Positions 1 through 64,000 of a stretch of 64,000 nt of DNA are shown here, piece after piece (position 1 is the stretch's first letter; every line of letters begins with the position of its first letter). Location: positions 3,038,001-3,102,000 of the forward strand of contig NZ_CP010976.1 in NCBI RefSeq assembly GCF_000949425.1, read 5' to 3'. Below the pieces are notes generated by a model. The model did no database searches. It had not been told where the DNA came from and saw nothing but the letters and a program-made list of their open reading frames with translations. The translations under genes were made by a program, and so were the position numbers. Source of the DNA: Paenibacillus sp. IHBB 10380. GTDB taxonomy: Bacteria > Bacillota > Bacilli > Paenibacillales > Paenibacillaceae.

Positions 1-642
1 CAGAGATGCAATCATTTCTTCCGACGTTCTTATTCCTATACCATGGCCGAAGTATAAGTTGTCGCCTAATAAGATCGTATTCTCTCCTTGCCATTCAGGC
101 GTTTTTGGGTCATGGTCTGGATTGCTGAAATAGACAACATCTCCCGGGTAAGCCTCATTCTTATTATGTGTCATCTTTAGCCGCAAGTCACTGTCATATT
201 TCCAATCCCTTAAGTACAAATTTCTGAAATATGCATTAAATGTTTGCTGATGAATAGAGTCGAGTGTACCCTTGTACAAAATAATCACCATTGCGGTTGC
301 ACATTCAAAGGCATAGAGATGTCCATTTTCGAAAATATCATTGATCCCATCCGAAGGTAAGACTTCGCTCTTCAGTCTGAAGCCACCATTTTCTGTGAGT
401 GTCCATAATTGGTTATTACATCGGGAATTTTTGAAGGTAGCAAAGCTCGCTTTACTAGCATCTAACGCTATGGCCGCCTCCACGATGTTCGTTCTCATTT
501 TCAATTCGAATTCCAAAGCCTCAAGCGAATCATAATGATAGACCACTGGGCTTTTTTTCTTTTGATTCACAATATACTTGTCTAGATCCGATAGCGGTAA
601 CGTATTTAATTGCTCTATATCATAACCCGAGATTAAGATCAT
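1..642 (-). CDS. tgl: Spore-coat protein-glutamine gamma-glutamyltransferase (partial, 3' end outside window)
   Basis: Transglutaminase that cross-links spore coat proteins through glutamine-lysine isopeptide bonds. The reading frame stays open for 214 codons and runs off the left edge; Bacillus Tgl is about 245 residues, so only the last 30 or so are missing. The active-site region reads FECATAMVIIL, with the catalytic cysteine in ECAT, and the N-terminal half has the family segment ending ATFKNSRC. The start ATG at 642 follows GGAGG with good spacing. It is the best sign in the window that the host forms spores. The family assignment is by recall of the Bacillus subtilis protein; I am confident of it. 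Confidence 0.88.
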   Translation of the reverse strand, partial: MILISGYDIEQLNTLPLSDLDKYIVNQKKKSPVVYHYDSLEALEFELKMRTNIVEAAIALDASKASFATFKNSRCNNQLWTLTENGGFRLKSEVLPSDGINDIFENGHLYAFECATAMVIILYKGTLDSIHQQTFNAYFRNLYLRDWKYDSDLRLKMTHNKNEAYPGDVVYFSNPDHDPKTPEWQGENTILLGDNLYFGHGIGIRTSEEMIASL

Positions 643-797
643 CGTAATTCCTCCATGTACGTTCTAAGTATAGGTTATTGTACGTGGGTAATTCGATGTT
701 TGTGCTTACATTTATTGCACAGGATTTCTAGAACACTTCTGTTTTGAGGCTTCCCAACATAACATGGGATAAAAATCATCTAATGAGGATGTGTTTC

Positions 798-2564
798 ATG
801 AACGATGCTGGGCCTCTTTCCCGACACCTTAAAAAACCTAACTTTCTCGTGTTCCTCGTGGATGAGGAACGATATCCCCCCGTTTATGAAAATACGGAAA
901 TAAAAGAATGGCGCCGACAAAACCTGAGTACACAGGAACTTTTGAAGACTCATGGGCTGGAATTCCACAGGCATTATATTGGTAGCGCTGCATGCTCCCC
1001 TAGTCGGGCTACCTTATTGACCGGTCATTATCCGTCTCTTCATGGCGTCAGCCAGACAACCGGAATCGCAAAAGAGCCCTTCGACTCCGATATGTTTTGG
1101 TTGGATCGAGACACCGTTCCTACGATGGGCGATTACTTTCGCGCGGCCGGATACCAGACCTACTATAAAGGGAAATGGCATATATCCTATGAAGATATTG
1201 TCATCCCTGGTACGCATATAGGCCTCTCTAGCTATAATCCATTGACAGGTGTACCTGATAAAAAACGAGAAGAATTATATAGGCGCACCAACCGCCTAGA
1301 CAATTTCGGATTTTCCGGTTGGATCGGCCCGGAGCCTCACGGCAAAGATCCTCGAAATTCCGGTTCTTCCGCTTCTTTCGGAGTAAGTGGCAGAGACGAA
1401 GTTTATGCTTCAGAAGTCGTCGAGCTCATTGAATCCCTTGATCGCCAGAAAATTCATAACCAAAATGCCAAGCCTTGGTTTACCATAGCCTCATTTGTGA
1501 ACCCGCACGATATTGTTTTATATGGTGCTCTTACTGCGCATCTGCCAACGTTTCGGTTTGAGGTGGAACCTATGCCAGAGGTGTTCCCTCCTCCAACCAT
1601 AAACGAACCTCTATTTACGAAACCGCGCTGTCAAGCAAGCTATCGGGATATCTACCCAAGAGCTTTACAGCCCATTATCGATCAGCCCTTTTACCGTAAG
1701 CTTTACTACCAGTTACAAAAAAATACCGATCAGCAAATGTTTAAGGTGTTTGAGGCTCTTACCCGCTCCTCTTTCTATGATAATACGATTGTTATTTTTA
1801 CATCTGATCATGGGGATCTGCTAGGCGCTCATGGTAACGGTAACCTTCATCAAAAATTTTACTGTGCCTACGAAGAGGCTCTGCACGTCCCTTTCGTCAT
1901 TCATCATAAACATCTTTTTCCGCAGCATAATCATTCACATACACTTACAAGCCACGTGGATCTCCTACCTACCTTGCTTGGACTAGCGAATGTTGACATA
2001 GCAGAGATTCAGAACCGTTTGAAAAGCAATTTTAGCGAAGTACATCCCTTTGTGGGACGCAACCTCACTCCTCTAGTTCTAGGACAGAATCAATCTGTGA
2101 TAGTAGATGAGCCCATTTATTTCATGACCGACGACGATATTACTCGAGGTCAACACCAAGTAAACCCACTAGGAAAAGCGTATCCTTCTGTTATTCAACC
2201 TAACCATGTCGAGACCATAATTACGACCCTACATAGGAATAACAGCATAGAATTGTGGAAGTTCTCCCGCTATTTCGATAACATTCAATTTTGGAGCCAT
2301 CCAGGGACGAAAGATGAAACCTTTGAGCCAATGAATGGTATGACTTGTGGACGTGACCCTTTTAGGATCGCGCGGATCAAAACACAACCTATTCATGATG
2401 AATATGAGCTATATAACTTAACAGATGATCCATTAGAAACACGCAACCTTGCATATCATACTTTTGCAACACAGCATACCCAAAACATTCAACAAAGGAT
2501 GATGCATTTACTGGAGGAACAGCGGATACAAAAGCGAATGTACCCAGCTCAATCAAACACGTAA
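798..2564 (+). CDS. Sulfatase family hydrolase
   Basis: Alkaline-phosphatase-fold sulfatase (PF00884 type), about 588 residues, cleaving sulfate esters of an unknown substrate. The sulfatase signature CSPSRATLLTG lies near residue 66; its cysteine is the one normally converted to formylglycine. A metal-binding segment TSDHGDLLGAHG is in the middle and the N-terminus has the FLVFLVDEERY metal-site strand. No signal peptide is seen, so it is probably cytoplasmic. I chose ATG 798 because GAGG lies 9 bases upstream; in-frame TTG 744 and ATG 783 have no such site. It stands alone on the plus strand, divergent from the truncated tgl. No sulfatase-maturing enzyme gene is in the window. Confidence 0.82.
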   Translation: MNDAGPLSRHLKKPNFLVFLVDEERYPPVYENTEIKEWRRQNLSTQELLKTHGLEFHRHYIGSAACSPSRATLLTGHYPSLHGVSQTTGIAKEPFDSDMFWLDRDTVPTMGDYFRAAGYQTYYKGKWHISYEDIVIPGTHIGLSSYNPLTGVPDKKREELYRRTNRLDNFGFSGWIGPEPHGKDPRNSGSSASFGVSGRDEVYASEVVELIESLDRQKIHNQNAKPWFTIASFVNPHDIVLYGALTAHLPTFRFEVEPMPEVFPPPTINEPLFTKPRCQASYRDIYPRALQPIIDQPFYRKLYYQLQKNTDQQMFKVFEALTRSSFYDNTIVIFTSDHGDLLGAHGNGNLHQKFYCAYEEALHVPFVIHHKHLFPQHNHSHTLTSHVDLLPTLLGLANVDIAEIQNRLKSNFSEVHPFVGRNLTPLVLGQNQSVIVDEPIYFMTDDDITRGQHQVNPLGKAYPSVIQPNHVETIITTLHRNNSIELWKFSRYFDNIQFWSHPGTKDETFEPMNGMTCGRDPFRIARIKTQPIHDEYELYNLTDDPLETRNLAYHTFATQHTQNIQQRMMHLLEEQRIQKRMYPAQSNT

Positions 2565-2702
2565 ACAAAAGAAATAAAGTCCTTAATTGGACTGCCTAAG
2601 TCGATGTATTCACTTGTTAACCTCTGCTAACATTTTATCCAACAAAAAGATATACAGGGACGACGGGCAACCAGCAGATTAGCACAAATATCCTTGCTTA
2701 AT

Positions 2703-3803
2703 TTAAACCACGCTAGATCTCATTTCTTCATCCAACCGTTGAAATGCTATCTTCACCTTATCCTTAGGTAGTTCAGCATAGTGATCTCCAATACCTACTT
2801 CACAATAGCAGGTTGTTTCGCTAGTTTTTCTTAGTGATTGCGTTAATCCTACATCTGTTGACTCATAAATACGGATTAATATAGACTCCAGTTGCTCTAT
2901 AGGCATATCAAAATGAACATGAAACATATTCGATACCGGCTCTACTGGCATAGTCGCGACACCATGGCACTGGTTATATAACTCTGCTAGTTCTTTGGCT
3001 TCTTCATAATACTGTCCCATCTTATGAACGCGCTGTTTGAAATAATAATCGGAACTTAAGATATAGGGATATAAACTGATTAGATCTCCACCGTGCCGTC
3101 TTTTCCATACCTTTGATTCATTCGTAAAAGCCTTGTCACCTGCGAGAATGGCCCCTGCAATCCCGCCAATTCCCTTATAAAAGGATACATACACACTATC
3201 AAAGAGTGCACAGACTTCAGCAGCTGACTTTTGATAATAAGGTAAAATTTCAAAAAGTCTAGCTCCATCCAGATGAAGCTTGATCTCTTGTTCACGGCAA
3301 TAGGTGGAAATAGCTTCAAGCTCTGCGTAATCCGGTAATTGTCCACCGATCTCTCGCTGAGGTAATTCCAGCAATAAACAAGCAATGCCTTCAGGCATGT
3401 GCTGAACGTCTTCCAACCCAATTAATCTGCCATTGTCCGCGAGCAAGACGGGTTCTATGTGATGCAATTCTTTTAGGCCATCTTCTTCATGAATCTCCAA
3501 ATGACATAAGGGATGATAGGCGACTCGTCTCACTCCCTTTTGATCACACCATATTCTTAAAGCAATCTGCTGAGCCATCGTTCCACTAGGAAAAAACACT
3601 GCCGTTTCTTTCCCTAAATATTCTGCCATCTGTTCCTGAAAATCTTCAATTACTTTACCTTTGCCATAGACATCACTTTCCAGACTCCCATCGATATCTT
3701 TCAAGGCTTCCATTAATACTTGAACGTTTCGTTTGCCGTGACCTCCCACTGGATAAGCTGCTTGGTTAAATGCTGTTGATAAAGACTTCGTATTGTTCAT
3801 CAT
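2703..3803 (-). CDS. Low-specificity L-threonine aldolase (beta-eliminating lyase family)
   Basis: PLP-dependent fold type I enzyme that splits threonine or allo-threonine into glycine and acetaldehyde (family knowledge). It is 366 residues, close to the usual length. Visible landmarks are FPSGTMAQQIALR near residue 71 (cofactor phosphate region), KLHLDGARLFE near 176 (the Asp that binds the pyridine nitrogen) and VSFYKGIGG, where Lys210 is the probable Schiff-base lysine. The start ATG at 3803 follows AAGGAG. The gene is transcribed alone, convergent with the sulfatase gene. Related beta-eliminating lyases cannot be fully excluded. Confidence 0.8.
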   Translation of the reverse strand: MMNNTKSLSTAFNQAAYPVGGHGKRNVQVLMEALKDIDGSLESDVYGKGKVIEDFQEQMAEYLGKETAVFFPSGTMAQQIALRIWCDQKGVRRVAYHPLCHLEIHEEDGLKELHHIEPVLLADNGRLIGLEDVQHMPEGIACLLLELPQREIGGQLPDYAELEAISTYCREQEIKLHLDGARLFEILPYYQKSAAEVCALFDSVYVSFYKGIGGIAGAILAGDKAFTNESKVWKRRHGGDLISLYPYILSSDYYFKQRVHKMGQYYEEAKELAELYNQCHGVATMPVEPVSNMFHVHFDMPIEQLESILIRIYESTDVGLTQSLRKTSETTCYCEVGIGDHYAELPKDKVKIAFQRLDEEMRSSVV

Positions 3804-3930
3804 GATACAACTCCTTTTCGTTTTGATCCTCGTTATTCAATATGATAAGTATATCTTTTCATACATGAGCTGTCTCTAAATCAATATGAACGATATCATT
3901 TGAGTATAATCCCCTCACATTATCGTATAT

Positions 3931-3983
3931 GACAACAAGCCGACCGCATGCGGTCAGCTTGTTGTCGATGGAGGTGGTACCGC
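3931..3983 (+). other. Palindromic hairpin followed by a T-box-like GGTGGTACCGC motif
   Basis: A strong hairpin (GACAACAAGC at 3931 pairs with GCTTGTTGTC ending at 3966, with GACCGC/GCGGTC inside) is followed at 3973-3983 by GGTGGTACCGC, the core of T-box antiterminators. No terminator hairpin, no stem I with specifier loop and no adjacent plus-strand gene follow, so this is at best a remnant of a tRNA-sensing leader, or a chance match. The 3804-4373 interval otherwise holds only this and an eroded minus-strand gene. Confidence 0.3.
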
Positions 3984-4049
3984 ATTTTATTGGGCGATTT
4001 ATTTGATTGTTTCAATTAATGCATATATTAATTTCACCGGGGTCTCTCC

Positions 4050-4305
4050 TTAGAGTTGGTTGATCCAAACTGGAATTGTGATAAGCCCCAGTGATATTAC
4101 AACTAAACTTCTTGTTAAGACTATACTCAATTTTTTATTATTCTCGGATTTATACCAGCCCAAACTGAAAGTAATTTCGGTATAGTACTAAAAAAAGAGT
4201 CCAATTTCCCACTGCCATTGTCCAATAATAAATGGGTTGATCATAGATCATTTGATATATTTATCTTTCTATCCCACCTAAAATAAAGGTCATTAATTTA
4301 ATCAT
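4050..4305 (-). pseudogene. Eroded small membrane protein
   Basis: Not a recognised family. On the minus strand an ATG at 4305 opens MIKLMTFILGGIER and then stops; further on, a second frame reads YYTEITFSLGWYKSENNKK followed by a hydrophobic stretch ending IPVWINQL and a stop at 4050. The alternation of frames with membrane-protein-like sequence suggests a gene broken by frameshifts and stops. It lies in an otherwise empty 570-base interval. Confidence is limited because no intact homologue could be compared. Confidence 0.38.
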
Positions 4306-4373
4306 AATGTCTTAGCATCCCTTCATTTTATTACGTGAATTTCTACGTACGTTCAGCTTCTTGGTACCTCTTT

Positions 4374-4778
4374 CTACAGATCTCCTAACCCTTTGAATAC
4401 ATTATTTTCAATTTCAAAATCCCTTTCATCACCTTTTATCAGATAAATCTGTGCATTTTTAATGGATGCTACTATTAATGAATTACCAAAATTCATTGTA
4501 TTATATTTGTTATGAAGTTCACCTTCACTCTGTTCTTTACTAGCTTCCTCGTTAAACACATATATTGAAAAAATATGATTCGGAGCAATATTAAATGTGA
4601 CTTGTTCGCTCGCAACCTCAGATTTAATGATAAGATCTCTCTTTTCTAAATCGAACCCAGATTCTTCAAGATGATTAGTAATTTCTGATAATGTAAGATA
4701 TTTATCTTCATAAGTTTCATTATTACAACCACTTATCAAGACAACTAAAATCACAAAACAAAACAATAATTCATTCAT
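4374..4778 (-). CDS. Small lipoprotein of unknown function
   Basis: About 134 residues. The N-terminus has a hydrophobic signal sequence with the lipobox LISGC, so it is predicted to be lipid-anchored outside the membrane. The rest is polar and charged; I recognise no domain. The start ATG 4778 is preceded by AAGGAAGAGG; the frame is open further upstream but that extension has no signal peptide logic. The ATG overlaps the TGA of an upstream open frame (ATGA), as in translationally coupled pairs. It resembles the small lipoprotein at 16579-16989 in general design only. Confidence 0.62.
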   Translation of the reverse strand: MNELLFCFVILVVLISGCNNETYEDKYLTLSEITNHLEESGFDLEKRDLIIKSEVASEQVTFNIAPNHIFSIYVFNEEASKEQSEGELHNKYNTMNFGNSLIVASIKNAQIYLIKGDERDFEIENNVFKGLGDL

Positions 4779-5035
4779 ATTATACCTCTTCCTTTTTGTA
4801 ATCTTCGGACTACTTCTTCTTCCACAGACTTGCCCATAGAAATGGATTTCCAAAATAATCCTTGTTCATCCTTCTCAATCATGTGTCTAATTTCAACTAG
4901 TTCAAAGTCAACGGATAAAATACCCGCCAGCTTCTCCGCGCTATATGCTAGGCCGCCAAGCAATCTACGTTCATTATAAACATCGTAATCAATGTGGTAA
5001 AAGATGATGTAATAAGCAATTCGACGTAGGACTAG
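4775..5035 (-). pseudogene. Open frame coupled to the lipoprotein gene, probably a gene remnant
   Basis: The frame is open from 5035 and reads as natural protein (for instance AYYIIFYHIDYDVYNERR and LVEIRHMIEKDEQGLFWK) but has no good start codon with a ribosome binding site; only a TTG at 4963 is available. Its TGA overlaps the lipoprotein ATG. I do not recognise the family. It may be the 3' end of a truncated gene of the same operon as the lipoprotein. Confidence 0.35.
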
Positions 5036-5138
5036 CTAAACCTGTCAATAAGGACGTATAATAGTAATAAGTCCGGTAAATACAGCGCTTTCAATCGGCT
5101 TATATTTTCAAATTGTCGCACTCGGAGGAATTGATATT

Positions 5139-6548
5139 ATGAGATTGGAAAAGGATTTTCTTGGTACTAAAGAAGTTCCATCAGAAGCTTATTATGGTAT
5201 CCAAACCATGCGAGCAGCGGAGAATTTTCCGATTACCGGACAGCGCATTCACCCCGAGCTGATCCGTGCCATGGCCATGGTCAAGAAAGGCGCTGCCATT
5301 GCAAATATGGAAATCAAACGGCTACTCTCTGACAAGGGAAATGCCATTGTTCAAGCAGCCGATGAAATTATTGGAGGCAGATGGTTCGATCAATTCATTG
5401 TCGATCCCATTCAAGGCGGAGCAGGCACGTCGATTAATATGAATACCAACGAGGTCATTGCCAATCGTGCCCTTGAACTAACAAACAAAGAAAAAGGCAG
5501 TTACGCAGATATCAATCCGAACAATCATGTAAACATGGCTCAGTCTACGAATGATGCCTTCCCCACAGCAGTACATTTAGCAGTACTGACAATGATTGAG
5601 AAGTTGCTTGAGACCATGAAAGATTTGCATAAAGCATTCAGCGATAAATCCGAGGAGTTTGACGGTGTTATCAAAATGGGTCGTACCCACTTGCAAGATG
5701 CAGTACCTATTCGCCTCGGACAAGAGTTCCAAGCTTACGCTCGCGTGTTAGGAAGAGATATTAACCGGCTAGGAGCCACGAGGACCAATCTGCTTAATAT
5801 TAATATGGGAGCAACAGCGGTCGGTACTGGGCTAAATGCAAATGTACGCTATATTCAACGGGTCGCAGAAATACTTGCAGAACTGAGTGGCTTTCCTCTA
5901 GAGCCTGCTGATCATCTTGTAGATGCAACGCAGAACACGGACGCCTATACAGAAGTTTCAGCCGCGTTGAAAATTTGCATGATGAACATGTCAAAAGTGG
6001 CTAATGACATCCGTCTGATGGCATCCGGTCCAAGAGACGGATTAGGCGAGTTAACGCTTCCCTCTCGCCAACCAGGCTCATCCATTATGCCGGGTAAAGT
6101 AAACCCCGTCATGTGCGAAGTCATCAATCAGATTGCTTTCCAGGTCATCGGTAACGACCATACCATTTGTCTCGCGTCAGAAGCCGGTCAACTTGAACTG
6201 AACGTCATGGAACCAGTACTGGTCTACAACTTACTACAGTCGCTAGAAATTATGAATCAAGGCTTCCGGGTCTTTAGAGAGTATTGTATTGAAGGAATTC
6301 AGGCGAACATAGATCGGTGTCGTGAACATGTTGAGAACAGTGTAGGCATCATAACAGCACTGAATCCTCACTTGGGCTATGAAGCGGTATCCCGGATCGC
6401 GCGTGAAGCCATCATGACCGGTAAATCCGTGCGTAGTCTGTGTCTGCTGTACAATGTGCTGACAGAAGAGGAACTGAATATCATACTCGATCCGTATCAG
6501 ATGACGAACCCGGGTATAGCAGGCGAAGTATTACTTCAAAGGGAGTAA
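5139..6548 (+). CDS. aspA: Aspartate ammonia-lyase (aspartase)
   Basis: Converts L-aspartate to fumarate and ammonia; cytoplasmic homotetramer of the fumarase/aspartase superfamily. At 469 residues it has the usual length. The N-terminus RLEKDFLGTKEVPSEAYYG separates it from class II fumarases, followed by GGAGTSINMNTNEV, VNMAQSTNDAFPT and the flexible catalytic loop GSSIMPGKVNP near residues 312-323. GGAGG lies 9 bases before the ATG. It is a single-gene unit closed by the terminator at 6620. Confidence 0.92.
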   Translation: MRLEKDFLGTKEVPSEAYYGIQTMRAAENFPITGQRIHPELIRAMAMVKKGAAIANMEIKRLLSDKGNAIVQAADEIIGGRWFDQFIVDPIQGGAGTSINMNTNEVIANRALELTNKEKGSYADINPNNHVNMAQSTNDAFPTAVHLAVLTMIEKLLETMKDLHKAFSDKSEEFDGVIKMGRTHLQDAVPIRLGQEFQAYARVLGRDINRLGATRTNLLNINMGATAVGTGLNANVRYIQRVAEILAELSGFPLEPADHLVDATQNTDAYTEVSAALKICMMNMSKVANDIRLMASGPRDGLGELTLPSRQPGSSIMPGKVNPVMCEVINQIAFQVIGNDHTICLASEAGQLELNVMEPVLVYNLLQSLEIMNQGFRVFREYCIEGIQANIDRCREHVENSVGIITALNPHLGYEAVSRIAREAIMTGKSVRSLCLLYNVLTEEELNIILDPYQMTNPGIAGEVLLQRE

Positions 6549-6619
6549 TATATACTCCTTGCATCGGCAAGTTCGACAGCATCAATATCTATTTTTTTAG
6601 AAATTATGTTCAATCGATT

Positions 6620-6659
6620 AAGGGGTAGAACCAAGATATTAGGTTCTACCCCTTTTTTA
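6620..6659 (+). terminator. Rho-independent terminator after aspA
   Basis: Arms GGGGTAGAACC and GGTTCTACCCC pair perfectly around an 8-9 base loop and are followed by TTTTTT. Confidence 0.9.
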
Positions 6660-6751
6660 CGTTGTCATTCAAAATCAGACTAAACCTGCACGAATAGCCT
6701 CACTTTAAATTGCGAACACTTATCAGAAGTCTGGGACTATTCTACACAAGA

Positions 6752-7210
6752 TCACAAACCCATACTGAGCCTTATCATATCCTTGCACTGAATTCCATCC
6801 TCAAATATTTCTTCTTCATAATTTCTTATGAAAAAATCATGATCTATTCCTGTTATTCTAAATCCACATTTTTGGTATAGTCTTAATTGTTGAATACTTG
6901 AATTACCTGTTCCAATCTCTATTGATGTTGCTTTGAACTGTTTTGCTACTTCAATAGCCTTTATTATGAGTTTTCTTCCAATTCCTTGTCCTTGGTATGT
7001 TTCCTTAACGGCTATGTTTACTATTTCTACGGTTTGTGGATGAGTATGAATTAATACAAACTCCCCTATAATATCACTTTTATGTTTAGCCAAGTAACAT
7101 ATGCCTTTATCTATATAACTATCTATTAACATTTTTGATGGATCTGCAAGTAAGAGCAAATCATATGGAATAACCCCGTTAGTATCTAGTGGTTTAATAT
7201 CGATCTCCAA
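6752..7210 (-). CDS. GNAT family N-acetyltransferase
   Basis: About 152 residues. The acetyl-CoA binding motif A is visible as ETYQGQGIGRKLIIKAIE, preceded by the strand VEIVNIAV and followed by QLRLYQKCGFRITGIDHDF, the usual C-terminal GNAT signature. The substrate is unknown. I prefer the TTG at 7210, placed 6 bases after GAGGGTG; an ATG at 7234 in the same frame has no ribosome binding site. It is downstream of, and in the same direction as, the hydrolase at 7248, so the two may be cotranscribed. Confidence 0.75.
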   Translation of the reverse strand: MEIDIKPLDTNGVIPYDLLLLADPSKMLIDSYIDKGICYLAKHKSDIIGEFVLIHTHPQTVEIVNIAVKETYQGQGIGRKLIIKAIEVAKQFKATSIEIGTGNSSIQQLRLYQKCGFRITGIDHDFFIRNYEEEIFEDGIQCKDMIRLSMGL

Positions 7211-7247
7211 ATTAAGCACCCTCTTCTCTCTCATGATTATTCAGCAC

Positions 7248-8030
7248 TTATTCAATAGACTTCATTTCCATTGGCAGTTCTTTATCATTAATCCATGCTT
7301 CTACTATTTTATTGAATAAATCAGGGCTTGCTAAAGAAACTCCGTGTCCAACCTTGGGAAGGATGTAACCTCGGCAATTATTGTTGCTTTTAGTAATAAA
7401 GATAGCTGATTTCTTCATCATTGTTTTCTCTTTATCTCCAACTAACACTAGTATCTTTGCATGACTATGTACAAATTGATCTGATAATTGATAAGACATA
7501 TTCTCTTCTAAAATCTTAATTAGAGCATCCACACTCATTTGTTTAGTATCACTAAAATACAAATCAAAGTACTCTTCACGAACATATAATACTTTGGCTT
7601 GAAGTTTTGCAAAAGATTTGTTCTTGGTTAATGGCATCATGACCCGGGTTATAGGATTAATGATAGATTTGAAATAGTTCATAGGAATAACAAGTCCACT
7701 CACAATAATCGCCCGATCAATCATTTCTTCCTTCATACTTAATATTTCTAAGGCTATTTGAGCACCCAGAGAAAACCCTATCATCGTAATCTCCTGACCA
7801 TTTCTTCTTTCTTGTATGATACCGATGATATCTTTTGCTGCTTTATTTATAGATAGAAATTCCTCACCTCCACTTTTACCGTGACTAGGTAGATCAGGAA
7901 TCAATACATAGTATTTATCTTTAAAAAAGTCCACTTGCTTGTCCCACATCCAACCACTTACTCCCCCGCCATGTAAAAATATCATGATTGGAGAATTCCT
8001 ATTTCCGAATTCTTTAACATATAGTCCCAT
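7248..8030 (-). CDS. Alpha/beta hydrolase
   Basis: About 260 residues with the alpha/beta hydrolase fold. MIFLHGGGVSGWMWD supplies the oxyanion-hole HGGG, GFSLGAQ the nucleophile elbow with the serine, and the C-terminal KVGHGVSLA the histidine. The acid is probably in ILVLVGDKEKT. No signal peptide. GGAGG lies 6 bases upstream of ATG 8030, which I take as the start although the frame is open to 8084. It is followed by a GNAT acetyltransferase after 37 bases. Substrate unknown. Confidence 0.78.
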   Translation of the reverse strand: MGLYVKEFGNRNSPIMIFLHGGGVSGWMWDKQVDFFKDKYYVLIPDLPSHGKSGGEEFLSINKAAKDIIGIIQERRNGQEITMIGFSLGAQIALEILSMKEEMIDRAIIVSGLVIPMNYFKSIINPITRVMMPLTKNKSFAKLQAKVLYVREEYFDLYFSDTKQMSVDALIKILEENMSYQLSDQFVHSHAKILVLVGDKEKTMMKKSAIFITKSNNNCRGYILPKVGHGVSLASPDLFNKIVEAWINDKELPMEMKSIE

Positions 8031-8084
8031 ACTGACCTCCGATAAAATGTTATGGTTTAGGTTGTAATCATGTTCTCTTATCAA

Positions 8085-8419
8085 TCATTTACAAACGTTC
8101 TTTCTCTTTATATCTACTTTCTCATCTACTCCAGCTTTCTCAAGTTTGGCTAAGAGAGCATCAGCCCCATTATTTTTCAATTTAAAATTCATTTCTTCCG
8201 TATAGAGTGGCATCAAATTAATGTAACTAATGTGTAATAGTTCCTTTTCTTCGTTGGTTTCACAATAAGAATATCTATATGGACAAGATCAGATATTATT
8301 TCATGAAAAACACCATCAATTTCACCTATGTACTTTTCAACATGCTTCGAGATCCCGAAGGAGAAAGTTCTTGGCTCATATTGCCTCCTATATATCATTA
8401 TTTCTCTTAACACTACCAT
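8085..8419 (-). pseudogene. Suppressor-of-fused (SUFU) domain protein with central deletion and frameshift
   Basis: The first part, from 8419, reads HVEKYIGEIDGVFHEIISD and then VHIDILIVKPTKKRNYYTL, which matches the N-terminal half of bacterial SUFU-domain proteins. It stops at 8213. In another frame the sequence resumes as NLMPLYTEEMNFKLKN and finishes with VDIKRKNVCK at 8085, which matches the C-terminal end of the same family. Roughly the middle hundred residues are gone. This is a clear deletion pseudogene by recall of the family; no start codon with a good ribosome binding site is obvious at the 5' end. Confidence 0.65.
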
Positions 8420-8580
8420 ATTATCATATTCTGGTAACTGTTTAGCCTGTACAGAATCCTAATATTCTAGAAATCATAAATACCAGCCATTCATATCTGT
8501 AATTCTCTCTGTAATCCTTTCTCGAATATTGAATATGGTATAGTTATATCTAACTAAAAGAATTAGGATGGGACAATCAT

Positions 8581-8883
8581 ATGGCTTTTGGAATCAAAAG
8601 AGAAGAATTAAGCGCGTGGAAGGAAGCTGTAAACAGAGGTGAGATAGCGTTTCTAACGCACTATTGGCTAGATCCACGCTTCCCCGATATCACCACAGTC
8701 ACTAAAGTGGGCTGTTCAGACCTTGAAAGGTTATCTAAGTGGTGTATCGATCATGGATTACCACCCCAATATATTCATAATCGATCCTCATTTCCCCATT
8801 TTGATCTTATAGGTCCAAGACAGAAGGATATCCTTATCGAAGAAAACTTGTTGCAACACGTAGAGCATTTTAAGATGAGCTAA
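8581..8883 (+). CDS. YneQ-like conserved protein of unknown function
   Basis: A 100-residue cytoplasmic protein that I recognise as similar to Bacillus subtilis YneQ (recall, not a search). It begins MAFGIKREELSAWK and contains GEIAFLTHYWLDPRFP and SSFPHFDLIGP, with several aromatic and histidine residues. No function is known. A GGA-containing site (TTAGGATGGGA) precedes the ATG. It is closed by the terminator at 8917. Confidence 0.75.
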   Translation: MAFGIKREELSAWKEAVNRGEIAFLTHYWLDPRFPDITTVTKVGCSDLERLSKWCIDHGLPPQYIHNRSSFPHFDLIGPRQKDILIEENLLQHVEHFKMS

Positions 8884-8916
8884 TAGGCCAAGCCTCGTAA
8901 AATACCATACGTACAT

Positions 8917-8969
8917 AATAATAAAGGCCATCCATAACCTGATGAAGGTATGAACGGCCTTTATTATTT
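8917..8969. terminator. Bidirectional terminator hairpin
   Basis: AATAATAAAGGCC and GGCCTTTATTATT are perfect 13-base arms around a 26-base centre, with A/T-rich outer edges on both strands. It sits between the convergent YneQ-like and transporter genes. Confidence 0.75.
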
Positions 8970-9050
8970 CTAATCTAAATAGATGCTTGCCTAATGGCTG
9001 GATCACCCTCTGTACAATGTTAGACCGTTTTTAATTCTCACCTAAGAGTC

Positions 9051-10268
9051 TTAAGAGTTTTCTTCTCCGATTAATCGATTACGACCCGAAGCAACACCGA
9101 AAATGAGCAACAAGGATGTGATAACAAGCAACACGATAAGCGGTACATTCCACCCATTGGTCACATCGTGCAGATAGCCGAACAGTATCGGTCCTAACGC
9201 GGCCAGCAGATAACCTATCGATTGAGCCATACCGGACAACTCCGCCGCGTCATGTGCGTTAGAAGTTCGAAGTCCAAATAACATCATTGCAAGACTGAAC
9301 GCACACCCTCCGCCGACTCCGATTAGAATCGCCCATAGAAGAACCAACGTATGATTTCCGGATAGTAGACCCCCAATACCACTGAAGAAAAAAAGAGCCG
9401 TCAAGATCATAAGGCCAATTTGATTTTTCATGCGTCCAGCTAAAATCGGCACGATAAAAGTAACCGGAAGGATAGCGAGTTGCATCAGAGAAAGTACCCA
9501 TCCAGCGGAATCCGAACTCATCCCTTGAGATTTCAGAATATCAGGGAGCCAAGAAACGACAACATAAAAAATCATCGATTGCAGACCCATAAAGAGGGTC
9601 ACTTGCCAAGCAAGAGGAGACTTCCACAAATTCGTTCGCTTTTCGTCCGACGTCGTTGTCTTCACTTTTTGTTGCCGCCGCCCTAGTTGGGGTATCCAAA
9701 CGAGAAGGGCTATAAAAGCTAACATACCCCAAATTCCCAAAGCTCCCTTCCAGCCTAATCCTGTTAGATTGGCCACCGGTACACTGATTCCGGATGCAAT
9801 AGCACCACTAAAATTCATTGAAACCGAATAAACGCCGATCATTATTCCAATTTTTAAAGGATACTTTTCTTTGATCAAGCTTGGCATCAATACATTGCAC
9901 ATGGATATCGCAAGACCCAAAATGACCGTCCCGATCAGCAATGAACCGATATTCCATGACGAACGCAAGACAATGCCGACAACCAGCAGGGATAGCGCTC
10001 CAAATAGAACAGGGGACATTCCAAAACGGCGAGCCAACTTCGGCGCAAGCGGTGATAGCAAAGCAAACGCTATTAACGGAAGCGTGGTAATCAAGCCCGC
10101 TAACGTATTCGATATACCCAAATCATCCCGAATGATCCCAATCAAAGGGCCTACTGAAGTTAAAGGGGCACGTAAATTCATCGCGATCAAAATAATTCCC
10201 AGAAGAAGTAGCCATCCTGTAGACGTTGGACGCGTTTTTGAGTTGATTCTAGGTTGTTTGGACTGCAA
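9051..10268 (-). CDS. CynX/NimT-type MFS transporter
   Basis: A 405-residue major facilitator with about 12 hydrophobic segments. The first helix segment IAMNLRAPLTSVGPLI is typical of the CynX/YeaN (cyanate or nitroimidazole transporter) branch, and a charged loop APKLARRFG follows helix 2. Substrate unknown. The start is a TTG at 10268, 8 bases after GGAGG, directly abutting the TAG stop of the upstream GntR gene. The pair is therefore an operon of a FadR-type regulator and the transporter it probably controls. Confidence 0.8.
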   Translation of the reverse strand: MQSKQPRINSKTRPTSTGWLLLLGIILIAMNLRAPLTSVGPLIGIIRDDLGISNTLAGLITTLPLIAFALLSPLAPKLARRFGMSPVLFGALSLLVVGIVLRSSWNIGSLLIGTVILGLAISMCNVLMPSLIKEKYPLKIGIMIGVYSVSMNFSGAIASGISVPVANLTGLGWKGALGIWGMLAFIALLVWIPQLGRRQQKVKTTTSDEKRTNLWKSPLAWQVTLFMGLQSMIFYVVVSWLPDILKSQGMSSDSAGWVLSLMQLAILPVTFIVPILAGRMKNQIGLMILTALFFFSGIGGLLSGNHTLVLLWAILIGVGGGCAFSLAMMLFGLRTSNAHDAAELSGMAQSIGYLLAALGPILFGYLHDVTNGWNVPLIVLLVITSLLLIFGVASGRNRLIGEENS

Positions 10269-10955
10269 CTATATTTCCTCCATCTCTATTGCTCGTTTTA
10301 ATTCATTTATAAACAGATATACACTTTGGGCTGCCGCTTCACTATCTTGCGCGTATATTGCATCTACCAGTTGATCATGCTTTTTTTGCGGAAGGTTTGC
10401 ATGAAATTGCTTCTTTATAAGAGCAGTAATAGAATCCTGAATGGCTTCAGTAATATGCGCATACAAGTCAATCAACATTCGATTTCCGGCCGATTCTACA
10501 ATGGTCTGATGGAGCTTAATATCAGCGTCGACATACCGTTCTAAATCTCGTACTTCGCTAAACGAATTACATTCCTGTTGATAAAACCGAATTTTCTCTA
10601 AGTCCCCCTCAGTCCGCCTTTCAGCGGATAGCTTCGCAGCTTCTCGCTCTAGAGCATTCCGAACTTCCAGCGTTTCCAATAAGCTCGATTTTTGGACACG
10701 TCGTTGAATAGCCGTACCAAGTGCACTACTAGAAGATACATAAGTACCATCTCCCTGCTTTGTCGTCAGCACTCCGGCATGACACAACGCTTTTATACCT
10801 TCACGCAATGTATTGCGGCTGACATTCAATTCATGGACTAGATCCGGTTCAGGCGGGATTTTTTTTCCTATCGGCCATGTTCCAGATTCAATCAAGGATT
10901 CAATTTGAATAATGACTTGATCAACAAGGGTCAGACGTGTGGTTTTTTGTAGCAT
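10269..10955 (-). CDS. GntR family regulator, FadR subfamily
   Basis: A 228-residue transcription factor. The N-terminal winged helix shows IPPEPDLVHELNVSRNTLRE and the wing GDGTYVSS; the C-terminal all-helical FCD domain shows the metal/ligand-binding pattern DADIKLHQTIVESAGN. FadR-type members respond to small organic acids or metabolites (family knowledge). The gene is immediately followed by the transporter at 9051, which suggests local control. The ligand cannot be told from the sequence. Confidence 0.85.
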   Translation of the reverse strand: MLQKTTRLTLVDQVIIQIESLIESGTWPIGKKIPPEPDLVHELNVSRNTLREGIKALCHAGVLTTKQGDGTYVSSSSALGTAIQRRVQKSSLLETLEVRNALEREAAKLSAERRTEGDLEKIRFYQQECNSFSEVRDLERYVDADIKLHQTIVESAGNRMLIDLYAHITEAIQDSITALIKKQFHANLPQKKHDQLVDAIYAQDSEAAAQSVYLFINELKRAIEMEEI

Positions 10956-11013
10956 TTTTCAAACCTCCAAACATAGGATGACTGTACCAAATGAATTCTA
11001 ACATATTTTAATC

Positions 11014-11112
11014 AATTTTAAAATCATAAGAAAAGATAAAATAGCTAAAGATGCATTTGCTCATGGCAAAGGCATCAAGTTTAAGGATGTTATAAATGAA
11101 TTACTTCATTGA
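11014..11112 (+). pseudogene. C-terminal gene fragment
   Basis: A short open stretch ending AKDAFAHGKGIKFKDVIN and then ELLH, with a TGA at 11110. It reads like the last 25-30 residues of a real protein but has no start codon context and no upstream reading frame. The family is not recognised. Confidence 0.25.
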
Positions 11113-11145
11113 GTTATCATTACTACCTCCGAAAGAATGTATATA

Positions 11146-11473
11146 TCACCGTACGGTTTCTGGTCTAAGCCAAGAAACGTCATACCCCAACTCACTAATA
11201 ATATCAAGTCCATCTTGGAATTCTATTAAGTTTTCTCCAGTCCATCCATTCCTTAAGCCATATAAAATGAAATTTTTAATTATTTTTGTGTAATAACGGA
11301 CTTCCAGTATTAGGATCATCCCATGTGCAAAAAAAGAATGTTAACGTTAACTTTTTCAATCCTTTTATAGATACTTTCAAGGTAATATTACTCGATTTTT
11401 CATTATATTTTTGATTTAGCACATATATATATTCTTTTTCACCTACAATAATTTTTCTTGTCTTTTTCTTCAT
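11146..11473 (-). pseudogene. Small conserved hypothetical protein broken by frameshift
   Basis: ATG 11473 follows AAGGTG and opens MKKKTRKIIVGEKEYIYVLN, continuing to TWDDPNTGSPLLHKNN and a stop. A second frame then continues as NFILYGLRNGWTGENLIEFQ and ends with ELGYDVSWLRPETVR at 11146. The two halves look like one family of about 120-130 residues seen in Bacillales, with a short deletion and frameshift near 11280. Function unknown. The match is by recall and moderate. Confidence 0.5.
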
Positions 11474-11536
11474 AACTAAGCACCTTTTAGATTAGTTTTG
11501 ATTTTTGCAGTATATTAATTATGCATAATTGAAATA

Positions 11537-12418
11537 TCAGATGTTATGCCAATAGAAAGTATAATGTGAATGCTGATGAAAGCCTAATGACTTATAAAAA
11601 GAGTTATCAGAAATAACGTATGCTTTTTTAGCACCTAAGGAGTAGCATCTTTTTAAGGCTTCTAAAACCACCGCTTTACCAAGCCCCTTATGTCGGTACT
11701 CTGGGATTGTACATACAGGTTCAACGTAAGCATAATCAGTTTTTTGACTATACCATAAGCCGCAGTATGCAACATATTCCCCATCTTCATTTTCTGCAAC
11801 AATATGTAGGAATGAATTCAAATTCGTTGCTGACAACATTACTTTTTGCTTATTCATAGTAGTTTCATCAACAGGTACATGTCCTTCGTTGTCAAATGCC
11901 TTCCATAGCAAATTATGATGCTTATATAAGTCCTTTTTTATATCAATATTTTTTACTGTTACACCTTCAGGAGTTATAAAATCAAGGCTAACATTCTCTA
12001 GTGTAAGTTCAAGTATGTTTTCAGTCAGATCATTCTTCACAAATTTATTACTGCGTAATAAGTCTAGAGTGTGAGTATCTGTATCATTCACCGCTATCCC
12101 AAGGCCATTTTCATTACTGAAAGTAGCAATGGCATATTCTAATATATCTTTTTCTAATTCTCCAAACCCTTGTTTAGTTGCAAAAAATGCTTCGCCAAAA
12201 TAATGGTCGTAGGTTGCTATACCTACTAATTCATCATCACAATACCATAATCCAATTTTATCCATTAAGTCTCTGTTAAATTCAGGGTGAAAAAACATCC
12301 ACTCCCATCTTGCCCAATTCCAATTTATATGTCTACGGTCATCTTTTGATAATTCAATCAAAAAATCACAAACTTTATCATAATAAGAATTATCAAAATT
12401 TCTAAATACAATGTTCAT
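11537..12418 (-). CDS. GNAT acetyltransferase (possible first cassette of the array)
   Basis: About 293 residues. The C-terminal half has a full GNAT core: VEPVCTIPEYRHKGLGKAVV is the acetyl-CoA loop (RHKGLG) and AYVISDNSFYKSLGFHQ the closing motif. The N-terminal half (residues 1-140) looks like a second, degenerate GNAT-like unit. GGGGGATTG precedes ATG 12418; the frame is open further upstream without support. It is downstream, in gene sense, of the att1 repeat, so it may be the oldest cassette of the array, although I see no clear att site at its own 3' end. Confidence 0.75.
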   Translation of the reverse strand: MNIVFRNFDNSYYDKVCDFLIELSKDDRRHINWNWARWEWMFFHPEFNRDLMDKIGLWYCDDELVGIATYDHYFGEAFFATKQGFGELEKDILEYAIATFSNENGLGIAVNDTDTHTLDLLRSNKFVKNDLTENILELTLENVSLDFITPEGVTVKNIDIKKDLYKHHNLLWKAFDNEGHVPVDETTMNKQKVMLSATNLNSFLHIVAENEDGEYVAYCGLWYSQKTDYAYVEPVCTIPEYRHKGLGKAVVLEALKRCYSLGAKKAYVISDNSFYKSLGFHQHSHYTFYWHNI

Positions 12419-12603
12419 TTCAATCCCCCATAATATATAAATTATTTTTACGTCACAATGAAATACTATTGCACCCAAATACCTTTAATAAATTATACGC
12501 TATCATTCCAATAGTTGGGTTGGGTGATAAAGATTAATTATAACTGAAGGGATTTCTGTTCCGTTCGCTAGAGTAGATGCTATTATGATGAAAGGGTTTT
12601 ATG

Positions 12604-12720
12604 CTCTTGCGACAATTTCTTATAACATTCGCGCATTCCTGACGTTCAAGCGGCTTAGAAAACAAAAAAACACCGGGAAACCCCGATGTTATGCTATATT
12701 TTATGGGAAGTTAGGTGAAT
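12604..12720 (-). repeat. attC-like site att1
   Basis: Outer boxes are ATAAC at 12622-12626 and GTTAGGTGA at 12710-12718 (ACCTAAC in gene sense, an exact RYYYAAC). The left arm, CGCATTCCTGAC then TTCAAGCGGC, is nearly identical to that of att7. The centre contains a terminator hairpin. It ends the MerR-containing unit. Confidence 0.55.
12660..12692 (-). terminator. Terminator of the MerR/GOLPH3-like unit
   Basis: On the minus strand AACATCGGGG and CCCGGTGTT pair around TTT and are followed by TTTTTTGTTTT. It is nested inside att1. Confidence 0.75.
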
Positions 12721-12750
12721 ATAGATGCCATAATTTTATTCTTATTATGC

Positions 12751-13014
12751 TCATTTATCCGTGTTGAGAGTTTCTTTAATTTGCGGGATAGATAATCCGT
12801 TTGATTTCAGTTCTTTAATTAAAAGAATGCGCGCGACAGTTTCCTCTCTTTTATATTTGCGTGTCAGATTCTCTTCCGCCTGTTCAAAAGGCAGCATACC
12901 CTCTTCTGTATAAAATTTCAGTGTGCTATAGCGAGAATCCGTAAGCCGCACTAATTCACCTATAGATACGATATTAGAGGCCAATATAGTCTCCATGGAA
13001 CGTTGTCTTGACAT
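12751..13014 (-). CDS. MerR-type DNA-binding protein
   Basis: An 87-residue one-domain MerR-like protein: IGELVRLTDSRYSTLKFYTE is the winged helix-turn-helix and RKYKREETVARILLIKELK with GLSIPQIKETL the second helical motif. There is no effector or dimerisation domain beyond this. AAAGGAG precedes the ATG. It follows the gene at 13029 after 14 bases and is surely cotranscribed. It may repress or activate the promoter at 14135-14163, next to the heptamer repeats. Confidence 0.8.
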   Translation of the reverse strand: MSRQRSMETILASNIVSIGELVRLTDSRYSTLKFYTEEGMLPFEQAEENLTRKYKREETVARILLIKELKSNGLSIPQIKETLNTDK

Positions 13015-13028
13015 GATTACCGACTCCT

Positions 13029-14015
13029 TTAAATTGGGAGTCTCGGGAGTAGACGCACACCATGAATTGGCACTCTCCCGTAAATGGCATGCGGAATCGC
13101 TTCGTAAACAATATTATCTATTTTAATTGTCTGCCCTTCCCCTAACACCTTAACCGCATGGCCATTGGACTCTAACCGCATCCTCACATCGTGTAGTCTT
13201 TTTGTTGAATTAGAAAGCATCGCCTCCGTATCAATGAAAACAGATTGCGAACGTTCAAGGATTGGAAATAGAAAATTCAAACCGCTGCCCACGGGTGTCT
13301 TTACTGCCGCTTTTTTCATACGGAGGAATTGTTTTATTGCTAATTCTATTCCGTGATGGATTCGGATTGGATATACTGCTTTTGCCAGTGGAGTACTTTG
13401 ATATAATTTATACATTCTTGCACTCACCTTTTCTAACTCATTCCGCGAAAAAAAATCATGCATACATCCGCTTTCACGCAGGAGCCAAAGCATACAGATT
13501 GTCTCATCTGTTACTGGGCCATCTTCCAGAATTTCTGCTCGAATATTCTCTGTAATCCTTGTATATTCCTGAATATGGCTACGATATTCTTTGATCTCAA
13601 CGCCTGCGGAATGAAAGTACAGGTCGCACCCCAAAAGATGAGGGATTTCTTCAAGTAAACCCATTTCCTTTAGAGAATCTGATACCGCGTGTTCAAACTT
13701 TATTAATTTTCTTTTGGAAAGCATGGAAGCCCTTTTCAGCCACCAATTCAGATCACCCATTACCCCAACATTTTTGTGAACTAAGGGTTTTAAAATCGTT
13801 TCCTGGTAGAGCATTGTATGAGATTGGTTAAGTACATCTTTTTTCAAAACTAATGTATTCTTAGCTTGTGTAAAACCGCTATCTAAGTAGACCTCTAAAA
13901 TAACCGCTGCTGCCATACAACGAAGAGCCACTTTCTTTACATTAGTCATCTCAAGACTTCTCTGCGCATTTAGCGCTATCATTGAAAAGTTTTGTGCTAA
14001 TTTTAGATCTGTCAT
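13029..14015 (-). CDS. GOLPH3/GPP34-like protein
   Basis: 328 residues, cytoplasmic. I do not see a firm family signature, but the spacing of motifs resembles the GOLPH3/VPS74 (GPP34) family: an N-terminal helix KLAQNFSMIALNAQ, AAAVILEVYLDSGF, a central polar helix ending KEMGLLEEI, then ILEDGPVTDETICMLWLLRE. GPP34 proteins bind phosphoinositides in eukaryotes; bacterial ones have no assigned role. The C-terminal 90 residues are extra and include a TPVGSGLNFLFP segment. GGAGAGG precedes the ATG. It is the first gene of a two-gene unit with the MerR gene. Confidence 0.5.
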   Translation of the reverse strand: MTDLKLAQNFSMIALNAQRSLEMTNVKKVALRCMAAAVILEVYLDSGFTQAKNTLVLKKDVLNQSHTMLYQETILKPLVHKNVGVMGDLNWWLKRASMLSKRKLIKFEHAVSDSLKEMGLLEEIPHLLGCDLYFHSAGVEIKEYRSHIQEYTRITENIRAEILEDGPVTDETICMLWLLRESGCMHDFFSRNELEKVSARMYKLYQSTPLAKAVYPIRIHHGIELAIKQFLRMKKAAVKTPVGSGLNFLFPILERSQSVFIDTEAMLSNSTKRLHDVRMRLESNGHAVKVLGEGQTIKIDNIVYEAIPHAIYGRVPIHGVRLLPRLPI

Positions 14016-14086
14016 AGTAATCCTCTCCTACTCATTTTCTTCAAGCGATCTGATGTTTACTTTGTATGAGGAATCATTTGGATCTT

Positions 14087-14135
14087 ACTTACTACTTGCT
14101 ACTTACTACTTACTACTTACTACTTATCACTTAAT
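14087..14135. repeat. Heptamer tandem repeat (ACTTACT)
   Basis: Seven consecutive 7-base units: ACTTACT, ACTTGCT, three ACTTACT, then the degenerate ACTTATC and ACTTAAT. On the coding (minus) strand the unit is AGTAAGT. The block begins at the -10 element of the promoter and fills the start of the leader of the 13029 gene. Confidence 0.85.
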
Positions 14136-14163
14136 ATATAAGTTATTTATTTTGCTTTGTCAA
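14135..14163 (-). promoter_or_regulatory. Sigma-A promoter of the GOLPH3-like/MerR operon
   Basis: On the minus strand TTGACA (14163-14158) and TATATA (14140-14135) are separated by 17 bases. The predicted start of transcription is near 14128, giving a leader of about 113 bases that contains the heptamer repeat. Confidence 0.72.
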
Positions 14164-14325
14164 GTATTTGGCACTTAATAATTTAAATAATTTGCAATAC
14201 TAACCGCAGGTGATGCTGTTTTTGGCCGTATGTACAGTTGAAATGCTCTATAAATAACGATATTACCTTTCTCTGTGAGGGTATGTTTTGGAAAATTTAA
14301 GCTCGATTTCAACGAACTCGCCAAA

Positions 14326-14362
14326 CAAAAAAGACAACGACATAACTGTCATTGTCTTTTAT
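14326..14362. terminator. Bidirectional terminator hairpin
   Basis: AAAAGACAA.GACA pairs with TGTC.TTGTCTTTT around TAAC with one mismatch, and A/T runs lie on both sides. It is downstream of the pantothenate kinase gene. The rest of the 14016-14513 interval holds the promoter, the heptamers and att2; I see no gene there. Confidence 0.65.
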
Positions 14363-14437
14363 TGTTCGGTGGAGCCTAGGAGAATTTGTTATGCTCTCAT
14401 AGGTTGATTACGGGAGAGTGATAAATAAGTTATAATA

Positions 14438-14492
14438 AAACCATGGAGCGGAAGCGACGATGCTGAAAAACATGGTTATGAGATGTCCTAGC
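14438..14492 (-). repeat. attC-like site att2 (one arm clear)
   Basis: The arm CCATGGAGCGGAAGCGACGA followed by GTTATGAGATGTC aligns with the same arm of att4 and att7 (GGAGCG, GCGACGA, GTTAGGTGATGTC). The other arm is not clear. GTTATGAGATGTCCTAGC at 14475-14492 is an inverted near-copy of 15443-15460, the opposite end of the pantothenate kinase unit. Confidence 0.55.
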
Positions 14493-14513
14493 CTTCAAAT
14501 AAACACCCTCAAT

Positions 14514-15314
14514 TTATATTGACATTAATGCTCCAACCGCTCCGCTGTATTCACCATTTCGAACAAACAATGGACTTGCTCCCCTAAGATTTGTATAGTT
14601 AGATACTACTTCTCTGAGAATTTCATTATGGATAAAAGACAATCCTATATAGACTATACTTGTAGTCCCATATGAATCAGCAGCAAGGACGCTTGTAGTT
14701 GCCACTGTTTCCCCAACTAGTCCAATAATGGATGCCAACAAATCTTCTTTTTTTGAAGGTAACTTCAACATCTGTACATTCCCAAAATTACTTGCTGTTA
14801 AATCTCCTGATATTGGAGACTCAGACCCTTCGTAAATATTCCTTACTTTAAGGTCAATATCGTCTCTATTACCTTTTTTCGAAATATTAACTATTTTATT
14901 ATATTCTTCTATGTCAGTTAATAATAAGGATAGTCCCATCATTGTGCCTCCCCCAACACCAGTTCCACCAACACGCACGTGCCTACCTGAATCGAAAAAG
15001 TGGATTGAAGTCCCCGTTCCTACATTCGTTAGTATAAATGATTCCAAAGGTGCTCCCTCGAGATTTAAGAGAAATTGTATTCCCCGACAAGTTGCATCGA
15101 ATTCAACAATATTCTTTGTTTCATGTTTAAGTAATGATTGCAAGTGAGACCCTTTACCACCAGTGAGACAAATTGTTGCTTCTTGAAAATATTCATTAAT
15201 CCATAAAGCTGCAACTCCAAGTTCCATTGAATCAAATACACGGTACTCTATTATGCTTTGGTTCATATATGCAATTTTTATTAACGAACCTCCTGCATCA
15301 ATACCCACTTTCAC
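14514..15314 (-). CDS. coaW: Type II pantothenate kinase
   Basis: Phosphorylates pantothenate, the first step of coenzyme A synthesis. Type II enzymes have the actin/ASKHA fold: MKVGIDAGGSLIKIAY is phosphate loop 1, SFILTNVGTGTSIHF phosphate 2, and VGGTGVGGGTMMGLSLLL the family glycine-rich loop. At 266 residues it has the length of the staphylococcal type enzyme. The start is a GTG at 15314 with a weak site. As cassette cargo it is unusual, since most bacteria have a housekeeping CoaA or CoaX; it may be a resistant isozyme (inference). Its unit ends are a clear inverted pair (15443-15460 and 14475-14492). Confidence 0.88.
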   Translation of the reverse strand: MKVGIDAGGSLIKIAYMNQSIIEYRVFDSMELGVAALWINEYFQEATICLTGGKGSHLQSLLKHETKNIVEFDATCRGIQFLLNLEGAPLESFILTNVGTGTSIHFFDSGRHVRVGGTGVGGGTMMGLSLLLTDIEEYNKIVNISKKGNRDDIDLKVRNIYEGSESPISGDLTASNFGNVQMLKLPSKKEDLLASIIGLVGETVATTSVLAADSYGTTSIVYIGLSFIHNEILREVVSNYTNLRGASPLFVRNGEYSGAVGALMSI

Positions 15315-15440
15315 TATATTCAGTGTTTTTCACTCCTATCATTCATCGCTGGTGTAAGATCTTTAAACTTTATTATTTTTAAGTCAATCCGCTAATCGAG
15401 CATATAGAAAAATTATGATCTTATTTGTTTCGACTTTTTT

Positions 15441-15632
15441 TTGCGGGGATTTCTCATAACGTTTCCGTGTTCACGACGCCTATTCACCTTAAGCTACTGG
15501 AGTCGTGCGATTAGCAAGATCTCGGCTGGTCGCGACGGGTTAGCTGAATGGATGTGGCATACTGCCCTCCGACCAGTGCCATGACCGAGGGCGCACACCC
15601 CGATGCGTGAACATATTGTTATATGATGTCCA
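15441..15632 (-). repeat. attC-like site att3
   Basis: This site shows both boxes well. Outer box: CATAAC at 15455-15460 against GTTATATG at 15618-15625. Inner box: TGTTCACG at 15468-15475 against CGTGAACA at 15606-15613, exact complements, separated from the outer boxes by 7 and 4 bases. The 130-base centre holds partial hairpins. The layout matches the R and L boxes of integron attC sites. Confidence 0.7.
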
Positions 15633-15652
15633 CCACCCCTTAATTTCTAAAT

Positions 15653-16474
15653 TTATATTGGAAATCCAATACAACTGTATTGATGATCTTTATCAAAACC
15701 TAATTTCTCTGCTAATTTTATTGAGCCTTCATTATCCATTGAACAATCCCAATATGCTGTATAACCGTTCTCAATAATTTCGTTTACTACTCTAGCAGCC
15801 AACTGATAACCAATACCCTTCCGTTGGTGTTCAGTTAAGGTTTCAACACCAATTGCATGTGTTTCATTAGTAATAAAACTTGAATAGCAAATACCTACTA
15901 TTTCATCTCCCTCCAAAGCGATACATCCAAACCCTTTCGAAAGAAATTGTTCCTCACTGTCCCAGAACAGATTAATATGACTTTGTAGTAGTTCTTTTCT
16001 TTTAAACTCTTCATTAATGAATTCACGTTTACCTAGGGTAATGAAATTGTACCCATCTATTTCACTTATAATTAGTTTTTCTTTGCTATCAACGTATTTG
16101 TAAACAAATTGCCCCCACCTATTTATTACTCTACTCGAAAAAATATCATCTAGTTTCCATTTTCCCGAATTTCCTGAAGCCTCGAAATAATCTAACCCCA
16201 TACCCCGCATTCTTGGGGCAATAATTGTTGTTATATTTTCATTAATATCTTTCAAAAAATCATGATTATTCTCATTCCCAATTAAATAAAAGCCTTTGAT
16301 CCCCTTACTCCAAACCAATGCTGTTTCAGGAATTAATTTATCATCAATAAATATCCAACCAGGGTTATTCTGCTCAATAATCGATACTATCTCGGGATGA
16401 TTATACCCCGTTTCAATAAGAAATTTGACTTTATAATATTCGTGCTTACTTAATTCAAACATTAATATTCTCAT
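15653..16474 (-). CDS. GNAT acetyltransferase (GNAT_acetyltran type)
   Basis: 273 residues, resembling the GNAT_acetyltran (PF12746) branch found in Bacilli. The C-terminal GNAT core has ETLTEHQRKGIGYQLAARVV as the acetyl-CoA loop and AYWDCSMDNEGSIKLAEKLGF as the closing motif. The N-terminal 130 residues form the family's extra domain. The start may be ATG 16474 or ATG 16462; both follow AAAAGG at imperfect distance. It sits between att3 and att4, both in the cassette family. Substrate unknown. Confidence 0.72.
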   Translation of the reverse strand: MRILMFELSKHEYYKVKFLIETGYNHPEIVSIIEQNNPGWIFIDDKLIPETALVWSKGIKGFYLIGNENNHDFLKDINENITTIIAPRMRGMGLDYFEASGNSGKWKLDDIFSSRVINRWGQFVYKYVDSKEKLIISEIDGYNFITLGKREFINEEFKRKELLQSHINLFWDSEEQFLSKGFGCIALEGDEIVGICYSSFITNETHAIGVETLTEHQRKGIGYQLAARVVNEIIENGYTAYWDCSMDNEGSIKLAEKLGFDKDHQYSCIGFPI

Positions 16475-16496
16475 TCCTTTTCAAGAATAAATTTTC

Positions 16497-16552
16497 TTGG
16501 TGACCAAGGAGCGAATGCGACGATACAGGAATGTTCTGTTAGGTGATGTCCC
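16497..16552 (-). repeat. attC-like site att4 (one arm)
   Basis: GACCAAGGAGCGAATGCGAC at 16502, then CAGGAATG and GTTAGGTGATGTC at 16538-16550. The right arm is near-identical to that of att7 and att2. The partner arm is missing, so the site looks truncated. Confidence 0.6.
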
Positions 16553-16578
16553 CGGCTTCCTGAAGTACTGTCAGATTC

Positions 16579-16989
16579 CTATTTCTTTAATATGTCTCTC
16601 AATTGATTTGCATATTTCATTGGAACTTCGTATCCCTGGCTTGAATTTGATTGATCTACTAATAATCCTTTCATTGATCTATCTGATCCTAGGGACAAAT
16701 GATAATTCTTTGTTGTATTGTTAGAGCTGGTAAATGTCAAATTGTATTCTGCAACGTAATCTAAGTTACCTAACATTTTTATTGCATTATTAATTGCTTC
16801 TTCAAATATCTTAATAGATTGTGTATCATCAAAATATTTACTCTCACATAATTCATCATTATTAGTTTGAAGACAGTCAAGCCTTATAGAGCTAATCGAA
16901 TCATTTGGATCTGTATTATTGTTACATCCTGTAATAAAAACTAAGATCAATAAAATAGCTACTAAATATCTTGTATTAATATTTATCAA
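16579..16989 (-). CDS. Small lipoprotein, cassette gene
   Basis: 136 residues with a signal peptide and lipobox VFITGC followed by NNNTDPNDS, so it should be lipid-anchored on the outer face of the membrane. The mature part has two cysteines (RLDCLQ, ELCESKYF) and a beta-rich look; no known domain. The start is a TTG at 16989 close to GGAAAG. It lies between att5 and att4. Function unknown. Confidence 0.65.
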   Translation of the reverse strand: MININTRYLVAILLILVFITGCNNNTDPNDSISSIRLDCLQTNNDELCESKYFDDTQSIKIFEEAINNAIKMLGNLDYVAEYNLTFTSSNNTTKNYHLSLGSDRSMKGLLVDQSNSSQGYEVPMKYANQLRDILKK

Positions 16990-17007
16990 CTCTTTCCAAT
17001 ATTCTTT

Positions 17008-17030
17008 AGGTGTTATCGGATGCCTCTGCC
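17008..17030 (-). repeat. attC-like site att5 (remnant)
   Basis: Only one outer arm remains: TGTTATCGGATGCCTCTGC at 17011-17029. It is a 16 of 19 inverted match to TATTATCGGATACCCCTGC read on the minus strand from 17600 to 17582, the other end of the same gene unit. The inner boxes are absent. Confidence 0.5.
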
Positions 17031-17039
17031 TCCTGCGAA

Positions 17040-17549
17040 TTACGTATAAAAATAAGTCATTAATTCCTCATCATATCCTTGTCCTTTATATTCCAAGGCG
17101 TTTTTCTCTATGCCATATGTTTCAAATCCTAACTTCATGTAAAGCTCAATTGCTACCCTATTTAAAGTTACAACACAAAGATTTATTTGTTTCAAACCTT
17201 CTAATCCGCTCCCTCTATTAATTACTTCTTCTAGTAGCTCTTTAGCTATTCCTTTGCCTCGGTATTCAGGAGATACATAAACTCCCCAAATTATTCCTTT
17301 ATGGTTAAATTTAATTCCTTGTTCTCTTCTAAATCCAATCATACCTACAATTTGGTTACCTTCTTTAAAAGCTCCCAATATATAATTGTCGCTCTCATTC
17401 ATTATTCTATTTTTAACTTCTGATATCGGAGTTTGTGCCTACACTTCATATGAGGCTCCGAATACTTCTGGATTCATTCTCAATGCTTCCAATCTTAACT
17501 TCCAATATACTTCAACGTCTTCCTCATTTATGTTCTTTATATAATACAT
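17040..17549 (-). pseudogene. GNAT acetyltransferase with in-frame TAG
   Basis: From ATG 17549, after GAGAGGAAA, the frame reads MYYIKNINEEDVEVYWKLRL and continues to GASYEV, then a TAG at 17441-17439, then AQTPISEVKNRIMNESDN and a complete GNAT core (WGVYVSPEYRGKGIAKELL and ELYMKLGFETYGIEKNAL). Both halves are in one frame, so a single base change (such as TCG to TAG) explains it. Translation could restart at ATG 17402 but would lack the first strand. A sequencing error is the alternative. Confidence 0.75.
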
Positions 17550-17573
17550 CTATGAAATTTCCTCTCAATGATA

Positions 17574-17757
17574 TTATTGTCGCAGGGGTATCCGATAATA
17601 TTCTTGAATTCACGACGTCCATGCCCCTCAGATAGCTCTTATCTTAGGGGCATGGATGTGTCCGCCTGATTCCTCTTCTTCGAACTTCATCAGGCGGACC
17701 GAGGTCCGAATAGCCCGAAGCTTAAATACATTGCTATAGGATATCAGCGACTTCTTC
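17574..17757 (-). repeat. attC-like site att6
   Basis: The left arm is CCGATAATATTC then GAATTCACGACG; the right arm is CCCGAAGCTTAAATAC then GCTATAGGATATCAGCG (17733-17749). The centre has two hairpins: ATGCCCCT/AGGGGCAT (17621-17653) around the conserved AGATA/TATCT core, and GTCCGCCTGAT/ATCAGGCGGAC (17660-17698), a perfect 11-base stem. The right end matches the start of the phosphotransferase unit at 18820-18836 in 15 of 17 bases. Confidence 0.65.
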
Positions 17758-17807
17758 GAATATACTTATACAACGCTTTCCTCAACTATTGTGCCTCGTT
17801 TGATCAA

Positions 17808-18722
17808 TTAATTTCTATATTTTTCTTCAATAATTTGGTCTATTTGGCTAATAAAATCTCCCGTGAGTTCTAGTTGTTGAGTAGCAAATTTTAAATCACC
17901 ATAACCTTCAATAGCGTAATCTAAATTACCTAGTGTAGACATCAATATGCGGGCGGTAATGGCAAAACTAAATGCTTTTGGATCAACGACGATGTCTTTA
18001 TTGCTCAATATGTATCTAAAAGTTGGCTCCTTAAATCCATTAAACAAGGCGAGATTACCAACAAATGATGCTAGGTCCCAGTAAGCGGGCATCAATGATA
18101 CATCCTCAAAGTCCGTCCAAATCCAGCCTTCAGAACTTGGTACTAAGTTTCGAGCATGGGCATCTCCATGACACGGTATTAGCAACCTTGTTTCTAATCG
18201 CATTTGTTTATCCACTTTATGAAACAACTTTAGTAATGCTTGTATACGTTGGTCAGAGCGTTTCATCAATCTCGCAGCCGATTGACTAGTCCGTTCCCAA
18301 ACACCAAGCACTGGAAGTTCGTCAGAAAAGTCCTTCATTGCTATGGAGAGGCCACTTACCAGTCCAACGGCTTCACTCGGTGATGGTCGTTGTAATTGTA
18401 TAGGAGGCACATAGTTCCAAAACGTCATCCATGTCCCATCAACGTCGTATGGTCCTGCATCAACAAGATCAGTAGGTAATAAGACGGGAACGTTCTTGAT
18501 TTGAAGGTGACGTGCTACCTCTAATTCTCGATAAAGTCTCTTGTATGCGAGATCCGCTTCTTCCTTTGAAATGACATTGGCTAATCGGGCAACAATTGAA
18601 TGGGGAGCCAAATGAATAATCAGGTTGCCTCCATTACTAAGAACAATAGGTGTAATTTCAGCTAAACCATTTGTCTTAGCAACAAATAACACTTGAGAAA
18701 CTAGTTTATCTATATTTGACAA
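17808..18722 (-). CDS. Aminoglycoside-phosphotransferase-like kinase
   Basis: 304 residues of the APH/choline kinase fold. The catalytic loop is LIPCHGDAHARNLV with the Brenner-type HGDxxxxN, and the metal-binding WTDFEDVS follows. The N-terminal lobe is visible but a lysine-bearing strand is hard to place. Members phosphorylate aminoglycosides, macrolides, homoserine or choline; the substrate cannot be read from the sequence and resistance should not be assumed. The start is a TTG 8 bases after GGAG. Its unit has a clear pair of inverted ends (att7 left, att6 right). Confidence 0.75.
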   Translation of the reverse strand: MSNIDKLVSQVLFVAKTNGLAEITPIVLSNGGNLIIHLAPHSIVARLANVISKEEADLAYKRLYRELEVARHLQIKNVPVLLPTDLVDAGPYDVDGTWMTFWNYVPPIQLQRPSPSEAVGLVSGLSIAMKDFSDELPVLGVWERTSQSAARLMKRSDQRIQALLKLFHKVDKQMRLETRLLIPCHGDAHARNLVPSSEGWIWTDFEDVSLMPAYWDLASFVGNLALFNGFKEPTFRYILSNKDIVVDPKAFSFAITARILMSTLGNLDYAIEGYGDLKFATQQLELTGDFISQIDQIIEEKYRN

Positions 18723-18818
18723 TGCAACATCTCCTTAACTAAAAAAGATATAAAATTAAAACTTTAAAAATAATATCGAAGTGTTAGTGTGGCTATGGAA
18801 CATTTTATTTAGTTTTTT

Positions 18819-19001
18819 TCGCTGATTTCCTATAACGTACCCGCATTCCTGACATTCAAGCGGCATAAGGACCTTAGGATCCAGGTGACTCTGCCACTTA
18901 GCCAGTTGGATGTGTCTCCTGAATTCATTTCTCCGATATCCCTCTTGGCGACCGAGGAGCGTCAGCGACGAAGCGAGAATTCATTGTTAGGTGATGTTGT
19001 C
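18819..19001 (-). repeat. attC-like site att7
   Basis: The left arm is CGCTGATTTCCTATAAC (18820-18836), then CGCATTCCTGAC and TTCAAGCGGC; the right arm is GACCGAGGAGCGTCAGCGAC, then GAATTCATT and GTTAGGTGATGTTGTC (18986). In gene sense the right outer box is ACCTAAC, an exact RYYYAAC. The TAA stop of the kinase gene at 18987 is inside this box. Confidence 0.7.
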
Positions 19002-19649
19002 AGACATCATTGAGTTAACTTCCAAAAATTCTTTAGTTCTCTCAGTATACTGATCCCATAAATAATCTTTGTTTTCAATAATTAATTTGGGGATCTCCCA
19101 TTCTTCAAGCAATGATTTAATAAATTCTTGATTCGGTTTCCAGTCTCTCTCAGCCTCATCTAAGCCTTCTTGAGTATGTAAAGAAGGTATCCATTCTACA
19201 CCTCTTATCTTACCAATCATTTCCCAATTTCTTCTAACCTCTAATTGATAGATATAAATGAGAATAGGGTTCAAACTACTTAATATATCTACTAAAAGGT
19301 TAAATAGTTCCTTTATCTTAAGCTGGTTCATTCCCATGTTATATGCAAAACTTAATGTGTCTTGAAACAATACACTTTCTATAATAATAATTTTCGATTC
19401 ATTCCTATGTAATTCTACAAATCTATTAAACAATTCAACTACTCGATTAAAATAATATTCTGCTTCCTCTTCATCTTTAAAGGTTGTAAATTTACGCTCA
19501 TATATAAATAGTGGGTGGTTTTCAGTTAATTCATGATAAAAAATATTGTTTATTTCTTGTTTAGTCAACTCTTTAGATATCATTTCCGAAAGTATTGATT
19601 TACCAGAACCTGGTATACCATCTACTATGATTAGTTTGTGAGGGTTCAT
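18987..19649 (-). CDS. P-loop NTPase/kinase, cassette gene
   Basis: 220 residues with an N-terminal Walker A, LIIVDGIPGSGKSILSEMI, and a Walker-B-like strand KIIIIESVLF. It belongs to the AAA_33/nucleoside-kinase-like group of small P-loop kinases; the substrate is unknown. It looks like a distant relative of the chromosomal gene at 26381, which starts LIMVEGMPGSGKSTGARL. AAGGAG precedes the ATG. The last codons, ending NIT and TAA, are supplied by the att7 outer box. Confidence 0.7.
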   Translation of the reverse strand: MNPHKLIIVDGIPGSGKSILSEMISKELTKQEINNIFYHELTENHPLFIYERKFTTFKDEEEAEYYFNRVVELFNRFVELHRNESKIIIIESVLFQDTLSFAYNMGMNQLKIKELFNLLVDILSSLNPILIYIYQLEVRRNWEMIGKIRGVEWIPSLHTQEGLDEAERDWKPNQEFIKSLLEEWEIPKLIIENKDYLWDQYTERTKEFLEVNSMMSDNIT

Positions 19650-19711
19650 ATATTTCTCCTTTTTCCGATATTTCCTTTTCCATATATTAGGATCTGACCA
19701 TTTGCCTTTGA

Positions 19712-20746
19712 TTATTCTAAATTATAAATTAATTCATCAACTTTACCTGGTATTTCTGCTGTTCCATTTGATTTATTACTCATGACATGTGCTCTAATAC
19801 TACTCTTTACATATACTGAAGAGACCATCATTGCACCTGGTTCACCACCCATAACATAATACTTAAATATTTCGTCACCAATAATAGTCATCCAAACGCC
19901 GTAACCATAATTTCGAAAATTATCTGTTTCGACTTGTGGCGACAACATTCTTATGGTTGTTTCCTCCTTTAATAATTTATGACCCATAAGTCCTGACCAG
20001 AAGTTATTTAAATCATAAGTTGTAGTATATGCCCCTCCATCCGCTCCACCGATGATAGGCACTGAATATATATTCGTTCTCCATTCTTTGCCCTTTTGAT
20101 CCTCAATGTATCCTATTGCTGTTCGATTAGGTAACTGATCCATTCGGAAGTATCCAGAATCTGTCATATCACACACATCTAAAATATTTCTTTGGATATA
20201 TGCTATAAAATTCATACCACTTATTTGCTCAACAATTAGGCCAAGCAGAATAAAACCAGCATTACAGTATGAGAATCGTTCGCCAGGTTGAAACTTCATT
20301 TCTTTTTCTTGAAACAAGGGTAAAAAGTCTTTAGAAGTAAACACCCGATACATCGGATAATTCTCCCACAACTTTTCATAATCCGTCATGAATTCTTCAT
20401 CAAAATAGTCAGGTATACCCGAAGTGTGGGTGAGTAAATGATGGATTGTAATATCACTACTGAATGTTGGAAATGGAATGTCTATGCACTCTTTAATTAA
20501 TGTGTCAAAAGTAATAAATCCTCGTTCCACAAGTTGGCATATCGCTACTGCTGTAAATATCTTAGAACCTGAAGCCACTGTGAATCTGGTGTCCATTGTG
20601 TTTTTAATTAACTCTCTTCGATCTGCATAATCGTAGCTAGATTTAAAAAGATCATTTCCATCTCTCTTTATTAAGATTGAACCTGAGAATTTAGAGATTG
20701 CTGTTTCAACATCTAGTAATTTTTCTAATTCTTTTGAAATTTTCAT
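19712..20746 (-). CDS. Serine hydrolase of the beta-lactamase/class C fold
   Basis: 344 residues of the PF00144 family. The SxxK motif is VASGSKIFTAVAIC, the YxN motif is FSYCNAGFILL, and HLLTHTSGIPDY is the family signature between them. No signal peptide, so it is probably an intracellular esterase or peptidase rather than a drug-inactivating beta-lactamase. AAGGAAAC precedes the ATG. It is upstream of the P-loop kinase gene with a 62-base gap that has no att-like site, so the two may form one unit or an att site has been lost. Confidence 0.75.
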   Translation of the reverse strand: MKISKELEKLLDVETAISKFSGSILIKRDGNDLFKSSYDYADRRELIKNTMDTRFTVASGSKIFTAVAICQLVERGFITFDTLIKECIDIPFPTFSSDITIHHLLTHTSGIPDYFDEEFMTDYEKLWENYPMYRVFTSKDFLPLFQEKEMKFQPGERFSYCNAGFILLGLIVEQISGMNFIAYIQRNILDVCDMTDSGYFRMDQLPNRTAIGYIEDQKGKEWRTNIYSVPIIGGADGGAYTTTYDLNNFWSGLMGHKLLKEETTIRMLSPQVETDNFRNYGYGVWMTIIGDEIFKYYVMGGEPGAMMVSSVYVKSSIRAHVMSNKSNGTAEIPGKVDELIYNLE

Positions 20747-20769
20747 TTGAAGTTTCCTTTCTATGTTTA

Positions 20770-20812
20770 AAAGTGGTTCCGCAGCAGGAAAACGGTGTTA
20801 GCTAGTGTCACT
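20770..20812 (-). repeat. attC-like site att8 (partial)
   Basis: GTTAGCTAGTGTC at 20797-20809 with GGTTCCGCAG and CAGGAAAACGG before it. The TAA stop of the truncated GNAT gene is inside the box. Its other arm is not recognisable. Confidence 0.4.
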
Positions 20813-21016
20813 GCCTTCTTCGATATTGCTTAATGGTATTCCTAGTTGTTCCTTAGATACGTTGCAACCAGGCAAAAATTCATATATCTCAGGTTGCCAG
20901 GTTAGTGAATGAAACTCATCTATATCATCAATTATGTATTCTCTTAAAATAATGTCCTTATAGTCAATCTTAAAAACGTTTTCTTCCGAAGTGGAATGAA
21001 TATTTGAGTTCATCAT
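20798..21016 (-). pseudogene. Truncated GNAT acetyltransferase
   Basis: 72 residues. KIDYKDIILREYIIDDIDEF and SLTWQPEIYEFLPGCNVSK correspond to the first third of a RimJ/RimL-type GNAT protein; the acetyl-CoA core is absent and the frame ends GSDTS at a TAA inside att8. The unit's 5' end (att9 left arm) does not match its 3' end, unlike intact cassettes, so it may be a chimera made by deletion. Confidence 0.6.
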
Positions 21017-21064
21017 TTATTTCCCTTATTCATATTTGGTAGAATGCCCCACCACTTATAATAA

Positions 21065-21130
21065 TAACAAACCGTCTGAGGTCATGGCTGGTAAAGATTA
21101 ATTATTGCTAAACTATCCTACCGTTAGGTG
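21065..21130 (-). repeat. Possible degenerate att-like site
   Basis: ATAATAACAAACCGTC on the left and CCTACCGTTAGGTGA (to about 21129) on the right could be a further outer-box pair. The segment TAAAGATTAATTAT is shared with 12528-12543, just outside att1. No gene lies between this and att9. Weak. Confidence 0.25.
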
Positions 21131-21175
21131 AAAAGCATCTATGAAATAATGGCTTATAGAGGTTTTTATGATGTT

Positions 21176-21389
21176 CGCTGATTTCCTATAACGTTTGGTA
21201 TTCATGAAACGACCCAGCCTTAGATAACCTTATCTTAGGCTGGGTCATTTGTTGTCTAATATCATTCCATAATTATACATCTGACAACCGAGGGGTGAAA
21301 TCCCCGCTAACCTCACTTCCTGAATTACCTCTAGCGGACCGAAGGACGAATGGCCCGATACGTGAATGCGGTTTTAGGCGAAGGTATTG
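21176..21389 (-). repeat. attC-like site att9
   Basis: The left arm CGCTGATTTCCTATAAC (21176-21192) is identical to that of att7. The inner box is GTATTCATG against CGTGAATGC. The centre has the hairpin GACCCAGC/GCTGGGTC (21211-21246) around the TTAGATAA/TTATCTTA core and a second stem CCGCTA/TAGCGG. The right end GTTTTAGGCGAAGGTATTG (21371-21389) pairs with the start of the next unit and contains the TAA of the 21374 gene. Confidence 0.65.
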
Positions 21390-21886
21390 CCTTCTTTAAT
21401 AACATCGTGTATCTGAGCTCTCAATAAATAATAAGTCTTCTCTTTCTTAAAAATATAATCTTTTGAATAGCATGCATAATATCCATCTAACCTGACATCT
21501 AATTCAAACACTTCATATTGTTCATCTAGTAACTTCTCTATAAGACTAATTAGCTCTCCGATCCTCTTATCTCTTGATACTACTAACATCTTAATCTGTT
21601 TTTTATATTTTTCAGGCTCTCTGTTATATTCACTTAGATAAAAGAACTCCTTAAGTTCTGATTTTAATCGTTCTCTCCAATTGGTAATTTCAATAAGTTT
21701 AAAACAATTCACTTTTTTTGGTGTTGGGAGCCAAGATTTTGCTTCATTATCATAGAATGCTCTTAAGTCAGATAGAAATAAATTATGTATTGGTTGCCCA
21801 ATAAACTCAAAGTATGTCGATACACAACTATCAAAATATTCACATTCGTCTTCTAAAAATATTTGAATTACTTCGATTCTCTCCAT
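21374..21886 (-). CDS. Hypothetical cytoplasmic protein, cassette gene
   Basis: 170 residues, no membrane segment, acidic and rich in aromatic residues and lysine/glutamate. The segment NREPEKYKKQIKMLVVSRDK begins the C-terminal half. I recognise no domain. AAGGAG lies 8 bases before the ATG. The TAA stop is embedded in the att9 outer box, and the unit starts at 21934 in att10; its two ends match in inverted orientation (15 of 17 with a 2-base gap). Function unknown. Confidence 0.65.
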   Translation of the reverse strand: MERIEVIQIFLEDECEYFDSCVSTYFEFIGQPIHNLFLSDLRAFYDNEAKSWLPTPKKVNCFKLIEITNWRERLKSELKEFFYLSEYNREPEKYKKQIKMLVVSRDKRIGELISLIEKLLDEQYEVFELDVRLDGYYACYSKDYIFKKEKTYYLLRAQIHDVIKEGNTFA

Positions 21887-21917
21887 CTATGTTCTCCTTA
21901 CTTAATATTATTCTTTA

Positions 21918-22080
21918 CAATACTTTCGGCTAACGTTTAGAGGTTCACGACGGACGCCCACCTTAGATAGCTCTTATCTTAGGTGGGCGTCTGTGTTGGT
22001 GAGCTTACTTCTTTGTTTCCACTTCTTCCAACCTAGGGCATATGCCCGCAGCGTGAAACTTGTGTTATCTGCTGTTACCG
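21918..22080 (-). repeat. attC-like site att10
   Basis: Left outer arm CAATACTTTCGGCTAAC (21918-21934), inner box GGTTCACGACG against CAGCGTGAAAC, right outer arm GTTATCTGCTGTTACC (22064-22079). The centre hairpin is ACGCCCAC/GTGGGCGT (21954-21990) around CTTAGATA/TATCTTAG. Confidence 0.7.
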
Positions 22081-22110
22081 ACTTCTTCGAGATTCCTCAA
22101 TGTATGTATT

Positions 22111-22425
22111 TTAGTCTTGATTGTTTTGCATTATTACTTCTTGTTCCTGAGTTTTTATCGTTATCTCAAGTCCACCGAATTTTGGGGCAAAGAAATTATA
22201 ACTAACTCCTAACAACATACCTAACAATCCGTATAAACCTATTATAATGAATGGCATCACAATGAAAGGTATGACTGCAACAACAATACTCTGATTTCCT
22301 GAAGCTATCCCAATTATCAAGGATAAAACTCCAATTACAAACATCAATCCCGCTGGAATGCTCGCAATATATAGTGTGGTTTTAAACATACTCTTTACAC
22401 CAAGTGATTTGATTTCGATTTTCAT
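22111..22425 (-). CDS. Small membrane protein, cassette gene
   Basis: 104 residues with two hydrophobic segments (roughly residues 19-41 and 48-72, the second leading into GLYGLLGMLLGVSYNFFAP). The N-terminus MKIEIKSLGVKSMFK is amphipathic. No family recognised with confidence. AAGGAG precedes the ATG. The unit runs from 22488 (start inside att11) to 22064 (end inside att10), and these ends match in inverted orientation in 14 of 16 bases. Confidence 0.65.
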   Translation of the reverse strand: MKIEIKSLGVKSMFKTTLYIASIPAGLMFVIGVLSLIIGIASGNQSIVVAVIPFIVMPFIIIGLYGLLGMLLGVSYNFFAPKFGGLEITIKTQEQEVIMQNNQD

Positions 22426-22472
22426 AACAGTAAGTCTCCTTTAAATGATTTGATTACTATTTTTTAAGTTTT

Positions 22473-22552
22473 GGTAATTGCAGATAACGTTCTGTGTGTT
22501 CCTGAACCCGAAAGGCTGTAGAAATGCTTTGTTATCGGATGTTATTACCACC
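22473..22552 (-). repeat. attC-like site att11 (compact form)
   Basis: The shortest site. The outer boxes GATAAC (22483-22488) and GTTATC (22531-22536) are perfect complements only 54 bases apart end to end, with GTGTTCCTGAACC on the left arm and GAAATGC on the right. This length is within the classical attC range. The right arm GTTATCGGATG is shared with att5. Confidence 0.68.
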
Positions 22553-22687
22553 ATCTATTACTATCAAATGAATCAGTGATATCATTCCCAAGATGTATAT
22601 TCCTCTAAGAAAAACTCCCCCTAGGTTAAATCTATGAAGCATGATCTGTAGTTGAGCATCTGTTATAACCCAATTTGTAAGTACCCC
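22532..22687 (-). pseudogene. C-terminal remnant of a membrane protein ending in att11
   Basis: An open frame of 51 codons reads NWVITDAQLQIMLHRFNLGG, then FLRGIYILGMISLIHLIVI, then GGNNIR and TAA. A TAG blocks the frame just upstream and no start codon is suitable, so the 5' part is lost. The stop lies inside the att11 outer box, as with the kinase, the 21374 gene and the truncated GNAT gene, so this is probably the rightmost visible cassette. Confidence 0.5.
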
Positions 22688-22748
22688 CTATTCATATCGT
22701 GAGCTTTCATATCTTGATAGTCAGTTTGAGCTTAGAGCATCATTCAAC

Positions 22749-22793
22749 AATAAAGGCACTCCAACCGAATTAAGGTATGGATTGCCTTTATTA
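22749..22793 (-). terminator. Terminator after ywbE
   Basis: AATAAAGGCA.TCCA pairs with TGGA.TGCCTTTATT around 14 bases; A/T-rich flanks on both strands. Confidence 0.75.
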
Positions 22794-22804
22794 TTATAAA
22801 TTGT

Positions 22805-22999
22805 TTACTGAATGATAGTCTGCACGCGTCCAACTTGACCGCTAGTTAATCTAACCTTAATGCCATGCGGATGCTTCGGTGAGTTGGTCAATAGATCCTT
22901 AACGATGCCTCTCGTTAACTTACCTGTCGGTTGATCCTGCTTCAATACAATATCTACCTCTAGCCCCGGACGAATATTAGCGCGAATTTGTCCATTCAT
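22805..22999 (-). CDS. ywbE: YwbE family protein
   Basis: 64-residue conserved protein of the YwbE (DUF2196) family, identified by MNGQIRANIRPGLEVDIVLK and GKLTRGIVKDLLTNSP, with a KOW-like beta-barrel feel and the end VGRVQTIIQ. Function unknown; probably binds nucleic acid (inference from the fold-like pattern). It is the first chromosomal-type gene to the right of the cassette array, closed by its own terminator. Confidence 0.85.
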   Translation of the reverse strand: MNGQIRANIRPGLEVDIVLKQDQPTGKLTRGIVKDLLTNSPKHPHGIKVRLTSGQVGRVQTIIQ

Positions 23000-23091
23000 T
23001 GATATTCACTTCCCATATGTCTTTTAGTAATGAGGTTCATAACAAGGAACAATACAGGAACCACTCCGTTTATGCAAATGGTGACGAATTA

Positions 23092-23577
23092 TTATTGTTT
23101 TTGGAAATTCTCATCTGCTGATAATCCAAGCTTCTTCAAAAGAACAATCGCATCCTTCTTCTCAGCTTCATTTAACCCCTTAACCGCGTTGACAAGAACC
23201 TTCTGATGCTGAGGAAACATTTGTTCAATAAATGATCTTCCTTCTTCAGTCAGATCTGCGAATATCACTCGTCTATCATCTGGTGATGCAATTCGAATCA
23301 ATAAATTTTTCTTTTGCAATTTATCTGCAACATATGTAATATTCCCACTGGAAATAAGAACTCTCTCACCTATTTTTTGTAATGGTTGAGGTCCTTTGTG
23401 ATATAACAAATCAAGAACACCAAATTCAGTAGAGTTAAGTCCATAGCTGTGAATACTTCGTGTAGAATGTGCAATTACAGAGTTGTAAGCACGCGCTAAT
23501 ACAATAAATAAATCCAGTGAAAGTCCATCCCCTTTATCCCCCAAGGATTCATTCGAATTATTCATGTTGTCATTCAT
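23092..23577 (-). CDS. MarR family transcriptional regulator
   Basis: About 161 residues. The winged helix is visible as GLNSTEFGVLDLLYHKGPQP, QKIGERVLISSGNITYVADK (recognition helix) and the wing RIASPDDRRVIFADLTEEG. Helices at both ends form the dimer interface. GGAGG lies 8 bases before ATG 23577; the frame is open upstream of it without support. Family members such as OhrR and MhqR sense oxidants or quinones; the N-terminus here has no cysteine, so an OhrR-type peroxide switch is unlikely. Target unknown. Confidence 0.85.
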   Translation of the reverse strand: MNDNMNNSNESLGDKGDGLSLDLFIVLARAYNSVIAHSTRSIHSYGLNSTEFGVLDLLYHKGPQPLQKIGERVLISSGNITYVADKLQKKNLLIRIASPDDRRVIFADLTEEGRSFIEQMFPQHQKVLVNAVKGLNEAEKKDAIVLLKKLGLSADENFQKQ

Positions 23578-23651
23578 GATAGAAACCTCCAAATAAATTA
23601 TCTTAACACCAAGATAATACAATCGCTATTTGATGTCAAATGTTCCATTTT

Positions 23652-24077
23652 CTATAAGAAACGTTTTACAATGAAATAACCTATCCATACACCTAACAAA
23701 TTAAGAATAACATCATCTATATCGAAGCTTCCTACCCTTAATACCATTTGACAGAATTCTAGCACGATCACACATGGCACAAATAATAAGGCCAGTCTCA
23801 TATATGATCTTAGCCTTTTACTTAGGATAGGTAACAATAGACCAAAAGGTACAAATACACCTACATTACCAAACAAATTAATAAACCACGTCGAAGTAGA
23901 AACTTCATTATGGTGACGTACATATAAGCTTATCGTTTCGAATGGCATGAGATTATAACTAAGGGGAGCCCCTACATGGCGAACACGACCGAAACCTATA
24001 AACATCCAATACAGAAGACATAAACTATAGCCTAACATCACAGTCTGTAACATTACCCTAATAAATAATCTAAACAT
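23652..24077 (-). CDS. VanZ-like membrane protein
   Basis: 141 residues with four hydrophobic segments. The VanZ family pattern shows as NLMPFETI, NLFGNVGVFVPFGLLLP and the end FDIDDVILNLLGVWIGYFIV. VanZ proteins are associated with low-level teicoplanin resistance in some strains, but most chromosomal homologues have no known role. The ATG lies one base after the TAA of rpiA, so it is probably translated from the same transcript. Confidence 0.82.
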   Translation of the reverse strand: MFRLFIRVMLQTVMLGYSLCLLYWMFIGFGRVRHVGAPLSYNLMPFETISLYVRHHNEVSTSTWFINLFGNVGVFVPFGLLLPILSKRLRSYMRLALLFVPCVIVLEFCQMVLRVGSFDIDDVILNLLGVWIGYFIVKRFL

Positions 24078-24078
24078 G

Positions 24079-24750
24079 TTACTTTCGTTCCATAATAGCT
24101 ACAGAACCGTCTGAATGACCGATTACAGCAACATCCGCAAGTCCAATAAATAACCCATGATCTACAACCCCAGGTATACGTGAAATATCATTTTGCAGAT
24201 CGGTTGGTGAATTGATACTACCAAACTGGCAATCTGCGATATAATTCCCGTTATCCGTCACCGCTAATTTCTCGCCATCTGTACGAAGCTGCGGTCGACA
24301 TCCTAATTGCTGCAATGAGTTAAGGGTCCATTCTACTGCAAAGGGTATGACCTCCACCGGTAACGGAAAGCGACCTAGCTTGTCCACAAATTTACTCTCA
24401 TCGGCTACAATAATTAATGTATGACTGTGGAAGGCTACAATTTTCTCTCTTAATAAAGCCCCTCCACCACCTTTGATGAGTTGCAAATGTGAATCTAATT
24501 CATCAGCGCCATCAATCGTTAGATCTAAGTGATCAATCTGGTTAAATGGAATCATGGGGATGCCAAGCTCGACCGCATGCCTTTCCGATGCTTTGGAAGT
24601 AGCTACGGCTTGAATAGATAACCCTTCTTTGACTCGTTCACCAATCTTTTGAATGGCCCAATAAGCTGTAGAGCCTGTTCCCAGACCAATTTTCATCCCA
24701 TCCTGAATATACTGGACAGCGTGTTCCGCAGAAATTCTTTTCATATTCAC
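24079..24750 (-). CDS. rpiA: Ribose-5-phosphate isomerase A
   Basis: Interconverts ribose 5-phosphate and ribulose 5-phosphate in the pentose phosphate pathway. Family signatures are GMKIGLGTGSTAYWAIQKI (phosphate loop), LTIDGADELDSHLQLIKGGG (catalytic Asp and Lys) and the end VADESKFVDKLG. The length of about 223 residues is normal. I take GTG 24750, 8 bases after GGGGGTG, as start; ATG 24744 and TTG 24780 are alternatives. VanZ follows directly. Confidence 0.92.
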   Translation of the reverse strand: MNMKRISAEHAVQYIQDGMKIGLGTGSTAYWAIQKIGERVKEGLSIQAVATSKASERHAVELGIPMIPFNQIDHLDLTIDGADELDSHLQLIKGGGGALLREKIVAFHSHTLIIVADESKFVDKLGRFPLPVEVIPFAVEWTLNSLQQLGCRPQLRTDGEKLAVTDNGNYIADCQFGSINSPTDLQNDISRIPGVVDHGLFIGLADVAVIGHSDGSVAIMERK

Positions 24751-24797
24751 GTCTAACGCACCCCCGTTCAAGTTATCCAAACATAGTACAGAGCAAC

Positions 24798-24849
24798 GAG
24801 CTCGCTCTTAGCCCTGCACCCTAGGGTGAATCAGGTCAAGAACGAGCTC
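24798..24849. repeat. Long inverted repeat upstream of rpiA
   Basis: GAGCTCG.TCTT on one side pairs with AAGA.CGAGCTC on the other, with CCTG/CAGG and CACCC/GGGTG inside. It is a strong hairpin without a T-run, between the broken GNAT gene and rpiA; it may end the upstream transcript or be a leader structure. Confidence 0.6.
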
Positions 24850-24862
24850 AACTACCTACGTA

Positions 24863-25745
24863 TTATTTAAACTCTAACACAACGGAATCCGCTTTAGGTT
24901 CGTATCCAATGTTCATATATATACGATTCGAGACTGGATTACTCAAATCTGTATATAGACTAGTAAATTGATACGGACCACGCAACATATTTCTTGTTAG
25001 CGTTGCCACACAAGAGCTGGCATATCCCTTATTACGATGCTCAGGAGGTGTATATACCAAATTAACTACCGCTCCATGTAAGGTTGGTCTAGTCTGCTGA
25101 GCCATAGACACAGGTTCACCATCATCTATCCATAGATAGATCGCTGATTTGTCAGTAGCATTCTTAGCCATCTTGATGGCACGATCTATGGACATGACCT
25201 CCAACGCTAGCAGCAAATTCATAAATCCATTGACCCAGCAGTGGAATATCTCTAAACTCAGCCGCTCTAAAAATACCAGGGCTCAACTTGATATCCTTCA
25301 CTTCGGTGCAAGCATATATCCGTTGATCCATTTGTATTTCATAGCTATGACCGGTAATGAATTGCCACTCCTTAGCAAAGAGAAACGCCGTCTCACGTAA
25401 AGCAATGACACTAGGAACAGAGATCACCTCTTGTTCCACAATGTACTGAATGGCCTTAGAGCAGGCCTCAGTAACAAGTTCATCATTCACCCCCTTTTCG
25501 CTATTGTAAATGATTAGGTGCTCCAACGTTTTGACTAAGACTAGGATATCTTGCTCATCGTTACTCACCACTGCCATGAAGGGGAGCGGACCTTCAGGTT
25601 GTGCGTCCTTGACCGCATACTTACATGACTCGACCAGACGATAGATAATACCTAGTGGAAGATTATTAAGCATTTCATTTTCCAGTAGCACAGGTTCAAC
25701 ACGATTCAAGAAATCGGATGGATCGCTATAACTGAGTACATGCAT
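24863..25745 (-). pseudogene. GNAT acetyltransferase split by a frameshift
   Basis: The first frame (25745 to about 25200) reads from MHVLSYSDPSDFLNRVEPVL to RDIPLLGQWIYEFA. The second frame continues from MSIDRAIKMAKNATDKSAIY through VNLVYTPPEHRNKGYASSCV (acetyl-CoA loop) to NPVSNRIYMNIGYEPKADSV. The two overlap at 25164-25222 and together make one protein of about 290 residues of the type common in Bacillales. A one-base change near GGAGGTCATG (25190-25207) is the break. A sequencing error is the alternative. Confidence 0.78.
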
Positions 25746-25922
25746 AATTTAATCTCCCTTCATTAGCCATTTTTCTACCATAGCACAAATAAGGATAAAT
25801 ATATAGAATGAACTAAAGACGAACCCTTATATTAAGATTCACTTTAGAATCTATAGAACTTGGAGTGCACAAACTTTAATTCATTCTATGTAGCAGCAGG
25901 ATATTTTATCCTTTTCATACGA

Positions 25923-26354
25923 TTATCGTTGGGCTAACTCTTGCTCTAGTTCTGTGATCATGTTCTTCTCATCATCATTTATAGCTGATTCGTGTTTAGA
26001 AGCACTGGATGACAACAGATTCTTCTGGACCGCATGTCTAATTTTGTGAATCATAACATTCTTAGCCTCTTGTAATTTCAGCTCACCCCTAGTACCTGTC
26101 ACACGACAAAGATAAGCATGTAGCTCTTCTTCCCCATCCCTATAGGATACATGAAACAACGGTAGAAGTTGTGACTGTTCTCGATCTGTCCATTGATCTG
26201 TAAGGTGAACAGTATATTGTATTGAAGAAGATGTCTCCGTACTAATTAACCCACGTTTCTCTGCTATAATCTGTGAATTTTTTCGTGCCAACATACCAGC
26301 TGCAACCAGCAGTATAATACCGACTACTAATGCAACATATATCACGCTGTACAC
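25923..26354 (-). CDS. Single-pass membrane protein of unknown function
   Basis: 143 residues. Residues 3-24 (SVIYVALVVGIILLVAAGML) form an N-terminal transmembrane helix; the rest is soluble, with a beta-rich part (HLTDQWTDREQSQLLPLF) and a basic C-terminal helix ending in glutamates. No domain recognised. It follows the P-loop gene at 26381 after 26 bases on the same strand and may be cotranscribed. Confidence 0.6.
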   Translation of the reverse strand: MYSVIYVALVVGIILLVAAGMLARKNSQIIAEKRGLISTETSSSIQYTVHLTDQWTDREQSQLLPLFHVSYRDGEEELHAYLCRVTGTRGELKLQEAKNVMIHKIRHAVQKNLLSSSASKHESAINDDEKNMITELEQELAQR

Positions 26355-26380
26355 TCCTTTTTCAATCTATATTATAATCC

Positions 26381-27220
26381 TTATTCTTCTATCAAAATAT
26401 TAACAAGTGCTTGTCTTAGCTGCTCCCTGTCACATGGAGAGTTATCAATGGTCGTTGATGTAAGAGTCAGCTCCGTCATAATTTTCTCTTCCAATTGCTT
26501 TCTAGCATATAACACTTTCAAAGTACCCTCAATGCCAGAATACCCATGTGCTTGTCCATATCCCTGCGATGTATAATAATTCATAAATCCGCTAGACCAT
26601 TCAGCAGGCCATTCTGCTACAGCTTTATTGAAGGTAACATCATAATCCTGCTGGTCCATATAGATGAGTAGCGGATTAAGTGGTGCTATAGCTTTCTCTA
26701 ACTGTTGCACATAATGAAGGGATTCCTCCGATCTTCGATTATGTTTGATCATACTAACCGTTACGGGATTCTGGATAAAGCAACACTCAAACACATAGAC
26801 TTTATTCTGAGAAACAACTGCTTCTGCGAACTTGTTCCATTTAGCTGAAATTAGTTGCATGTGGCGTTCAATGGATATCTCGTAAATATCTTGCTTGCAA
26901 AGATCATCCAGTAGCAAGGGAGGTAGTTGCTCGGGATCATCTTGTTGTATTTTACGATAAGGTAAGAAATAATTGCCTTCTTCATAAAAAGCTCTAGTAC
27001 ACAGAAGCGTCTGATGTTCCTCATGTTTATGGCACAGTGTCTCCCACTCCTCAGGAGTGAAGCTGGAAACGCCCTTATAATCTGCCGGATGATCAAGATC
27101 ATCTTCTAGCACCAGCACAACATTCTTACCATGCTCTTTAAGAATATCAGCAATTAGGCGGGCCCCTGTTGATTTACCAGAGCCTGGCATTCCTTCTACC
27201 ATAATTAGTTGCGCATTCAT
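26381..27220 (-). CDS. P-loop NTPase/kinase
   Basis: 279 residues. Walker A is LIMVEGMPGSGKSTGARLIA, followed by the strand VVLVLEDDLDHPADYKGVSS and the Walker-B-like VYVFECCFIQNP. It resembles the smaller cassette-borne kinase at 18987 in domain order, including a late segment NPLLIYM similar to NPILIYI there. Substrate unknown; small-molecule kinase is the best guess. The short overlapping frame upstream (27174-27413) looks like an unrelated remnant. Confidence 0.72.
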   Translation of the reverse strand: MNAQLIMVEGMPGSGKSTGARLIADILKEHGKNVVLVLEDDLDHPADYKGVSSFTPEEWETLCHKHEEHQTLLCTRAFYEEGNYFLPYRKIQQDDPEQLPPLLLDDLCKQDIYEISIERHMQLISAKWNKFAEAVVSQNKVYVFECCFIQNPVTVSMIKHNRRSEESLHYVQQLEKAIAPLNPLLIYMDQQDYDVTFNKAVAEWPAEWSSGFMNYYTSQGYGQAHGYSGIEGTLKVLYARKQLEEKIMTELTLTSTTIDNSPCDREQLRQALVNILIEE

Positions 27221-27413
27221 TTATGATCCCCCCTTGAAACATTCTATCATGGAAATAGAGCAGATACATCACATTAGGAGCGATCACTACGCCCCCAATT
27301 TTATGGAACCCTTGATAAATCCAGTATGGTTCTCGATCTAAACTGATCTTATACAACATTTCTTGGCTATAACTATGATATTCAGCATTGTAATAAATAG
27401 ATCCTCTATGAAC
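27174..27413 (-). pseudogene. Possible gene fragment upstream of the P-loop gene
   Basis: The frame reads GSIYYNAEYHSYSQEMLYKI, then SLDREPYWIYQGFHKIGGVV and YLLYFHDRMFQGG, which looks like true protein, but it starts after a TAA with no ribosome binding site and runs into the next gene. I do not recognise it; probably the remains of a truncated gene. Confidence 0.35.
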
Positions 27414-27447
27414 TTATGCGCCTTGTCTCCATTTCAACTCTTAAAAC

Positions 27448-27486
27448 ACAAAAAAACAGCCTATCCTTATTCAGGAATGGCTGTCT
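27448..27486 (-). terminator. Terminator after the HAD gene
   Basis: On the minus strand ACAGCC.TCCT pairs with AGGA.GGCTGT and is followed by TTTTTTTGTGTTTT. Confidence 0.85.
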
Positions 27487-27537
27487 TCGAAGGAACTAAT
27501 CTATATTATCATTCTGCTTTGTTTATCGGTTGATCGT

Positions 27538-28197
27538 CTACGTTAATATAGAGAAGGCATCTGTAAGCTCTGCCACTGTTCTATACGTGTAAGTCGGATT
27601 ACACTCTAGCAATTCTTCAGAATTTCCATACCCATATTCAACAGCAATAGACGAGATCCCATTGTTATTCGCTCCAATGATATCATGTTTCCGATCTCCG
27701 ATCATGATCGTTTTCTCTTTATTTAGTCCCTTATCCACAATAACGCTTCGAATAATAGAAGTTTTATCTGCCATCGTTCCATCGAGATTGCTACCATATA
27801 TAGCTGCGAAATAATGATCAATTTCGAAATGTCTTACGATTTGCTCAGCGTATACCGTTGGCTTCGAAGTTGCAATCATAAGTGTTTTTCCTTGATTAAG
27901 CAGCATTTGCAATAGCTCAGGAATCCCTGAGTACACTGCGTTATCGAACATTCCTTTGTCTACGAAATACTCTCTGAAATAAGTAACAGCTTGGCTAACC
28001 TCTGCCTCAGCGAAACCATAAAAATCTGCAAATGAAACGGCAAGCGGGGGTCCTATAAACATCTCAAGCTTGTCTAAATCAGGCTCATGAATATCAAATT
28101 TAGATAACGCATACTGTACTGATTTCGTAATTCCTGACTTAGGGTCTGTAAGTGTCCCATCTAGATCAAATAAAATAATTTCAGCATTCAAGATCAT
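27538..28197 (-). CDS. HAD family hydrolase (phosphoglycolate phosphatase-like)
   Basis: 219 residues. Motif I is ILFDLDGTLTDPKSG with the catalytic DxD, motif II is MIATSKPTVYAEQI, and motif III/IV is MIGDRKHDIIGANNNGISSI. A helical cap (residues 18-85) places it in subfamily IA. Such enzymes remove phosphate from phosphoglycolate, PPi or nucleotides; substrate not readable. It follows the CPBP gene after 14 bases and so ends a three-gene operon with it and the exporter. Confidence 0.85.
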   Translation of the reverse strand: MILNAEIILFDLDGTLTDPKSGITKSVQYALSKFDIHEPDLDKLEMFIGPPLAVSFADFYGFAEAEVSQAVTYFREYFVDKGMFDNAVYSGIPELLQMLLNQGKTLMIATSKPTVYAEQIVRHFEIDHYFAAIYGSNLDGTMADKTSIIRSVIVDKGLNKEKTIMIGDRKHDIIGANNNGISSIAVEYGYGNSEELLECNPTYTYRTVAELTDAFSILT

Positions 28198-28211
28198 ATC
28201 AACCTCTTTTC

Positions 28212-29033
28212 TTAAAAAATTAATCCACTCAGTACGAATAATACATTCATGATGAAATGGAGAATGATCACAGGAAGCAACCCTTGGGATCTAATCGCAA
28301 TTCCGCCTAACATCATCCCTAATAATGCGAATAATGCACATATACTCCAAGAGAATCCCAATGAATAATGGTATATCCCAAACATAATACTGCCTATTAT
28401 TAATCCCTGTTTCTCACCTAGCCCATCAACAAATCGAGAAAGTACATATCCTCTCCAAAGAAACTCTTCTAGAATAGCGTTAATAAATGCGAAGACTAAT
28501 CCATACAGAAGAAGTGAGAGAAAGTCTTCTCGTCCCCACTGAATAACTGGGATAAACGACGATATCATGACGATCACACCTACAAGTAGAAATCTCCACA
28601 TCCGGTCCTTCAATCCAACCCATATGAATGGGAAATGAATGGGACCGGTAAAGCTCCCATAGGCAAAGTAACGTGTTTGAGCAGGACGAAATTTATCCCA
28701 TAGCATAAAAGGCAGAAGGAACCCAATGAGGCTAAGCCGTGATATAGCGATAACTAACTCTTGTGTAAGGTTAGCATACGTTAGTAAGGTAGTCATCGTT
28801 GAATCCAAATACACCGCTGTCCAGTAACCTATAATATATATAACACTCATATGTACAATGTTCCTAATCCCTTGAGAAACAGGTGCATAACATGATATCA
28901 GCGCTATCCCAATCGCTAATATCAGGCTTTCCTTAATCGTTATTAATTGAACAGTAATTCCTGTGGCAATCATAAAGATACAAGCACTATATAACCAAAC
29001 ATTCGTTCTAAGCTTCGCTTTACCTTTGGACAT
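28212..29033 (-). CDS. CPBP family intramembrane glutamic protease
   Basis: 273 residues with about seven hydrophobic segments. The active-site motifs are AILEEFLWRGYVLSRF (EExxxR) and MFGIYHYSLGF, with a final HFIMNVL that completes the Abi/CAAX protease pattern. In Bacillota such proteins act in bacteriocin self-immunity or in membrane protein processing. Its ATG overlaps the stop of the exporter gene (TAATG), so it is translationally coupled to it. Confidence 0.85.
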   Translation of the reverse strand: MSKGKAKLRTNVWLYSACIFMIATGITVQLITIKESLILAIGIALISCYAPVSQGIRNIVHMSVIYIIGYWTAVYLDSTMTTLLTYANLTQELVIAISRLSLIGFLLPFMLWDKFRPAQTRYFAYGSFTGPIHFPFIWVGLKDRMWRFLLVGVIVMISSFIPVIQWGREDFLSLLLYGLVFAFINAILEEFLWRGYVLSRFVDGLGEKQGLIIGSIMFGIYHYSLGFSWSICALFALLGMMLGGIAIRSQGLLPVIILHFIMNVLFVLSGLIF

Positions 29034-30553
29034 TACGGCTCACCTTCAGGTAATTTACTCAATTGAACGCGCGCTTTACCCATAAGGAATACAACAATAA
29101 CAGCCACACCAACAGGAATTAAAGCAATATAGAAGATATGAGCTATCGATGTTGACATGGCATTCACGATTTTATCAAGAATTTCAGCTGGAATCTGTGA
29201 ACGAACACCCGCTTGAAAAATTTGCTTCGGATCTTCAAAATTAGACAATGCGGAGGAGGCATCGCCCATTCCCCTGAAATTCTCTGTAAGCTTACTTGTG
29301 AACACAGAATTCTGAATTGTACCAAAAATCGTAATTCCAAGCGTCATCCCGAGCGAACGAAGAAATTGATTCGTCGAATTCGCAGTTCCTCGGTATCGAG
29401 GTTCAAGATTATGTGTTGAAGATGTTGGCAGAAGGGAGAAAGAGAAGCCCATTCCGAATCCAACGACGATCATAGCCATGGTTAAGAAGGAGCGAGCCGT
29501 CTCCGGAGTCAACGTACTTAACATAAACATACCGACGAAATAAGAAACCACGGATAGAAACATTAAGTTACGATAGCTCGTTTTGGCTACAAATATTCCC
29601 CCTATGGAGCTACCTACGACAGACCCTAGCATCATAGGTGTTAGAATTAACCCCGCATTCGTAGCGGATCCGCCATAGACCGCTTGAACAAATATCGGAA
29701 TATAAACCGTCATAATGATAAAAGTGCCCCCATATAGAAAGGCTAATATTTGGGTTGTAGCAAATAAGCGACGTTTAAACAACCAGAAAGGTACAATAGG
29801 TTCTTGTGCTTTCAGTTCAACAAAGAAAAATACGATAAAAAATACAACAAAACTAGTAAATAATGAAATAACAATGGAGGAGTTCCAAGCATACTCTTTG
29901 CCTCCAAGCTCTAGAGCAAACATCAAGCTAATGACTGCAATAACGAGAGTTGCGGCACCCCACCAATCAATCTTTTGTTTCACATGCTGTTTAGATTCAT
30001 GATAAGAACGAATAATAAATAGCAAAGCTACAATCCCAATAGGAACATTGATGTAAAATATCCATTCCCATCCAATGTATTGCGTAATATAAGCACCAAG
30101 CAACGGACCTACGACACTTGCCGCTCCGAATACTGCGCCTAATAAAGCCGTCATTTTACCACGATTCTCAGGAGGGAATATATCAAAAATAATCGCAAAA
30201 GCTATTGGCATCAACGCGCCGCCACCAATGCCTTGAATGGCACGATAAATGCTAAGTTGCTCGATGCTTTGGGCAAAACCACACAATATAGAGCCAAATA
30301 GAAATACCACGATCCCAAAAATAAAAAACCTTTTACGTCCATACATATCAGATAACTTACCGAAGATCGGCATACCTGCCATCGTAGTAATCATATACGC
30401 TGACGTTACCCATATAAATTTATCAAAACCTCCAAGCTTAGACACGATAGTACCCATAGCTGTAGCTACGATGGTATTATCAATGGCCGCCATAAATATG
30501 GCGAGCAATAGCCCTGCCACGACTAGCTTAATATTACTTTTTGATGTTTCCAC
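29033..30553 (-). CDS. MFS multidrug exporter, DHA2 (EmrB/QacA) family
   Basis: 506 residues with 14 predicted helices, the DHA2 number. Motif A is FGKLSDMYGRKRFF, motif C is GAVFGAASVVGPLLGAYI, and the N-terminal VAGLLLAIFMAAIDNTIVAT is the DHA2 helix-1 motif D1. It should export lipophilic compounds by proton antiport. The start is a GTG after AAGGAG. It is the first gene of an operon with the CPBP protease and the HAD hydrolase. Confidence 0.88.
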   Translation of the reverse strand: METSKSNIKLVVAGLLLAIFMAAIDNTIVATAMGTIVSKLGGFDKFIWVTSAYMITTMAGMPIFGKLSDMYGRKRFFIFGIVVFLFGSILCGFAQSIEQLSIYRAIQGIGGGALMPIAFAIIFDIFPPENRGKMTALLGAVFGAASVVGPLLGAYITQYIGWEWIFYINVPIGIVALLFIIRSYHESKQHVKQKIDWWGAATLVIAVISLMFALELGGKEYAWNSSIVISLFTSFVVFFIVFFFVELKAQEPIVPFWLFKRRLFATTQILAFLYGGTFIIMTVYIPIFVQAVYGGSATNAGLILTPMMLGSVVGSSIGGIFVAKTSYRNLMFLSVVSYFVGMFMLSTLTPETARSFLTMAMIVVGFGMGFSFSLLPTSSTHNLEPRYRGTANSTNQFLRSLGMTLGITIFGTIQNSVFTSKLTENFRGMGDASSALSNFEDPKQIFQAGVRSQIPAEILDKIVNAMSTSIAHIFYIALIPVGVAVIVVFLMGKARVQLSKLPEGEP

Positions 30554-30646
30554 GCTTTCAGTTCTCCTTTTGTTATAATCTTATATCCTAATAGGATTCT
30601 TGTGATTATTATACCTCTCACAATAAAACAAAAGCACTACAACAAA

Positions 30647-30677
30647 CAAAAAAACAGCACCCATGAGCAAGTGCTGG
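30647..30677 (-). terminator. Terminator after the secreted protein gene
   Basis: On the minus strand CAGCAC and GTGCTG pair and are followed by TTTTTTTG. Confidence 0.78.
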
Positions 30678-30703
30678 ATCTTATTTCTTTATACAATTCA
30701 TGT

Positions 30704-31216
30704 TTAAGGAATAAATTGCTGAACAATCTTAACTACTTTTCCATCATTCACCGTTAGATGATAAGGGAATACGCTAGCATCTAACAGTTCATTGTTGTGA
30801 TATATGGCTTCAAATTTATGTAATGAGACCGGCTCATTCCACTCCACTTGAATGCTTTCGTAAGTACCATCGTGGTCATAAATTTGCATCAACACTTCAG
30901 CATCTGCAGCTACTTCTAACTTCTGTAATTGTGGATCGTCGTTGATCACATAATATCCATCAGGGGGACCCGTCATGTCGCCCGTATCTTGCTCACGTTC
31001 TAGAAACTTCTCATTCGCAGCTTCACCTTCATACCACTGGATGTGGTCTGCTTCAATATATAAATGACCATTCTCTTGTACTATACTAGTAATCATTGCA
31101 GTGGATGTATCATCCTTAGGTTCAACAGGCTGATATCCAATTGCACTTGTCGTAGTAATAGATGTTAAAAGAACAATAACCATTATCGTCATAAAGAGTG
31201 CTGATTTTCTCATCAT
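30704..31216 (-). CDS. Secreted protein of unknown function
   Basis: 170 residues with a signal peptide: basic MMRKS, a hydrophobic core LFMTIMVIVLLTSITT and a small-residue cleavage region TTSAIG. The mature part is acidic and beta-like, with IEADHIQWYEGEAANEKFLE and DGYYVINDDPQLQKLEVA. I recall similar Bacillus proteins annotated only as hypothetical. It stands alone and ends in the terminator at 30647. Confidence 0.7.
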   Translation of the reverse strand: MMRKSALFMTIMVIVLLTSITTTSAIGYQPVEPKDDTSTAMITSIVQENGHLYIEADHIQWYEGEAANEKFLEREQDTGDMTGPPDGYYVINDDPQLQKLEVAADAEVLMQIYDHDGTYESIQVEWNEPVSLHKFEAIYHNNELLDASVFPYHLTVNDGKVVKIVQQFIP

Positions 31217-31478
31217 AATTCTCCTTTACTACTTACATTATATAACTCTATATTGCTCATTACCCTTACTCAGAACTTCAAAACGCTAATTTAAAATGTT
31301 TATTTTTTATCTTCCTTAATTATATACGAACAATAGTGACTAAACGTTGCAATATAGTTACAAGGAGGTTATATTTTTGTGTTTTTAATCACAGTTTCCA
31401 TTGTCAAAAAGCCCGCAGCTTACACGGACTAGATTGGACCCTATTTGATGTATATGTGAGCCTCATTCGGGATAGTCG

Positions 31479-32684
31479 CTAGTTCCCACCTGCTCGGGTT
31501 GTCTTCTGATCTGCCTTCATCGTGAAGCACAGCATCAGACCTATACAATACACGAAAGCGCCAAAACAATAAGCCCCAGTATAACCTCCCATTTGATCGA
31601 TTATCCATCCAGCCAACCCAGGTCCAATCATTTGACCAAAAGCATAAAATACAGAAATAAATCCAATAGCTACAGATATATATTTTTGCGGAACCTCATG
31701 AGAAGCACTTACCTGAATCAATCCTAAAACTCCTCCCATTGTGGAACCCCATATGACTGCTGAAATCATAAACCCAGCCAAATTATTCATGAGTAAAGGA
31801 ACTAAATTTCCAATAATGGCGCATGATAATGCTATAAGTAATGCTCTTCTTGATCCGATCCGATCTGAAATGATTCCCCAAATCGGTCCCCCAACAATAG
31901 AGAATGCACCTGCAATAGCAAAGGTAGTTCCTGTGACGGAATCGGAAATTCCAATTTCTTTCATAAACCCCGTCTGATATAGATTTGGAATTAGATACAC
32001 TATACCAACCGCGAAATAAAGCCAAGCTATTTTCATTAGCCTTTTATTTTGTAACCATTTCGGTTTTTCTTTATCATTACTATTATGTTCTGTCACGGGT
32101 GGGTTTCTCAAAATAAACGTAGCTAAGATAAGAACTAACAAAGCAATAAGTCCAAATACGAACCACACTGCACGCCAACCTAAATCTGGCCATTGCCCCA
32201 TAATATAGGGAACAAGAATTCCGCTCAAGAACATCCCTAAACCCGCACCACTTAGCAGAAACCCTAACACAATCCCCCTTTTATTCGGAAACCAACTAAT
32301 CATAAGCGACATCAATGGCGTAAACACTAATGAACTGCCCGCACCAATAATGAGCATAAGAAGAGCTGCCCACCAAAAGGAAGTCGCCGTGGCAAGGCCC
32401 AGTAAACTGACTACGACACTCCATCCACCTATAAGCAATACCGCTTTGGCTCCCCAGCGAAATGCAAGAATACCCGATAAACCTACGGTTAACAAATATC
32501 CTAAGAACATAATCGTTCCTAACATACCCGATTGTGAGACCGTTAAAGACAACCCTTCCTGCATATAGGGGAGAACCGCTCCATATGCGACCCTTGCCAA
32601 TCCTGTTGTTGCCATAATCAGAAGCAACCCTATCATTACATTTATCCAAAAGGGCTGCTGTGCCTGTTCAACTTTTTTAACCAT
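31479..32684 (-). CDS. YbfB/YjiJ-type MFS transporter
   Basis: 401 residues with about 12 helices. The helix-1 motif GLARVAYGAVLPYMQ and SGILAFRWGAKAVLLIGG are characteristic of the YbfB/YjiJ branch; a second half motif is GIISDRIGSRRALL. Substrate unknown. Single gene; its downstream neighbour across 260 bases is the secreted protein gene, and the IS1182 copy sits 180 bases upstream. Confidence 0.78.
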   Translation of the reverse strand: MVKKVEQAQQPFWINVMIGLLLIMATTGLARVAYGAVLPYMQEGLSLTVSQSGMLGTIMFLGYLLTVGLSGILAFRWGAKAVLLIGGWSVVVSLLGLATATSFWWAALLMLIIGAGSSLVFTPLMSLMISWFPNKRGIVLGFLLSGAGLGMFLSGILVPYIMGQWPDLGWRAVWFVFGLIALLVLILATFILRNPPVTEHNSNDKEKPKWLQNKRLMKIAWLYFAVGIVYLIPNLYQTGFMKEIGISDSVTGTTFAIAGAFSIVGGPIWGIISDRIGSRRALLIALSCAIIGNLVPLLMNNLAGFMISAVIWGSTMGGVLGLIQVSASHEVPQKYISVAIGFISVFYAFGQMIGPGLAGWIIDQMGGYTGAYCFGAFVYCIGLMLCFTMKADQKTTRAGGN

Positions 32685-32860
32685 TCTATATTTCTCCTTT
32701 GTTGTGTCTCTTTTTATTTTCCCATTGCCTTCATGGTTCCATCAATCCCATCCCTAACTCCATATTACTATCGCAGAACTCCATGCATCTACCTGTGCGC
32801 GGAGTCTATTACTGGTTATCGGGATAAGACATTTTTTCTTCCCTCATTACACAAAAAGAA

Positions 32861-34622
32861 GAGGCTGTCCCAAAAGTAAGTTCTAGCTCACTTTGAGAAC
32901 AGCTCGCTTAAGAAAAAAATGAAAAATGGCGGCGTTAGGGGTGCTATCCCTTCGCCGTCATTGCTTGTTTTTGGTCTACTGCCGCCTTTTTGAGCAAATT
33001 ATGGGCAAGCGAAAGCCATCCGACCTCAAGGCTTACCTTCGGCAAGCCGCGAAGCAGAAAACGCCGGAATCCCCGGTTATTCTTCATTTGCCCAAATACG
33101 CTCTCCGGCTCAATCATCCGCCGAACGGACAGGGCATAACCTTCCTCGCTCCGGAGTCTTTCTCGTGCATGCTGTTTGTAACGCAGGTACCTCAAACTGA
33201 CGCTGATTTCCCGATTTCCTTTCGCTTTCGTGCAAGATGCTTTGAGTGGGCATCCTTCACAGCTCTCACTTCTATAGTGCCTCTTCCGAATTTCAAATCC
33301 GCCTTCCGTCGTTTCCTTGCTCTCATACCGGAAGATTAACTTACGTCCTGCCGCGCATGTCCACGTATCCTCGGCTTCGTCATACTGCCAGTTGTCGATT
33401 TTGCTAATATCCTTCTGCCATGTCCTTGTCTTTTCCTTATGATACGTGCTGTACTTTACCACAGCCTCAAGCTGTTCACTTTCCAAGTAAGCGTAGTTTT
33501 CTTCCCCGCCATATCCGGCATCCGCGATCACCGTTCCCGGCAGCTTGCCGAGGGTGGCTTTGACTTTCTCCAAATGGGGTTTTAAGCAGCGCGTATCGGT
33601 TGGACGCTGATGCAGACTGTAGCCGATAATAAACTGATTTTCTGTTCCAATCTGCACATTATAGCCCGGCTTCAGTTGGCCGTTACGCATATGATCTTCT
33701 TTCATCCGCATAAACGTGGCATCCGTGTCGGTCTTGCTATAGCTATTCCGATCCTCAAGAATCTCTTGTTGGACTTCGTATTTTTGCAGACGAGGAAGCA
33801 GGTCTTTACGGAGAATGCGTACCGCTTTTTTGAGCGGCTTGTCCTTTGGATTTTCTTGCAGTCTGGTTTCTAATTGCTGAACGGCGGATGCTAGCTTTTC
33901 GCTGGTTAGCGAAGAGGTCTCACCAAGCACTGCGAGGTCTTGAGCAGCCAGTTCATGCTCTTCTTGCTGCTGGGCCTCTTCGATGGTCGCGAACAATGTC
34001 TGTACCTTCTCTTGCAACTTCGCTTTATGTTTTACGACGGCTTTGCCCCAGACAAACGTATACCGATTGGCATTCGCTTCGATTTTGGTGCCGTCAAGAA
34101 AATAGTGCTCAAGCTTGACGTAGTTCTCCTCAACCAGGAACTGCAGAACGGTGGTAAAGATAGCCTCGAGCACGTTTTTCATTCGCTCGGAACGGAACCG
34201 GTTGATTGTGCGGAAGTCCGGACGTTGCCTGCCTGCAATCCACATGAACATGATGTTCTCGCGGACGGCTTTGGCGATTTGGCGAGAGGAATAGATCCGC
34301 TGTGTGTAGGCGTAGATAATGACCTTGGCGAGCATCTTGGGGTGATAGCTGTCTCGCCCACCACCGGGATATGCTGACTCAAAAATAGCGTCGTCTAGCC
34401 GGTTAATGGCTGCGTTGACGACGCGAACCAAATGATTAGGAGGAATGTCTTCTTCCAAGTCCATTGGCAGGCAAAGTTGTCCATGGTATATTGAATGTAC
34501 AAAGAAATCGTTCCTTTCGAAAATGGTGGGTGTTACTTCCATTTTATCAAAGAACGGTTACTTTTTGATCTCCACAAGACAAAAAGCTGTCCCTCAGGTC
34601 TATAACCTTTTGGGACAGCCTC
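32861..34622 (-). mobile_element. IS1182-family insertion sequence
   Basis: The ends carry inverted repeats: GAGGCTGTCCCAAAAG at 32861-32876 and its exact complement CTTTTGGGACAGCCTC at 34607-34622. One intact transposase gene lies inside. No clear target duplication is visible. The right end contains a hairpin (GCTGTCCC against GGGACAGC, 34585-34620) that recurs at 35467. Confidence 0.85.
32944..34542 (-). CDS. IS1182-type transposase
   Basis: 532-residue DDE transposase (DUF772 plus DDE_Tnp_1). The N-terminus ends in the segment ILFAYTQ-like VIIYAYTQRIYSSRQIAKAV; the first catalytic Asp is in FLDGTKIEANAN, the second in VIADAGYGGEENY, and the Glu is in RMIEPESVFGQMKNNRGFRR. The zinc-like RSESCEGCPLKASCTKAKGN segment is typical. 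No frameshift or stop is seen, so the copy is probably active or recent. Confidence 0.9.
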   Translation of the reverse strand: MEVTPTIFERNDFFVHSIYHGQLCLPMDLEEDIPPNHLVRVVNAAINRLDDAIFESAYPGGGRDSYHPKMLAKVIIYAYTQRIYSSRQIAKAVRENIMFMWIAGRQRPDFRTINRFRSERMKNVLEAIFTTVLQFLVEENYVKLEHYFLDGTKIEANANRYTFVWGKAVVKHKAKLQEKVQTLFATIEEAQQQEEHELAAQDLAVLGETSSLTSEKLASAVQQLETRLQENPKDKPLKKAVRILRKDLLPRLQKYEVQQEILEDRNSYSKTDTDATFMRMKEDHMRNGQLKPGYNVQIGTENQFIIGYSLHQRPTDTRCLKPHLEKVKATLGKLPGTVIADAGYGGEENYAYLESEQLEAVVKYSTYHKEKTRTWQKDISKIDNWQYDEAEDTWTCAAGRKLIFRYESKETTEGGFEIRKRHYRSESCEGCPLKASCTKAKGNREISVSLRYLRYKQHARERLRSEEGYALSVRRMIEPESVFGQMKNNRGFRRFLLRGLPKVSLEVGWLSLAHNLLKKAAVDQKQAMTAKG

Positions 34623-34655
34623 GCCCGGACAAAAAGTGCGTGAGGAGAAAGCGAT

Positions 34656-35423
34656 ATGCGCTTGGATAAAGAGATATATGAAGGCTACCACACCTGCAAT
34701 CACCGTAGGCTGTACTGCAAATATTCACGCCATGTCACACCAAGTGTCATCTTAATAGCAGGACTAGGCGATAGCTGTGATACATGGAATGAGGTTCAAG
34801 AACGGATCGCTCAGGAGACATCAACCTTTTCCTACGACAGGGCAGGGCTCGGAAGGAGTCAGGAAGCTCCTGTTCCTCGAACTTGCCTAGATCTGGTCGA
34901 GGAGCTTGCCGGGCTGTTGTCGACACTTGATGTGAAGCCGCCATATCTTGTAGTGGGACATTCCTTTGGGGGTCTGGTCGCCAGGTTATATGCAAGCCTG
35001 TATCCGCATACTATTTTCGGTATGATTTTGGTTGATGCGGCACCCGAATATAAAGAGCTTGTGTATGAAAAGGTTTTATCAGGAAAGCTTGCTGCGAAAA
35101 ACAGGGAATATTACGAGAATCCTATGCGAAATAGCGAGAAGATCGATAAGATTAAAAGCTATCAGCAAATCGTTGATCATACCGGACAAGGGAACTATCC
35201 TCTTTCTATTATTATTAGAGGCTTGCCTGATGAAGGGAGCGCAGATTGGCCCTCTCAAGAAATATTGGAAATCGAGCAAAGACTGCAAGCTGATTTTAAG
35301 CGTCTCTCTACCGCCAGTAAAGTCCGAGTTGCGACTTACAGCGGACATTATATTCATCACGATGAACCGGAAATTGTGATCGAAGAAATTTTGATGATGG
35401 TGAGAGGATGGAGGAATTTGTGA
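34656..35423 (+). CDS. Alpha/beta hydrolase
   Basis: 255 residues. LIAGLGDSCDTWNEV is the oxyanion region, LVVGHSFGGLVARLYA the nucleophile elbow, VDAAPEYKELV follows, and the histidine is in YSGHYIHHDEPE. No signal peptide. GAGGAG lies 7 bases before the ATG. The gene starts 33 bases beyond the right end of the IS1182 copy and is bounded downstream by a second copy of the IS-end hairpin (35467), so it may have lost its own promoter or travel with the element. Confidence 0.8.
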   Translation: MRLDKEIYEGYHTCNHRRLYCKYSRHVTPSVILIAGLGDSCDTWNEVQERIAQETSTFSYDRAGLGRSQEAPVPRTCLDLVEELAGLLSTLDVKPPYLVVGHSFGGLVARLYASLYPHTIFGMILVDAAPEYKELVYEKVLSGKLAAKNREYYENPMRNSEKIDKIKSYQQIVDHTGQGNYPLSIIIRGLPDEGSADWPSQEILEIEQRLQADFKRLSTASKVRVATYSGHYIHHDEPEIVIEEILMMVRGWRNL

Positions 35424-35466
35424 GAACTGGTCTGAGCAGCGCATTCTGATGTACAAACCTCTGATA

Positions 35467-35512
35467 CGACAAAAAGCTGTCCCTTAGGTCTATAACCTTA
35501 TGGGACAGCCCC
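35467..35512 (-). repeat. IS-end-like hairpin, second copy
   Basis: GACAAAAAGCTGTCCCT then AGGTCTATAACCTTATGGGA is nearly the same as 34577-34622. On the minus strand it would be a terminator (stem GGCTGTCCC/GGGACAGC then TTTTTG). A related copy is at 51885-51931. Confidence 0.75.
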
Positions 35513-35568
35513 TTCTCGTAGAAATATAAGCAAAGTATAGTGAAAACTTATACTTTCTTATATTTTAA

Positions 35569-35613
35569 CAAAAAAAGCTGCCACTCAGCGATTACCAATA
35601 GCTGAGTGGCAGC
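35569..35613 (-). terminator. Terminator of the first AraC gene
   Basis: GCTGCCACTCAGC and GCTGAGTGGCAGC are perfect 13-base arms; on the minus strand TTTTTTT follows. Confidence 0.9.
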
Positions 35614-35640
35614 AATTCAGAGTCCGTGATTATTTATTGT

Positions 35641-36630
35641 TCAATGTTGAAGTAGCATAGATGAACGTCGCACAAACTCACCAGGATTTACACCATACTT
35701 TTCGCGGAAGGCCTCTGCGAAATAGCTTGGATTAGAATATCCAACCGCACAAGAAACTTCTCCTACCGTAATATTGCCCTGCTGTAATAATAGTAGTGCT
35801 TTCTCTAGGCGTTTATCTCGTAAATATCCAAATACCGTTGCACCATACATCTCTTTAAAACCAACCTTTAATTTATAATCATTTAATGCAATCATATGGG
35901 ACAGTTGTAAGAGTGTAGGTGGCTCGGCCATACAATTCAATATAATGTCTCGCGCTTGTTGAATCTTCTGTACGTCACTCTTCGATAAAGAAGTTGATTC
36001 TGACTTCCCTTCACATAGAAATGACCGAAATGACGAAGACAATAACTCTAGAACATTGCATTCCATCTCTATATTTTTGGTAACATTAGATTTGGCAGCC
36101 TTTAGTATCTTATTAAGAACGATGGTAGAGGAAGGATCAATGGTTTCCTGAAACGTACGAAAAGACTTATTCCCAACAATATTAAGGAAATCCACCGATC
36201 TCGAACCACTCATTTCACCCATAAAGTGATGAAAAGTCGCAACGGGAATACCAATCCCCAGCATTAAAAAGGGTCGATTCGCACTAAATTCAAAGCTTGC
36301 ATCCACTTCATTCATAAACTGTAGCGTACAGCTCCCTGGAAGAAGCTCATGCCGATCTCCGCCAATGCTAGTCTCTCTGGCACCTTGTATACAATAAGTT
36401 AGCTCTACCATTGGGACATCTGAAACGATATTTAAGTGACGGGTCTGATGGAATTCATATTCCGACAGTACCACTTCAAGATCGAATCGAGGTACGAATC
36501 GCTGGATGGAGCCGTTACCCATACTTGATTGCAGGTTCATATGCTCCGTTCGATCCTCGTTCTCTCTTGCTAATTGAAGACCATCAAAAAAAAGATTATA
36601 GTTATCGTGGAAATTAGACTTCTCTATCAT
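35641..36630 (-). CDS. AraC family regulator, PchR/YbtA type
   Basis: 329 residues. The C-terminal two helix-turn-helix domain is PTLLQLSHMIALNDYKLKVG then GFKEMYGATVFGYLRDKRLE and VGEVSCAVGYSNPSYFAEAF. The signature LNDYKLKVGFKEMYG is shared by siderophore-responsive regulators such as PchR and YbtA. The N-terminal 200 residues are the ligand-sensing part. It faces a Fur box at 36670, and the ABC genes follow upstream. It is a close paralogue of the gene at 40665. Confidence 0.85.
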   Translation of the reverse strand: MIEKSNFHDNYNLFFDGLQLARENEDRTEHMNLQSSMGNGSIQRFVPRFDLEVVLSEYEFHQTRHLNIVSDVPMVELTYCIQGARETSIGGDRHELLPGSCTLQFMNEVDASFEFSANRPFLMLGIGIPVATFHHFMGEMSGSRSVDFLNIVGNKSFRTFQETIDPSSTIVLNKILKAAKSNVTKNIEMECNVLELLSSSFRSFLCEGKSESTSLSKSDVQKIQQARDIILNCMAEPPTLLQLSHMIALNDYKLKVGFKEMYGATVFGYLRDKRLEKALLLLQQGNITVGEVSCAVGYSNPSYFAEAFREKYGVNPGEFVRRSSMLLQH

Positions 36631-36669
36631 ATGATCACTCCAGTTAAAGCATAAGTATCTAACATATTT

Positions 36670-36684
36670 TGATAATCATTATCA
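36670..36684. promoter_or_regulatory. Fur box
   Basis: TGATAATCATTATCA, a perfect 7-1-7 inverted repeat and an exact match to the consensus, lies 40 bases upstream of the AraC start. Confidence 0.85.
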
Positions 36685-36805
36685 ATATACTCATTATAGC
36701 GAATGAATGATTCTCTGTTCAACCCGAAGTTTGGAGACCCTAGCGATAAAGGTCCATTCGCTGATCGTAAGCTCATAATCTACCCAACTTGCTCGTACAA
36801 AAGCA

Positions 36806-36851
36806 AAGAAGGTGTCCATAGCCATTTATCATGGCTTACCGGACACCTTCT
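36806..36851. terminator. Terminator of the ABC operon
   Basis: GAAGGTGTCC and GGACACCTTC with AGCCAT/ATGGCT inside; on the minus strand the stem is followed by TTTGCTTTTG. Confidence 0.75.
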
Positions 36852-36926
36852 ATCTAAACTCCACTGTTATATGCTTACTTCGAATTAGCATTTCATTCTT
36901 CAATACAAGGTTCAGGAAACTATCAT

Positions 36927-38663
36927 TCAGGAGGTCATCTTCCAGCCATTCATGTTCTGCTGCAAGTTCCACAACCGAGCATACAAACCTTCTTCTTTTA
37001 ACAGTTCTTCATGACCGCCTTGTTCTACAATTCGGCCATTGTTGAGCACCACAATATTATCCGCATTCCTCACCGTCCTTAATCGATGAGCAATGACAAC
37101 GACCGTTCTGCCCTCAATAAGTTGATCAATGGCCTTCTGAATTTCCACTTCATTCTCAGGATCAAGAGAGGCTGTCGCTTCATCCAACAGTACGATGGGT
37201 GCATTCTTAAGAATTGCGCGAGCAATTGAAATCCGCTGTTTCTCTCCGCCTGATAAGGTACTACCCCCTTCCCCTACCAAGGTGTCATATCCTTGTGGTA
37301 ATTTCATGATGAAGTCATGACAACAGGTTCGTCTTGCAGCATCCTTCACTTCCTCTACAGTCGCTTCACTATTACCGAATCTTATATTATTCATAATAGT
37401 ATCTTGGAATAGGTATACGTCTTGAAATACCATAGATACTTTTCTTAGCACTTCCTCTGGTTCAAGTTGACGAATATCCTTACCCCCTAATAACACTGTT
37501 CCTTTATTCGGATCGTAGAAACGAGCTATTAGACGCATCAGAGTACTTTTACCGCTACCCGATGGACCGACTAGCGCAGTGAACGATCCAATAGGCATAC
37601 GCACGCTCACATCATCTAGTATTGTCTGTTCGTTATATCCGAATGTCACATTTCTCAATTCGAGATCATGATTCTCAGAAGGCTTTCCACTTCCCGTCAT
37701 GGGTGACTCATTCAGCAGTTCAACAATCCTCTCTCCAGCCTGCTCATGATAACGAAATTCAGCATAATTCACGAGTGCAGTGGTCAACGGGTCAAAAATA
37801 CGTGTACCCATAATAAGAAAGGCTACAAAGGTCACTAAGTCTAACGTACCTCCAAGCAGGAGATGAACACCTATAATAATCATGACTGTAAGTCCACTTC
37901 GTATACACCCCACCGCAGTAAGCACAATAGGTCCCAGTAATCCTTCAATCCGAATACTACGGCGCATCAACTCTTTGAATGATTGTTCCAGACGAACGAA
38001 TCGGTCTCCCGTCAAGTTATACGCCTTAATGACACGAATACCATTCAGATATTCTTGGAGACGATTAGCTGCGTTGATCTTAGCTCTCATATGCTCAGCG
38101 CCCAACTTACGTTGAATACGAGAAGTGCTTAGAACGATAACAATCGCAACGGGTAAAGTAACGAACATGGCAATAGCCATACGCCAATCTAGAAATGAGA
38201 GTCCTAACAATGCAATGACAGGCATGATCACAGCCCCAATCATCTGTGGTACAAGATGGGAAATACCATGTTCTATCATTGTGAAATCACCCATCATCAT
38301 ATTCGCCAGATCACCAGGATCTCTCTTATTCAAATATCCAAGGGGAAGTTTCCTAAGATGCTCAGCTAGATTAGTACGGCCTTCAGCCGCTGCGCTATAT
38401 GCACTTCGGAACTGAGAACGATAGGCCGGAATTTCAAGTAAGTATAGTAGAATAAGCGTCAACACCATGGCTCCGCTGATCCACCATAGCCTTGTAATAT
38501 CCATCGGAACGTCGGGATAAATAAAGGGTTCAAAGATGATTCTGGCGCTCTCAACCAATAGTGCAAAAGGAATAATACCCGCTAAATTTGCAAGCGTAGT
38601 ATATATAATTGGCTTCACTAGTTTACGAGGATTACCTACCGTTATATTATACAGAATGCTCAA
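36927..38663 (-). CDS. ABC transporter, YbtQ-type permease-ATPase
   Basis: About 578 residues: six membrane helices (residues 1-300) fused to an ATPase with Walker A ALVGPSGSGKSTLMRLI, signature GEGGSTLSGGEKQRISIARA and Walker B VLLDEATASLDPENE. With its partner it should form a heterodimer like YbtPQ or IrtAB, exporter-fold transporters that import siderophores. I chose TTG 38663, 8 bases after GGAGG, as start; it overlaps the end of the partner gene by 17 bases. The Fur box at 40531 controls the operon. Confidence 0.83.
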   Translation of the reverse strand: MSILYNITVGNPRKLVKPIIYTTLANLAGIIPFALLVESARIIFEPFIYPDVPMDITRLWWISGAMVLTLILLYLLEIPAYRSQFRSAYSAAAEGRTNLAEHLRKLPLGYLNKRDPGDLANMMMGDFTMIEHGISHLVPQMIGAVIMPVIALLGLSFLDWRMAIAMFVTLPVAIVIVLSTSRIQRKLGAEHMRAKINAANRLQEYLNGIRVIKAYNLTGDRFVRLEQSFKELMRRSIRIEGLLGPIVLTAVGCIRSGLTVMIIIGVHLLLGGTLDLVTFVAFLIMGTRIFDPLTTALVNYAEFRYHEQAGERIVELLNESPMTGSGKPSENHDLELRNVTFGYNEQTILDDVSVRMPIGSFTALVGPSGSGKSTLMRLIARFYDPNKGTVLLGGKDIRQLEPEEVLRKVSMVFQDVYLFQDTIMNNIRFGNSEATVEEVKDAARRTCCHDFIMKLPQGYDTLVGEGGSTLSGGEKQRISIARAILKNAPIVLLDEATASLDPENEVEIQKAIDQLIEGRTVVVIAHRLRTVRNADNIVVLNNGRIVEQGGHEELLKEEGLYARLWNLQQNMNGWKMTS

Positions 38664-40464
38664 AATTTGATCCCTCCGCTCCGATATGCCATTGTCCAGC
38701 TTCTGTATATGCAGACCACATCCGGGCATATAATCCGCCCTCAGCAACGAGTACATCATGGGTACCCCGCTCCGTTAATCGTCCATCGTTAAGTACAATA
38801 ATCTGATCAGCATCTCGTATAGAAGAAAGACGATGGGCAATAACGATTACCGTTTTGTTCTGCATTAACTCTTTCAGTGCCAATTGCATTTCATATTCAT
38901 TCTCCGGATCAGAAAAAGCCGTTGCCTCATCCAATACAAGGATAGGAGCATTCTTTAGAATCGCTCTAGCTACAGCGATACGTTGCTCTTCACCACCCGA
39001 TAGATATACGCCTCCCTCTCCGATCAAGGTATCGTATCCTTGAGGGAGATTCCCAATAAACGTATGACATTGTGCTGCCTTTGCGGCTGCATATACTGCC
39101 TCCTTAGAGGCATTAGGCTGACCGACCGCTATATTGTTGTATAAGGTGTCATAGAACAGAAAGGTATCTTGAAATACAAAAGCTACACTATCCATTAAAT
39201 GATGGGTCAGCATTTCACGTATATCCACTCCACCAATCCTAATCTGCCCAGCATCAACATCCCAGAAACGAGGTACTAAGTTTGCAACCGTTGATTTACC
39301 AGAACCCGAGGGCCCAACCAATGCTGTAACTTTTCCCTGTCTAGCGACAAAGGAAATATCGGTTAACGCTTCTTTCCGGGTGGCTACTCCTTCTGCTCGA
39401 TATGAGAACGACACATGATCAAAAGTGACATCATATGTACTTGGAGTCTTCGGATCCTTAGGTTCTGGAATAGGCTTCTCTGCAAAAATAAGATCCATGC
39501 GCTCCACGCCTTCATTAATATCACGTAGCGCAGATGATATATACATAAGTTTAAACATTGGAGCTGATATACCAGGAGCCATAATCAGAAAGAATAATAG
39601 AACCGTGGCAAATGCTACACTACTGGGATCCTTACTCAATAGGAATACACCAACCGGAAGAACAAATGCCGTAAATGAACCAATAATCACTTTAAAAATG
39701 ATAAATCCATTCTGAAACTGATCTGTATATTTCAAACAATAATCGCGATAATGGATCATATCAGAGTAAAATCTCCGGAATGAATGCACCGTTTGTCCAA
39801 ACACTTTGACGGCGGGCATACCGCGGACATACTGAACAGCTGAACCGTTCATTTGTTCTAAGAAATCATAATATTCCTTAATGTTCTTCTTCGTCTTGGC
39901 TCCTGTCATTAAGTGCATCTGGATACCTAATCCAAGTATTATCGGGATAATACAGGCCAAAGCTAACCATGGATTCAAATAGAACATAACGATAATCATA
40001 ATTGTAGTGCTTACGAGTACCTGTACTAAATCCGGTAGCTGGTGAGCAATGAAGGTCTCCACCTTCTCCACATTTTGTTCTAACGTCTTCTTTACAGCCC
40101 CTGTTGAAGTGCCATTCAACCATCCTAGAGGTAGCCTTCCGATATGCGCAGATAACTTAACACGCAGACCATATAGAATGCGAAAAGCGGCAACATGAGA
40201 AGCCATTCCACCCGCATACATTGTCACTAACCCACCAATAACACCGAGTAAAGCAATAATGCCCCATCTAATCATCATATCTCCATCTACAAGTGCAGCA
40301 TTGGAGGCATGTTGTAATAGTTCCTTAAGAATAAAGTACACTGATACGTAGGGTATTAGCATGCAGATCGCACTTAGTGAAGCTAGCGCAGCTGAGACGA
40401 TTAACAAGCCTCGCTTCTCATCGGCTATTTCCACCAGTCTGGCGATCCCCGCTTTCTTCGTCAT
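38647..40464 (-). CDS. ABC transporter, YbtP-type permease-ATPase
   Basis: 605 residues, membrane domain then ATPase. Walker A is ALVGPSGSGKSTVANLV, the signature is LSGGEEQRIAVARAILK and Walker B is ILVLDEATAFSDPENEYE. The unusual ATAFSDPENE in place of ATASLD is typical of the siderophore-importing YbtP/IrtA group. GGAGGAG precedes the ATG. It is the first gene of the two-gene operon and carries the Fur box at 40531 in its promoter region. No substrate-binding protein is encoded nearby, as in YbtPQ. Confidence 0.85.
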   Translation of the reverse strand: MTKKAGIARLVEIADEKRGLLIVSAALASLSAICMLIPYVSVYFILKELLQHASNAALVDGDMMIRWGIIALLGVIGGLVTMYAGGMASHVAAFRILYGLRVKLSAHIGRLPLGWLNGTSTGAVKKTLEQNVEKVETFIAHQLPDLVQVLVSTTIMIIVMFYLNPWLALACIIPIILGLGIQMHLMTGAKTKKNIKEYYDFLEQMNGSAVQYVRGMPAVKVFGQTVHSFRRFYSDMIHYRDYCLKYTDQFQNGFIIFKVIIGSFTAFVLPVGVFLLSKDPSSVAFATVLLFFLIMAPGISAPMFKLMYISSALRDINEGVERMDLIFAEKPIPEPKDPKTPSTYDVTFDHVSFSYRAEGVATRKEALTDISFVARQGKVTALVGPSGSGKSTVANLVPRFWDVDAGQIRIGGVDIREMLTHHLMDSVAFVFQDTFLFYDTLYNNIAVGQPNASKEAVYAAAKAAQCHTFIGNLPQGYDTLIGEGGVYLSGGEEQRIAVARAILKNAPILVLDEATAFSDPENEYEMQLALKELMQNKTVIVIAHRLSSIRDADQIIVLNDGRLTERGTHDVLVAEGGLYARMWSAYTEAGQWHIGAEGSNFEHSV

Positions 40465-40530
40465 TTCATTCTCCTCCTCACTTAAGTTAACAATAAGATT
40501 AATCCTCCACGTGATCGTCTTAGAGGTTAT

Positions 40531-40545
40531 TGAGAAAGATTATCA
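40531..40545. promoter_or_regulatory. Fur box (13 of 15)
   Basis: TGAGAAAGATTATCA, 67 bases upstream of the ABC start, matches the 7-1-7 consensus TGATAATNATTATCA except at two fixed positions. Confidence 0.65.
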
Positions 40546-40623
40546 CTTATTAATAACAACGTCTCCCTCGTGACGGATTATTTAGGCGGTTGTACGGAAT
40601 CCGGAACGGATGACGTAAAAAAT

Positions 40624-40656
40624 CAAAAAAAGACAACCTAATATACAGGTTGCCTC
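40624..40656 (-). terminator. Terminator of the second AraC gene
   Basis: On the minus strand GCAACCT and AGGTTGT pair and are followed by CTTTTTTTG. Confidence 0.8.
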
Positions 40657-40664
40657 AGAAACAT

Positions 40665-41669
40665 CTAGTGATTATTACATTTTCTGGTTAACATCAAATT
40701 GGGTTGAACACCGTATTTTTTTCGAAAAGCCTCAGAGAAATAACTGGGGTTAGAATAACCTACGGAATAGGCTACTTCACTTACATTCATCATGCCGAGT
40801 TCGAGATAATACTTTGCCTTCTCAAGTCGCATCTCTCGTAGCGACCCAAATACAGTCGTTCCATAGACTTCTTTAAATCCTACCTTTAACTTGTAATCGT
40901 TCAGGCCGACCAACCGTGATAACTCCAGCAGAGCAGGAGGACAGTCCATACGTTCTTGTAAAATCTGTTTAGCTAGTTTGATTTTATCCAAATCATTACC
41001 ACGAAGTACCGATGAGATCGAGCTCGCCGAACTCACAATCAAACAATCCTGAAGACTCAGACATAATAATTCCAAGGCTTTACTTTCTAAGTAAATCCGT
41101 TTCATAGGACCTTCATATGTGCATTGTAGAATTTGAAATATAACCGTAGAAATTGCGGGAGATATGGATTCTTCATATAATCGATAGCCCTGATGATATC
41201 CAAGTAAATTAGCAAAGCTCATTTTGTCCTCTCCAGGACTTACTTGCATGTATTGATTAAACATGGTCTCTGTCATCCGAAGTCCCACAAATGTCATATG
41301 TTTATTTGATGTATGCTCCATCGAAACTTCTATATCTTTCATCAACCAAAGTTGCCATTGATTTACCTTGATCTCAGCAGCCTTGCCTAATATATCTATC
41401 GCTCCTCCACCATCTACACAATAACTAAGTTCAACCAGGGGCTCAGTCCCATTGTACGATGTAATCTCATTAGACCAGAAACAATAGTCTGCGATGACCA
41501 ATTCCAGACCTTGGCGGATAATCAGGCGCTTCATATATCCTTCACCTAATTGTTCTGGAAAGGTCTGTCCTTCTATATAACCTGAATCCGCTCGATTCAA
41601 ATTCAACGCTTCATACGATTTATAGAAATATTGGTGAATATCAAGATCATTAATGTACACCATCCCCAT
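40665..41669 (-). CDS. AraC family regulator, PchR/YbtA type (second copy)
   Basis: 334 residues. The DNA-binding end is PALLELSRLVGLNDYKLKVG, FKEVYGTTVFGSLREMRLEK and NVSEVAYSVGYSNPSYFSEA, very close to the regulator at 35641. Both contain the Phe-Lys-Glu-Tyr-Gly motif. The two flank the ABC operon and probably sense different ferric siderophores or work together. A Fur box at 41726 is upstream, and a terminator separates it from the ABC promoter. Confidence 0.85.
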   Translation of the reverse strand: MGMVYINDLDIHQYFYKSYEALNLNRADSGYIEGQTFPEQLGEGYMKRLIIRQGLELVIADYCFWSNEITSYNGTEPLVELSYCVDGGGAIDILGKAAEIKVNQWQLWLMKDIEVSMEHTSNKHMTFVGLRMTETMFNQYMQVSPGEDKMSFANLLGYHQGYRLYEESISPAISTVIFQILQCTYEGPMKRIYLESKALELLCLSLQDCLIVSSASSISSVLRGNDLDKIKLAKQILQERMDCPPALLELSRLVGLNDYKLKVGFKEVYGTTVFGSLREMRLEKAKYYLELGMMNVSEVAYSVGYSNPSYFSEAFRKKYGVQPNLMLTRKCNNH

Positions 41670-41725
41670 TCTTCTGTTACCAAGCCGTTACTTAGGATCA
41701 TTAAGTTTCAGATGATATACATTAA

Positions 41726-41740
41726 TGATAATAGTTCTCA
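41726..41740. promoter_or_regulatory. Fur box (13 of 15)
   Basis: TGATAATAGTTCTCA upstream of the second AraC gene, two mismatches to the 7-1-7 consensus. Confidence 0.65.
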
Positions 41741-41918
41741 TTTAATTCTGTCAACACTTCCATGATCTTATTCTAACTTCTAACTATAATACAGCAGATT
41801 TACCACCATCTATGTTGATGGAGCTACCCGTTAACTTAACAATTACCTTGCATTAAGCAATTCCTGTTTGTATCATATTTTATGTAAGTAGAAACGGGTT
41901 ATAGAGGAGGTTTTTCTA

Positions 41919-42404
41919 TTGGAATCATTGGTTATTTTATTTTTATTTGCGATTACACTACATAATTTAGAAGAAGCATTATGGTTGCCAGCGTGGTCGA
42001 ATTATGCCTCAAAATTCCACAAGCCTGTGGGGAAAGGTGAATTTCATTTTGCAGTCATGTTTATTACTTCTTTGGCTTATCTTTCAACTTTTTTTTATCT
42101 ATTCTTCCCAAATTCAATTATGGCTAAATATATTCTTATTGGTTTCCTTGGCTCAATGATTATTAATGCCATTTTCCCGCATTTACTTGCAACCATCATT
42201 TTAAAAAGATATTCTCCTGGGCTTTTAACAGGTATATTATTAAATATTCCTATCAACAGTTTGATTCTTTATCAATTTTTTCAAAGCAATGAATTAACAT
42301 TTAGAGAGTTATTTTTATCAATACTTATAGTAGGGGGAGTGTTATTAAGCTTAATTCCTGTTTTATTTAAAATAGGAACATCTGTTACTAAACAATTTTA
42401 TTAG
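41919..42404 (+). CDS. HXXEE domain membrane protein
   Basis: 161 residues with five hydrophobic segments. The family motif HNLEEALWLPAWS near the N-terminus (HxxEE) and a later FPHLLAT place it in the HXXEE family (PF13787), thought to be membrane enzymes of unknown type. The start is a TTG 8 bases after GGAGG. Much more AT-rich than the neighbouring iron genes. Followed by the MITE-like repeat at 42436. Confidence 0.8.
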   Translation: MESLVILFLFAITLHNLEEALWLPAWSNYASKFHKPVGKGEFHFAVMFITSLAYLSTFFYLFFPNSIMAKYILIGFLGSMIINAIFPHLLATIILKRYSPGLLTGILLNIPINSLILYQFFQSNELTFRELFLSILIVGGVLLSLIPVLFKIGTSVTKQFY

Positions 42405-42435
42405 ATACTGTAAAGAAATCAGGGTTCAACACCAC

Positions 42436-42683
42436 AATCAGTGCTTAACAAATGTATCGAGTTGATAAATGACCGCTATGCGGATGGATTGTCCTTCCGA
42501 TCGCTGTTGCCCCCAAATTTTTTGAATATACCGCTCTTTGCGGTAAAAATTCAGGGGCAAAGCGTATGCTTTCGAAGTAGCTTTCCAAGGGAAAGCTTTT
42601 AGGCGAACGCTACGCTTCTCCACGACAATTCCATCCTCTTCGCTACGATCAGCATAGACTTCTATTTTCTGCAAGCACTGATT
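42436..42683. mobile_element. MITE-like palindromic element
   Basis: 248 bases bounded by perfect 11-base inverted repeats, AATCAGTGCTT (42436-42446) and AAGCACTGATT (42673-42683). Inside are strong hairpins: TTGCCCC/GGGGCAA with AATTTTT/AAAAATT and ACCGC/GCGGT (about 42507-42560), and AGCTTTCC/GGAAAGCT near 42580-42600. A 78-codon open frame inside does not look like a protein. It fits a non-autonomous element. No gene in the 42405-42807 interval. Confidence 0.55.
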
Positions 42684-42755
42684 ATGAATTAGAGCCGAAA
42701 TCAGTTTATCAAGTTTTTTTATTATGTTTAAAAATCTAGTAGATAGTGCACATGA

Positions 42756-42787
42756 AACAAGCTCAACCTTTACAGGCTGAGCTTGTT
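42756..42787. terminator. Terminator of fur
   Basis: AACAAGCTCA and TGAGCTTGTT, perfect 10-base arms, AT-rich flanks. Confidence 0.7.
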
Positions 42788-42807
42788 ATTCACAAATTAA
42801 AATTCAT

Positions 42808-43290
42808 TTAAGAAACAGCTTGGCATTTATCCTTGTTTGAGGCTGCTTTATCATTGCAAGACTTACAGACACCTTGAAAATCAAGACGGTGATCCGTAAC
42901 GGTGAACCCAAATTCGTGTTCAACTCTCTTCTCCATCGGCATTAACCAGTCTTCTAGTATCTCCTGAACACTACCACACTCTGTACATATTAAATGATGA
43001 TGAAAGTGAGGTTGGTTCAAAAAACGTAAGTCAAAACGAGCAACACCATCTCCAAAGTTAACTTTCTCAACAACATGTAGCTCTTTCAGTAATTCTAACG
43101 TCCGATACACGGTGGCGATTCCAATATCCGGACAAGTGTTTTTAACAAGCATATAAACTTCTTCTGTAGTTAAATGATTCTCTTCATTCTCCAGTAATAC
43201 TCGAACTGTCGCTTCACGCTGTGATGTCAGCTTATACCCTTTGGCAGTTAGTTGCCTTTTGATCTCTTCAATATGCTCTGTAATCATCAT
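42808..43290 (-). CDS. fur: Ferric uptake regulator Fur
   Basis: 160 residues. The winged helix is LTSQREATVRVLLENEENHL then DIGIATVYRTLELLKELHV; metal sites are FDLRFLNQPHFHHHLICTEC (His-rich plus first CxxC) and GVCKSCND (second CxxC). It represses iron uptake genes when iron is plentiful. GGAGGTGG precedes the ATG. It lies downstream of the Fur-box cluster, and a TATAATA-AC-TATTATA box upstream suggests self-control. PerR is unlikely, given the four-cysteine and His-rich pattern typical of Fur. Confidence 0.88.
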   Translation of the reverse strand: MMITEHIEEIKRQLTAKGYKLTSQREATVRVLLENEENHLTTEEVYMLVKNTCPDIGIATVYRTLELLKELHVVEKVNFGDGVARFDLRFLNQPHFHHHLICTECGSVQEILEDWLMPMEKRVEHEFGFTVTDHRLDFQGVCKSCNDKAASNKDKCQAVS

Positions 43291-43367
43291 GGCTAAATAC
43301 CACCTCCATTAAGCTTCTTCATTATATCCATTGTATATAAAAAATAAAATATTCCAATCACCTTATT

Positions 43368-43383
43368 TATAATAACTATTATA
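43368..43383. promoter_or_regulatory. Inverted repeat upstream of fur
   Basis: TATAATAACTATTATA, a 7-2-7 inverted repeat that resembles a Fur/PerR-family operator, about 80 bases before the fur start. Confidence 0.5.
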
Positions 43384-43546
43384 TAATAATAACTCAATGA
43401 GGTTCATATTTCAAGTCCATAATTGATACTTACAATTTTTATTATAGCCGATGATTTAGAACATGACTGTGATATAACTTGCTCAGCCTAGTAAGTTATC
43501 AACCGTTCTACGGAAGCGATAATCTTCCCTCTGGCACCAACATAGA

Positions 43547-44236
43547 TCAGTGAGGATACATTAGCCAAGTAACTATGGGAGCTACACATGATCCTGCAAT
43601 GGCGCATACAGTCATCGCTACTGAGCTCATGGATACGGATTGCTCTCCATACTCCAGTGATTTGGCGGTACCCAGTGCGTGGGAAGCTGTCCCCAGACCG
43701 ATTCCGATTCCAGCCTCACTTTGAATTCTGAATAGCTTTAAGATATAGGGTCCACCAATGGCTCCCGTAAATCCAGCAATCATGACAAATACAGAGGTTA
43801 AAGAAGACTCCCCTCCCAAGTTACCTGATATTTGAATCGCTACCGGTGTGGTAATGGATTTAGGTAATAAGGAAAGAACATAGGATTTAGGAAATCCCAT
43901 ACTAACAGCCATCAGCATCCCGCCGAACATCCCTACAAACAGACCCGTAAGTGTTCCTCCCAGAATAGCCGTAAGATTTCGGCGCAACACGTGACGCTGC
44001 TTATACAAAGGAAAGGCTAAAGAAACGACAGCGGGTCCCAGTAGTTGGTTAATCCATTGACCACCGATCATATAAGTTTCATAGGGAATCCGAAAATACA
44101 ACAGCAGAATAACAACTGTCAATGTCGCTGTTAATGCTGGCATCAATATGGGAACGTGAAAACGCCTGTACATCATAGACATAACAATATATATACTTAC
44201 ATTAACCAGAACAATCGCTGTAGCAGTCAAAACCAT
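43547..44236 (-). CDS. LrgB/CidB family antiholin-like protein
   Basis: 229 residues with 6-8 membrane segments. GGQWINQLLGPAVVSLAFPL and KSITTPVAIQISGNLGG are the characteristic LrgB motifs, then GIGLGTASHALGTAKSLEYG. It works with the upstream partner in modulating murein hydrolase activity or pyruvate/overflow metabolism. It overlaps the 44236 gene by one base and is clearly cotranscribed. Confidence 0.88.
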   Translation of the reverse strand: MVLTATAIVLVNVSIYIVMSMMYRRFHVPILMPALTATLTVVILLLYFRIPYETYMIGGQWINQLLGPAVVSLAFPLYKQRHVLRRNLTAILGGTLTGLFVGMFGGMLMAVSMGFPKSYVLSLLPKSITTPVAIQISGNLGGESSLTSVFVMIAGFTGAIGGPYILKLFRIQSEAGIGIGLGTASHALGTAKSLEYGEQSVSMSSVAMTVCAIAGSCVAPIVTWLMYPH

Positions 44237-44631
44237 TATATTTCCTTCCCCTTCTCTCTACTATCCCTTTTACTCCTCATGCTCCACCCTGCTAGCCATT
44301 GACTCGAATGTGCCGCTGCTACCATCGTTAATGCCGTACTTACGATGATGATAACGATCAACATCAGACCTTTTCCGCTGAATATGCCTAAGTGATTCAC
44401 AATTCCTGCAGTCGCTGGAATAAAAAACAACGGAAGGTATGACAACACAGCTGTTGACCCATGCTCAATCCACCTGATCGGAACTATCTTGCACAAAAGC
44501 AATACAAAAAGGAGCAGCAGACCTACGATACTTCCCGGAATCGGGAGGTGAAGCCATTGTTGTACATAATCGCCAGCCAAGTAAAACAAATATAATAGCC
44601 CGACCTGCGCTATGATCTGAATGATTTTCAT
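44236..44631 (-). CDS. LrgA/CidA family holin-like protein
   Basis: 131 residues with four membrane segments. LHLPIPGSIVGLLLLFVLLL and LPLFFIPATAGIVNHLG are the CidA/LrgA motifs; GWSMRSKRDSREKGKE is the charged C-terminus. Holin-like partner of the gene at 43547. AAGGGA precedes the ATG. No LytTR or LytSR regulator is adjacent. Confidence 0.88.
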   Translation of the reverse strand: MKIIQIIAQVGLLYLFYLAGDYVQQWLHLPIPGSIVGLLLLFVLLLCKIVPIRWIEHGSTAVLSYLPLFFIPATAGIVNHLGIFSGKGLMLIVIIIVSTALTMVAAAHSSQWLAGWSMRSKRDSREKGKEI

Positions 44632-44808
44632 TATGTTTAGAGTCCCTTCATGAATTAAACGATTCTTTTTTATGTCTGTAGAGGGTTTGAGCTCTTTCAG
44701 ACTAACAGAGTTTTCATAATTATTTCAATCTACTTCTGAAAATAATATGAATTTTACATGATTTATCATTAATAATAGATAGTTAATATATCCGGTTAGT
44801 AACTAAAT

Positions 44809-44850
44809 TTGACTATACTATTGTTATATCGTAATATTACGATATAACAA
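44809..44850 (+). promoter_or_regulatory. Promoter with perfect 30-base operator palindrome
   Basis: TTGACT (44809-44814) and TAATAT (44832-44837) are 17 bases apart. The perfect palindrome TTGTTATATCGTAAT followed by its exact complement spans 44821-44850 and covers the spacer and the -10. It is the probable binding site of the ArsR protein encoded next. Confidence 0.85.
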
Positions 44851-44874
44851 TTCTAGATATGGGCGGTGAATCCT

Positions 44875-45171
44875 ATGAATAGCAATTTTAAAGACTACAA
44901 TGAAGTTTCTGATATCCTGAAAGCCTTGGCGCACCCTGTGCGTCTGTGCATTGTAAGAGGATTACTAGACAAGGGGAAATGTAACGTTTCACATATGCAG
45001 GCGTGTTTAGATCTACCACAATCGACTGTTTCACAGCATCTACAGAAGCTTCGGTCTATGGGTATCGTAGAAACAGACCGTAACGGTCTTGAAGTAAACT
45101 ACAGCATTGCAGACATAAGAGTTAAGAAGCTCGTATACATTTTTTTTGGGGAGGAAATAGAGAATGAGTAA
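44875..45171 (+). CDS. ArsR-type repressor of the sulfur operon
   Basis: About 98 residues. DILKALAHPVRLCIVRGLLD and DLPQSTVSQHLQKLRSMGIV form the winged helix of ArsR/SmtB repressors. Cysteines are placed in LCIVRG and in GKCNVSHMQACLD; the second cluster is where thiol- or persulfide-responsive relatives such as BigR and SqrR also have theirs. I use ATG 44875 after GGGCGGTG; GTG 44866 is an alternative. Its stop overlaps the start of the oxidoreductase gene. Confidence 0.8.
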   Translation: MNSNFKDYNEVSDILKALAHPVRLCIVRGLLDKGKCNVSHMQACLDLPQSTVSQHLQKLRSMGIVETDRNGLEVNYSIADIRVKKLVYIFFGEEIENE

Positions 45172-47650
45172 CAAGAAGAAAATTTTGATCGTTGGAGGTG
45201 TAGCTGGAGGGGCTTCCGCTGCAGCACGCCTACGTCGTCTAGATGAAGAAGCACATATTGTCATGTTTGAAAGAGATCCCTATATTTCTTTTGCAAATTG
45301 TGGATTGCCTTACTACATTGGAGATTCCATTAAAGAACGGTCTAAGTTACTCGTACAAACTCCAGAAGCGATGCATAAACGCTTCAACATAGATGTTCGA
45401 ACAGAAAGCGAAGTTACCAACATTAATCCCCTGAACAAAACCGTAAGTGTGCACAGCAAAGAACGTGGCGTGTATGAAGAAAGTTATGATTATGTTATTC
45501 TCTCACCCGGAGCTAAGCCTACTCGTCCCAACTTACCTGGTATAGATAGCTCAAAAATTTATAAGCTTCGTAATATCCCTGATACAGATGCTATTAAGAA
45601 GCGTGTTCAAGATGAAATGACTCAGTCAGCTATCGTGATCGGAGGAGGATTCATTGGTGTTGAAATGGCTGAGAACCTTAAAGAAATTGGCTTAGATGTA
45701 ACCCTAATCGAAGCAGGTCCGCAAATACTAGCCCCATTTGATGCCGAAATGTCCAATGTTCTGATCAAGGAGCTCAAAGAGCACGATGTTAACCTATTGT
45801 TCTCCGAAAGGGTTCAATCCTTTCGAGAAACTGAGACACATATTGAGGTCTATCTAGCAAGTGGTAAAGTTCTAACCAGTGACATGGTCATTCTAGCGAT
45901 CGGAGTAACCCCAGATACGGGATTCTTGCAGGAAAGTGGTCTAGAGTTAGGCCCTCGTGGTCATATTATCGTCAATGATAAGCTTGAAACAAATCTAGAG
46001 AACGTCTATGCCGTAGGAGATGCCATCGAAGTCATGGATTATATCAACGGAAATAAGACGGCGATCCCACTAGCTGGACCTGCGAATAAACAAGGTAGAA
46101 TTGCTGCAGATAACGTATGTGGATTAAATACGACTTATAAAGGCACACAAGGGACTTCGATCATTAAAGTATTCGGCATCACAGGGGCTACAACCGGAAA
46201 TAATGAGAAAACGCTACAACGTTTAGGTATTCCATATCAAATGATATATGTACATCCAAGCTCTCATGCCTCTTATTATCCCGGAGCTAGTCCACTTACC
46301 ATCAAACTTTTGTTTAACGATGAAGGTACAATATTGGGAGCACAAGCAACCGGCTATGATGGGGTGGATAAAAGGATTGACGATATCGCAGCCGTGATTC
46401 ATTTCCGAGGAACGGTTACAGACCTGACTGAACTTGAGCTATCCTATGCTCCACCCTATTCTTCAGCTAAAGATCCTGTTAACATGGCTGGCTACACGGC
46501 GGAGAATGTATTAAAAGAAGCAACTCAAGTCGTCGTACCCAAAGATTTAGAGACACGTGATCAAGAACATACAGTCCTTATAGATGTTCGGACCCAAATT
46601 GAGCACGATAACGGACATATTCCAGATTCAATCCTTATTCCCGTAGATGAACTACGTGAAAGACTGCATGAGTTGGATCATCACAAAGAAATTTGGGTCT
46701 ACTGTCAAGTCGGATTGCGCGGATATACAGCTTCTAGGATTTTAGCACAAAAAGGCTTCAAGGTTCGTAACCTTACCGGTGGCTACAAAACTTATCAAAT
46801 GGCGAACTATAGACCTACCTCATCAGAAATGGTCAAACCATCTGGCACATCGGTCACAACAGTTACCATTGAACCCAAACAGGAAATTGCAGTAGCGAAA
46901 GAATCCGTTATTCAAGCCAATGTAGAGCTAGATGCCTGTGGACTAAGTTGCCCCGGTCCACTTATTCAACTCAAGAAAAAGATGGATCAACTTCAAGAGG
47001 GTGACATTCTGCGGGTGACCGCTTCTGATCCAGGCTTCTACGAAGATGTACAAGCATGGGCGCAGATGTCTTCCAATCGTATATTGGAAGTTAATAAAAC
47101 TACGCAGGGTATGATTGAAGCCTATCTCTCTAAGGGGTCAGCAAAAGACCAAGTTTCACCGGAACCAACAACAATACGTCCTGAAGGTACATCCATGGTC
47201 GTATTCAGCGGTGACTTAGATAAAGCTATTGCTGCCTTCATTATTGCTAACGGCGCAGCTGCAAGTGGTAAGAAGGTAACGCTCTTCTTTACTTTCTGGG
47301 GACTCAATGTCATTCGTAAGTCTAGCAAAGTGTCCGTTGATAAAACCTTTATTGGAAAAATGTTCGGTGCCATCATGCCACGTGGAAGTCGTAAATTATC
47401 AATGTCCAAGATGAATATGATGGGTATGGGTTCCAAAATGATCCGAGGTGTTATGCGTAAGAATAACGTATCATCTCTTGAAGAATTGATAGAGACCGCT
47501 ATCGAACAAGGTGTAGAAATTGTAGCCTGCCAAATGTCTATGGACATTATGGGTATAACACGAGAAGAACTCATTGATAACGTTCAAATTGGCGGAGTTG
47601 GGTACTACTTGGGCAAAGCAGATCAATCAGGAATCAATCTCTTTATATAA
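45164..47650 (+). CDS. CoA-disulfide reductase fused to rhodanese, TusA and DsrE-like domains
   Basis: 828 residues of four parts. Residues 1-450 are an FAD/NAD disulfide reductase: KKILIVGGVAGGASAAARLR, the redox cysteine in YISFANCGLPYYIG and SAIVIGGGFIGVEMAENLKE for NAD. Residues about 460-560 are a rhodanese with active-site CQVGLRGYTASR. Residues about 590-670 are a TusA/SirA domain, DACGLSCPGPLIQLKKKMDQ. The rest, starting MVVFSGDLDKAIAAFIIANG, resembles DsrE2. Such fusions handle persulfides and coenzyme A persulfide (family knowledge). It overlaps the ArsR gene by 8 bases. Confidence 0.87.
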   Translation: MSNKKKILIVGGVAGGASAAARLRRLDEEAHIVMFERDPYISFANCGLPYYIGDSIKERSKLLVQTPEAMHKRFNIDVRTESEVTNINPLNKTVSVHSKERGVYEESYDYVILSPGAKPTRPNLPGIDSSKIYKLRNIPDTDAIKKRVQDEMTQSAIVIGGGFIGVEMAENLKEIGLDVTLIEAGPQILAPFDAEMSNVLIKELKEHDVNLLFSERVQSFRETETHIEVYLASGKVLTSDMVILAIGVTPDTGFLQESGLELGPRGHIIVNDKLETNLENVYAVGDAIEVMDYINGNKTAIPLAGPANKQGRIAADNVCGLNTTYKGTQGTSIIKVFGITGATTGNNEKTLQRLGIPYQMIYVHPSSHASYYPGASPLTIKLLFNDEGTILGAQATGYDGVDKRIDDIAAVIHFRGTVTDLTELELSYAPPYSSAKDPVNMAGYTAENVLKEATQVVVPKDLETRDQEHTVLIDVRTQIEHDNGHIPDSILIPVDELRERLHELDHHKEIWVYCQVGLRGYTASRILAQKGFKVRNLTGGYKTYQMANYRPTSSEMVKPSGTSVTTVTIEPKQEIAVAKESVIQANVELDACGLSCPGPLIQLKKKMDQLQEGDILRVTASDPGFYEDVQAWAQMSSNRILEVNKTTQGMIEAYLSKGSAKDQVSPEPTTIRPEGTSMVVFSGDLDKAIAAFIIANGAAASGKKVTLFFTFWGLNVIRKSSKVSVDKTFIGKMFGAIMPRGSRKLSMSKMNMMGMGSKMIRGVMRKNNVSSLEELIETAIEQGVEIVACQMSMDIMGITREELIDNVQIGGVGYYLGKADQSGINLFI

Positions 47651-47659
47651 TATGTATAC

Positions 47660-47698
47660 AGAAAGCTCCTCCGTAATGTAATAACGGGGGAGCTTTCT
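47660..47698 (+). terminator. Terminator after the sulfur operon
   Basis: AGAAAGCTCC.CCGT pairs with ACGG.GGAGCTTTCT around an AT-rich loop. Confidence 0.8.
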
Positions 47699-47947
47699 AT
47701 ATACTGGTCAGTGACATTATCTTAAAGCCAGCCCGAGTGTTCCGGCAACCCCAAGAAGTCTAGTTCAACAGCGTTTCAAGAGGATTTTATTGATGCTACC
47801 ACGGTTGCATCATGATTGTTAAAATATGTAATAACATATAAATTATGTGATATCGTTAGCGCCTCATGCATAATTTGGAGTAGGTAGTGATAAATGTTGG
47901 CCAACGTTACTGCTACATAAAAAGTAAAAATGACTAGGAGGTTTTCT

Positions 47948-48361
47948 ATGAAAGCTATTATTAACAAGCGAATACTGTCTGCTTTTCTATTGTTCTTGGT
48001 GCTGGTTGTAAGTGCTTCGGTTCCAGTATACGCGATCAGCGACGTTGGGGGAACCACTGTTAGTTATCCTAATGAGGGTTACGTAGGAGGTCCTCCAGGC
48101 GCTATCTATTGGACTCAACGCTCGGATGCTAAAGCTGCTCAACTCTTTATTGGCTCGTACGATGGCACCTTCTCTTGGAACTCAGGTCCCATCTATACGA
48201 ATGCTGGTTTATCAAATGCTTGGTACTCTATCCCAGCTAGCGTTCAAGCCTCAATTCCGAAAGGAAAATCACTGCTCGTTGGCGTTGAAACTTACCATTA
48301 CAGCGGCAATACGTATCTAGGCTGGGCCTCTGATACCAATACACTCCTTGTAGTTAATTAA
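47948..48361 (+). CDS. Small secreted protein of unknown function
   Basis: 137 residues. Signal peptide MKAIINKRILSAFLLFLVLV with cleavage after a PVYA-like site; the mature part is short-residue and aromatic rich (GGPPGAIYWTQRSDAKAAQL, NTYLGWASDTNTLLVVN). I recognise no domain. AGGAGG lies 6 bases before the ATG. It stands alone on the plus strand. The 90-codon frame on the other strand is a shadow. Confidence 0.7.
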   Translation: MKAIINKRILSAFLLFLVLVVSASVPVYAISDVGGTTVSYPNEGYVGGPPGAIYWTQRSDAKAAQLFIGSYDGTFSWNSGPIYTNAGLSNAWYSIPASVQASIPKGKSLLVGVETYHYSGNTYLGWASDTNTLLVVN

Positions 48362-48454
48362 TACTGCTTCCTTAATGCCCCAGTTCGGGCGAAGTCTTAA
48401 ATTTGAATAAATTTCATAATTCCAATACTTACTCTGACTGAGCTTTTAGGATAG

Positions 48455-48570
48455 TAAAAAAAGGAGTGCTTCCCCAAATCTCGAAGTGTAAAGTTACCAC
48501 ACAAAACACCGAGATTGAAAGGAGCACTCCCGATGTATAGTATTCGACATGAAATCTGTTTACTTTAAAA
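48455..48570 (+). mobile_element. Remnant of an insertion sequence end
   Basis: A nested palindrome, GGAGTGCT (48463-48470) with AGCACTCC (48523-48530), encloses AATCTCG/CGAGATT and GTGT/ACAC. It leads to ATG 48533 and the peptide MYSIRHEICLL, then a TAA; this resembles the N-terminus of IS4-like transposases but the gene is cut after 11 codons. The 48362-48717 interval has nothing else I can support. Confidence 0.42.
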
Positions 48571-48717
48571 CCTGCCCTGAGGGAGAGCACCCTATAAGCA
48601 TCCTTCTCACTTAATGGAGGTAAGATCCGATGGATGCTCCATCCTCAACCATACTAATGAGTAGATTTGATAATTCTTATAATAAGGGCTCCATTATAGT
48701 TACTTCTTTTATCTCAA

Positions 48718-49188
48718 TCATATTTTCAACTCCCATTTCTCTTCCACAAGCTCTTGCCCAGATAGAATCTGCGTTCTAGTCTCAGATAGTTTAAAACCGC
48801 ATGAATCATATAACCTTCTGGCTCCTACTAAGCTACTATTCGTCCATAATATAATGGTTGAATAGCCGTGCTCGATACTGAAATCGATAGCCTTCTGTAT
48901 TAACTGCTTACCATACCCACCCTTTCTTGTAGAGGGTTCTACTAGAAACCACCTTAATTGCGCAATATCCTTATCCACCTTAACAATACCAATAGACCCT
49001 GCGGGTGATCCCGATACTTCCAATATCCATAAATGTTCTTGTTTGGGGTCACATCTCTTCTCAAATTCATTTAAAGTATCGCTAATAAAAATCCCAAATG
49101 AATGATCGTACTTATATTCCTCACCGAAAATTCTAATATGTGCTTCAATAACATAATCAATCTCTCCACTATGATATGAACGTATCAT
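48718..49188 (-). CDS. GNAT family N-acetyltransferase
   Basis: 156 residues. RWFLVEPSTRKGGYGKQLIQ is the acetyl-CoA motif and WTNSSLVGARRLYDSCGFKL the closing one. The ATG at 49188 overlaps the TGA of the HD-domain gene (ATGA), with GGAGAA just upstream, so it is translationally coupled. Of the two, the HD protein may act on a nucleotide-like substrate; the acetyl acceptor is unknown. Confidence 0.82.
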   Translation of the reverse strand: MIRSYHSGEIDYVIEAHIRIFGEEYKYDHSFGIFISDTLNEFEKRCDPKQEHLWILEVSGSPAGSIGIVKVDKDIAQLRWFLVEPSTRKGGYGKQLIQKAIDFSIEHGYSTIILWTNSSLVGARRLYDSCGFKLSETRTQILSGQELVEEKWELKI

Positions 49189-49859
49189 TGTTGTTCTCCA
49201 TTCCAAGCATCGTCTTTAGCATCCCATTCAGCATAAAACTGCTCCACATATTCCTTCATATATTCATGCCTCTGCCTTGCTATTAATTTGCCATACTCTG
49301 TATTCATTAAGTCCTTCAACTTAAATAATTTCTCATAAAAATGATGAATTGCTGTACCCTCGCTACTCCTATACTCCTCTTGTGACATGACACCCCTGGG
49401 CGTGCTTTCAGGAATGTGCATGAGTCGTCCCTTCGATCCTCCATAAGCAAACGTACGTGCGATACCAATAGCTCCCAAGGCATCCAATCGATCTGCATCT
49501 TGTACAATCTGCCCTTCGATTGTATTCATGGGGGGATTATGACCTCCATTATAAGACATTGTGGAAATAATGAGTAGAACTTGCTCCCTGATCTCAATGT
49601 CCGTTACATACTCATTAAGCCAATCCATCACCTTGTTCATTCCTGCTTCTTTTGATAGATTAAGCTTCTCATCAGCTACGTCATGCAATAATGAGGCAAG
49701 TTCACATATAAATTCATTGCCTCCTTCCTTCTTAGCCATTCTTAATGCCATCACTCTTACACGATGTATATGCCACCAATCGTGACCACTAGGGTCATTT
49801 TGCAGTTGTTCTTTAACAAACTTTTCCGCACGTTCAATAATATCTATGTGTGAATTCAT
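49185..49859 (-). CDS. HD-domain phosphohydrolase (YedJ/YpgQ-like)
   Basis: 224 residues. The metal-binding motif is DPSGHDWWHIHRVRVMALRM, then ELASLLHDVADEKLN and QDADRLDALGAIGIARTFAY (the last Asp). It is of the YedJ/YpgQ type, related to dNTP or pyrophosphate hydrolases. No signal peptide. It is the first gene of a pair with the GNAT gene. Confidence 0.85.
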   Translation of the reverse strand: MNSHIDIIERAEKFVKEQLQNDPSGHDWWHIHRVRVMALRMAKKEGGNEFICELASLLHDVADEKLNLSKEAGMNKVMDWLNEYVTDIEIREQVLLIISTMSYNGGHNPPMNTIEGQIVQDADRLDALGAIGIARTFAYGGSKGRLMHIPESTPRGVMSQEEYRSSEGTAIHHFYEKLFKLKDLMNTEYGKLIARQRHEYMKEYVEQFYAEWDAKDDAWNGEQQ

Positions 49860-49983
49860 GTATAATCCTCCGGTACAATTCCAGCCTTTACGCTACGTAA
49901 AATTGTGGAATCGTCTTCCAAACCCAAATTTTATATTTCCTCGTTCCTGCTCCTTTGATAAGGAATAACATGTTTTGTCTAAT

Positions 49984-50901
49984 TTAAGTAGCTTCTGATT
50001 CCTCATTATTAGCTTCTTCGGAGGTTGAACCATAGAGATCTTTCATCAACTGTTTTCCTGTAGGTGTTGTAGCTAGGCCACCCTTAGCCGTCTCTCGGTG
50101 CTTATCTGGCATAGCTCCACCTACCTCAAGCATGACCTGTATAACCTCATCTGATGGAATAACACTGCGCACCCCTGCAAGTGCCATATCCGCTGCTGCT
50201 AATGCCGTTACAGCGCCGAAACCATTACGGACAATACACGGAATTTCCACGAGTCCCGCGACGGGATCACAAATAAGTCCAAGTGTATTCTTAAGGGCTA
50301 ACCCCACCGCATGAATTGCTTGATCCGGCGTACCTCCCTGCAACTCCGTCAATGCTCCAGCAGCCATCCCAATGGCAGATCCAACCTCAGCCTGACAACC
50401 CCCTTCAGCACCCGAGATAAAAGAATTATTCGCAATAACGAAACCAATGGCTCCGGCGCAGAATAACGCTTCTACCATCCGGTCATCGCTATAGCCGAAT
50501 CTCTCTTGAACACTGACAAATGTCCCCGGAATAATACCACATGAACCCGCCGTTGGTGTTGCAATAATACGGCCCATTGAAGCATTCACTTCAGAGACAG
50601 AAAGCGCATAGGTCATCGCTCGTGAGGATTCCTCCCCCAGTAGACTTCCATCTTTCCCATTCCGATAACTAGCCATTCTCTGAGCATCCATACCCGTAAG
50701 TCCACTGCGAGAAAGCGTGGATTCTGTCAATCCTTTATGGACCGCCTCTTTCATAATCTCATAATAGCGACTCATTGCTTTCCACTCATCTTCTGGATCC
50801 TGACCTGATTCAGCGCTCTGCTCTTTCATCATCATTTGTCCAATGGTTCGTTCTTCATTATTACATAGGGACGCAAGTTGCTTTAATGTCTCAAACCTCA
50901 T
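49984..50901 (-). CDS. sdaAA: L-serine ammonia-lyase alpha subunit
   Basis: Part of the two-subunit, 4Fe-4S L-serine dehydratase that makes pyruvate and ammonia. About 305 residues. Cluster cysteines are in IATPTAGSCGIIPGTF, SGAEGGCQAEVGSAI and LICDPVAGLVEIPC. The start ATG 50901 has GGAGTGAACAG before it, overlapping the stop of sdaAB; the frame is open to 50922 without a site. The C-terminus ends EEANNEESEAT. Confidence 0.9.
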   Translation of the reverse strand: MRFETLKQLASLCNNEERTIGQMMMKEQSAESGQDPEDEWKAMSRYYEIMKEAVHKGLTESTLSRSGLTGMDAQRMASYRNGKDGSLLGEESSRAMTYALSVSEVNASMGRIIATPTAGSCGIIPGTFVSVQERFGYSDDRMVEALFCAGAIGFVIANNSFISGAEGGCQAEVGSAIGMAAGALTELQGGTPDQAIHAVGLALKNTLGLICDPVAGLVEIPCIVRNGFGAVTALAAADMALAGVRSVIPSDEVIQVMLEVGGAMPDKHRETAKGGLATTPTGKQLMKDLYGSTSEEANNEESEAT

Positions 50902-50905
50902 CTGT

Positions 50906-51574
50906 TCACTCCGTTCTGTCAATCACGGTTACTCTTCGTACTTCGGGGATTAACCTTATTTGAGCCAAAAGTGCTGGCGAATAGCCACTGTCTGATTCAA
51001 AAACCGTCAGTGCTTCTTCCCGCCTGCTCTTGCGATCCAACTTCATCCAACCAATGTTCACATCATAATCTGTAAGAAGTGTTGTCATTTCAGCAATAAT
51101 GCCTTCACGGTCAGCATGATATACTAACAATGTCGGATATGCACCGCTGAAGGCAACGTCAAATCCATTGACGCTCTCTACCTTAATATTGCCCCCACCT
51201 ACAGAAATTCCACGAAGATGTACTTCACGCTCACCATATCCAATTCGAAATTCTACCGTGTTAGGATGCACCGCCGCTTCTCTGCCTATGGAAAGAGTAA
51301 GCGACATTCCACCTGCTTCTGCATGCTCAATGGCATGGGGAATTCGTGGATCATCTGTTTCATAACCAAGCAAGCCTGCAGTAGTCGCTAAATCTGTTCC
51401 GTGACCTTTATACGTGTCAGCAAACGATCCGTAGAATACTATTTCTGCACGATCCGGGGTAGCCTCAAGTACAGCCCTAGCCATTCTCCCCAATCTTACA
51501 GCACCTGCTGTATGAGAACTCGAAGGACCAATCATTGCGGGTCCTATTATTGAAAATACATCTTTAAAACGTAT
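50906..51574 (-). CDS. sdaAB: L-serine ammonia-lyase beta subunit, probable AUA start
   Basis: About 222 residues. The N-terminal extension RFKDVFSIIGPAMIGPSSSH matches the family, which normally starts about 13 residues before the internal ATG 51535. At that place the codon is ATA (51574-51572), 6 bases after GGGGGTG. The domain has the ACT-like C-terminal part LVYHADREGIIAEMTTLLTD. Translation from ATG 51535 would cut the N-terminus but has AGGA upstream. The two subunits form an operon. Confidence 0.85.
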   Translation of the reverse strand: MRFKDVFSIIGPAMIGPSSSHTAGAVRLGRMARAVLEATPDRAEIVFYGSFADTYKGHGTDLATTAGLLGYETDDPRIPHAIEHAEAGGMSLTLSIGREAAVHPNTVEFRIGYGEREVHLRGISVGGGNIKVESVNGFDVAFSGAYPTLLVYHADREGIIAEMTTLLTDYDVNIGWMKLDRKSRREEALTVFESDSGYSPALLAQIRLIPEVRRVTVIDRTE

Positions 51575-51658
51575 GACCTACACCCCCTAAATACATCAAC
51601 CTCTCAATCATTAATAATAACATCTTTACCCTACATAGCGCGACCTAACAATACTGTG

Positions 51659-51823
51659 TCACCTTATTTTTTTGGCTACGATAAGTAAATGTTCTATATA
51701 ATTCCCATATTGCGGTAATTCGTATATGTAAGCTTCCGCTGTAATCCCTTGCGGTTTATTGTGCGAACCTGGCAACGAGTGTGGAAGAGACCGCGAACCA
51801 TTTCGCCGTGGGTAAGGTTGCTT
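51659..51823 (-). pseudogene. Protein-coding remnant
   Basis: An open frame reads NGSRSLPHSLPGSHNKPQGI then TAEAYIYELPQYGNYIEHLL and IVAKKIR with a TGA at 51659. It starts after a stop and has no start codon, so it is the 3' part of something larger. I recall short Paenibacillus hypothetical proteins with a similar end. Apart from this, the 51575-51945 interval shows only the hairpin at 51885. Confidence 0.3.
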
Positions 51824-51884
51824 TCATTGTTCGTTCAATCTTTGATCCATCATCTTGATGTTACTCTTTATGGCCGCACAAAAA

Positions 51885-51931
51885 AAAGTGCTGTCCCATA
51901 AGATCAGTAATGACCTTAGGGACAGCCTCTT
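51885..51931 (-). terminator. Terminator of the large serine hydrolase gene (GCTGTCCC type)
   Basis: On the minus strand GGCTGTCCCTAAG pairs with ATGGGACAGC and TTTTTTTTG follows. Sequence type is the same as the hairpins at 34577 and 35467. Confidence 0.8.
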
Positions 51932-51945
51932 AGACAAGCCCGTAT

Positions 51946-54078
51946 TTATTTTTTTAATGAAATTTCAAATTTGGAGCCAACTTCTCCTGCAAATACGATC
52001 CTACCGTTCTCCGATAATAAGACCTGATTCTTACCGCTGACCACGGTGTGGTTAATACAAATACCTGCTTGATCATATACAGCAAAGGAGCCATTCGAAG
52101 GCATCTTAACCGTCATGACCTTTCCTTTGGCAGCCGCTGGCACTGAAAACCATTTGGCATAGCCGTCAGCTTCGATCGTTGTCGAAGATCCTTTACTAGA
52201 GTAGAGCGGTTTTACAAGCTCCTCACTAGCGTATACGCTACCTGCTGCCGTAACATACTCTAATCCATTCTTCTTAAAGAAATTGATTTCCATCGTATCT
52301 CGACCAGCCATGCTAGGGATTTGCAGTTGGTTAACTGCTTTGTTTGCTCCAATAATCTTACTACTTAACATATATCCTGGAACTTCTTTAACGGTATCAA
52401 TGGATATAATTGATAAAGATTTGAGGTAGAGCATCGATGTATATTTCTCACTCACCAAGTAATATTTTTTACCTTCACGTTTCTTCCATGCGGCAGCTAC
52501 GTCTTTGGATAATACATTAGCTTCGAGCTTCTCAGCGTTATACCCTGTGACAGCCATTTGTGGAAACCCCGGTAGGGTTATATATAAGCTGGACCATAAG
52601 TAGGTGCGCCCATTTTTCTCAACAACGAATTTTATCTTTTCTGTGCCTGCATCGTTCACAAAAGAACCATCTGCCGTATACGTATACTTTTGGACAGGAT
52701 TGTTCGGAGCGGTAACCGTGGATACAGACAATTCGCCCACTGGATTCATTTCTACCTTCATGAACTTACCTGAACCACCACCATAAATACCCGCATACCG
52801 GGATACTTCCTGCGGCATATCTGCCTTTATAGGCATGCCATGCAACTTCTCCGGCTTCCGTTCTTTAATAACACCCTTCTCTTGCAGCGCGCTAAGCAGC
52901 AGTTCATTTGCTATCAATTGATCTGTTGCGCTATCACCACCTGAAGAGAGTACAGCCGCAGCCATGTTGTGTTCTGGGAGCACGACTAACGATGAATGAT
53001 AGGACATCGTATCTCCACCTTTCGTAAGTGCCTTGATGCCGTATTCGTTGAATGGGAACAAGCGCACACTATCCCAGCCTAGCCCGTATGCGATGAAGGA
53101 CGGATCAGCTTCCTCCGGCCACATGCCTCTTTTATACTCTTCTTGTGCCATAGCTTCTACCGATTTACTAGAAAGAATATCATCGACCTGTCCCGTGAAG
53201 ATTTGTGAGAATTTAACGAGATCTTCAGCTGTTGAGGAAATGCCGCCAGTTGCAATGATGTTAGTAGTCTCTCTTGGGAGTTGTCCCTTATAAGCAGGGG
53301 AATAGATCGCGGCCAGTTTCGCTGGATCCACAACATCCTGCGGTGTTCTCGTATGGTTCATTTCCAGAGGCTCTGTCAAATACTTGTGTATAAATGCTGT
53401 AAAGCCCATACCGCTAACTCTCTCTACCAGAATCTCAGCTAGCGTAAAACCATCGTTACAATATACCGAGAACGCTCCTGGATCTGCCTTTAAGTTTTGA
53501 GTCGCCAATTGCTCTAACAAAGTATCGTGTGCATAAGTATCATTATCCTCATACAAGAATACATTACTGCCCGAGGTTCCAAGAAGACCGGAGGAATGAT
53601 TCAGTAGCATGCGTGGTGTAATCTGTTTGTAACGGTTGTCTTTCATCTTAAAATCAGGTATATATTTCACAACGGGCAAATCCAAATCTACCTTGCCCTC
53701 GTCTACAAGCTTCATAACAGCCGCCGTGAGCACCATTTTGCTCGTTGAACCTATGCCATATATCGTATTTGAAGTAAGAGGTATATTGTCCTTTGTGTCG
53801 TTTTTGCCAGCATGCCCTGAGATGACAATCTCTCCATCATCGATGAGTGCATATTGCAGACTTGTAGTGCCGTAAGTTTCTGTTAGCAGCTTGGCTTTCT
53901 CAGTAGCTATTTTCTTAGTCGCATCAAAAGTAAGTTTATTGCTGTTATTGGTAGCCGTTGCGGCCATTGCAGACATTGGAGCAAGCATCGTTAGCACGAG
54001 GGTTAGAACGACAATTGAAGCTCGTTTTCTACCTGTACTCGTGCCTACCCTCCTTTTCCTTATCTCTCTTTGTTCCAC
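51946..54078 (-). CDS. Large secreted beta-lactamase-fold serine hydrolase
   Basis: 710 residues. A basic N-terminus ([14 protein letters not shown]) precedes a hydrophobic signal [18 protein letters not shown], so it is exported. The PF00144 domain spans about residues 60-400: the SxxK motif is [14 protein letters not shown], the Tyr motif FSVYCNDGF and [13 protein letters not shown] between them. A C-terminal region of about 280 residues is of unknown fold. The start is a GTG 9 bases after GGAG. Similar proteins are penicillin-binding-protein-like peptidases or esterases. Single gene. Confidence 0.8.
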
Positions 54079-54194
54079 TCGTATCTTCTCCTGTCCTCAT
54101 CGGTTTATTCCGGATGCCTTAACGAGCCGTTAAGGAAAGCTTATACGACGAAGATGTACTCCCTGTGACGACAATATGAACGGAGTATGAACAA

Positions 54195-54262
54195 GAAAAA
54201 AAAATGCTACGACGTCACATGCAAGGGCAAGGAAGCTTGCACATGATGCCGTAACATGAAGA
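54195..54262 (-). terminator. Long hairpin followed by T-run
   Basis: On the minus strand ACGGCATCATGTGCAAG pairs with CTTGCATGTGACGTCGT and TTTTTTTTT follows. It lies between the hydrolase and the Fur-type gene; the rest of 54079-54657 shows nothing else besides the terminator at 54493. Confidence 0.6.
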
Positions 54263-54492
54263 ATACGGGGACAGCGTTTAGACAAACCGAATGATACAAT
54301 ATGAATCTAATTACATGTCGGCGTTGTGATTGGCAAGGTGACAGTGACTTTGTGGCCGCTCTATTCAAGCAGAGATTCTCACAATGACCGATTAATCTCT
54401 TGAACTATATAAGTCATGTATCATATTAGTCTCTGACAATATCAATCATCTTTCCATCTCCTATTCATTGCTAATCTCGGACACATATAAAC

Positions 54493-54536
54493 AATAAAAA
54501 AGCAGCTCAATCCGGATAAACTCGGATCGACTGCTT
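54493..54536 (-). terminator. Terminator of the second Fur-type gene
   Basis: On the minus strand AGCAG.GATCCG pairs with CGGAT.GCTGCT and is followed by TTTTTATT. Confidence 0.8.
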
Positions 54537-54657
54537 GTCATATTCTATGCTTTTACTCACCATTGTTATTACTAGTTCCTCGATCATGTGAAGTTAAAAT
54601 TTCCAATATCTAGATCATTGTACTTTTCTTCATTCTCTCACACCATGAGATTTGCCA

Positions 54658-55158
54658 TCACAATGATGGAACGCTTAGTCTCGAAGGTGTAGACACTTTT
54701 TTCTTGATACATCCTTTGCCTGAGCAAGTAGTAAAAAGCCCCATAATATCGAGTTGATAATCTGTAATGGTGAATCCTAGCTCACTCTCAATCCTCTTTT
54801 CTAATGGTTTCACCCAATCTACCTTCACTTTTTTCTTCCTCCCACATGCAGTACAAATCAATTGTTCATGACTATACGAATCATTCTGGATATTGCTCAT
54901 CGTGTAACGAGCCATCCCCGCTTCAACATTCACTTTGTGTATAATATTCATTTCACAAAAAAGCTCTAATGTTCTATATACCGTCGCGAGCCCCATCTTA
55001 TGTAACTTGCCTTTGAATACCATAAAAATATCTTCAGCGCTTATTGGAATATCTGAATGATCCAGTAGAACACGAATGATCGCCGCCCGTTGTGGTGTTA
55101 GCTTATAACCCTGATCGAACATTTTTCGCTTAATTATATGAATTTGCTCCGACATCAT
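54658..55158 (-). CDS. Fur-family regulator, divergent paralogue
   Basis: 166 residues. The winged helix, QGYKLTPQRAAIIRVLLDHS then HKMGLATVYRTLELFCEMNI, is Fur-like, but the metal region reads NDSYSHEQLICTACGRKKKV, so the His-His-His of Fur is replaced by SYSHEQ. Cysteines of the first CxxC (CTAC) stay; the second site is CSGKGC, not CxxC. The length fits Fur. It could be a Zur, PerR or Fur-like regulator with altered metal sensing. AAGGGGA precedes the ATG. No adjacent target seen. Confidence 0.82.
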   Translation of the reverse strand: MMSEQIHIIKRKMFDQGYKLTPQRAAIIRVLLDHSDIPISAEDIFMVFKGKLHKMGLATVYRTLELFCEMNIIHKVNVEAGMARYTMSNIQNDSYSHEQLICTACGRKKKVKVDWVKPLEKRIESELGFTITDYQLDIMGLFTTCSGKGCIKKKVSTPSRLSVPSL

Positions 55159-55320
55159 CGTTATCGTCCCCTTAGACTGTAATTATACACTGATTTTGGG
55201 GTTATATTCTACAAATGAGCCATATATATTTCGATAGGTTAATGGATTACTCTCTAAAATCGTAAGCGAATGTACTCATTTCTGCTCTTGTTATCTAACA
55301 TAATATAAATCCATGCATGA

Positions 55321-55767
55321 CTAGGATTCCAAGTATGTATCCATAATTTCCTTTAACCTCTTGCTCCTATAGCCTAGTTCAGGACTCAATACCAACTTAT
55401 CATCGATGCCTTTTACATACATATGGATCTCGTTACTATCCTCAACCTGAGAATAATGAGAAACATCCTCTTTAGGAATAAATATTAACCCTATCTTAAT
55501 TCCATGTTTGCCGACATAAAATTTATCAGTCAAGACAGGTAACAGAGCAATGAATAAAAGTATGACATATCTAAACCATCCTACTTCAAGAAAGAAATAT
55601 ACTAAACACAAACCTGTAGTCGTCCAGACAAGGCCCTTTTTAAATTTAGCATTCCCTTTGAATAAAATATCTCCAGCTTTTTTCTTTGAAATGTAGCTTT
55701 TATACACAATAAATAATGACAGTATAACCGTTACAATGAGTACTATATAGGGTAATATTAGAATCAC
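55321..55767 (-). CDS. Membrane protein of unknown function
   Basis: 148 residues with three hydrophobic segments (ILPYIVLIVTVILSLFIVY, then GLVWTTTGLCLVYFFLE and RYVILLFIALLPVL) and a C-terminal cytoplasmic-like part with GKHGIKIGLIFIPKEDVSHY. I recognise no family. It and the next gene (55889) are similar in size and style and may be a paralogous pair. Confidence 0.6.
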   Translation of the reverse strand: MILILPYIVLIVTVILSLFIVYKSYISKKKAGDILFKGNAKFKKGLVWTTTGLCLVYFFLEVGWFRYVILLFIALLPVLTDKFYVGKHGIKIGLIFIPKEDVSHYSQVEDSNEIHMYVKGIDDKLVLSPELGYRSKRLKEIMDTYLES

Positions 55768-55888
55768 TTCCTCTACTTTTTTGAATTAAAGTTATGTAAT
55801 TAAAGATCCTTTGAATACATTCATAAGTATTCATATCATTCATTATCATCAGTATTGTTGTGCCCCTAATTCAAGCATCTCCTCGCTT

Positions 55889-56347
55889 CTACATCCATCT
55901 AATAAAGCTCTTATTATAAATCTTCACCTGATTTCTTTCTGCCCACTGCTTTAATTCAAGTATCGCTTTATCCTCATTCTCATTAAATCTAAAACATAAG
56001 CGCATTGGAACTAGTAACTTACCAGATGGCTTGATCCCAATAACAGGCTTGAAATATCCTTGGATTAGGATTGATTTTATAGCTGTAGCTTCTAATGTTG
56101 TGCCTTTTACAATTAAACATTCCGAAGCAAATTGTAACTTAGACGGCTTTTTAAACATTCTCATTATTATGATTACGATCGTAACAAAACAAAAAACTAA
56201 AAATAAGACTTCAACGGAATATAATATCAGATGTTTATCAGCGGTATTATGTAGTAAAAGAAATAAAAATAAACTCATTGAGAAGCATATGGATATCAAT
56301 GTCCTTGCGGATTGAGGATTTTTAATTTCATACTGAGGTGCGTTCAT
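55889..56347 (-). CDS. Membrane protein of unknown function
   Basis: About 152 residues. Two hydrophobic segments (TLISICFSMSLFLFLLL and VLFLVFCFVTIVIIIMRM), then a soluble part with KGTTLEATAIKSILIQGYFK and a Trp-rich end. The start ATG 56347 follows GGAGG; an upstream in-frame ATG is less likely. No family recognised. Confidence 0.6.
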   Translation of the reverse strand: MNAPQYEIKNPQSARTLISICFSMSLFLFLLLHNTADKHLILYSVEVLFLVFCFVTIVIIIMRMFKKPSKLQFASECLIVKGTTLEATAIKSILIQGYFKPVIGIKPSGKLLVPMRLCFRFNENEDKAILELKQWAERNQVKIYNKSFIRWM

Positions 56348-56367
56348 AATTTCCTCCAATCTTTTCA

Positions 56368-56402
56368 GAAAAATAAGGTTAACCCACCCAGCAGGCTAAC
56401 CT
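56368..56402 (-). terminator. Terminator after the HAD gene
   Basis: On the minus strand AGGTTAGCC and GGGTTAACCT pair and TTATTTTTC follows. Confidence 0.72.
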
Positions 56403-56414
56403 CATCATAAGAGT

Positions 56415-57242
56415 TTATTTGGTTTGTACAATTGTATTTAAAATAAACGTTTCAACTACTTTCGCCACGCCATCTTCCATATTCGTATCTGTTACATAGT
56501 TAGCGATTTCTTTAATATCATCAGGCGCATTTCCCATGGCCACACCAAGTCCGGCAAATTTAATCATGGCAAGGTCATTGTAGCTATCTCCCATAGCAAT
56601 AACCTCTCCCTGCTCAATATCTAGTTTCTGAATAAGATGATGTAAGCTTGTTCCTTTGTCTACGCCAGCTTCCGTAAATTCTAAGAAAAATGGCTTAGAA
56701 CGTACTACATTTAATTTACCTTGGAGTTGTTGTTGCAGTTTTTTTTCTAAGTCAACTAGTTTTTCAGCTGCTGCTACCATTATCACCTTTACAACTGGCT
56801 CTTGGATCGCTTCAGCAAAATGTTCTGCTTCTACAATGGGCATTCCCGTAATTTCACCTTCGATATCGGTATACTCATTATTTGCTGGCGTTACGATATC
56901 ATCCCCGACATAAGTGTGGATCCCTACTTCTTCTTGTCTACTAATATTGTATAGCTCATGTACCGTTGCGGGTGATAGTGTGCTGCTGAACAATTGTTCA
57001 TTGGTTGCACAGTTTGTAATTTTGGCCCCATTAAAAGATAGAATAAAACTTCCATATTTCTCAAGCTCCAATTCCTTAGCAATATGCGTCATTGCAAAAG
57101 TGGGACGACCTGATGCGAGGACAACTTTAACCCCTGCCTCTTGCGCGTCCATTAATGCTTGCTTGGTTCGTGATGAGATTGTAAGATCATCCCGCAGTAA
57201 CGTATCATCTAAATCAAGTACGATCATTTTATAGTTCATCAT
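56415..57242 (-). CDS. Cof-type HAD-IIB hydrolase
   Basis: About 275 residues. Motif I is MIVLDLDDTLLRDDLTISSR, motif II ASGRPTFAM and motif IV GEVIAMGDSYNDLAMIKFAG. The cap is the C2B type of YidA/Cof family sugar or flavin phosphate phosphatases. The start is ATG 57242 after GAAGGGA; TTG 57257 is an alternative. Single gene. Confidence 0.86.
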   Translation of the reverse strand: MMNYKMIVLDLDDTLLRDDLTISSRTKQALMDAQEAGVKVVLASGRPTFAMTHIAKELELEKYGSFILSFNGAKITNCATNEQLFSSTLSPATVHELYNISRQEEVGIHTYVGDDIVTPANNEYTDIEGEITGMPIVEAEHFAEAIQEPVVKVIMVAAAEKLVDLEKKLQQQLQGKLNVVRSKPFFLEFTEAGVDKGTSLHHLIQKLDIEQGEVIAMGDSYNDLAMIKFAGLGVAMGNAPDDIKEIANYVTDTNMEDGVAKVVETFILNTIVQTK

Positions 57243-57401
57243 TATACGTCCCTTCAAATATATCTAGTATGAGTGCAATTCGCTAAGTGCAAGGATACCC
57301 TCTATGGGTTCCCTTATATCATCAAATGATATCACTAATTCACTCAGAAGGGAAAAAAGACATCCGTACTTCGAAGGGTTTAAGAATAATGAATCAACTA
57401 T

Positions 57402-58502
57402 TCATCGTGTGGAAAAATAGAGTGGTACCGCTAATACAATCACCCAGAACAACACGAACAATGTGATCTTCCACGGGCTACGTGGAACTTCACCTGATAC
57501 TAGCCCTGTCTGTCCATTCACCATGTAGTGGTAAGTTTTTCCACGGTAAATATAATTTGCGTTCCATATAGGGACCAATAGGTGTTTGTATGTACGATCG
57601 TAATAATTTGTTCGGACTCTAAGTCTCCTAACTTCATCCCCTCCAATTGCTCCAGTAATGCTCCCATGAAGCGAATTATCGATCTTCTCGCTTGCTATCT
57701 GCCACCCTTCCTGACGAGTGACCGAATATCTCTCCGCAATGAAACCACTCAAATATTCCGGTTTATATTCTTTCAGCTGATTCAGATCGAAACCGCCAAT
57801 TTTCTTAAGCAACGCTTTGTCATATCTTTTGGACGCAAGAATCAGAATATCGTCGAACACGTCCTTATAATGTCCATCTACCGAATGCCACACTGTATAC
57901 CTGACCCGCTCCGTGTAGGTTTCTGTTTTCCCATCGACGACTCGAGTTCTCGTTTCATTACGATAGTGATAATCCCCTCTTTCCGCACTATAAGATGATG
58001 ACGTCATCGAATCAAAGGTCCAGTAGGGGATATAGATACCCGTTAGACGAGACACGAGCTCCTCCTTCTTTAAAGCATTAGGAACAAACCAACGCTTTTT
58101 TTTCCACGATTTAAAGGAAGTCAATGCCTTATCCAAGGACATCCGGAACGGAATGATTGTCTCTGGTCGAATACTGGTTGTATCCTCCTGCACAAGCACC
58201 TTTGGCGAACCGCAAAAGACACATAAAGTCGCCGTCTCAAGTTTAGGAATAAGACCTTCCCCTCCACAGTTTTCGCAGTGGATCGTCTGCTGCTGGAACC
58301 CCCAATCCGTCTGTCCCATGTCATCATCTATGTCTGATAGATCGAGATCGTGCTCAGTTGGAATTTCCATCGAATCTTCAATTTCTTGCTCATTACCACA
58401 GTATTGGCATTTCAAATTCTGTACTTCAGAATCAAAGAGCATGGGCCCCCCGCAGCCAGAGCAAGGGAAAGTGAGTGGAGACCTTTGCGCTATATCCTCC
58501 AT
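57402..58502 (-). CDS. YdjG-like zinc-ribbon membrane-associated protein
   Basis: About 366 residues. Two N-terminal zinc ribbons are CSGCGGPMLFDSEVQNLKCQYCG (split in print: CSGCGG ... CQYCG) and CENCGGEGLI ... CVFCGSPK. The middle has GIYIPYWTFDSMTSSSYSAE and many Tyr/Arg; the last 25 residues form a membrane helix, ITLFVLFWVIVLAVPLYF. It resembles Bacillus subtilis YdjG, next to YdjI. I prefer ATG 58502 after AGGGG; ATG 58508 overlaps the YdjI stop. Function unknown, related to stress response of the envelope in Bacillus. Confidence 0.7.
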   Translation of the reverse strand: MEDIAQRSPLTFPCSGCGGPMLFDSEVQNLKCQYCGNEQEIEDSMEIPTEHDLDLSDIDDDMGQTDWGFQQQTIHCENCGGEGLIPKLETATLCVFCGSPKVLVQEDTTSIRPETIIPFRMSLDKALTSFKSWKKKRWFVPNALKKEELVSRLTGIYIPYWTFDSMTSSSYSAERGDYHYRNETRTRVVDGKTETYTERVRYTVWHSVDGHYKDVFDDILILASKRYDKALLKKIGGFDLNQLKEYKPEYLSGFIAERYSVTRQEGWQIASEKIDNSLHGSITGAIGGDEVRRLRVRTNYYDRTYKHLLVPIWNANYIYRGKTYHYMVNGQTGLVSGEVPRSPWKITLFVLFWVIVLAVPLYFSTR

Positions 58503-58504
58503 CG

Positions 58505-59512
58505 TCATCCCCTACACTTTGTGCCGCAGCCAGAGCAGAACTTCGCACTTGCCTCCAATGACTCGCCACACTCTGTACAGAATTTCTTTCCTACGCTTGA
58601 ACGTGTACCTCCCTCGTTCCGGCTGTCTACACTACCCTCTGACCCAGGTTCGGTAGATCGGTTCATCATTTGGCTCATCATCTGCCCCATCGCCATTCCA
58701 GCTCCGAGACCTGCACCCGCACCTGCCGCTCCTGACTCGGGATTGTTAGCTGCCTCGCGAATAGCTTCCGCAGTCTGATACTTCATATAGTGATCAATAT
58801 TACCAGCGATGTTCATCGATGATTTGCGATCTATCATCTGCTCAACTTCCTGCGGCAACGACAGATTCTCGATCATTAATGACGACAGGATAAGTCCCAT
58901 AGACTGCAAATGAGGCTGTAAACGTTCCATCGCACTTGAACTTAATTCCTCGTAAGACGAGGACAGATCCATGACCGGGATATGAGATTCACTGATTAGG
59001 TCACTGATACTAGTTGTGATAATTGATTTTAAATGACCTGAGATTTGTTCTGTTGTAAAATTACTACTCGTCCCAAATAATTCCTTAAGGAATACAGCGG
59101 ATTCCCCTACCCGTATCGAGTAGGTTCCGAAGCCCCTTAGCCGAACCATGCCAAACTCGGAATCGCGCATAATAACCGGGTTAGTCGTTCCCCATTTTAA
59201 ATTGGTGAAATTAGCGGTGCTGACAAAGTACACATCTGCTTTAAAAGGAGAATTAAAGGCGTACGGCCAAGATTTCAAAGCCGTCAGTAACGGCATGTTT
59301 TGCGTACTTAATGTATAAGTTCCTGGACCATATACGTCAGCGATTTGTCCCTCATTAACGAATATCGCCGCTTGCGATTCGCGAACGACCAGTTTAGCTC
59401 CCATCTTGATGGCATTATCATAAACGGGAAAGCGATAAACCATCGAACCGTTGCTATCCGTCCATTCGATGACCTCGATAAATTGACCCTTTAAGAAAGA
59501 AAATAGTCCCAT
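58505..59512 (-). CDS. YdjI-like SPFH protein with zinc-ribbon tail
   Basis: 335 residues. An SPFH-like region (residues 30-220) with VVRESQAAIFVNEGQIADVY and a coiled end SMNIAGNIDHYMKYQTAEAI; then a Gly/Ala/Met-rich linker AGAGAGLGAGMAMGQMMSQM and a C-terminal zinc ribbon FCTECGESLEASAKFCSGCG. This is the YdjI/virion-core-like family. Its TGA overlaps the next gene's ATG (ATGA), so the two are coupled. In Bacillus subtilis YdjI sits in an operon with the PspA-like YdjF; no pspA is seen here. Confidence 0.8.
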   Translation of the reverse strand: MGLFSFLKGQFIEVIEWTDSNGSMVYRFPVYDNAIKMGAKLVVRESQAAIFVNEGQIADVYGPGTYTLSTQNMPLLTALKSWPYAFNSPFKADVYFVSTANFTNLKWGTTNPVIMRDSEFGMVRLRGFGTYSIRVGESAVFLKELFGTSSNFTTEQISGHLKSIITTSISDLISESHIPVMDLSSSYEELSSSAMERLQPHLQSMGLILSSLMIENLSLPQEVEQMIDRKSSMNIAGNIDHYMKYQTAEAIREAANNPESGAAGAGAGLGAGMAMGQMMSQMMNRSTEPGSEGSVDSRNEGGTRSSVGKKFCTECGESLEASAKFCSGCGTKCRG

Positions 59513-59743
59513 TGTTCAACCTCCGTGATGTTAGTTATATTTGTATAAAACTGTTCGTCATTCATTATTTATAGTGAAGTTGGATTACCGCGGTACATGT
59601 CACTACCTACCTCCGGTATTTTGTAATACGATTCTATGCATTAATAAGTTGCAGAACATAAATAGAGCACATGAATTGTCATACCATAGACAAAAGGTTC
59701 CAAGATCATTACTCACAAAATATTTTTATGCTTAGAGATAACA

Positions 59744-60388
59744 TCACAATCCGTCGAAATTGGAGATTAAGCTCTCAATCTTACTAAATATCAAATCATA
59801 ATATGCCTGATGGTGAGGCACGAAATCAGTTCGGCTCACTCTTCTACTATCGTGAATCACCTCTCCAATGTCATCGTTCATGACGCTTCCTTGTGCAAGT
59901 AAAGACTCTCTATCTCCATGGATAAGCTGCTTAAAATGCTCTAATTCAATGAAAAAGAGTCCCGATATCTCGCTTCTCTGAAACTTATAATCTCTTAGGG
60001 CTTGGTTGCTTTTATACAAAAAGACATGACAAAACTCCCGGTCTATAAGGTTCTCTGTTATAATATTCTCTTCCTTAAAAATGCCGCATGGGTAGAGCTC
60101 GCTAAATGTAGCTTCAATGCCCAATTCTTCTTGTAATTCACGCAGTCCATCCTCGGGATATTCACCTGTCGTGAGGTGTCCTGCACAAGAAATATCCAAC
60201 AGATTAGGAAATGTATCTTTGTCTGGATGACGTAACTGGAAGAGTAAACTAACTCCTTCTGCAGATGTTGTAACGACCCAACAATGAAACGTTTGATGCC
60301 ACAACCCCTGAGCATGTGCATGTTGTCTACTTGCTATACCTATCTTTATCATTTGTTCATTGTAAATATCGAACTCTTCCTGTAGCAT
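59744..60388 (-). CDS. Nudix hydrolase
   Basis: 214 residues. The Nudix box GHLTTGEYPEDGLRELQEEL and the next GI match GX5EX7REUXEEXGU fully. The N-terminus HQTFHCWVVTTSAEGVSLLF is like that of the IPP-isomerase-type Nudix group. Substrate unknown; it could act on an ADP-sugar or an isoprenoid diphosphate. Single gene. Confidence 0.85.
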   Translation of the reverse strand: MLQEEFDIYNEQMIKIGIASRQHAHAQGLWHQTFHCWVVTTSAEGVSLLFQLRHPDKDTFPNLLDISCAGHLTTGEYPEDGLRELQEELGIEATFSELYPCGIFKEENIITENLIDREFCHVFLYKSNQALRDYKFQRSEISGLFFIELEHFKQLIHGDRESLLAQGSVMNDDIGEVIHDSRRVSRTDFVPHHQAYYDLIFSKIESLISNFDGL

Positions 60389-60450
60389 GGCTATCTCCTA
60401 CTCTTCTATTATGTAATTACAATGTTGGAGTCGTATCCTTTTATTATGGT

Positions 60451-60618
60451 CTATCTTTTCTTATGGTAGTGGTAGCCGGTGCACAGCCCCTTTTGCTTCG
60501 ATTTAGCTGAACATTTATGCCCTCCCTGTTTATCTAATCTACCTGAATGTGCGTAAACGGAGGAAGAAGTCGCCACAACAAGAATTAAAGCCATAAAAAT
60601 TACTATTATTTTTTTCAT
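60451..60618 (-). CDS. Small secreted YHYH-domain-like protein
   Basis: 55 residues. A signal peptide MKKIIVIFMALILVVATSSS precedes VYAHSGRLDKQGGHKC, then KGLCTGYHYHKKR. The pattern AHSGRxDxxGGHxC...GYHYH is the short YHYH motif seen in secreted proteins of Bacillales. GGGG lies before the ATG. Two cysteines may form a disulfide. Function unknown. Confidence 0.68.
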   Translation of the reverse strand: MKKIIVIFMALILVVATSSSVYAHSGRLDKQGGHKCSAKSKQKGLCTGYHYHKKR

Positions 60619-60842
60619 CCAATCCCCTTAGTTCTCCCTATGCTTTAGGGTTTTATCGTCTTACAGTCTCATTCTATTACAAAGTCCAAATACAGGGAAT
60701 AGCCCTAGATGATTCTATCCCTTCCTTAAAAATTCCTAAACGACGGATTGTTAAGCAAGTTAACGGCAGGATACCGTGAAACTGTATTGAATTATTAGAG
60801 ATGGGTTTTTAGAGAAAAATCATTAAGGGGATTGGTGCGTAT

Positions 60843-61472
60843 ATGAAAACTTCGAACTCGAATATTATTTGGATTGGTGGTTCTCCTGATTCAGGTAAAT
60901 CAACAATTGCTAAAAATCTGTTGCGGAAATACGATCTACAATTTTATGACTATGACTTACTTGAAGATCAGCATCATGATGAATTAGCCAAGCACTCAAC
61001 AGTAGCTGGTGTTATACATTCTTCATCCATAGAGAACAGTTGGGTTAATACTACGCCAGAATTGTTACTAGAACGAGCCAATCAATCTTTCAAAAGTAGA
61101 TTCCCCTTGGTGATTCGGGATTTATCTACTCTTGATATACATAAGGTAACCCTTGCAGAAGGATTTGGTCTAACCCCTCAACTCGTGTCACCCTATATTT
61201 CAAATCCTCAACAAGCAATTTGGTTAGTTTCAACCATTGAATTCAAAAAGACTTCTTCAGCCAAAAGAAATAAATTATGCGGCTTATTTACTTCAAAAGA
61301 AATGGAGCTATTGGCAAAAGAAAATTTACTTAAAAGGGATATGTTGATTGACGCCCAAATAAGAGATGAAGCAAAATCCTTAGGAATGACTATTATAGAA
61401 GTGAACAATGAAAGAACAATTGAAGAAATATCTACTTTAATTGAGCTTCACTTTCGTGCGACCTTAAACTAA
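60843..61472 (+). CDS. P-loop NTPase/kinase
   Basis: 209 residues. Walker A is IIWIGGSPDSGKSTIAKNLL, followed by a short Asp-rich strand FYDYDLLEDQ, the lid-like FPLVIRDLSTLD and a late lysine-rich helix. It looks like a small nucleotide or sugar kinase; substrate unknown. The only plus-strand gene in this part. The start follows GGGGATTGGTG. Confidence 0.72.
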   Translation: MKTSNSNIIWIGGSPDSGKSTIAKNLLRKYDLQFYDYDLLEDQHHDELAKHSTVAGVIHSSSIENSWVNTTPELLLERANQSFKSRFPLVIRDLSTLDIHKVTLAEGFGLTPQLVSPYISNPQQAIWLVSTIEFKKTSSAKRNKLCGLFTSKEMELLAKENLLKRDMLIDAQIRDEAKSLGMTIIEVNNERTIEEISTLIELHFRATLN

Positions 61473-61562
61473 CTGGAAACTATAGTTCAATACCGTGAGG
61501 GCTGCCAAGTGGCAGTCTATTTTTAAAACTAATGGACATGATAATTTACCAAGTATTACGAT

Positions 61563-63044
61563 TTACGGTAGAGTACGAGCAAGAACAGGGAAAGTCGCCA
61601 AATCACATGGCATAGTTATTCTCACCCATGCTCCGCCTTCGGAACGGTTTCCAGCTGCGATCGTCCCGCCGTGCTTCTGCGCCAGCACCTTTGCCGTATA
61701 CAAGCCAAGCCCGGAATGACCTGTTTCCTGAGACCGCGATGTATCACCAGAGTAGAATTTATCGAACATACGCCGCAGATCTAGATCGCTGAAGCCCGGC
61801 CCCGTATCCTTCATTTCAAAAGTAATCTCATTCTCTTCTGCGTGTATCGCCCACTCGATTACTCCTTCGGCTGGCGTAAATCTTAAGCTGTTTGTGATAA
61901 CGTTATCGAATACTTGTTCCAATCGGGCTGCATCCAGAAGAAGCTGAAGCTCCTGATTGCGATGCCAATTTTCATACGGGAAACGGAGGGTAATCCCCTT
62001 CTCTCGGCATAACAACTCATATTCTTCTTTTTTTCGCTCACAAAAGGCAAGCAAATCCGTTGGTGCAAAACAAAGGACATAATCGGGCGTGTCAATTTTA
62101 TTCAAAAACAACAGTTCCGTCAGCAGCTTGTCGGCACGCTGTGTGTTATTCCTGATGGTTAACAAGTATTTTTCCAGCCGTTCCGGATGGCGCGCACCGC
62201 TCTCGATCAAATTATCTGCATGTCCCTGAATGATCGTAAGCGGTGTCCGCAGATCATGCGCGATGGCTGCAATCATATCGCGTCTTTCCTGTTCCAGATT
62301 CCATTCTCGCATCAATGATTGCTCCAGCGCTTTCCTCATCTCTTCAAAGGCATCCGCGAGCTCTGTCAGCTCCTTAGAACCGCACGCTCCCGCTACGGAG
62401 AAATTCAGATCGTTCTGTTGAATCCGTCTCGCTCCCCCGATAATCCGGGCGATAGACGGTTCAAGTCTTTTTCCTAATCTTCTCGCGAAAATAAATGCAA
62501 ACAAGACGATAAAAAGGAACGGCGCAATCAAACTACTCAATATGAGAACAACAAGCAGCCACTTTCCAGGGTTATTGGAAGACACACTTAAGCTGTATCG
62601 CAGAACAAGCATGCCTTTAAGCTGTTTTTGAGAATTGAGAATGGGATAGAACTTGATATATTTCCCGCCCTGTTTTTCAATTGTGTTTAGCTTGCTGGGC
62701 ACATCTTCTGGGTTCTTGACAAATGATTGCCCCTTCCAACCGTAGACAATTTGTCCCTTAAGATTAATGATTTGATATTGGATGCCTTTCGTCGGAATGA
62801 CCCGTTCCAGCGCTTCCTGCATATGAGGAGATAACAAGGTGTCTTTTTGCTTATCCACATAATTTAGAATCCGAGGGATTTTCTGTTCGTAATAATTGGC
62901 TGGGAAAATGCTCTTGTCCGTCTGGTTTATCGAAATATAGAGCGTACTGCCCCACACCAACGCCGAACATAAAAGACTAAAAAATAAAACGAGGGCAAAT
63001 GCACTCATAAACTGCCTGCGCAGCGGTCGTCTGCTTGTCTTCAC
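61563..63044 (-). CDS. Sensor histidine kinase
   Basis: About 493 residues. Two membrane segments (residues 12-35 and 168-190) flank an extracytoplasmic sensor; HAMP, then IAAIAHDLRTPLTIIQGHAD (phospho-acceptor His) and the ATPase motifs DNVITNSLRF (N box), MKDTGPGF (G1), GHSGLGLY (G2). I prefer GTG 63044, which overlaps the stop of the regulator (GTGA); ATG 63074 is an alternative. It pairs with the response regulator at 63041. Confidence 0.82.
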   Translation of the reverse strand: MKTSRRPLRRQFMSAFALVLFFSLLCSALVWGSTLYISINQTDKSIFPANYYEQKIPRILNYVDKQKDTLLSPHMQEALERVIPTKGIQYQIINLKGQIVYGWKGQSFVKNPEDVPSKLNTIEKQGGKYIKFYPILNSQKQLKGMLVLRYSLSVSSNNPGKWLLVVLILSSLIAPFLFIVLFAFIFARRLGKRLEPSIARIIGGARRIQQNDLNFSVAGACGSKELTELADAFEEMRKALEQSLMREWNLEQERRDMIAAIAHDLRTPLTIIQGHADNLIESGARHPERLEKYLLTIRNNTQRADKLLTELLFLNKIDTPDYVLCFAPTDLLAFCERKKEEYELLCREKGITLRFPYENWHRNQELQLLLDAARLEQVFDNVITNSLRFTPAEGVIEWAIHAEENEITFEMKDTGPGFSDLDLRRMFDKFYSGDTSRSQETGHSGLGLYTAKVLAQKHGGTIAAGNRSEGGAWVRITMPCDLATFPVLARTLP

Positions 63045-63727
63045 TTTCTTTCGAATTTGTATCCTACCCCCCATACCGTAGCAACAAATGTCATCTCAGG
63101 TGCAGCCGACGCCAGCTTCGCCCGAATGTTTTTGATATGTTCTGTGATAGTGGCCGAGTCGCCCTCCGCATCGTATCCCCATATTTTTTCATAAATTTGT
63201 TCCCGGGAGAATACTTGATTGGGATGCATAAAGAGAAGCCGAAACAATTCGAATTCCCGATGGGTCAGAGGAATAAGAATGTTCTGATAAAATAACTGTA
63301 GGCTATCCAGGTCGATCGTGAGATCGCCGTGATGCAGCAGCTTAGGCTGATGTTCGAAGTGGTTCCTTTGCTCACGACGGAGATGTGCCTGAATTCTCGC
63401 TTTCAATTCTTTCATGCTGAAAGGTTTGACGATATAGTCATCTCCGCCAACAGCGAGTCCCCGAATACGATCTACTTCGTCGGAACGTGCGCTTAAGAAC
63501 AAAATAGGGCATGTTACCCGATTTCGTATGGCTTGACACACTTCGAACCCATCCAGATAAGGCATCATAATATCAAGAATGATCAGATCGGGTTTTTCTC
63601 CGAGTCTATCGAACACTTCCTTGCCGTCATAAGCAACCCGCACCTCGTAACCTTCATCCTGCAGCGCATCGCGCATAAACTCTACGATTTCCTTCTCATC
63701 GTCGGCAATCAATATCTTTTCTCTCAT
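63041..63727 (-). CDS. OmpR/PhoB family response regulator
   Basis: About 228 residues. The receiver begins EKILIADDEKEIVEFMRDAL with the acidic pair; the phospho-acceptor Asp is in DLIILDIMMPYLDGF, and the Thr/Lys are in ILFLSARSDEV and DYIVKPFSM. The winged-helix output is LTHREFELFRLLFMHPNQVF then EHIKNIRAKLA. It is upstream of the kinase gene with overlapping ends. ATG 63727 is chosen because the receiver starts there; the frame is open to 63811. Confidence 0.85.
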   Translation of the reverse strand: MREKILIADDEKEIVEFMRDALQDEGYEVRVAYDGKEVFDRLGEKPDLIILDIMMPYLDGFEVCQAIRNRVTCPILFLSARSDEVDRIRGLAVGGDDYIVKPFSMKELKARIQAHLRREQRNHFEHQPKLLHHGDLTIDLDSLQLFYQNILIPLTHREFELFRLLFMHPNQVFSREQIYEKIWGYDAEGDSATITEHIKNIRAKLASAAPEMTFVATVWGVGYKFERK

Positions 63728-63793
63728 CTCGCCTGTATCCTTTCTGGTCTTCCCATCTATAAAATTCATTTTACCTGCTTGCGTGCTAAAAAT

Positions 63794-63845
63794 CCCCCTG
63801 AAGTGAAACATACAGTTGATTGCTGTACGTGTCCACTTCAGGGGG
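63794..63845 (-). terminator. Terminator hairpin upstream of the two-component genes
   Basis: CCCCCTGAAGTG and CACTTCAGGGGG are perfect 12-base arms with ACATACAG/CTGTACGTGT partly paired inside; on the minus strand ATTTTT follows. It would end a minus-strand gene to the right of the window. Confidence 0.8.
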
Positions 63846-63907
63846 AGGGATTAAACTTGCGGATGTAGCCCTTACTTCATATCGCTAAGCCGACGTAGGG
63901 TCCGAAC

Positions 63908-64000
63908 TCAGCTGAACTGTCCGATTCTGCGCTGTTCCCACATATCAAAGCGAATCGATTGCCGTAAAATATTACTTTTCGCTCTATTTATCCTCATCGT
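63908..64000 (-). CDS. Possible end of a gene that enters from the right
   Basis: A frame open from the right edge reads NRAKSNILRQSIRFDMWEQR then RIGQFS and TGA; in the same frame it could go on VRTLRRLSDMK to a TAA at 63874-63872. Coding status uncertain; the terminator at 63794 supports a minus-strand gene here. Confidence 0.25.
   Translation of the reverse strand, partial: TMRINRAKSNILRQSIRFDMWEQRRIGQFS

Follow-up and report, generated by a model that had tools for sequence, protein, structure and literature searches.

A cassette array in a Paenibacillus chromosome points to a second, overlooked bacterial gene-capture system

Integrons have been described as extremely rare in Bacillota, with one complete element (in Limnochorda) and a few clusters of attC lacking an integrase (CALIN), and this absence was called intriguing (PMC9024848). 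The locus analysed here, a run of minus-strand genes and palindromic spacers in a 64 kb stretch of a Paenibacillus chromosome (the window), raises the question of whether it is such an array and, if so, which recombinase its cassettes belong to. Judged by sequence comparison, it is very probably a partly decayed, integrase-less integron-like array (CALIN) holding cassettes of a chromosomal capture system of Paenibacillaceae, integron-like but with another integrase.

The window array and its locus

The sequence-only reading, made without database searches, had proposed an integron-like cassette array on the minus strand in 11537..22687. Direct reading of the window gives 13 minus-strand ORFs of at least 60 aa between 11537 and 22425, with the spacers 3' of the genes relative to transcription; the units consist of one gene and a palindromic site at its 3' side (Table 1). 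Arm models were trained on 349 R' and 339 R'' arms, all from other genomes, with the genome under study excluded. Over the whole window, seven R' and eight R'' arms scored at least 10 bits. All 15 lie on the minus strand within 11537..22687, and block shuffling of the window (20 times, 1.28 Mb in all) yielded no arm of this strength; together with the ORFs, these results confirm the array. Three more R'' boxes (12706-12725, 14458-14486 and 17000-17025) were found by eye or with a weaker model that includes the genome's own sites. Six two-armed sites are obtained by model alone and seven when the by-eye box at 12706-12725 is counted; with four one-armed sites this makes the eleven palindromic spacers originally read. 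The outer and inner boxes are also as first described: R'' is nnATAAC (sometimes ACCTAAC), L'' TTCACG, L' CGTGAA and R' GTTAT.

Table 1. Features of the cassette array and its surrounding block (window coordinates; arm positions are those found by the arm models)
Feature	Position	Strand	Remarks
Block of MFS and GntR genes plus cassette array	8884..22804		Missing at the same locus in relatives G008 and G016
GNAT acetyltransferase cassette ORF	11537..12478	-	PF00583, E 1.3e-12
attC-like site	12615..12725	-	R' 12615-12647, 18.8 bits; R'' GTTAGGTGAA by eye
MerR-type HTH cassette ORF	12751..13014	-	PF13411, E 1.2e-14
ORF	13029..14015	-	No Pfam match; probably shares a unit with the MerR ORF
R'' box only, GTTATGAGATGT	14458..14486	-	11.1 bits (model including own genome); matches own cassette head GTTATGAGAAAT at 15449
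Fumble family cassette ORF (type II pantothenate kinase-like)	14514..15314	-	PF03630, E 6.1e-31
attC-like site, two arms	15449..15629	-	Best preserved in window; R' 15449-15480, R'' 15598-15629; 28.3 and 28.7 bits
GNAT acetyltransferase cassette ORF	15653..16474	-	PF12746, E 1.3e-32
R'' arm only	16517..16549	-	16.6 bits
Cassette ORF	16579..16989	-	No Pfam match
R'' box GTTATCGGATGC	17000..17025	-	By eye; matches own head ATTATCGGATAC at 17591-17621
GNAT acetyltransferase cassette ORF	17040..17402	-	PF00583, E 6.5e-20
attC-like site, two arms	17591..17742	-	R' 17601-17620, R'' 17713-17741
APH-family phosphotransferase cassette ORF	17808..18722	-	PF01636, E 1.5e-6
attC-like site, two arms	18825..18997	-	R' 18825-18854, R'' 18965-18997; BLAST query for relatives
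P-loop NTPase cassette ORF	18987..19649	-	Every Pfam match below cut-off
Serine hydrolase cassette ORF	19712..20746	-	PF00144 family, E 1.1e-43
R'' arm only	20778..20803	-	16.4 bits
Cassette ORF, 72 aa	20798..21016	-	No Pfam match
attC-like site, two arms	21181..21383	-	R' 21181-21208, R'' 21352-21383
Cassette ORF	21374..21886	-	No Pfam match
attC-like site, two arms	21924..22075	-	R' 21924-21952, R'' 22043-22075; top window match of covariance model R2, E 0.0072
Cassette ORF	22111..22425	-	No Pfam match
Short attC-like site, two arms	22477..22542	-	R' 22477-22510, R'' 22515-22542; head GTTATCTGCAAT matches R'' GTTATCTGCTGT of the same cassette

The window holds a side array whose copies have partly decayed. 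Its sites score poorly with a covariance model derived from named genomes, which gives seven matches of E below 1 (four in the array and three elsewhere in the window) and the best E as listed in Table 1. Site 22477-22545, the only window site that was folded, gave z values of -0.45 and -1.12 and is not clearly better than shuffles. The cassette's own R'' is matched in only four of the seven window cassettes with a readable head. In the two relatives that lack the block, the genes that correspond to window positions 8581-8883 and 22805-22999 adjoin each other; the flanking matches are 183 bp apart in G008 and 101 bp apart in G016.

None of the 25 TIGR02249 matches of the genome lies between 2.67 and 3.53 Mb of contig C1, i.e. 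near the window. A CALIN has no nearby integrase and at least two attC-type sites, separated by under 4 kb according to a passage of PMC9668308, and the window array (sites at 12.6-22.5 kb) has this composition, although its site type is new and the label applies by function only. As in the CALIN outlined in PMC9024848, sites and cassettes stand here with no integrase nearby; the difference is that the same chromosome bears a related array with a recombinase, and that this recombinase is not an IntI. The related array, about 380 kb away, is a 57 kb run of such cassettes that immediately follows the gene of a tyrosine recombinase; this gene is split into two frames.

The recombinase and its insertion point

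Of 25 Paenibacillaceae loci, 22 have same-strand sites behind the integrase; in the remaining three, less than about 1 kb of DNA follows it. Sites occur in all 26 sampled genomes of the genus with the integrase and in 34 of the 74 with none detected (p 1.8e-7); in 12 of the 26, the best integrase match contains stop codons inside the matched stretch. The core motif (R, K, H-x-x-R, H, Y) is invariant in 7/7 recombinases, and PF00589 is matched with E 2e-40 or better in 4/4.

Could this simply be a canonical integron or CALIN, with ordinary attC cassettes and an ordinary IntI elsewhere in the genome? The order of R and L boxes, the GTT/AAC cores, the cassette logic and the attI-like site described below are all integron-like, and each of the four recombinases scanned has TIGR02249 (integron integrase) as one of its two top-scoring NCBIfam models, yet below the cut-off. 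Above that cut-off it was found in none of 100 genomes of the genus and not in the genome under study, and IntI was found in one of 299 sampled Bacillota genomes. The KGxKDR-to-RHSFA spacing is 58-64 aa, compared with 103 in IntI1 and in a true Bacillota IntI; the IntI-specific insert is missing in 62/62 measurable recombinases (71 loci, of 80 fetched), and residues 180-237 of the IntI4 chain 2a3v have no counterpart in the recombinase comparison. In the tree the recombinase falls outside the IntI clade, the four IntI rows forming a clade of their own. A canonical integron is therefore very unlikely. Because it lacks the additional domain (62/62), the recombinase is, on sequence criteria, not an IntI; this and its position in the tree support the new branch that the sequence-only reading had thought possible.

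The four recombinases also score near the cut-off of NF040815, the XerA-like 'site-specific tyrosine recombinase/integron integrase' model (213-225 bits, cut-off 220). An 'integron-like subgroup' of recombinases appears in PMC8138268, which in its relevant part calls the insert essential for integron function and links no cassette arrays to insert-less members. No LexA-type box (GAAC-n4-GTTC) was found in the 450 bp that precede the matched region at any of 25 integrase loci; a passage of PMC4792948 speaks of an SOS link for all integrons. The N-terminal domain of the recombinase is weakly similar to HARP (E 0.1 or better for 18 of 30 single proteins). HARP is a DNA-junction-binding domain, a module of fork-remodelling enzymes.

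An attI-type site appears to adjoin the integrase gene. In 11/11 loci, a selected subset from ten genomes of one species group, the attI-like sequence stops at one shared GTTA; the 20 nt leading up to it are 94% identical, and past +12 identity is about 30%, i.e. random. The first cassettes match their own R'' in 10 of these 11 loci. At two Saccharibacillus loci, direct repeats that resemble the site's own arm lie behind the integrase gene.

These observations bear on the proposal that host XerC/XerD or an IS91-associated recombinase moves the cassettes, the adjoining integrase being a passenger. Plasmid relatives of the integrase do include recombinases beside IS91-family transposases (35-39% core identity with the query in three regions; 286-302 aa, with no N-terminal domain; the one of three that was measurable is insert-less like ours, with a spacing of 62), and a phage relying on host XerCD and a folded site is mentioned in part of PMC4792948. 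Such a passenger is hardly credible given the integrase's place immediately ahead of the array (22 of 25 Paenibacillaceae loci), the 26/26 co-occurrence, the conserved attI-like sequence immediately behind its gene and the arm-like repeats in Saccharibacillus.

Site structure and cassette movement

Sites were present in 60 of 100 sampled genomes of the genus, and 348 paired sites were collected from 12 stretches of seven genomes of the genus and 22 named-genome loci. The median cassette length is 764 bp, and the longest ORF is sense in 306 of 360 cassettes and antisense in 41, with no ORF in 13. The sites have the attC-type form (imperfect palindromes with R''/L''/L'/R' boxes and AAC/GTT cores, 3' of genes), those of the window being partly one-armed, and lie a median of 37 nt past the stop codon. 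Two 106-nt sites were folded (z -5.2 to -6.1 on either strand); their L box has 8 bp paired with no bulge, and their asymmetry consists of a spacer of 4 versus 7-8 nt plus four unpaired nt within L''. Over an alignment of 24 sites, 93.4% of cells pair and double changes occur in 12 of 34 pairs. Covariation is 0.167 compared with 0.098 in shuffles (reached by 0/500), and further pair types (19 versus 21.1) are not above shuffles.

Among 361 cassettes, 41 homologous pairs were found, none involving a window cassette. In 39 pairs with a comparable neighbour, the neighbour was homologous in none, and near-identical copies stand between unrelated neighbours. The clearest pairs are 98-100% identical from GTTA to GTTA and mostly at background level just outside; three of 28 close pairs are exceptions, with 81-84% identity over the 60 nt upstream of GTTA (background 95th percentile 75). 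The variable R'' core bases equal the cassette's own head in 95, 87 and 90% and the next cassette's head in 54, 40 and 43%; all three agree with the own head in 226/289 and with the next head in 29/289 (Fisher p 8e-67). The match of R'' to the next head is slightly above that to shuffled heads (1.36 versus 1.17 of 3). The cassettes thus appear to move as GTT-to-GTT units, with the exceptions noted.

Terminators or other structured 3' elements in a fixed operon-like cluster would also give stably folding palindromes behind genes that all lie on one strand. The gene order is not fixed (0/39), homology stops at GTTA rather than at the gene, and terminators have no use for own-end pairing across about 0.8 kb; this explanation, rejected on the cassette-pair comparisons, is exceedingly improbable. 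Next to no probability attaches to independent MITE- or REP-like elements inserted behind genes, which would account for the many copies per genome, the patchy distribution and the hairpin form, since the gene moves with its site (among 14 pairs for which both 3' sites were located, 12 have the 3' site in common and two do not), the arm core bases are specific to each cassette, and array arms are oriented like the genes (the sense strand holds 262/263 R'' and 279/279 R' arms in the third model round).

The mobility claimed by the sequence-only reading is supported by the GTTA unit limits, the own-end core complementarity, the attI-like point, the dedicated recombinase immediately ahead of related arrays and the empty locus in two relatives. 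What that reading had named as speaking against it, spacers inserted independently with target duplications or a fixed order with mere terminators, is contradicted in the related arrays, in pairs that include no cassette of the window.

Relation to known integrons and significance

The chromosomal (super)integron of Vibrio type comprises IntI, attI and attC. The present system resembles it in the long one-direction array of single-gene cassettes, the R''-L''...L'-R' sites with GTT/AAC cores, the cassette ends that match only once joined in a circle and the attI-like insertion point beside the integrase. It differs in that the integrase has a HARP-like N-terminal domain and no IntI-specific insert, the R box is extended to GTTATnnGAAAT, the tip is three-armed and the 106-nt sites have no extra-helical L-box base. 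The Treponema integron, compared by description only, has an integrase reported as IntI in the part of PMC3607928 concerned. Cassette contents of the present system include acetyltransferases, a ParE toxin and known defence-gene families. Related loci that bear hairpin sites are also present in Nitrospirae, Spirochaetes, Bacteroidota, Dehalococcoidia and at least one archaeal MAG.

Comparison of sequences shows the unit limits, the own-end pairing, the insertion point and the co-occurrence with the recombinase. On the preferred reading, a cassette would be one gene with its own 3' site, a single strand of which would fold into a hairpin made up of an R box, an asymmetric unpaired spacer, an 8-bp L box and a three-armed tip. 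The tyrosine recombinase, whose gene lies immediately before the array, would cut at the GTTA core and release the cassette as a circle, whose core would be R'' joined to the cassette's own 5' end; circles would be inserted at the attI-like site directly behind the recombinase's own gene. The single-strand chemistry and the choice of strand are our suppositions, and the N-terminal HARP-like domain may stand in for the IntI-specific insert in reading the folded site.

On balance we favour, with some reserve, a wider reading: a second deep integron lineage beside IntI, in which a HARP-domain tyrosine recombinase with no IntI insert both captures and shuffles folded-DNA cassettes, widespread in Paenibacillaceae and extending to other phyla and at least one archaeal MAG. 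The HARP-like domain would be the hairpin reader, and the IntI insert one of two solutions rather than a prerequisite for capture. The lineage would have been overlooked because integron finders demand the IntI domain.

If this is true, a common bacterial family holds arrays of up to 57 kb that search tools skip by design, and a domain deemed necessary for integron recombination has an alternative. The origin of integrons would become testable, with two related enzymes bearing different add-on domains and acting on the same type of folded cassette. Because the cassettes include known defence-gene families, the arrays would serve as a store of genes for defence and adaptation, and possibly as a source of DNA-assembly tools. 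The window array points to a second, overlooked bacterial gene-capture system, whose recombinase apparently does without the part held to define integrons.

Cassette arrays on the G000 chromosome

Positions of the features described here are collected in the table. The window array of the G000 genome (5.79 Mb) comprises 13 ORFs of at least 60 residues. By Pfam, three are GNAT acetyltransferases and one each is a MerR-type regulator, a Fumble/pantothenate-kinase-like enzyme, an APH-family phosphotransferase, a PF00144 serine hydrolase and a P-loop protein (the last below the cut-off); five had no match. Using arm models trained with the G000 sequence left out, seven R' and eight R'' arms of the attC-like sites were located in the window, and no arm was found in 20 block-shuffled windows. 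Three more boxes, recognized visually or with a weaker model, bring the total in the window to seven sites with two arms and four with one. The array has partly decayed. A search of the window with the covariance model R2, built from named genomes, gave weak matches only (four inside the array, three elsewhere), and an Rfam search of the window at the gathering score gave no match. A short tandem repeat (three copies spaced 14 bases) lies upstream of one of the genes.

The sequence-only reading had suggested looking for the spacer family in related genomes, and it was indeed found there: BLAST with a single window site identified copies in 22 of 60 genomes, with a dense cluster in G000 itself. 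The cluster falls within a second array of 57 kb, carrying 58 R' and 48 R'' arms; a tyrosine recombinase gene with the same orientation immediately precedes this array. This gene is the best match in G000 to the integron integrase model TIGR02249 and is split in two frames. Pfam was run on 48 proteins encoded by cassettes of the 57 kb array (ORFs shorter than 210 nt or crossing the border of a retrieved stretch were excluded) and identified PF00583 (GNAT) six times, NUDIX, APH and R2K ATP-grasp twice each and a ParE toxin once; the remaining matches were single families. The PADLOC models NsnA, PD-T4-2_A, SAVED-associated effector and SduA had one match each.

In two relatives, the window genes on either side of a 13.9 kb block have matches that lie 101 bp (G016) and 183 bp (G008) apart. 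Both genomes lack at this locus the block itself, which in G000 consists of an MFS/GntR pair and the cassette array; in G008 an MFS/GntR pair (71% identical) is on a different contig. The 13.9 kb block in G000 is an insertion. The contig ends of G016 appear to repeat an array segment.

Coordinates of arrays, flanks and single features
Feature	Sequence	Position	Strand
Window	G000, contig C1	3038001-3102000	
Cassette ORFs	window	11537-22425	minus
R' and R'' arms	window	12.6-22.6 kb	minus
Short tandem repeat	window	14086-14134	
Gene downstream of the repeat	window	13029-14015	
Flanking gene match, first	window	8581-8883	
Flanking gene match, second	window	22805-22999	
57 kb array	G000	about 2610.8-2668.1 kb	
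Dense BLAST cluster	G000	2613-2661 kb	
Homologous cassette pair	G000, 57 kb array	18715 and 28302	
Further recombinase matches; apparent repeat of array segment at contig ends	G016, contig C1	4597-4615 kb and 27-28 kb	
Gene annotated 'integron integrase'	L155 (NZ_CP080262.1)	2953-3855 (110399-111301)	
Near-identical units in series	L137 (Fusibacter sp. 3D3)	11400-15000	

Site structure and cassette mobility

The sense-strand consensus sequences, obtained from 255 and 278 arms, are ACATCnnATAACAyyRyATTCACGCTKCGG for the R''/L'' arm and GGACGTCGTGAATRC(n)nnAACGTTATnnGAAAT for the L'/R' arm. Two 106-nt sites, chosen as examples, gave z scores of -5.2 to -6.1 on either strand with DNA folding parameters; the predicted fold has an R box, a spacer of 4 versus 7-8 nt, an 8-bp L box and three small stems. 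Of 60 short sites listed (one with a run of N), 41 were included in alignment A2 and 24 in A3. An RNAalifold model of mixed-length sites contained three pairs only and was replaced by a fixed structure on 24 sites of the same length class, taken from one of those 24. In this structure 93.4% of cells pair versus 89.8% in shuffles, double changes occur in 12 of 34 pairs (7.6 in shuffles) and pairing falls to 28-37% when the partner is shifted by 1-3 columns; further pair types showed no excess (19 versus 21.1 shuffled). Within the R box it is the two n positions that are often unpaired, which would be expected where R'' and the R' after it belong to different cassettes.

Mobility was analysed in 361 cassettes from 12 stretches of seven genus genomes and from 22 named-genome loci. 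These contain 41 homologous pairs at 70% identity or more, none involving a window cassette. Comparable neighbours were present on both sides in 24 pairs, on one side in 15 and on neither in two, and none of these neighbours was homologous. The clearest pairs are 98-100% identical from GTTA to GTTA, 3' site included, and at background level beyond. Examples are a G016 cassette at two loci 2.4 Mb apart and a pair within the 57 kb array, in which the 60 nt upstream are nevertheless 81% alike. A cassette shared by G000 and a further genome, G004, is 96.7% identical across 788 nt in a comparison without 3' sites. There were exceptions: in three of the 28 pairs listed the upstream sequences are more alike than the 95th percentile of background, and in two of 14 pairs with both 3' sites located the 3' site is not shared.

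The strongest test was of the cassette ends: if a cassette was once a circle, R'' must match its own start and not that of the next cassette. Of 348 paired sites, 289 qualified, having a recognizable start and no further R'' in between. Agreement of R'' with the start of its own cassette at the three variable core bases was 95, 87 and 90%, compared with 54, 40 and 43% for the start of the following cassette; all three bases agree with the own start in 226 of 289 and with the next start in 29 of 289. In the window itself, four of seven readable cassettes match their own end.

The recombinase and its insertion point

The best 80 of 571 confirmed stretches were used for the recombinase scan of named genomes. 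Same-strand sites lie downstream of the recombinase in 22 of 25 Paenibacillus, Cohnella and Saccharibacillus loci. In the Paenibacillaceae loci, 168 kb downstream of the recombinase contains 110 sense copies of the R' motif and one antisense copy; two sense copies were counted in 243 kb upstream. Among 100 genus genomes, at least 60 have sites and 26 have the recombinase (E of 1e-70 or better); sites are present in all 26 of the latter versus at least 34 of the 74 without a detected recombinase (p = 1.8e-7), these site counts being lower bounds because 39 candidates were scored per genome. Stop codons interrupt 12 of the 26 best genus matches, so many copies look broken. No SOS box was found upstream of the integrases in 25 loci. 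G016 has three more recombinase matches (open frames of 290-297 residues), on the strand opposite to nearby sites.

At 11 of 11 loci picked by eye (ten genomes, P. amylolyticus/pabuli/xylanilyticus group), conservation after the integrase gene extends to ...ATTAGAT/GTTA (the slash marks the attI-like junction). It reaches 94% in the final 20 nt and, with no gaps allowed, 68% farther upstream; past +12 the sequence is random. The sequences behind the junction vary by locus, and ten of the 11 agree with their own R'' in each of the three variable bases. In two Saccharibacillus loci a GTTCGTGAATA-like motif stands ahead of the junction as direct repeats, two copies in one locus and three in the other.

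The tyrosine-recombinase core is present and the IntI-specific insert is absent. An open frame of at least 240 residues was found in 71 of the 80 loci, and both motifs used to measure spacing in 62 of those 71; other rows missing one motif are TnpF, two IS91-associated, two IntI, two Xer-like and locus L040. In a tree of 44 rows the four IntI cluster as a single clade, separate from 35 other rows, and three Xer-like rows fall outside; IntI groups with two IS91-associated recombinases at moderate support (89/79), beside the 35 (90/87). A quick 90-row tree had nested IntI among insert-less rows at an open fork; the careful 44-row tree disagreed, placing IntI beside and not inside the other 35, and nesting is therefore not claimed.

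An extra N-terminal region of 80-100 residues shares FPYxxxxVxxIKxIxGRxWxxxxKxWxIP across phyla. Set A5 is a selection of 30 sequences and not all of them. Pfam HARP was matched at E of 0.1 or better in 18 of 30 sequences (best 6e-6), and the best PDB match of the N-terminal profile is the SMARCAL1 HARP domain (PDB entry 4o66; E of 7.9e-5). A passage in PMC4666394 counts HARP among junction-specific DNA-binding domains, and the HARP-like domain may read the hairpin. The AlphaFold model from the recombinase analysis has a mean pLDDT of 76.6 and a pTM of 0.46.

Several further loci were noted. The E. coli plasmid gene of L155 encodes 300 residues (337 in the IntI1 of L188) and may lack the IntI-specific insert, given this length and its near-gapless alignment to an insert-less query. 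Recombinase relatives adjoin IS91-family transposase genes on plasmids L191, L192 and L193 and a resistance gene on plasmid L190. A true IntI above the TIGR02249 cut-off (375 bits) is present at L189 (G244:C122), in one of 299 Bacillota genomes sampled.

Other phyla and classification

For a generic hairpin (TAAC, 7-bp stem, GTTA), 55 loci outside Paenibacillaceae gave 45 matches in 209 kb downstream versus three in 418 kb upstream, with at least one downstream match in 22 loci; strand says little here, as this pattern is almost identical to its reverse complement. The stricter R' motif gave nine sense and three antisense matches downstream and one upstream. Of 19 units between consecutive detected sites, eight match their own end versus one matching the next unit; the eight are from Fusibacter, a Ca. 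Altarchaeum MAG, Nitrospirae, Dehalococcoidia, Spirochaetes and Flavobacterium, several being MAGs in which binning errors are possible. At L137, several near-identical units of ~380 bp, apparently without a long ORF, follow the recombinase in series. Blastn of plasmid and phage collections with one window site gave no match. Among viral contigs, two show one exact R' pattern and a contig with a recombinase has a single R' arm; at 12 bits the 81 loci scanned gave no second arm.

Passages in the literature mention the rarity of integrons in Firmicutes (PMC9024848), the definition of archaeal IntI through the IntI domain (PMC9668308), the role of the extra domain (PMC4792948) and insert-less members of an integron-like subgroup (PMC8138268); Treponema integrons, as described in PMC3607928, have the same gene direction as here. 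The comparison also drew on PMC8618304, PMC2426708 and PMC9371921. Among the open-licence PMC titles listed, a scope that excludes preprints and subscription journals, none describes such arrays in Paenibacillus or HARP-bearing integrases. We do not file the system under the IntI class, because a defining feature was tested for and not found. In the comparative tests run, the array system works like an integron.
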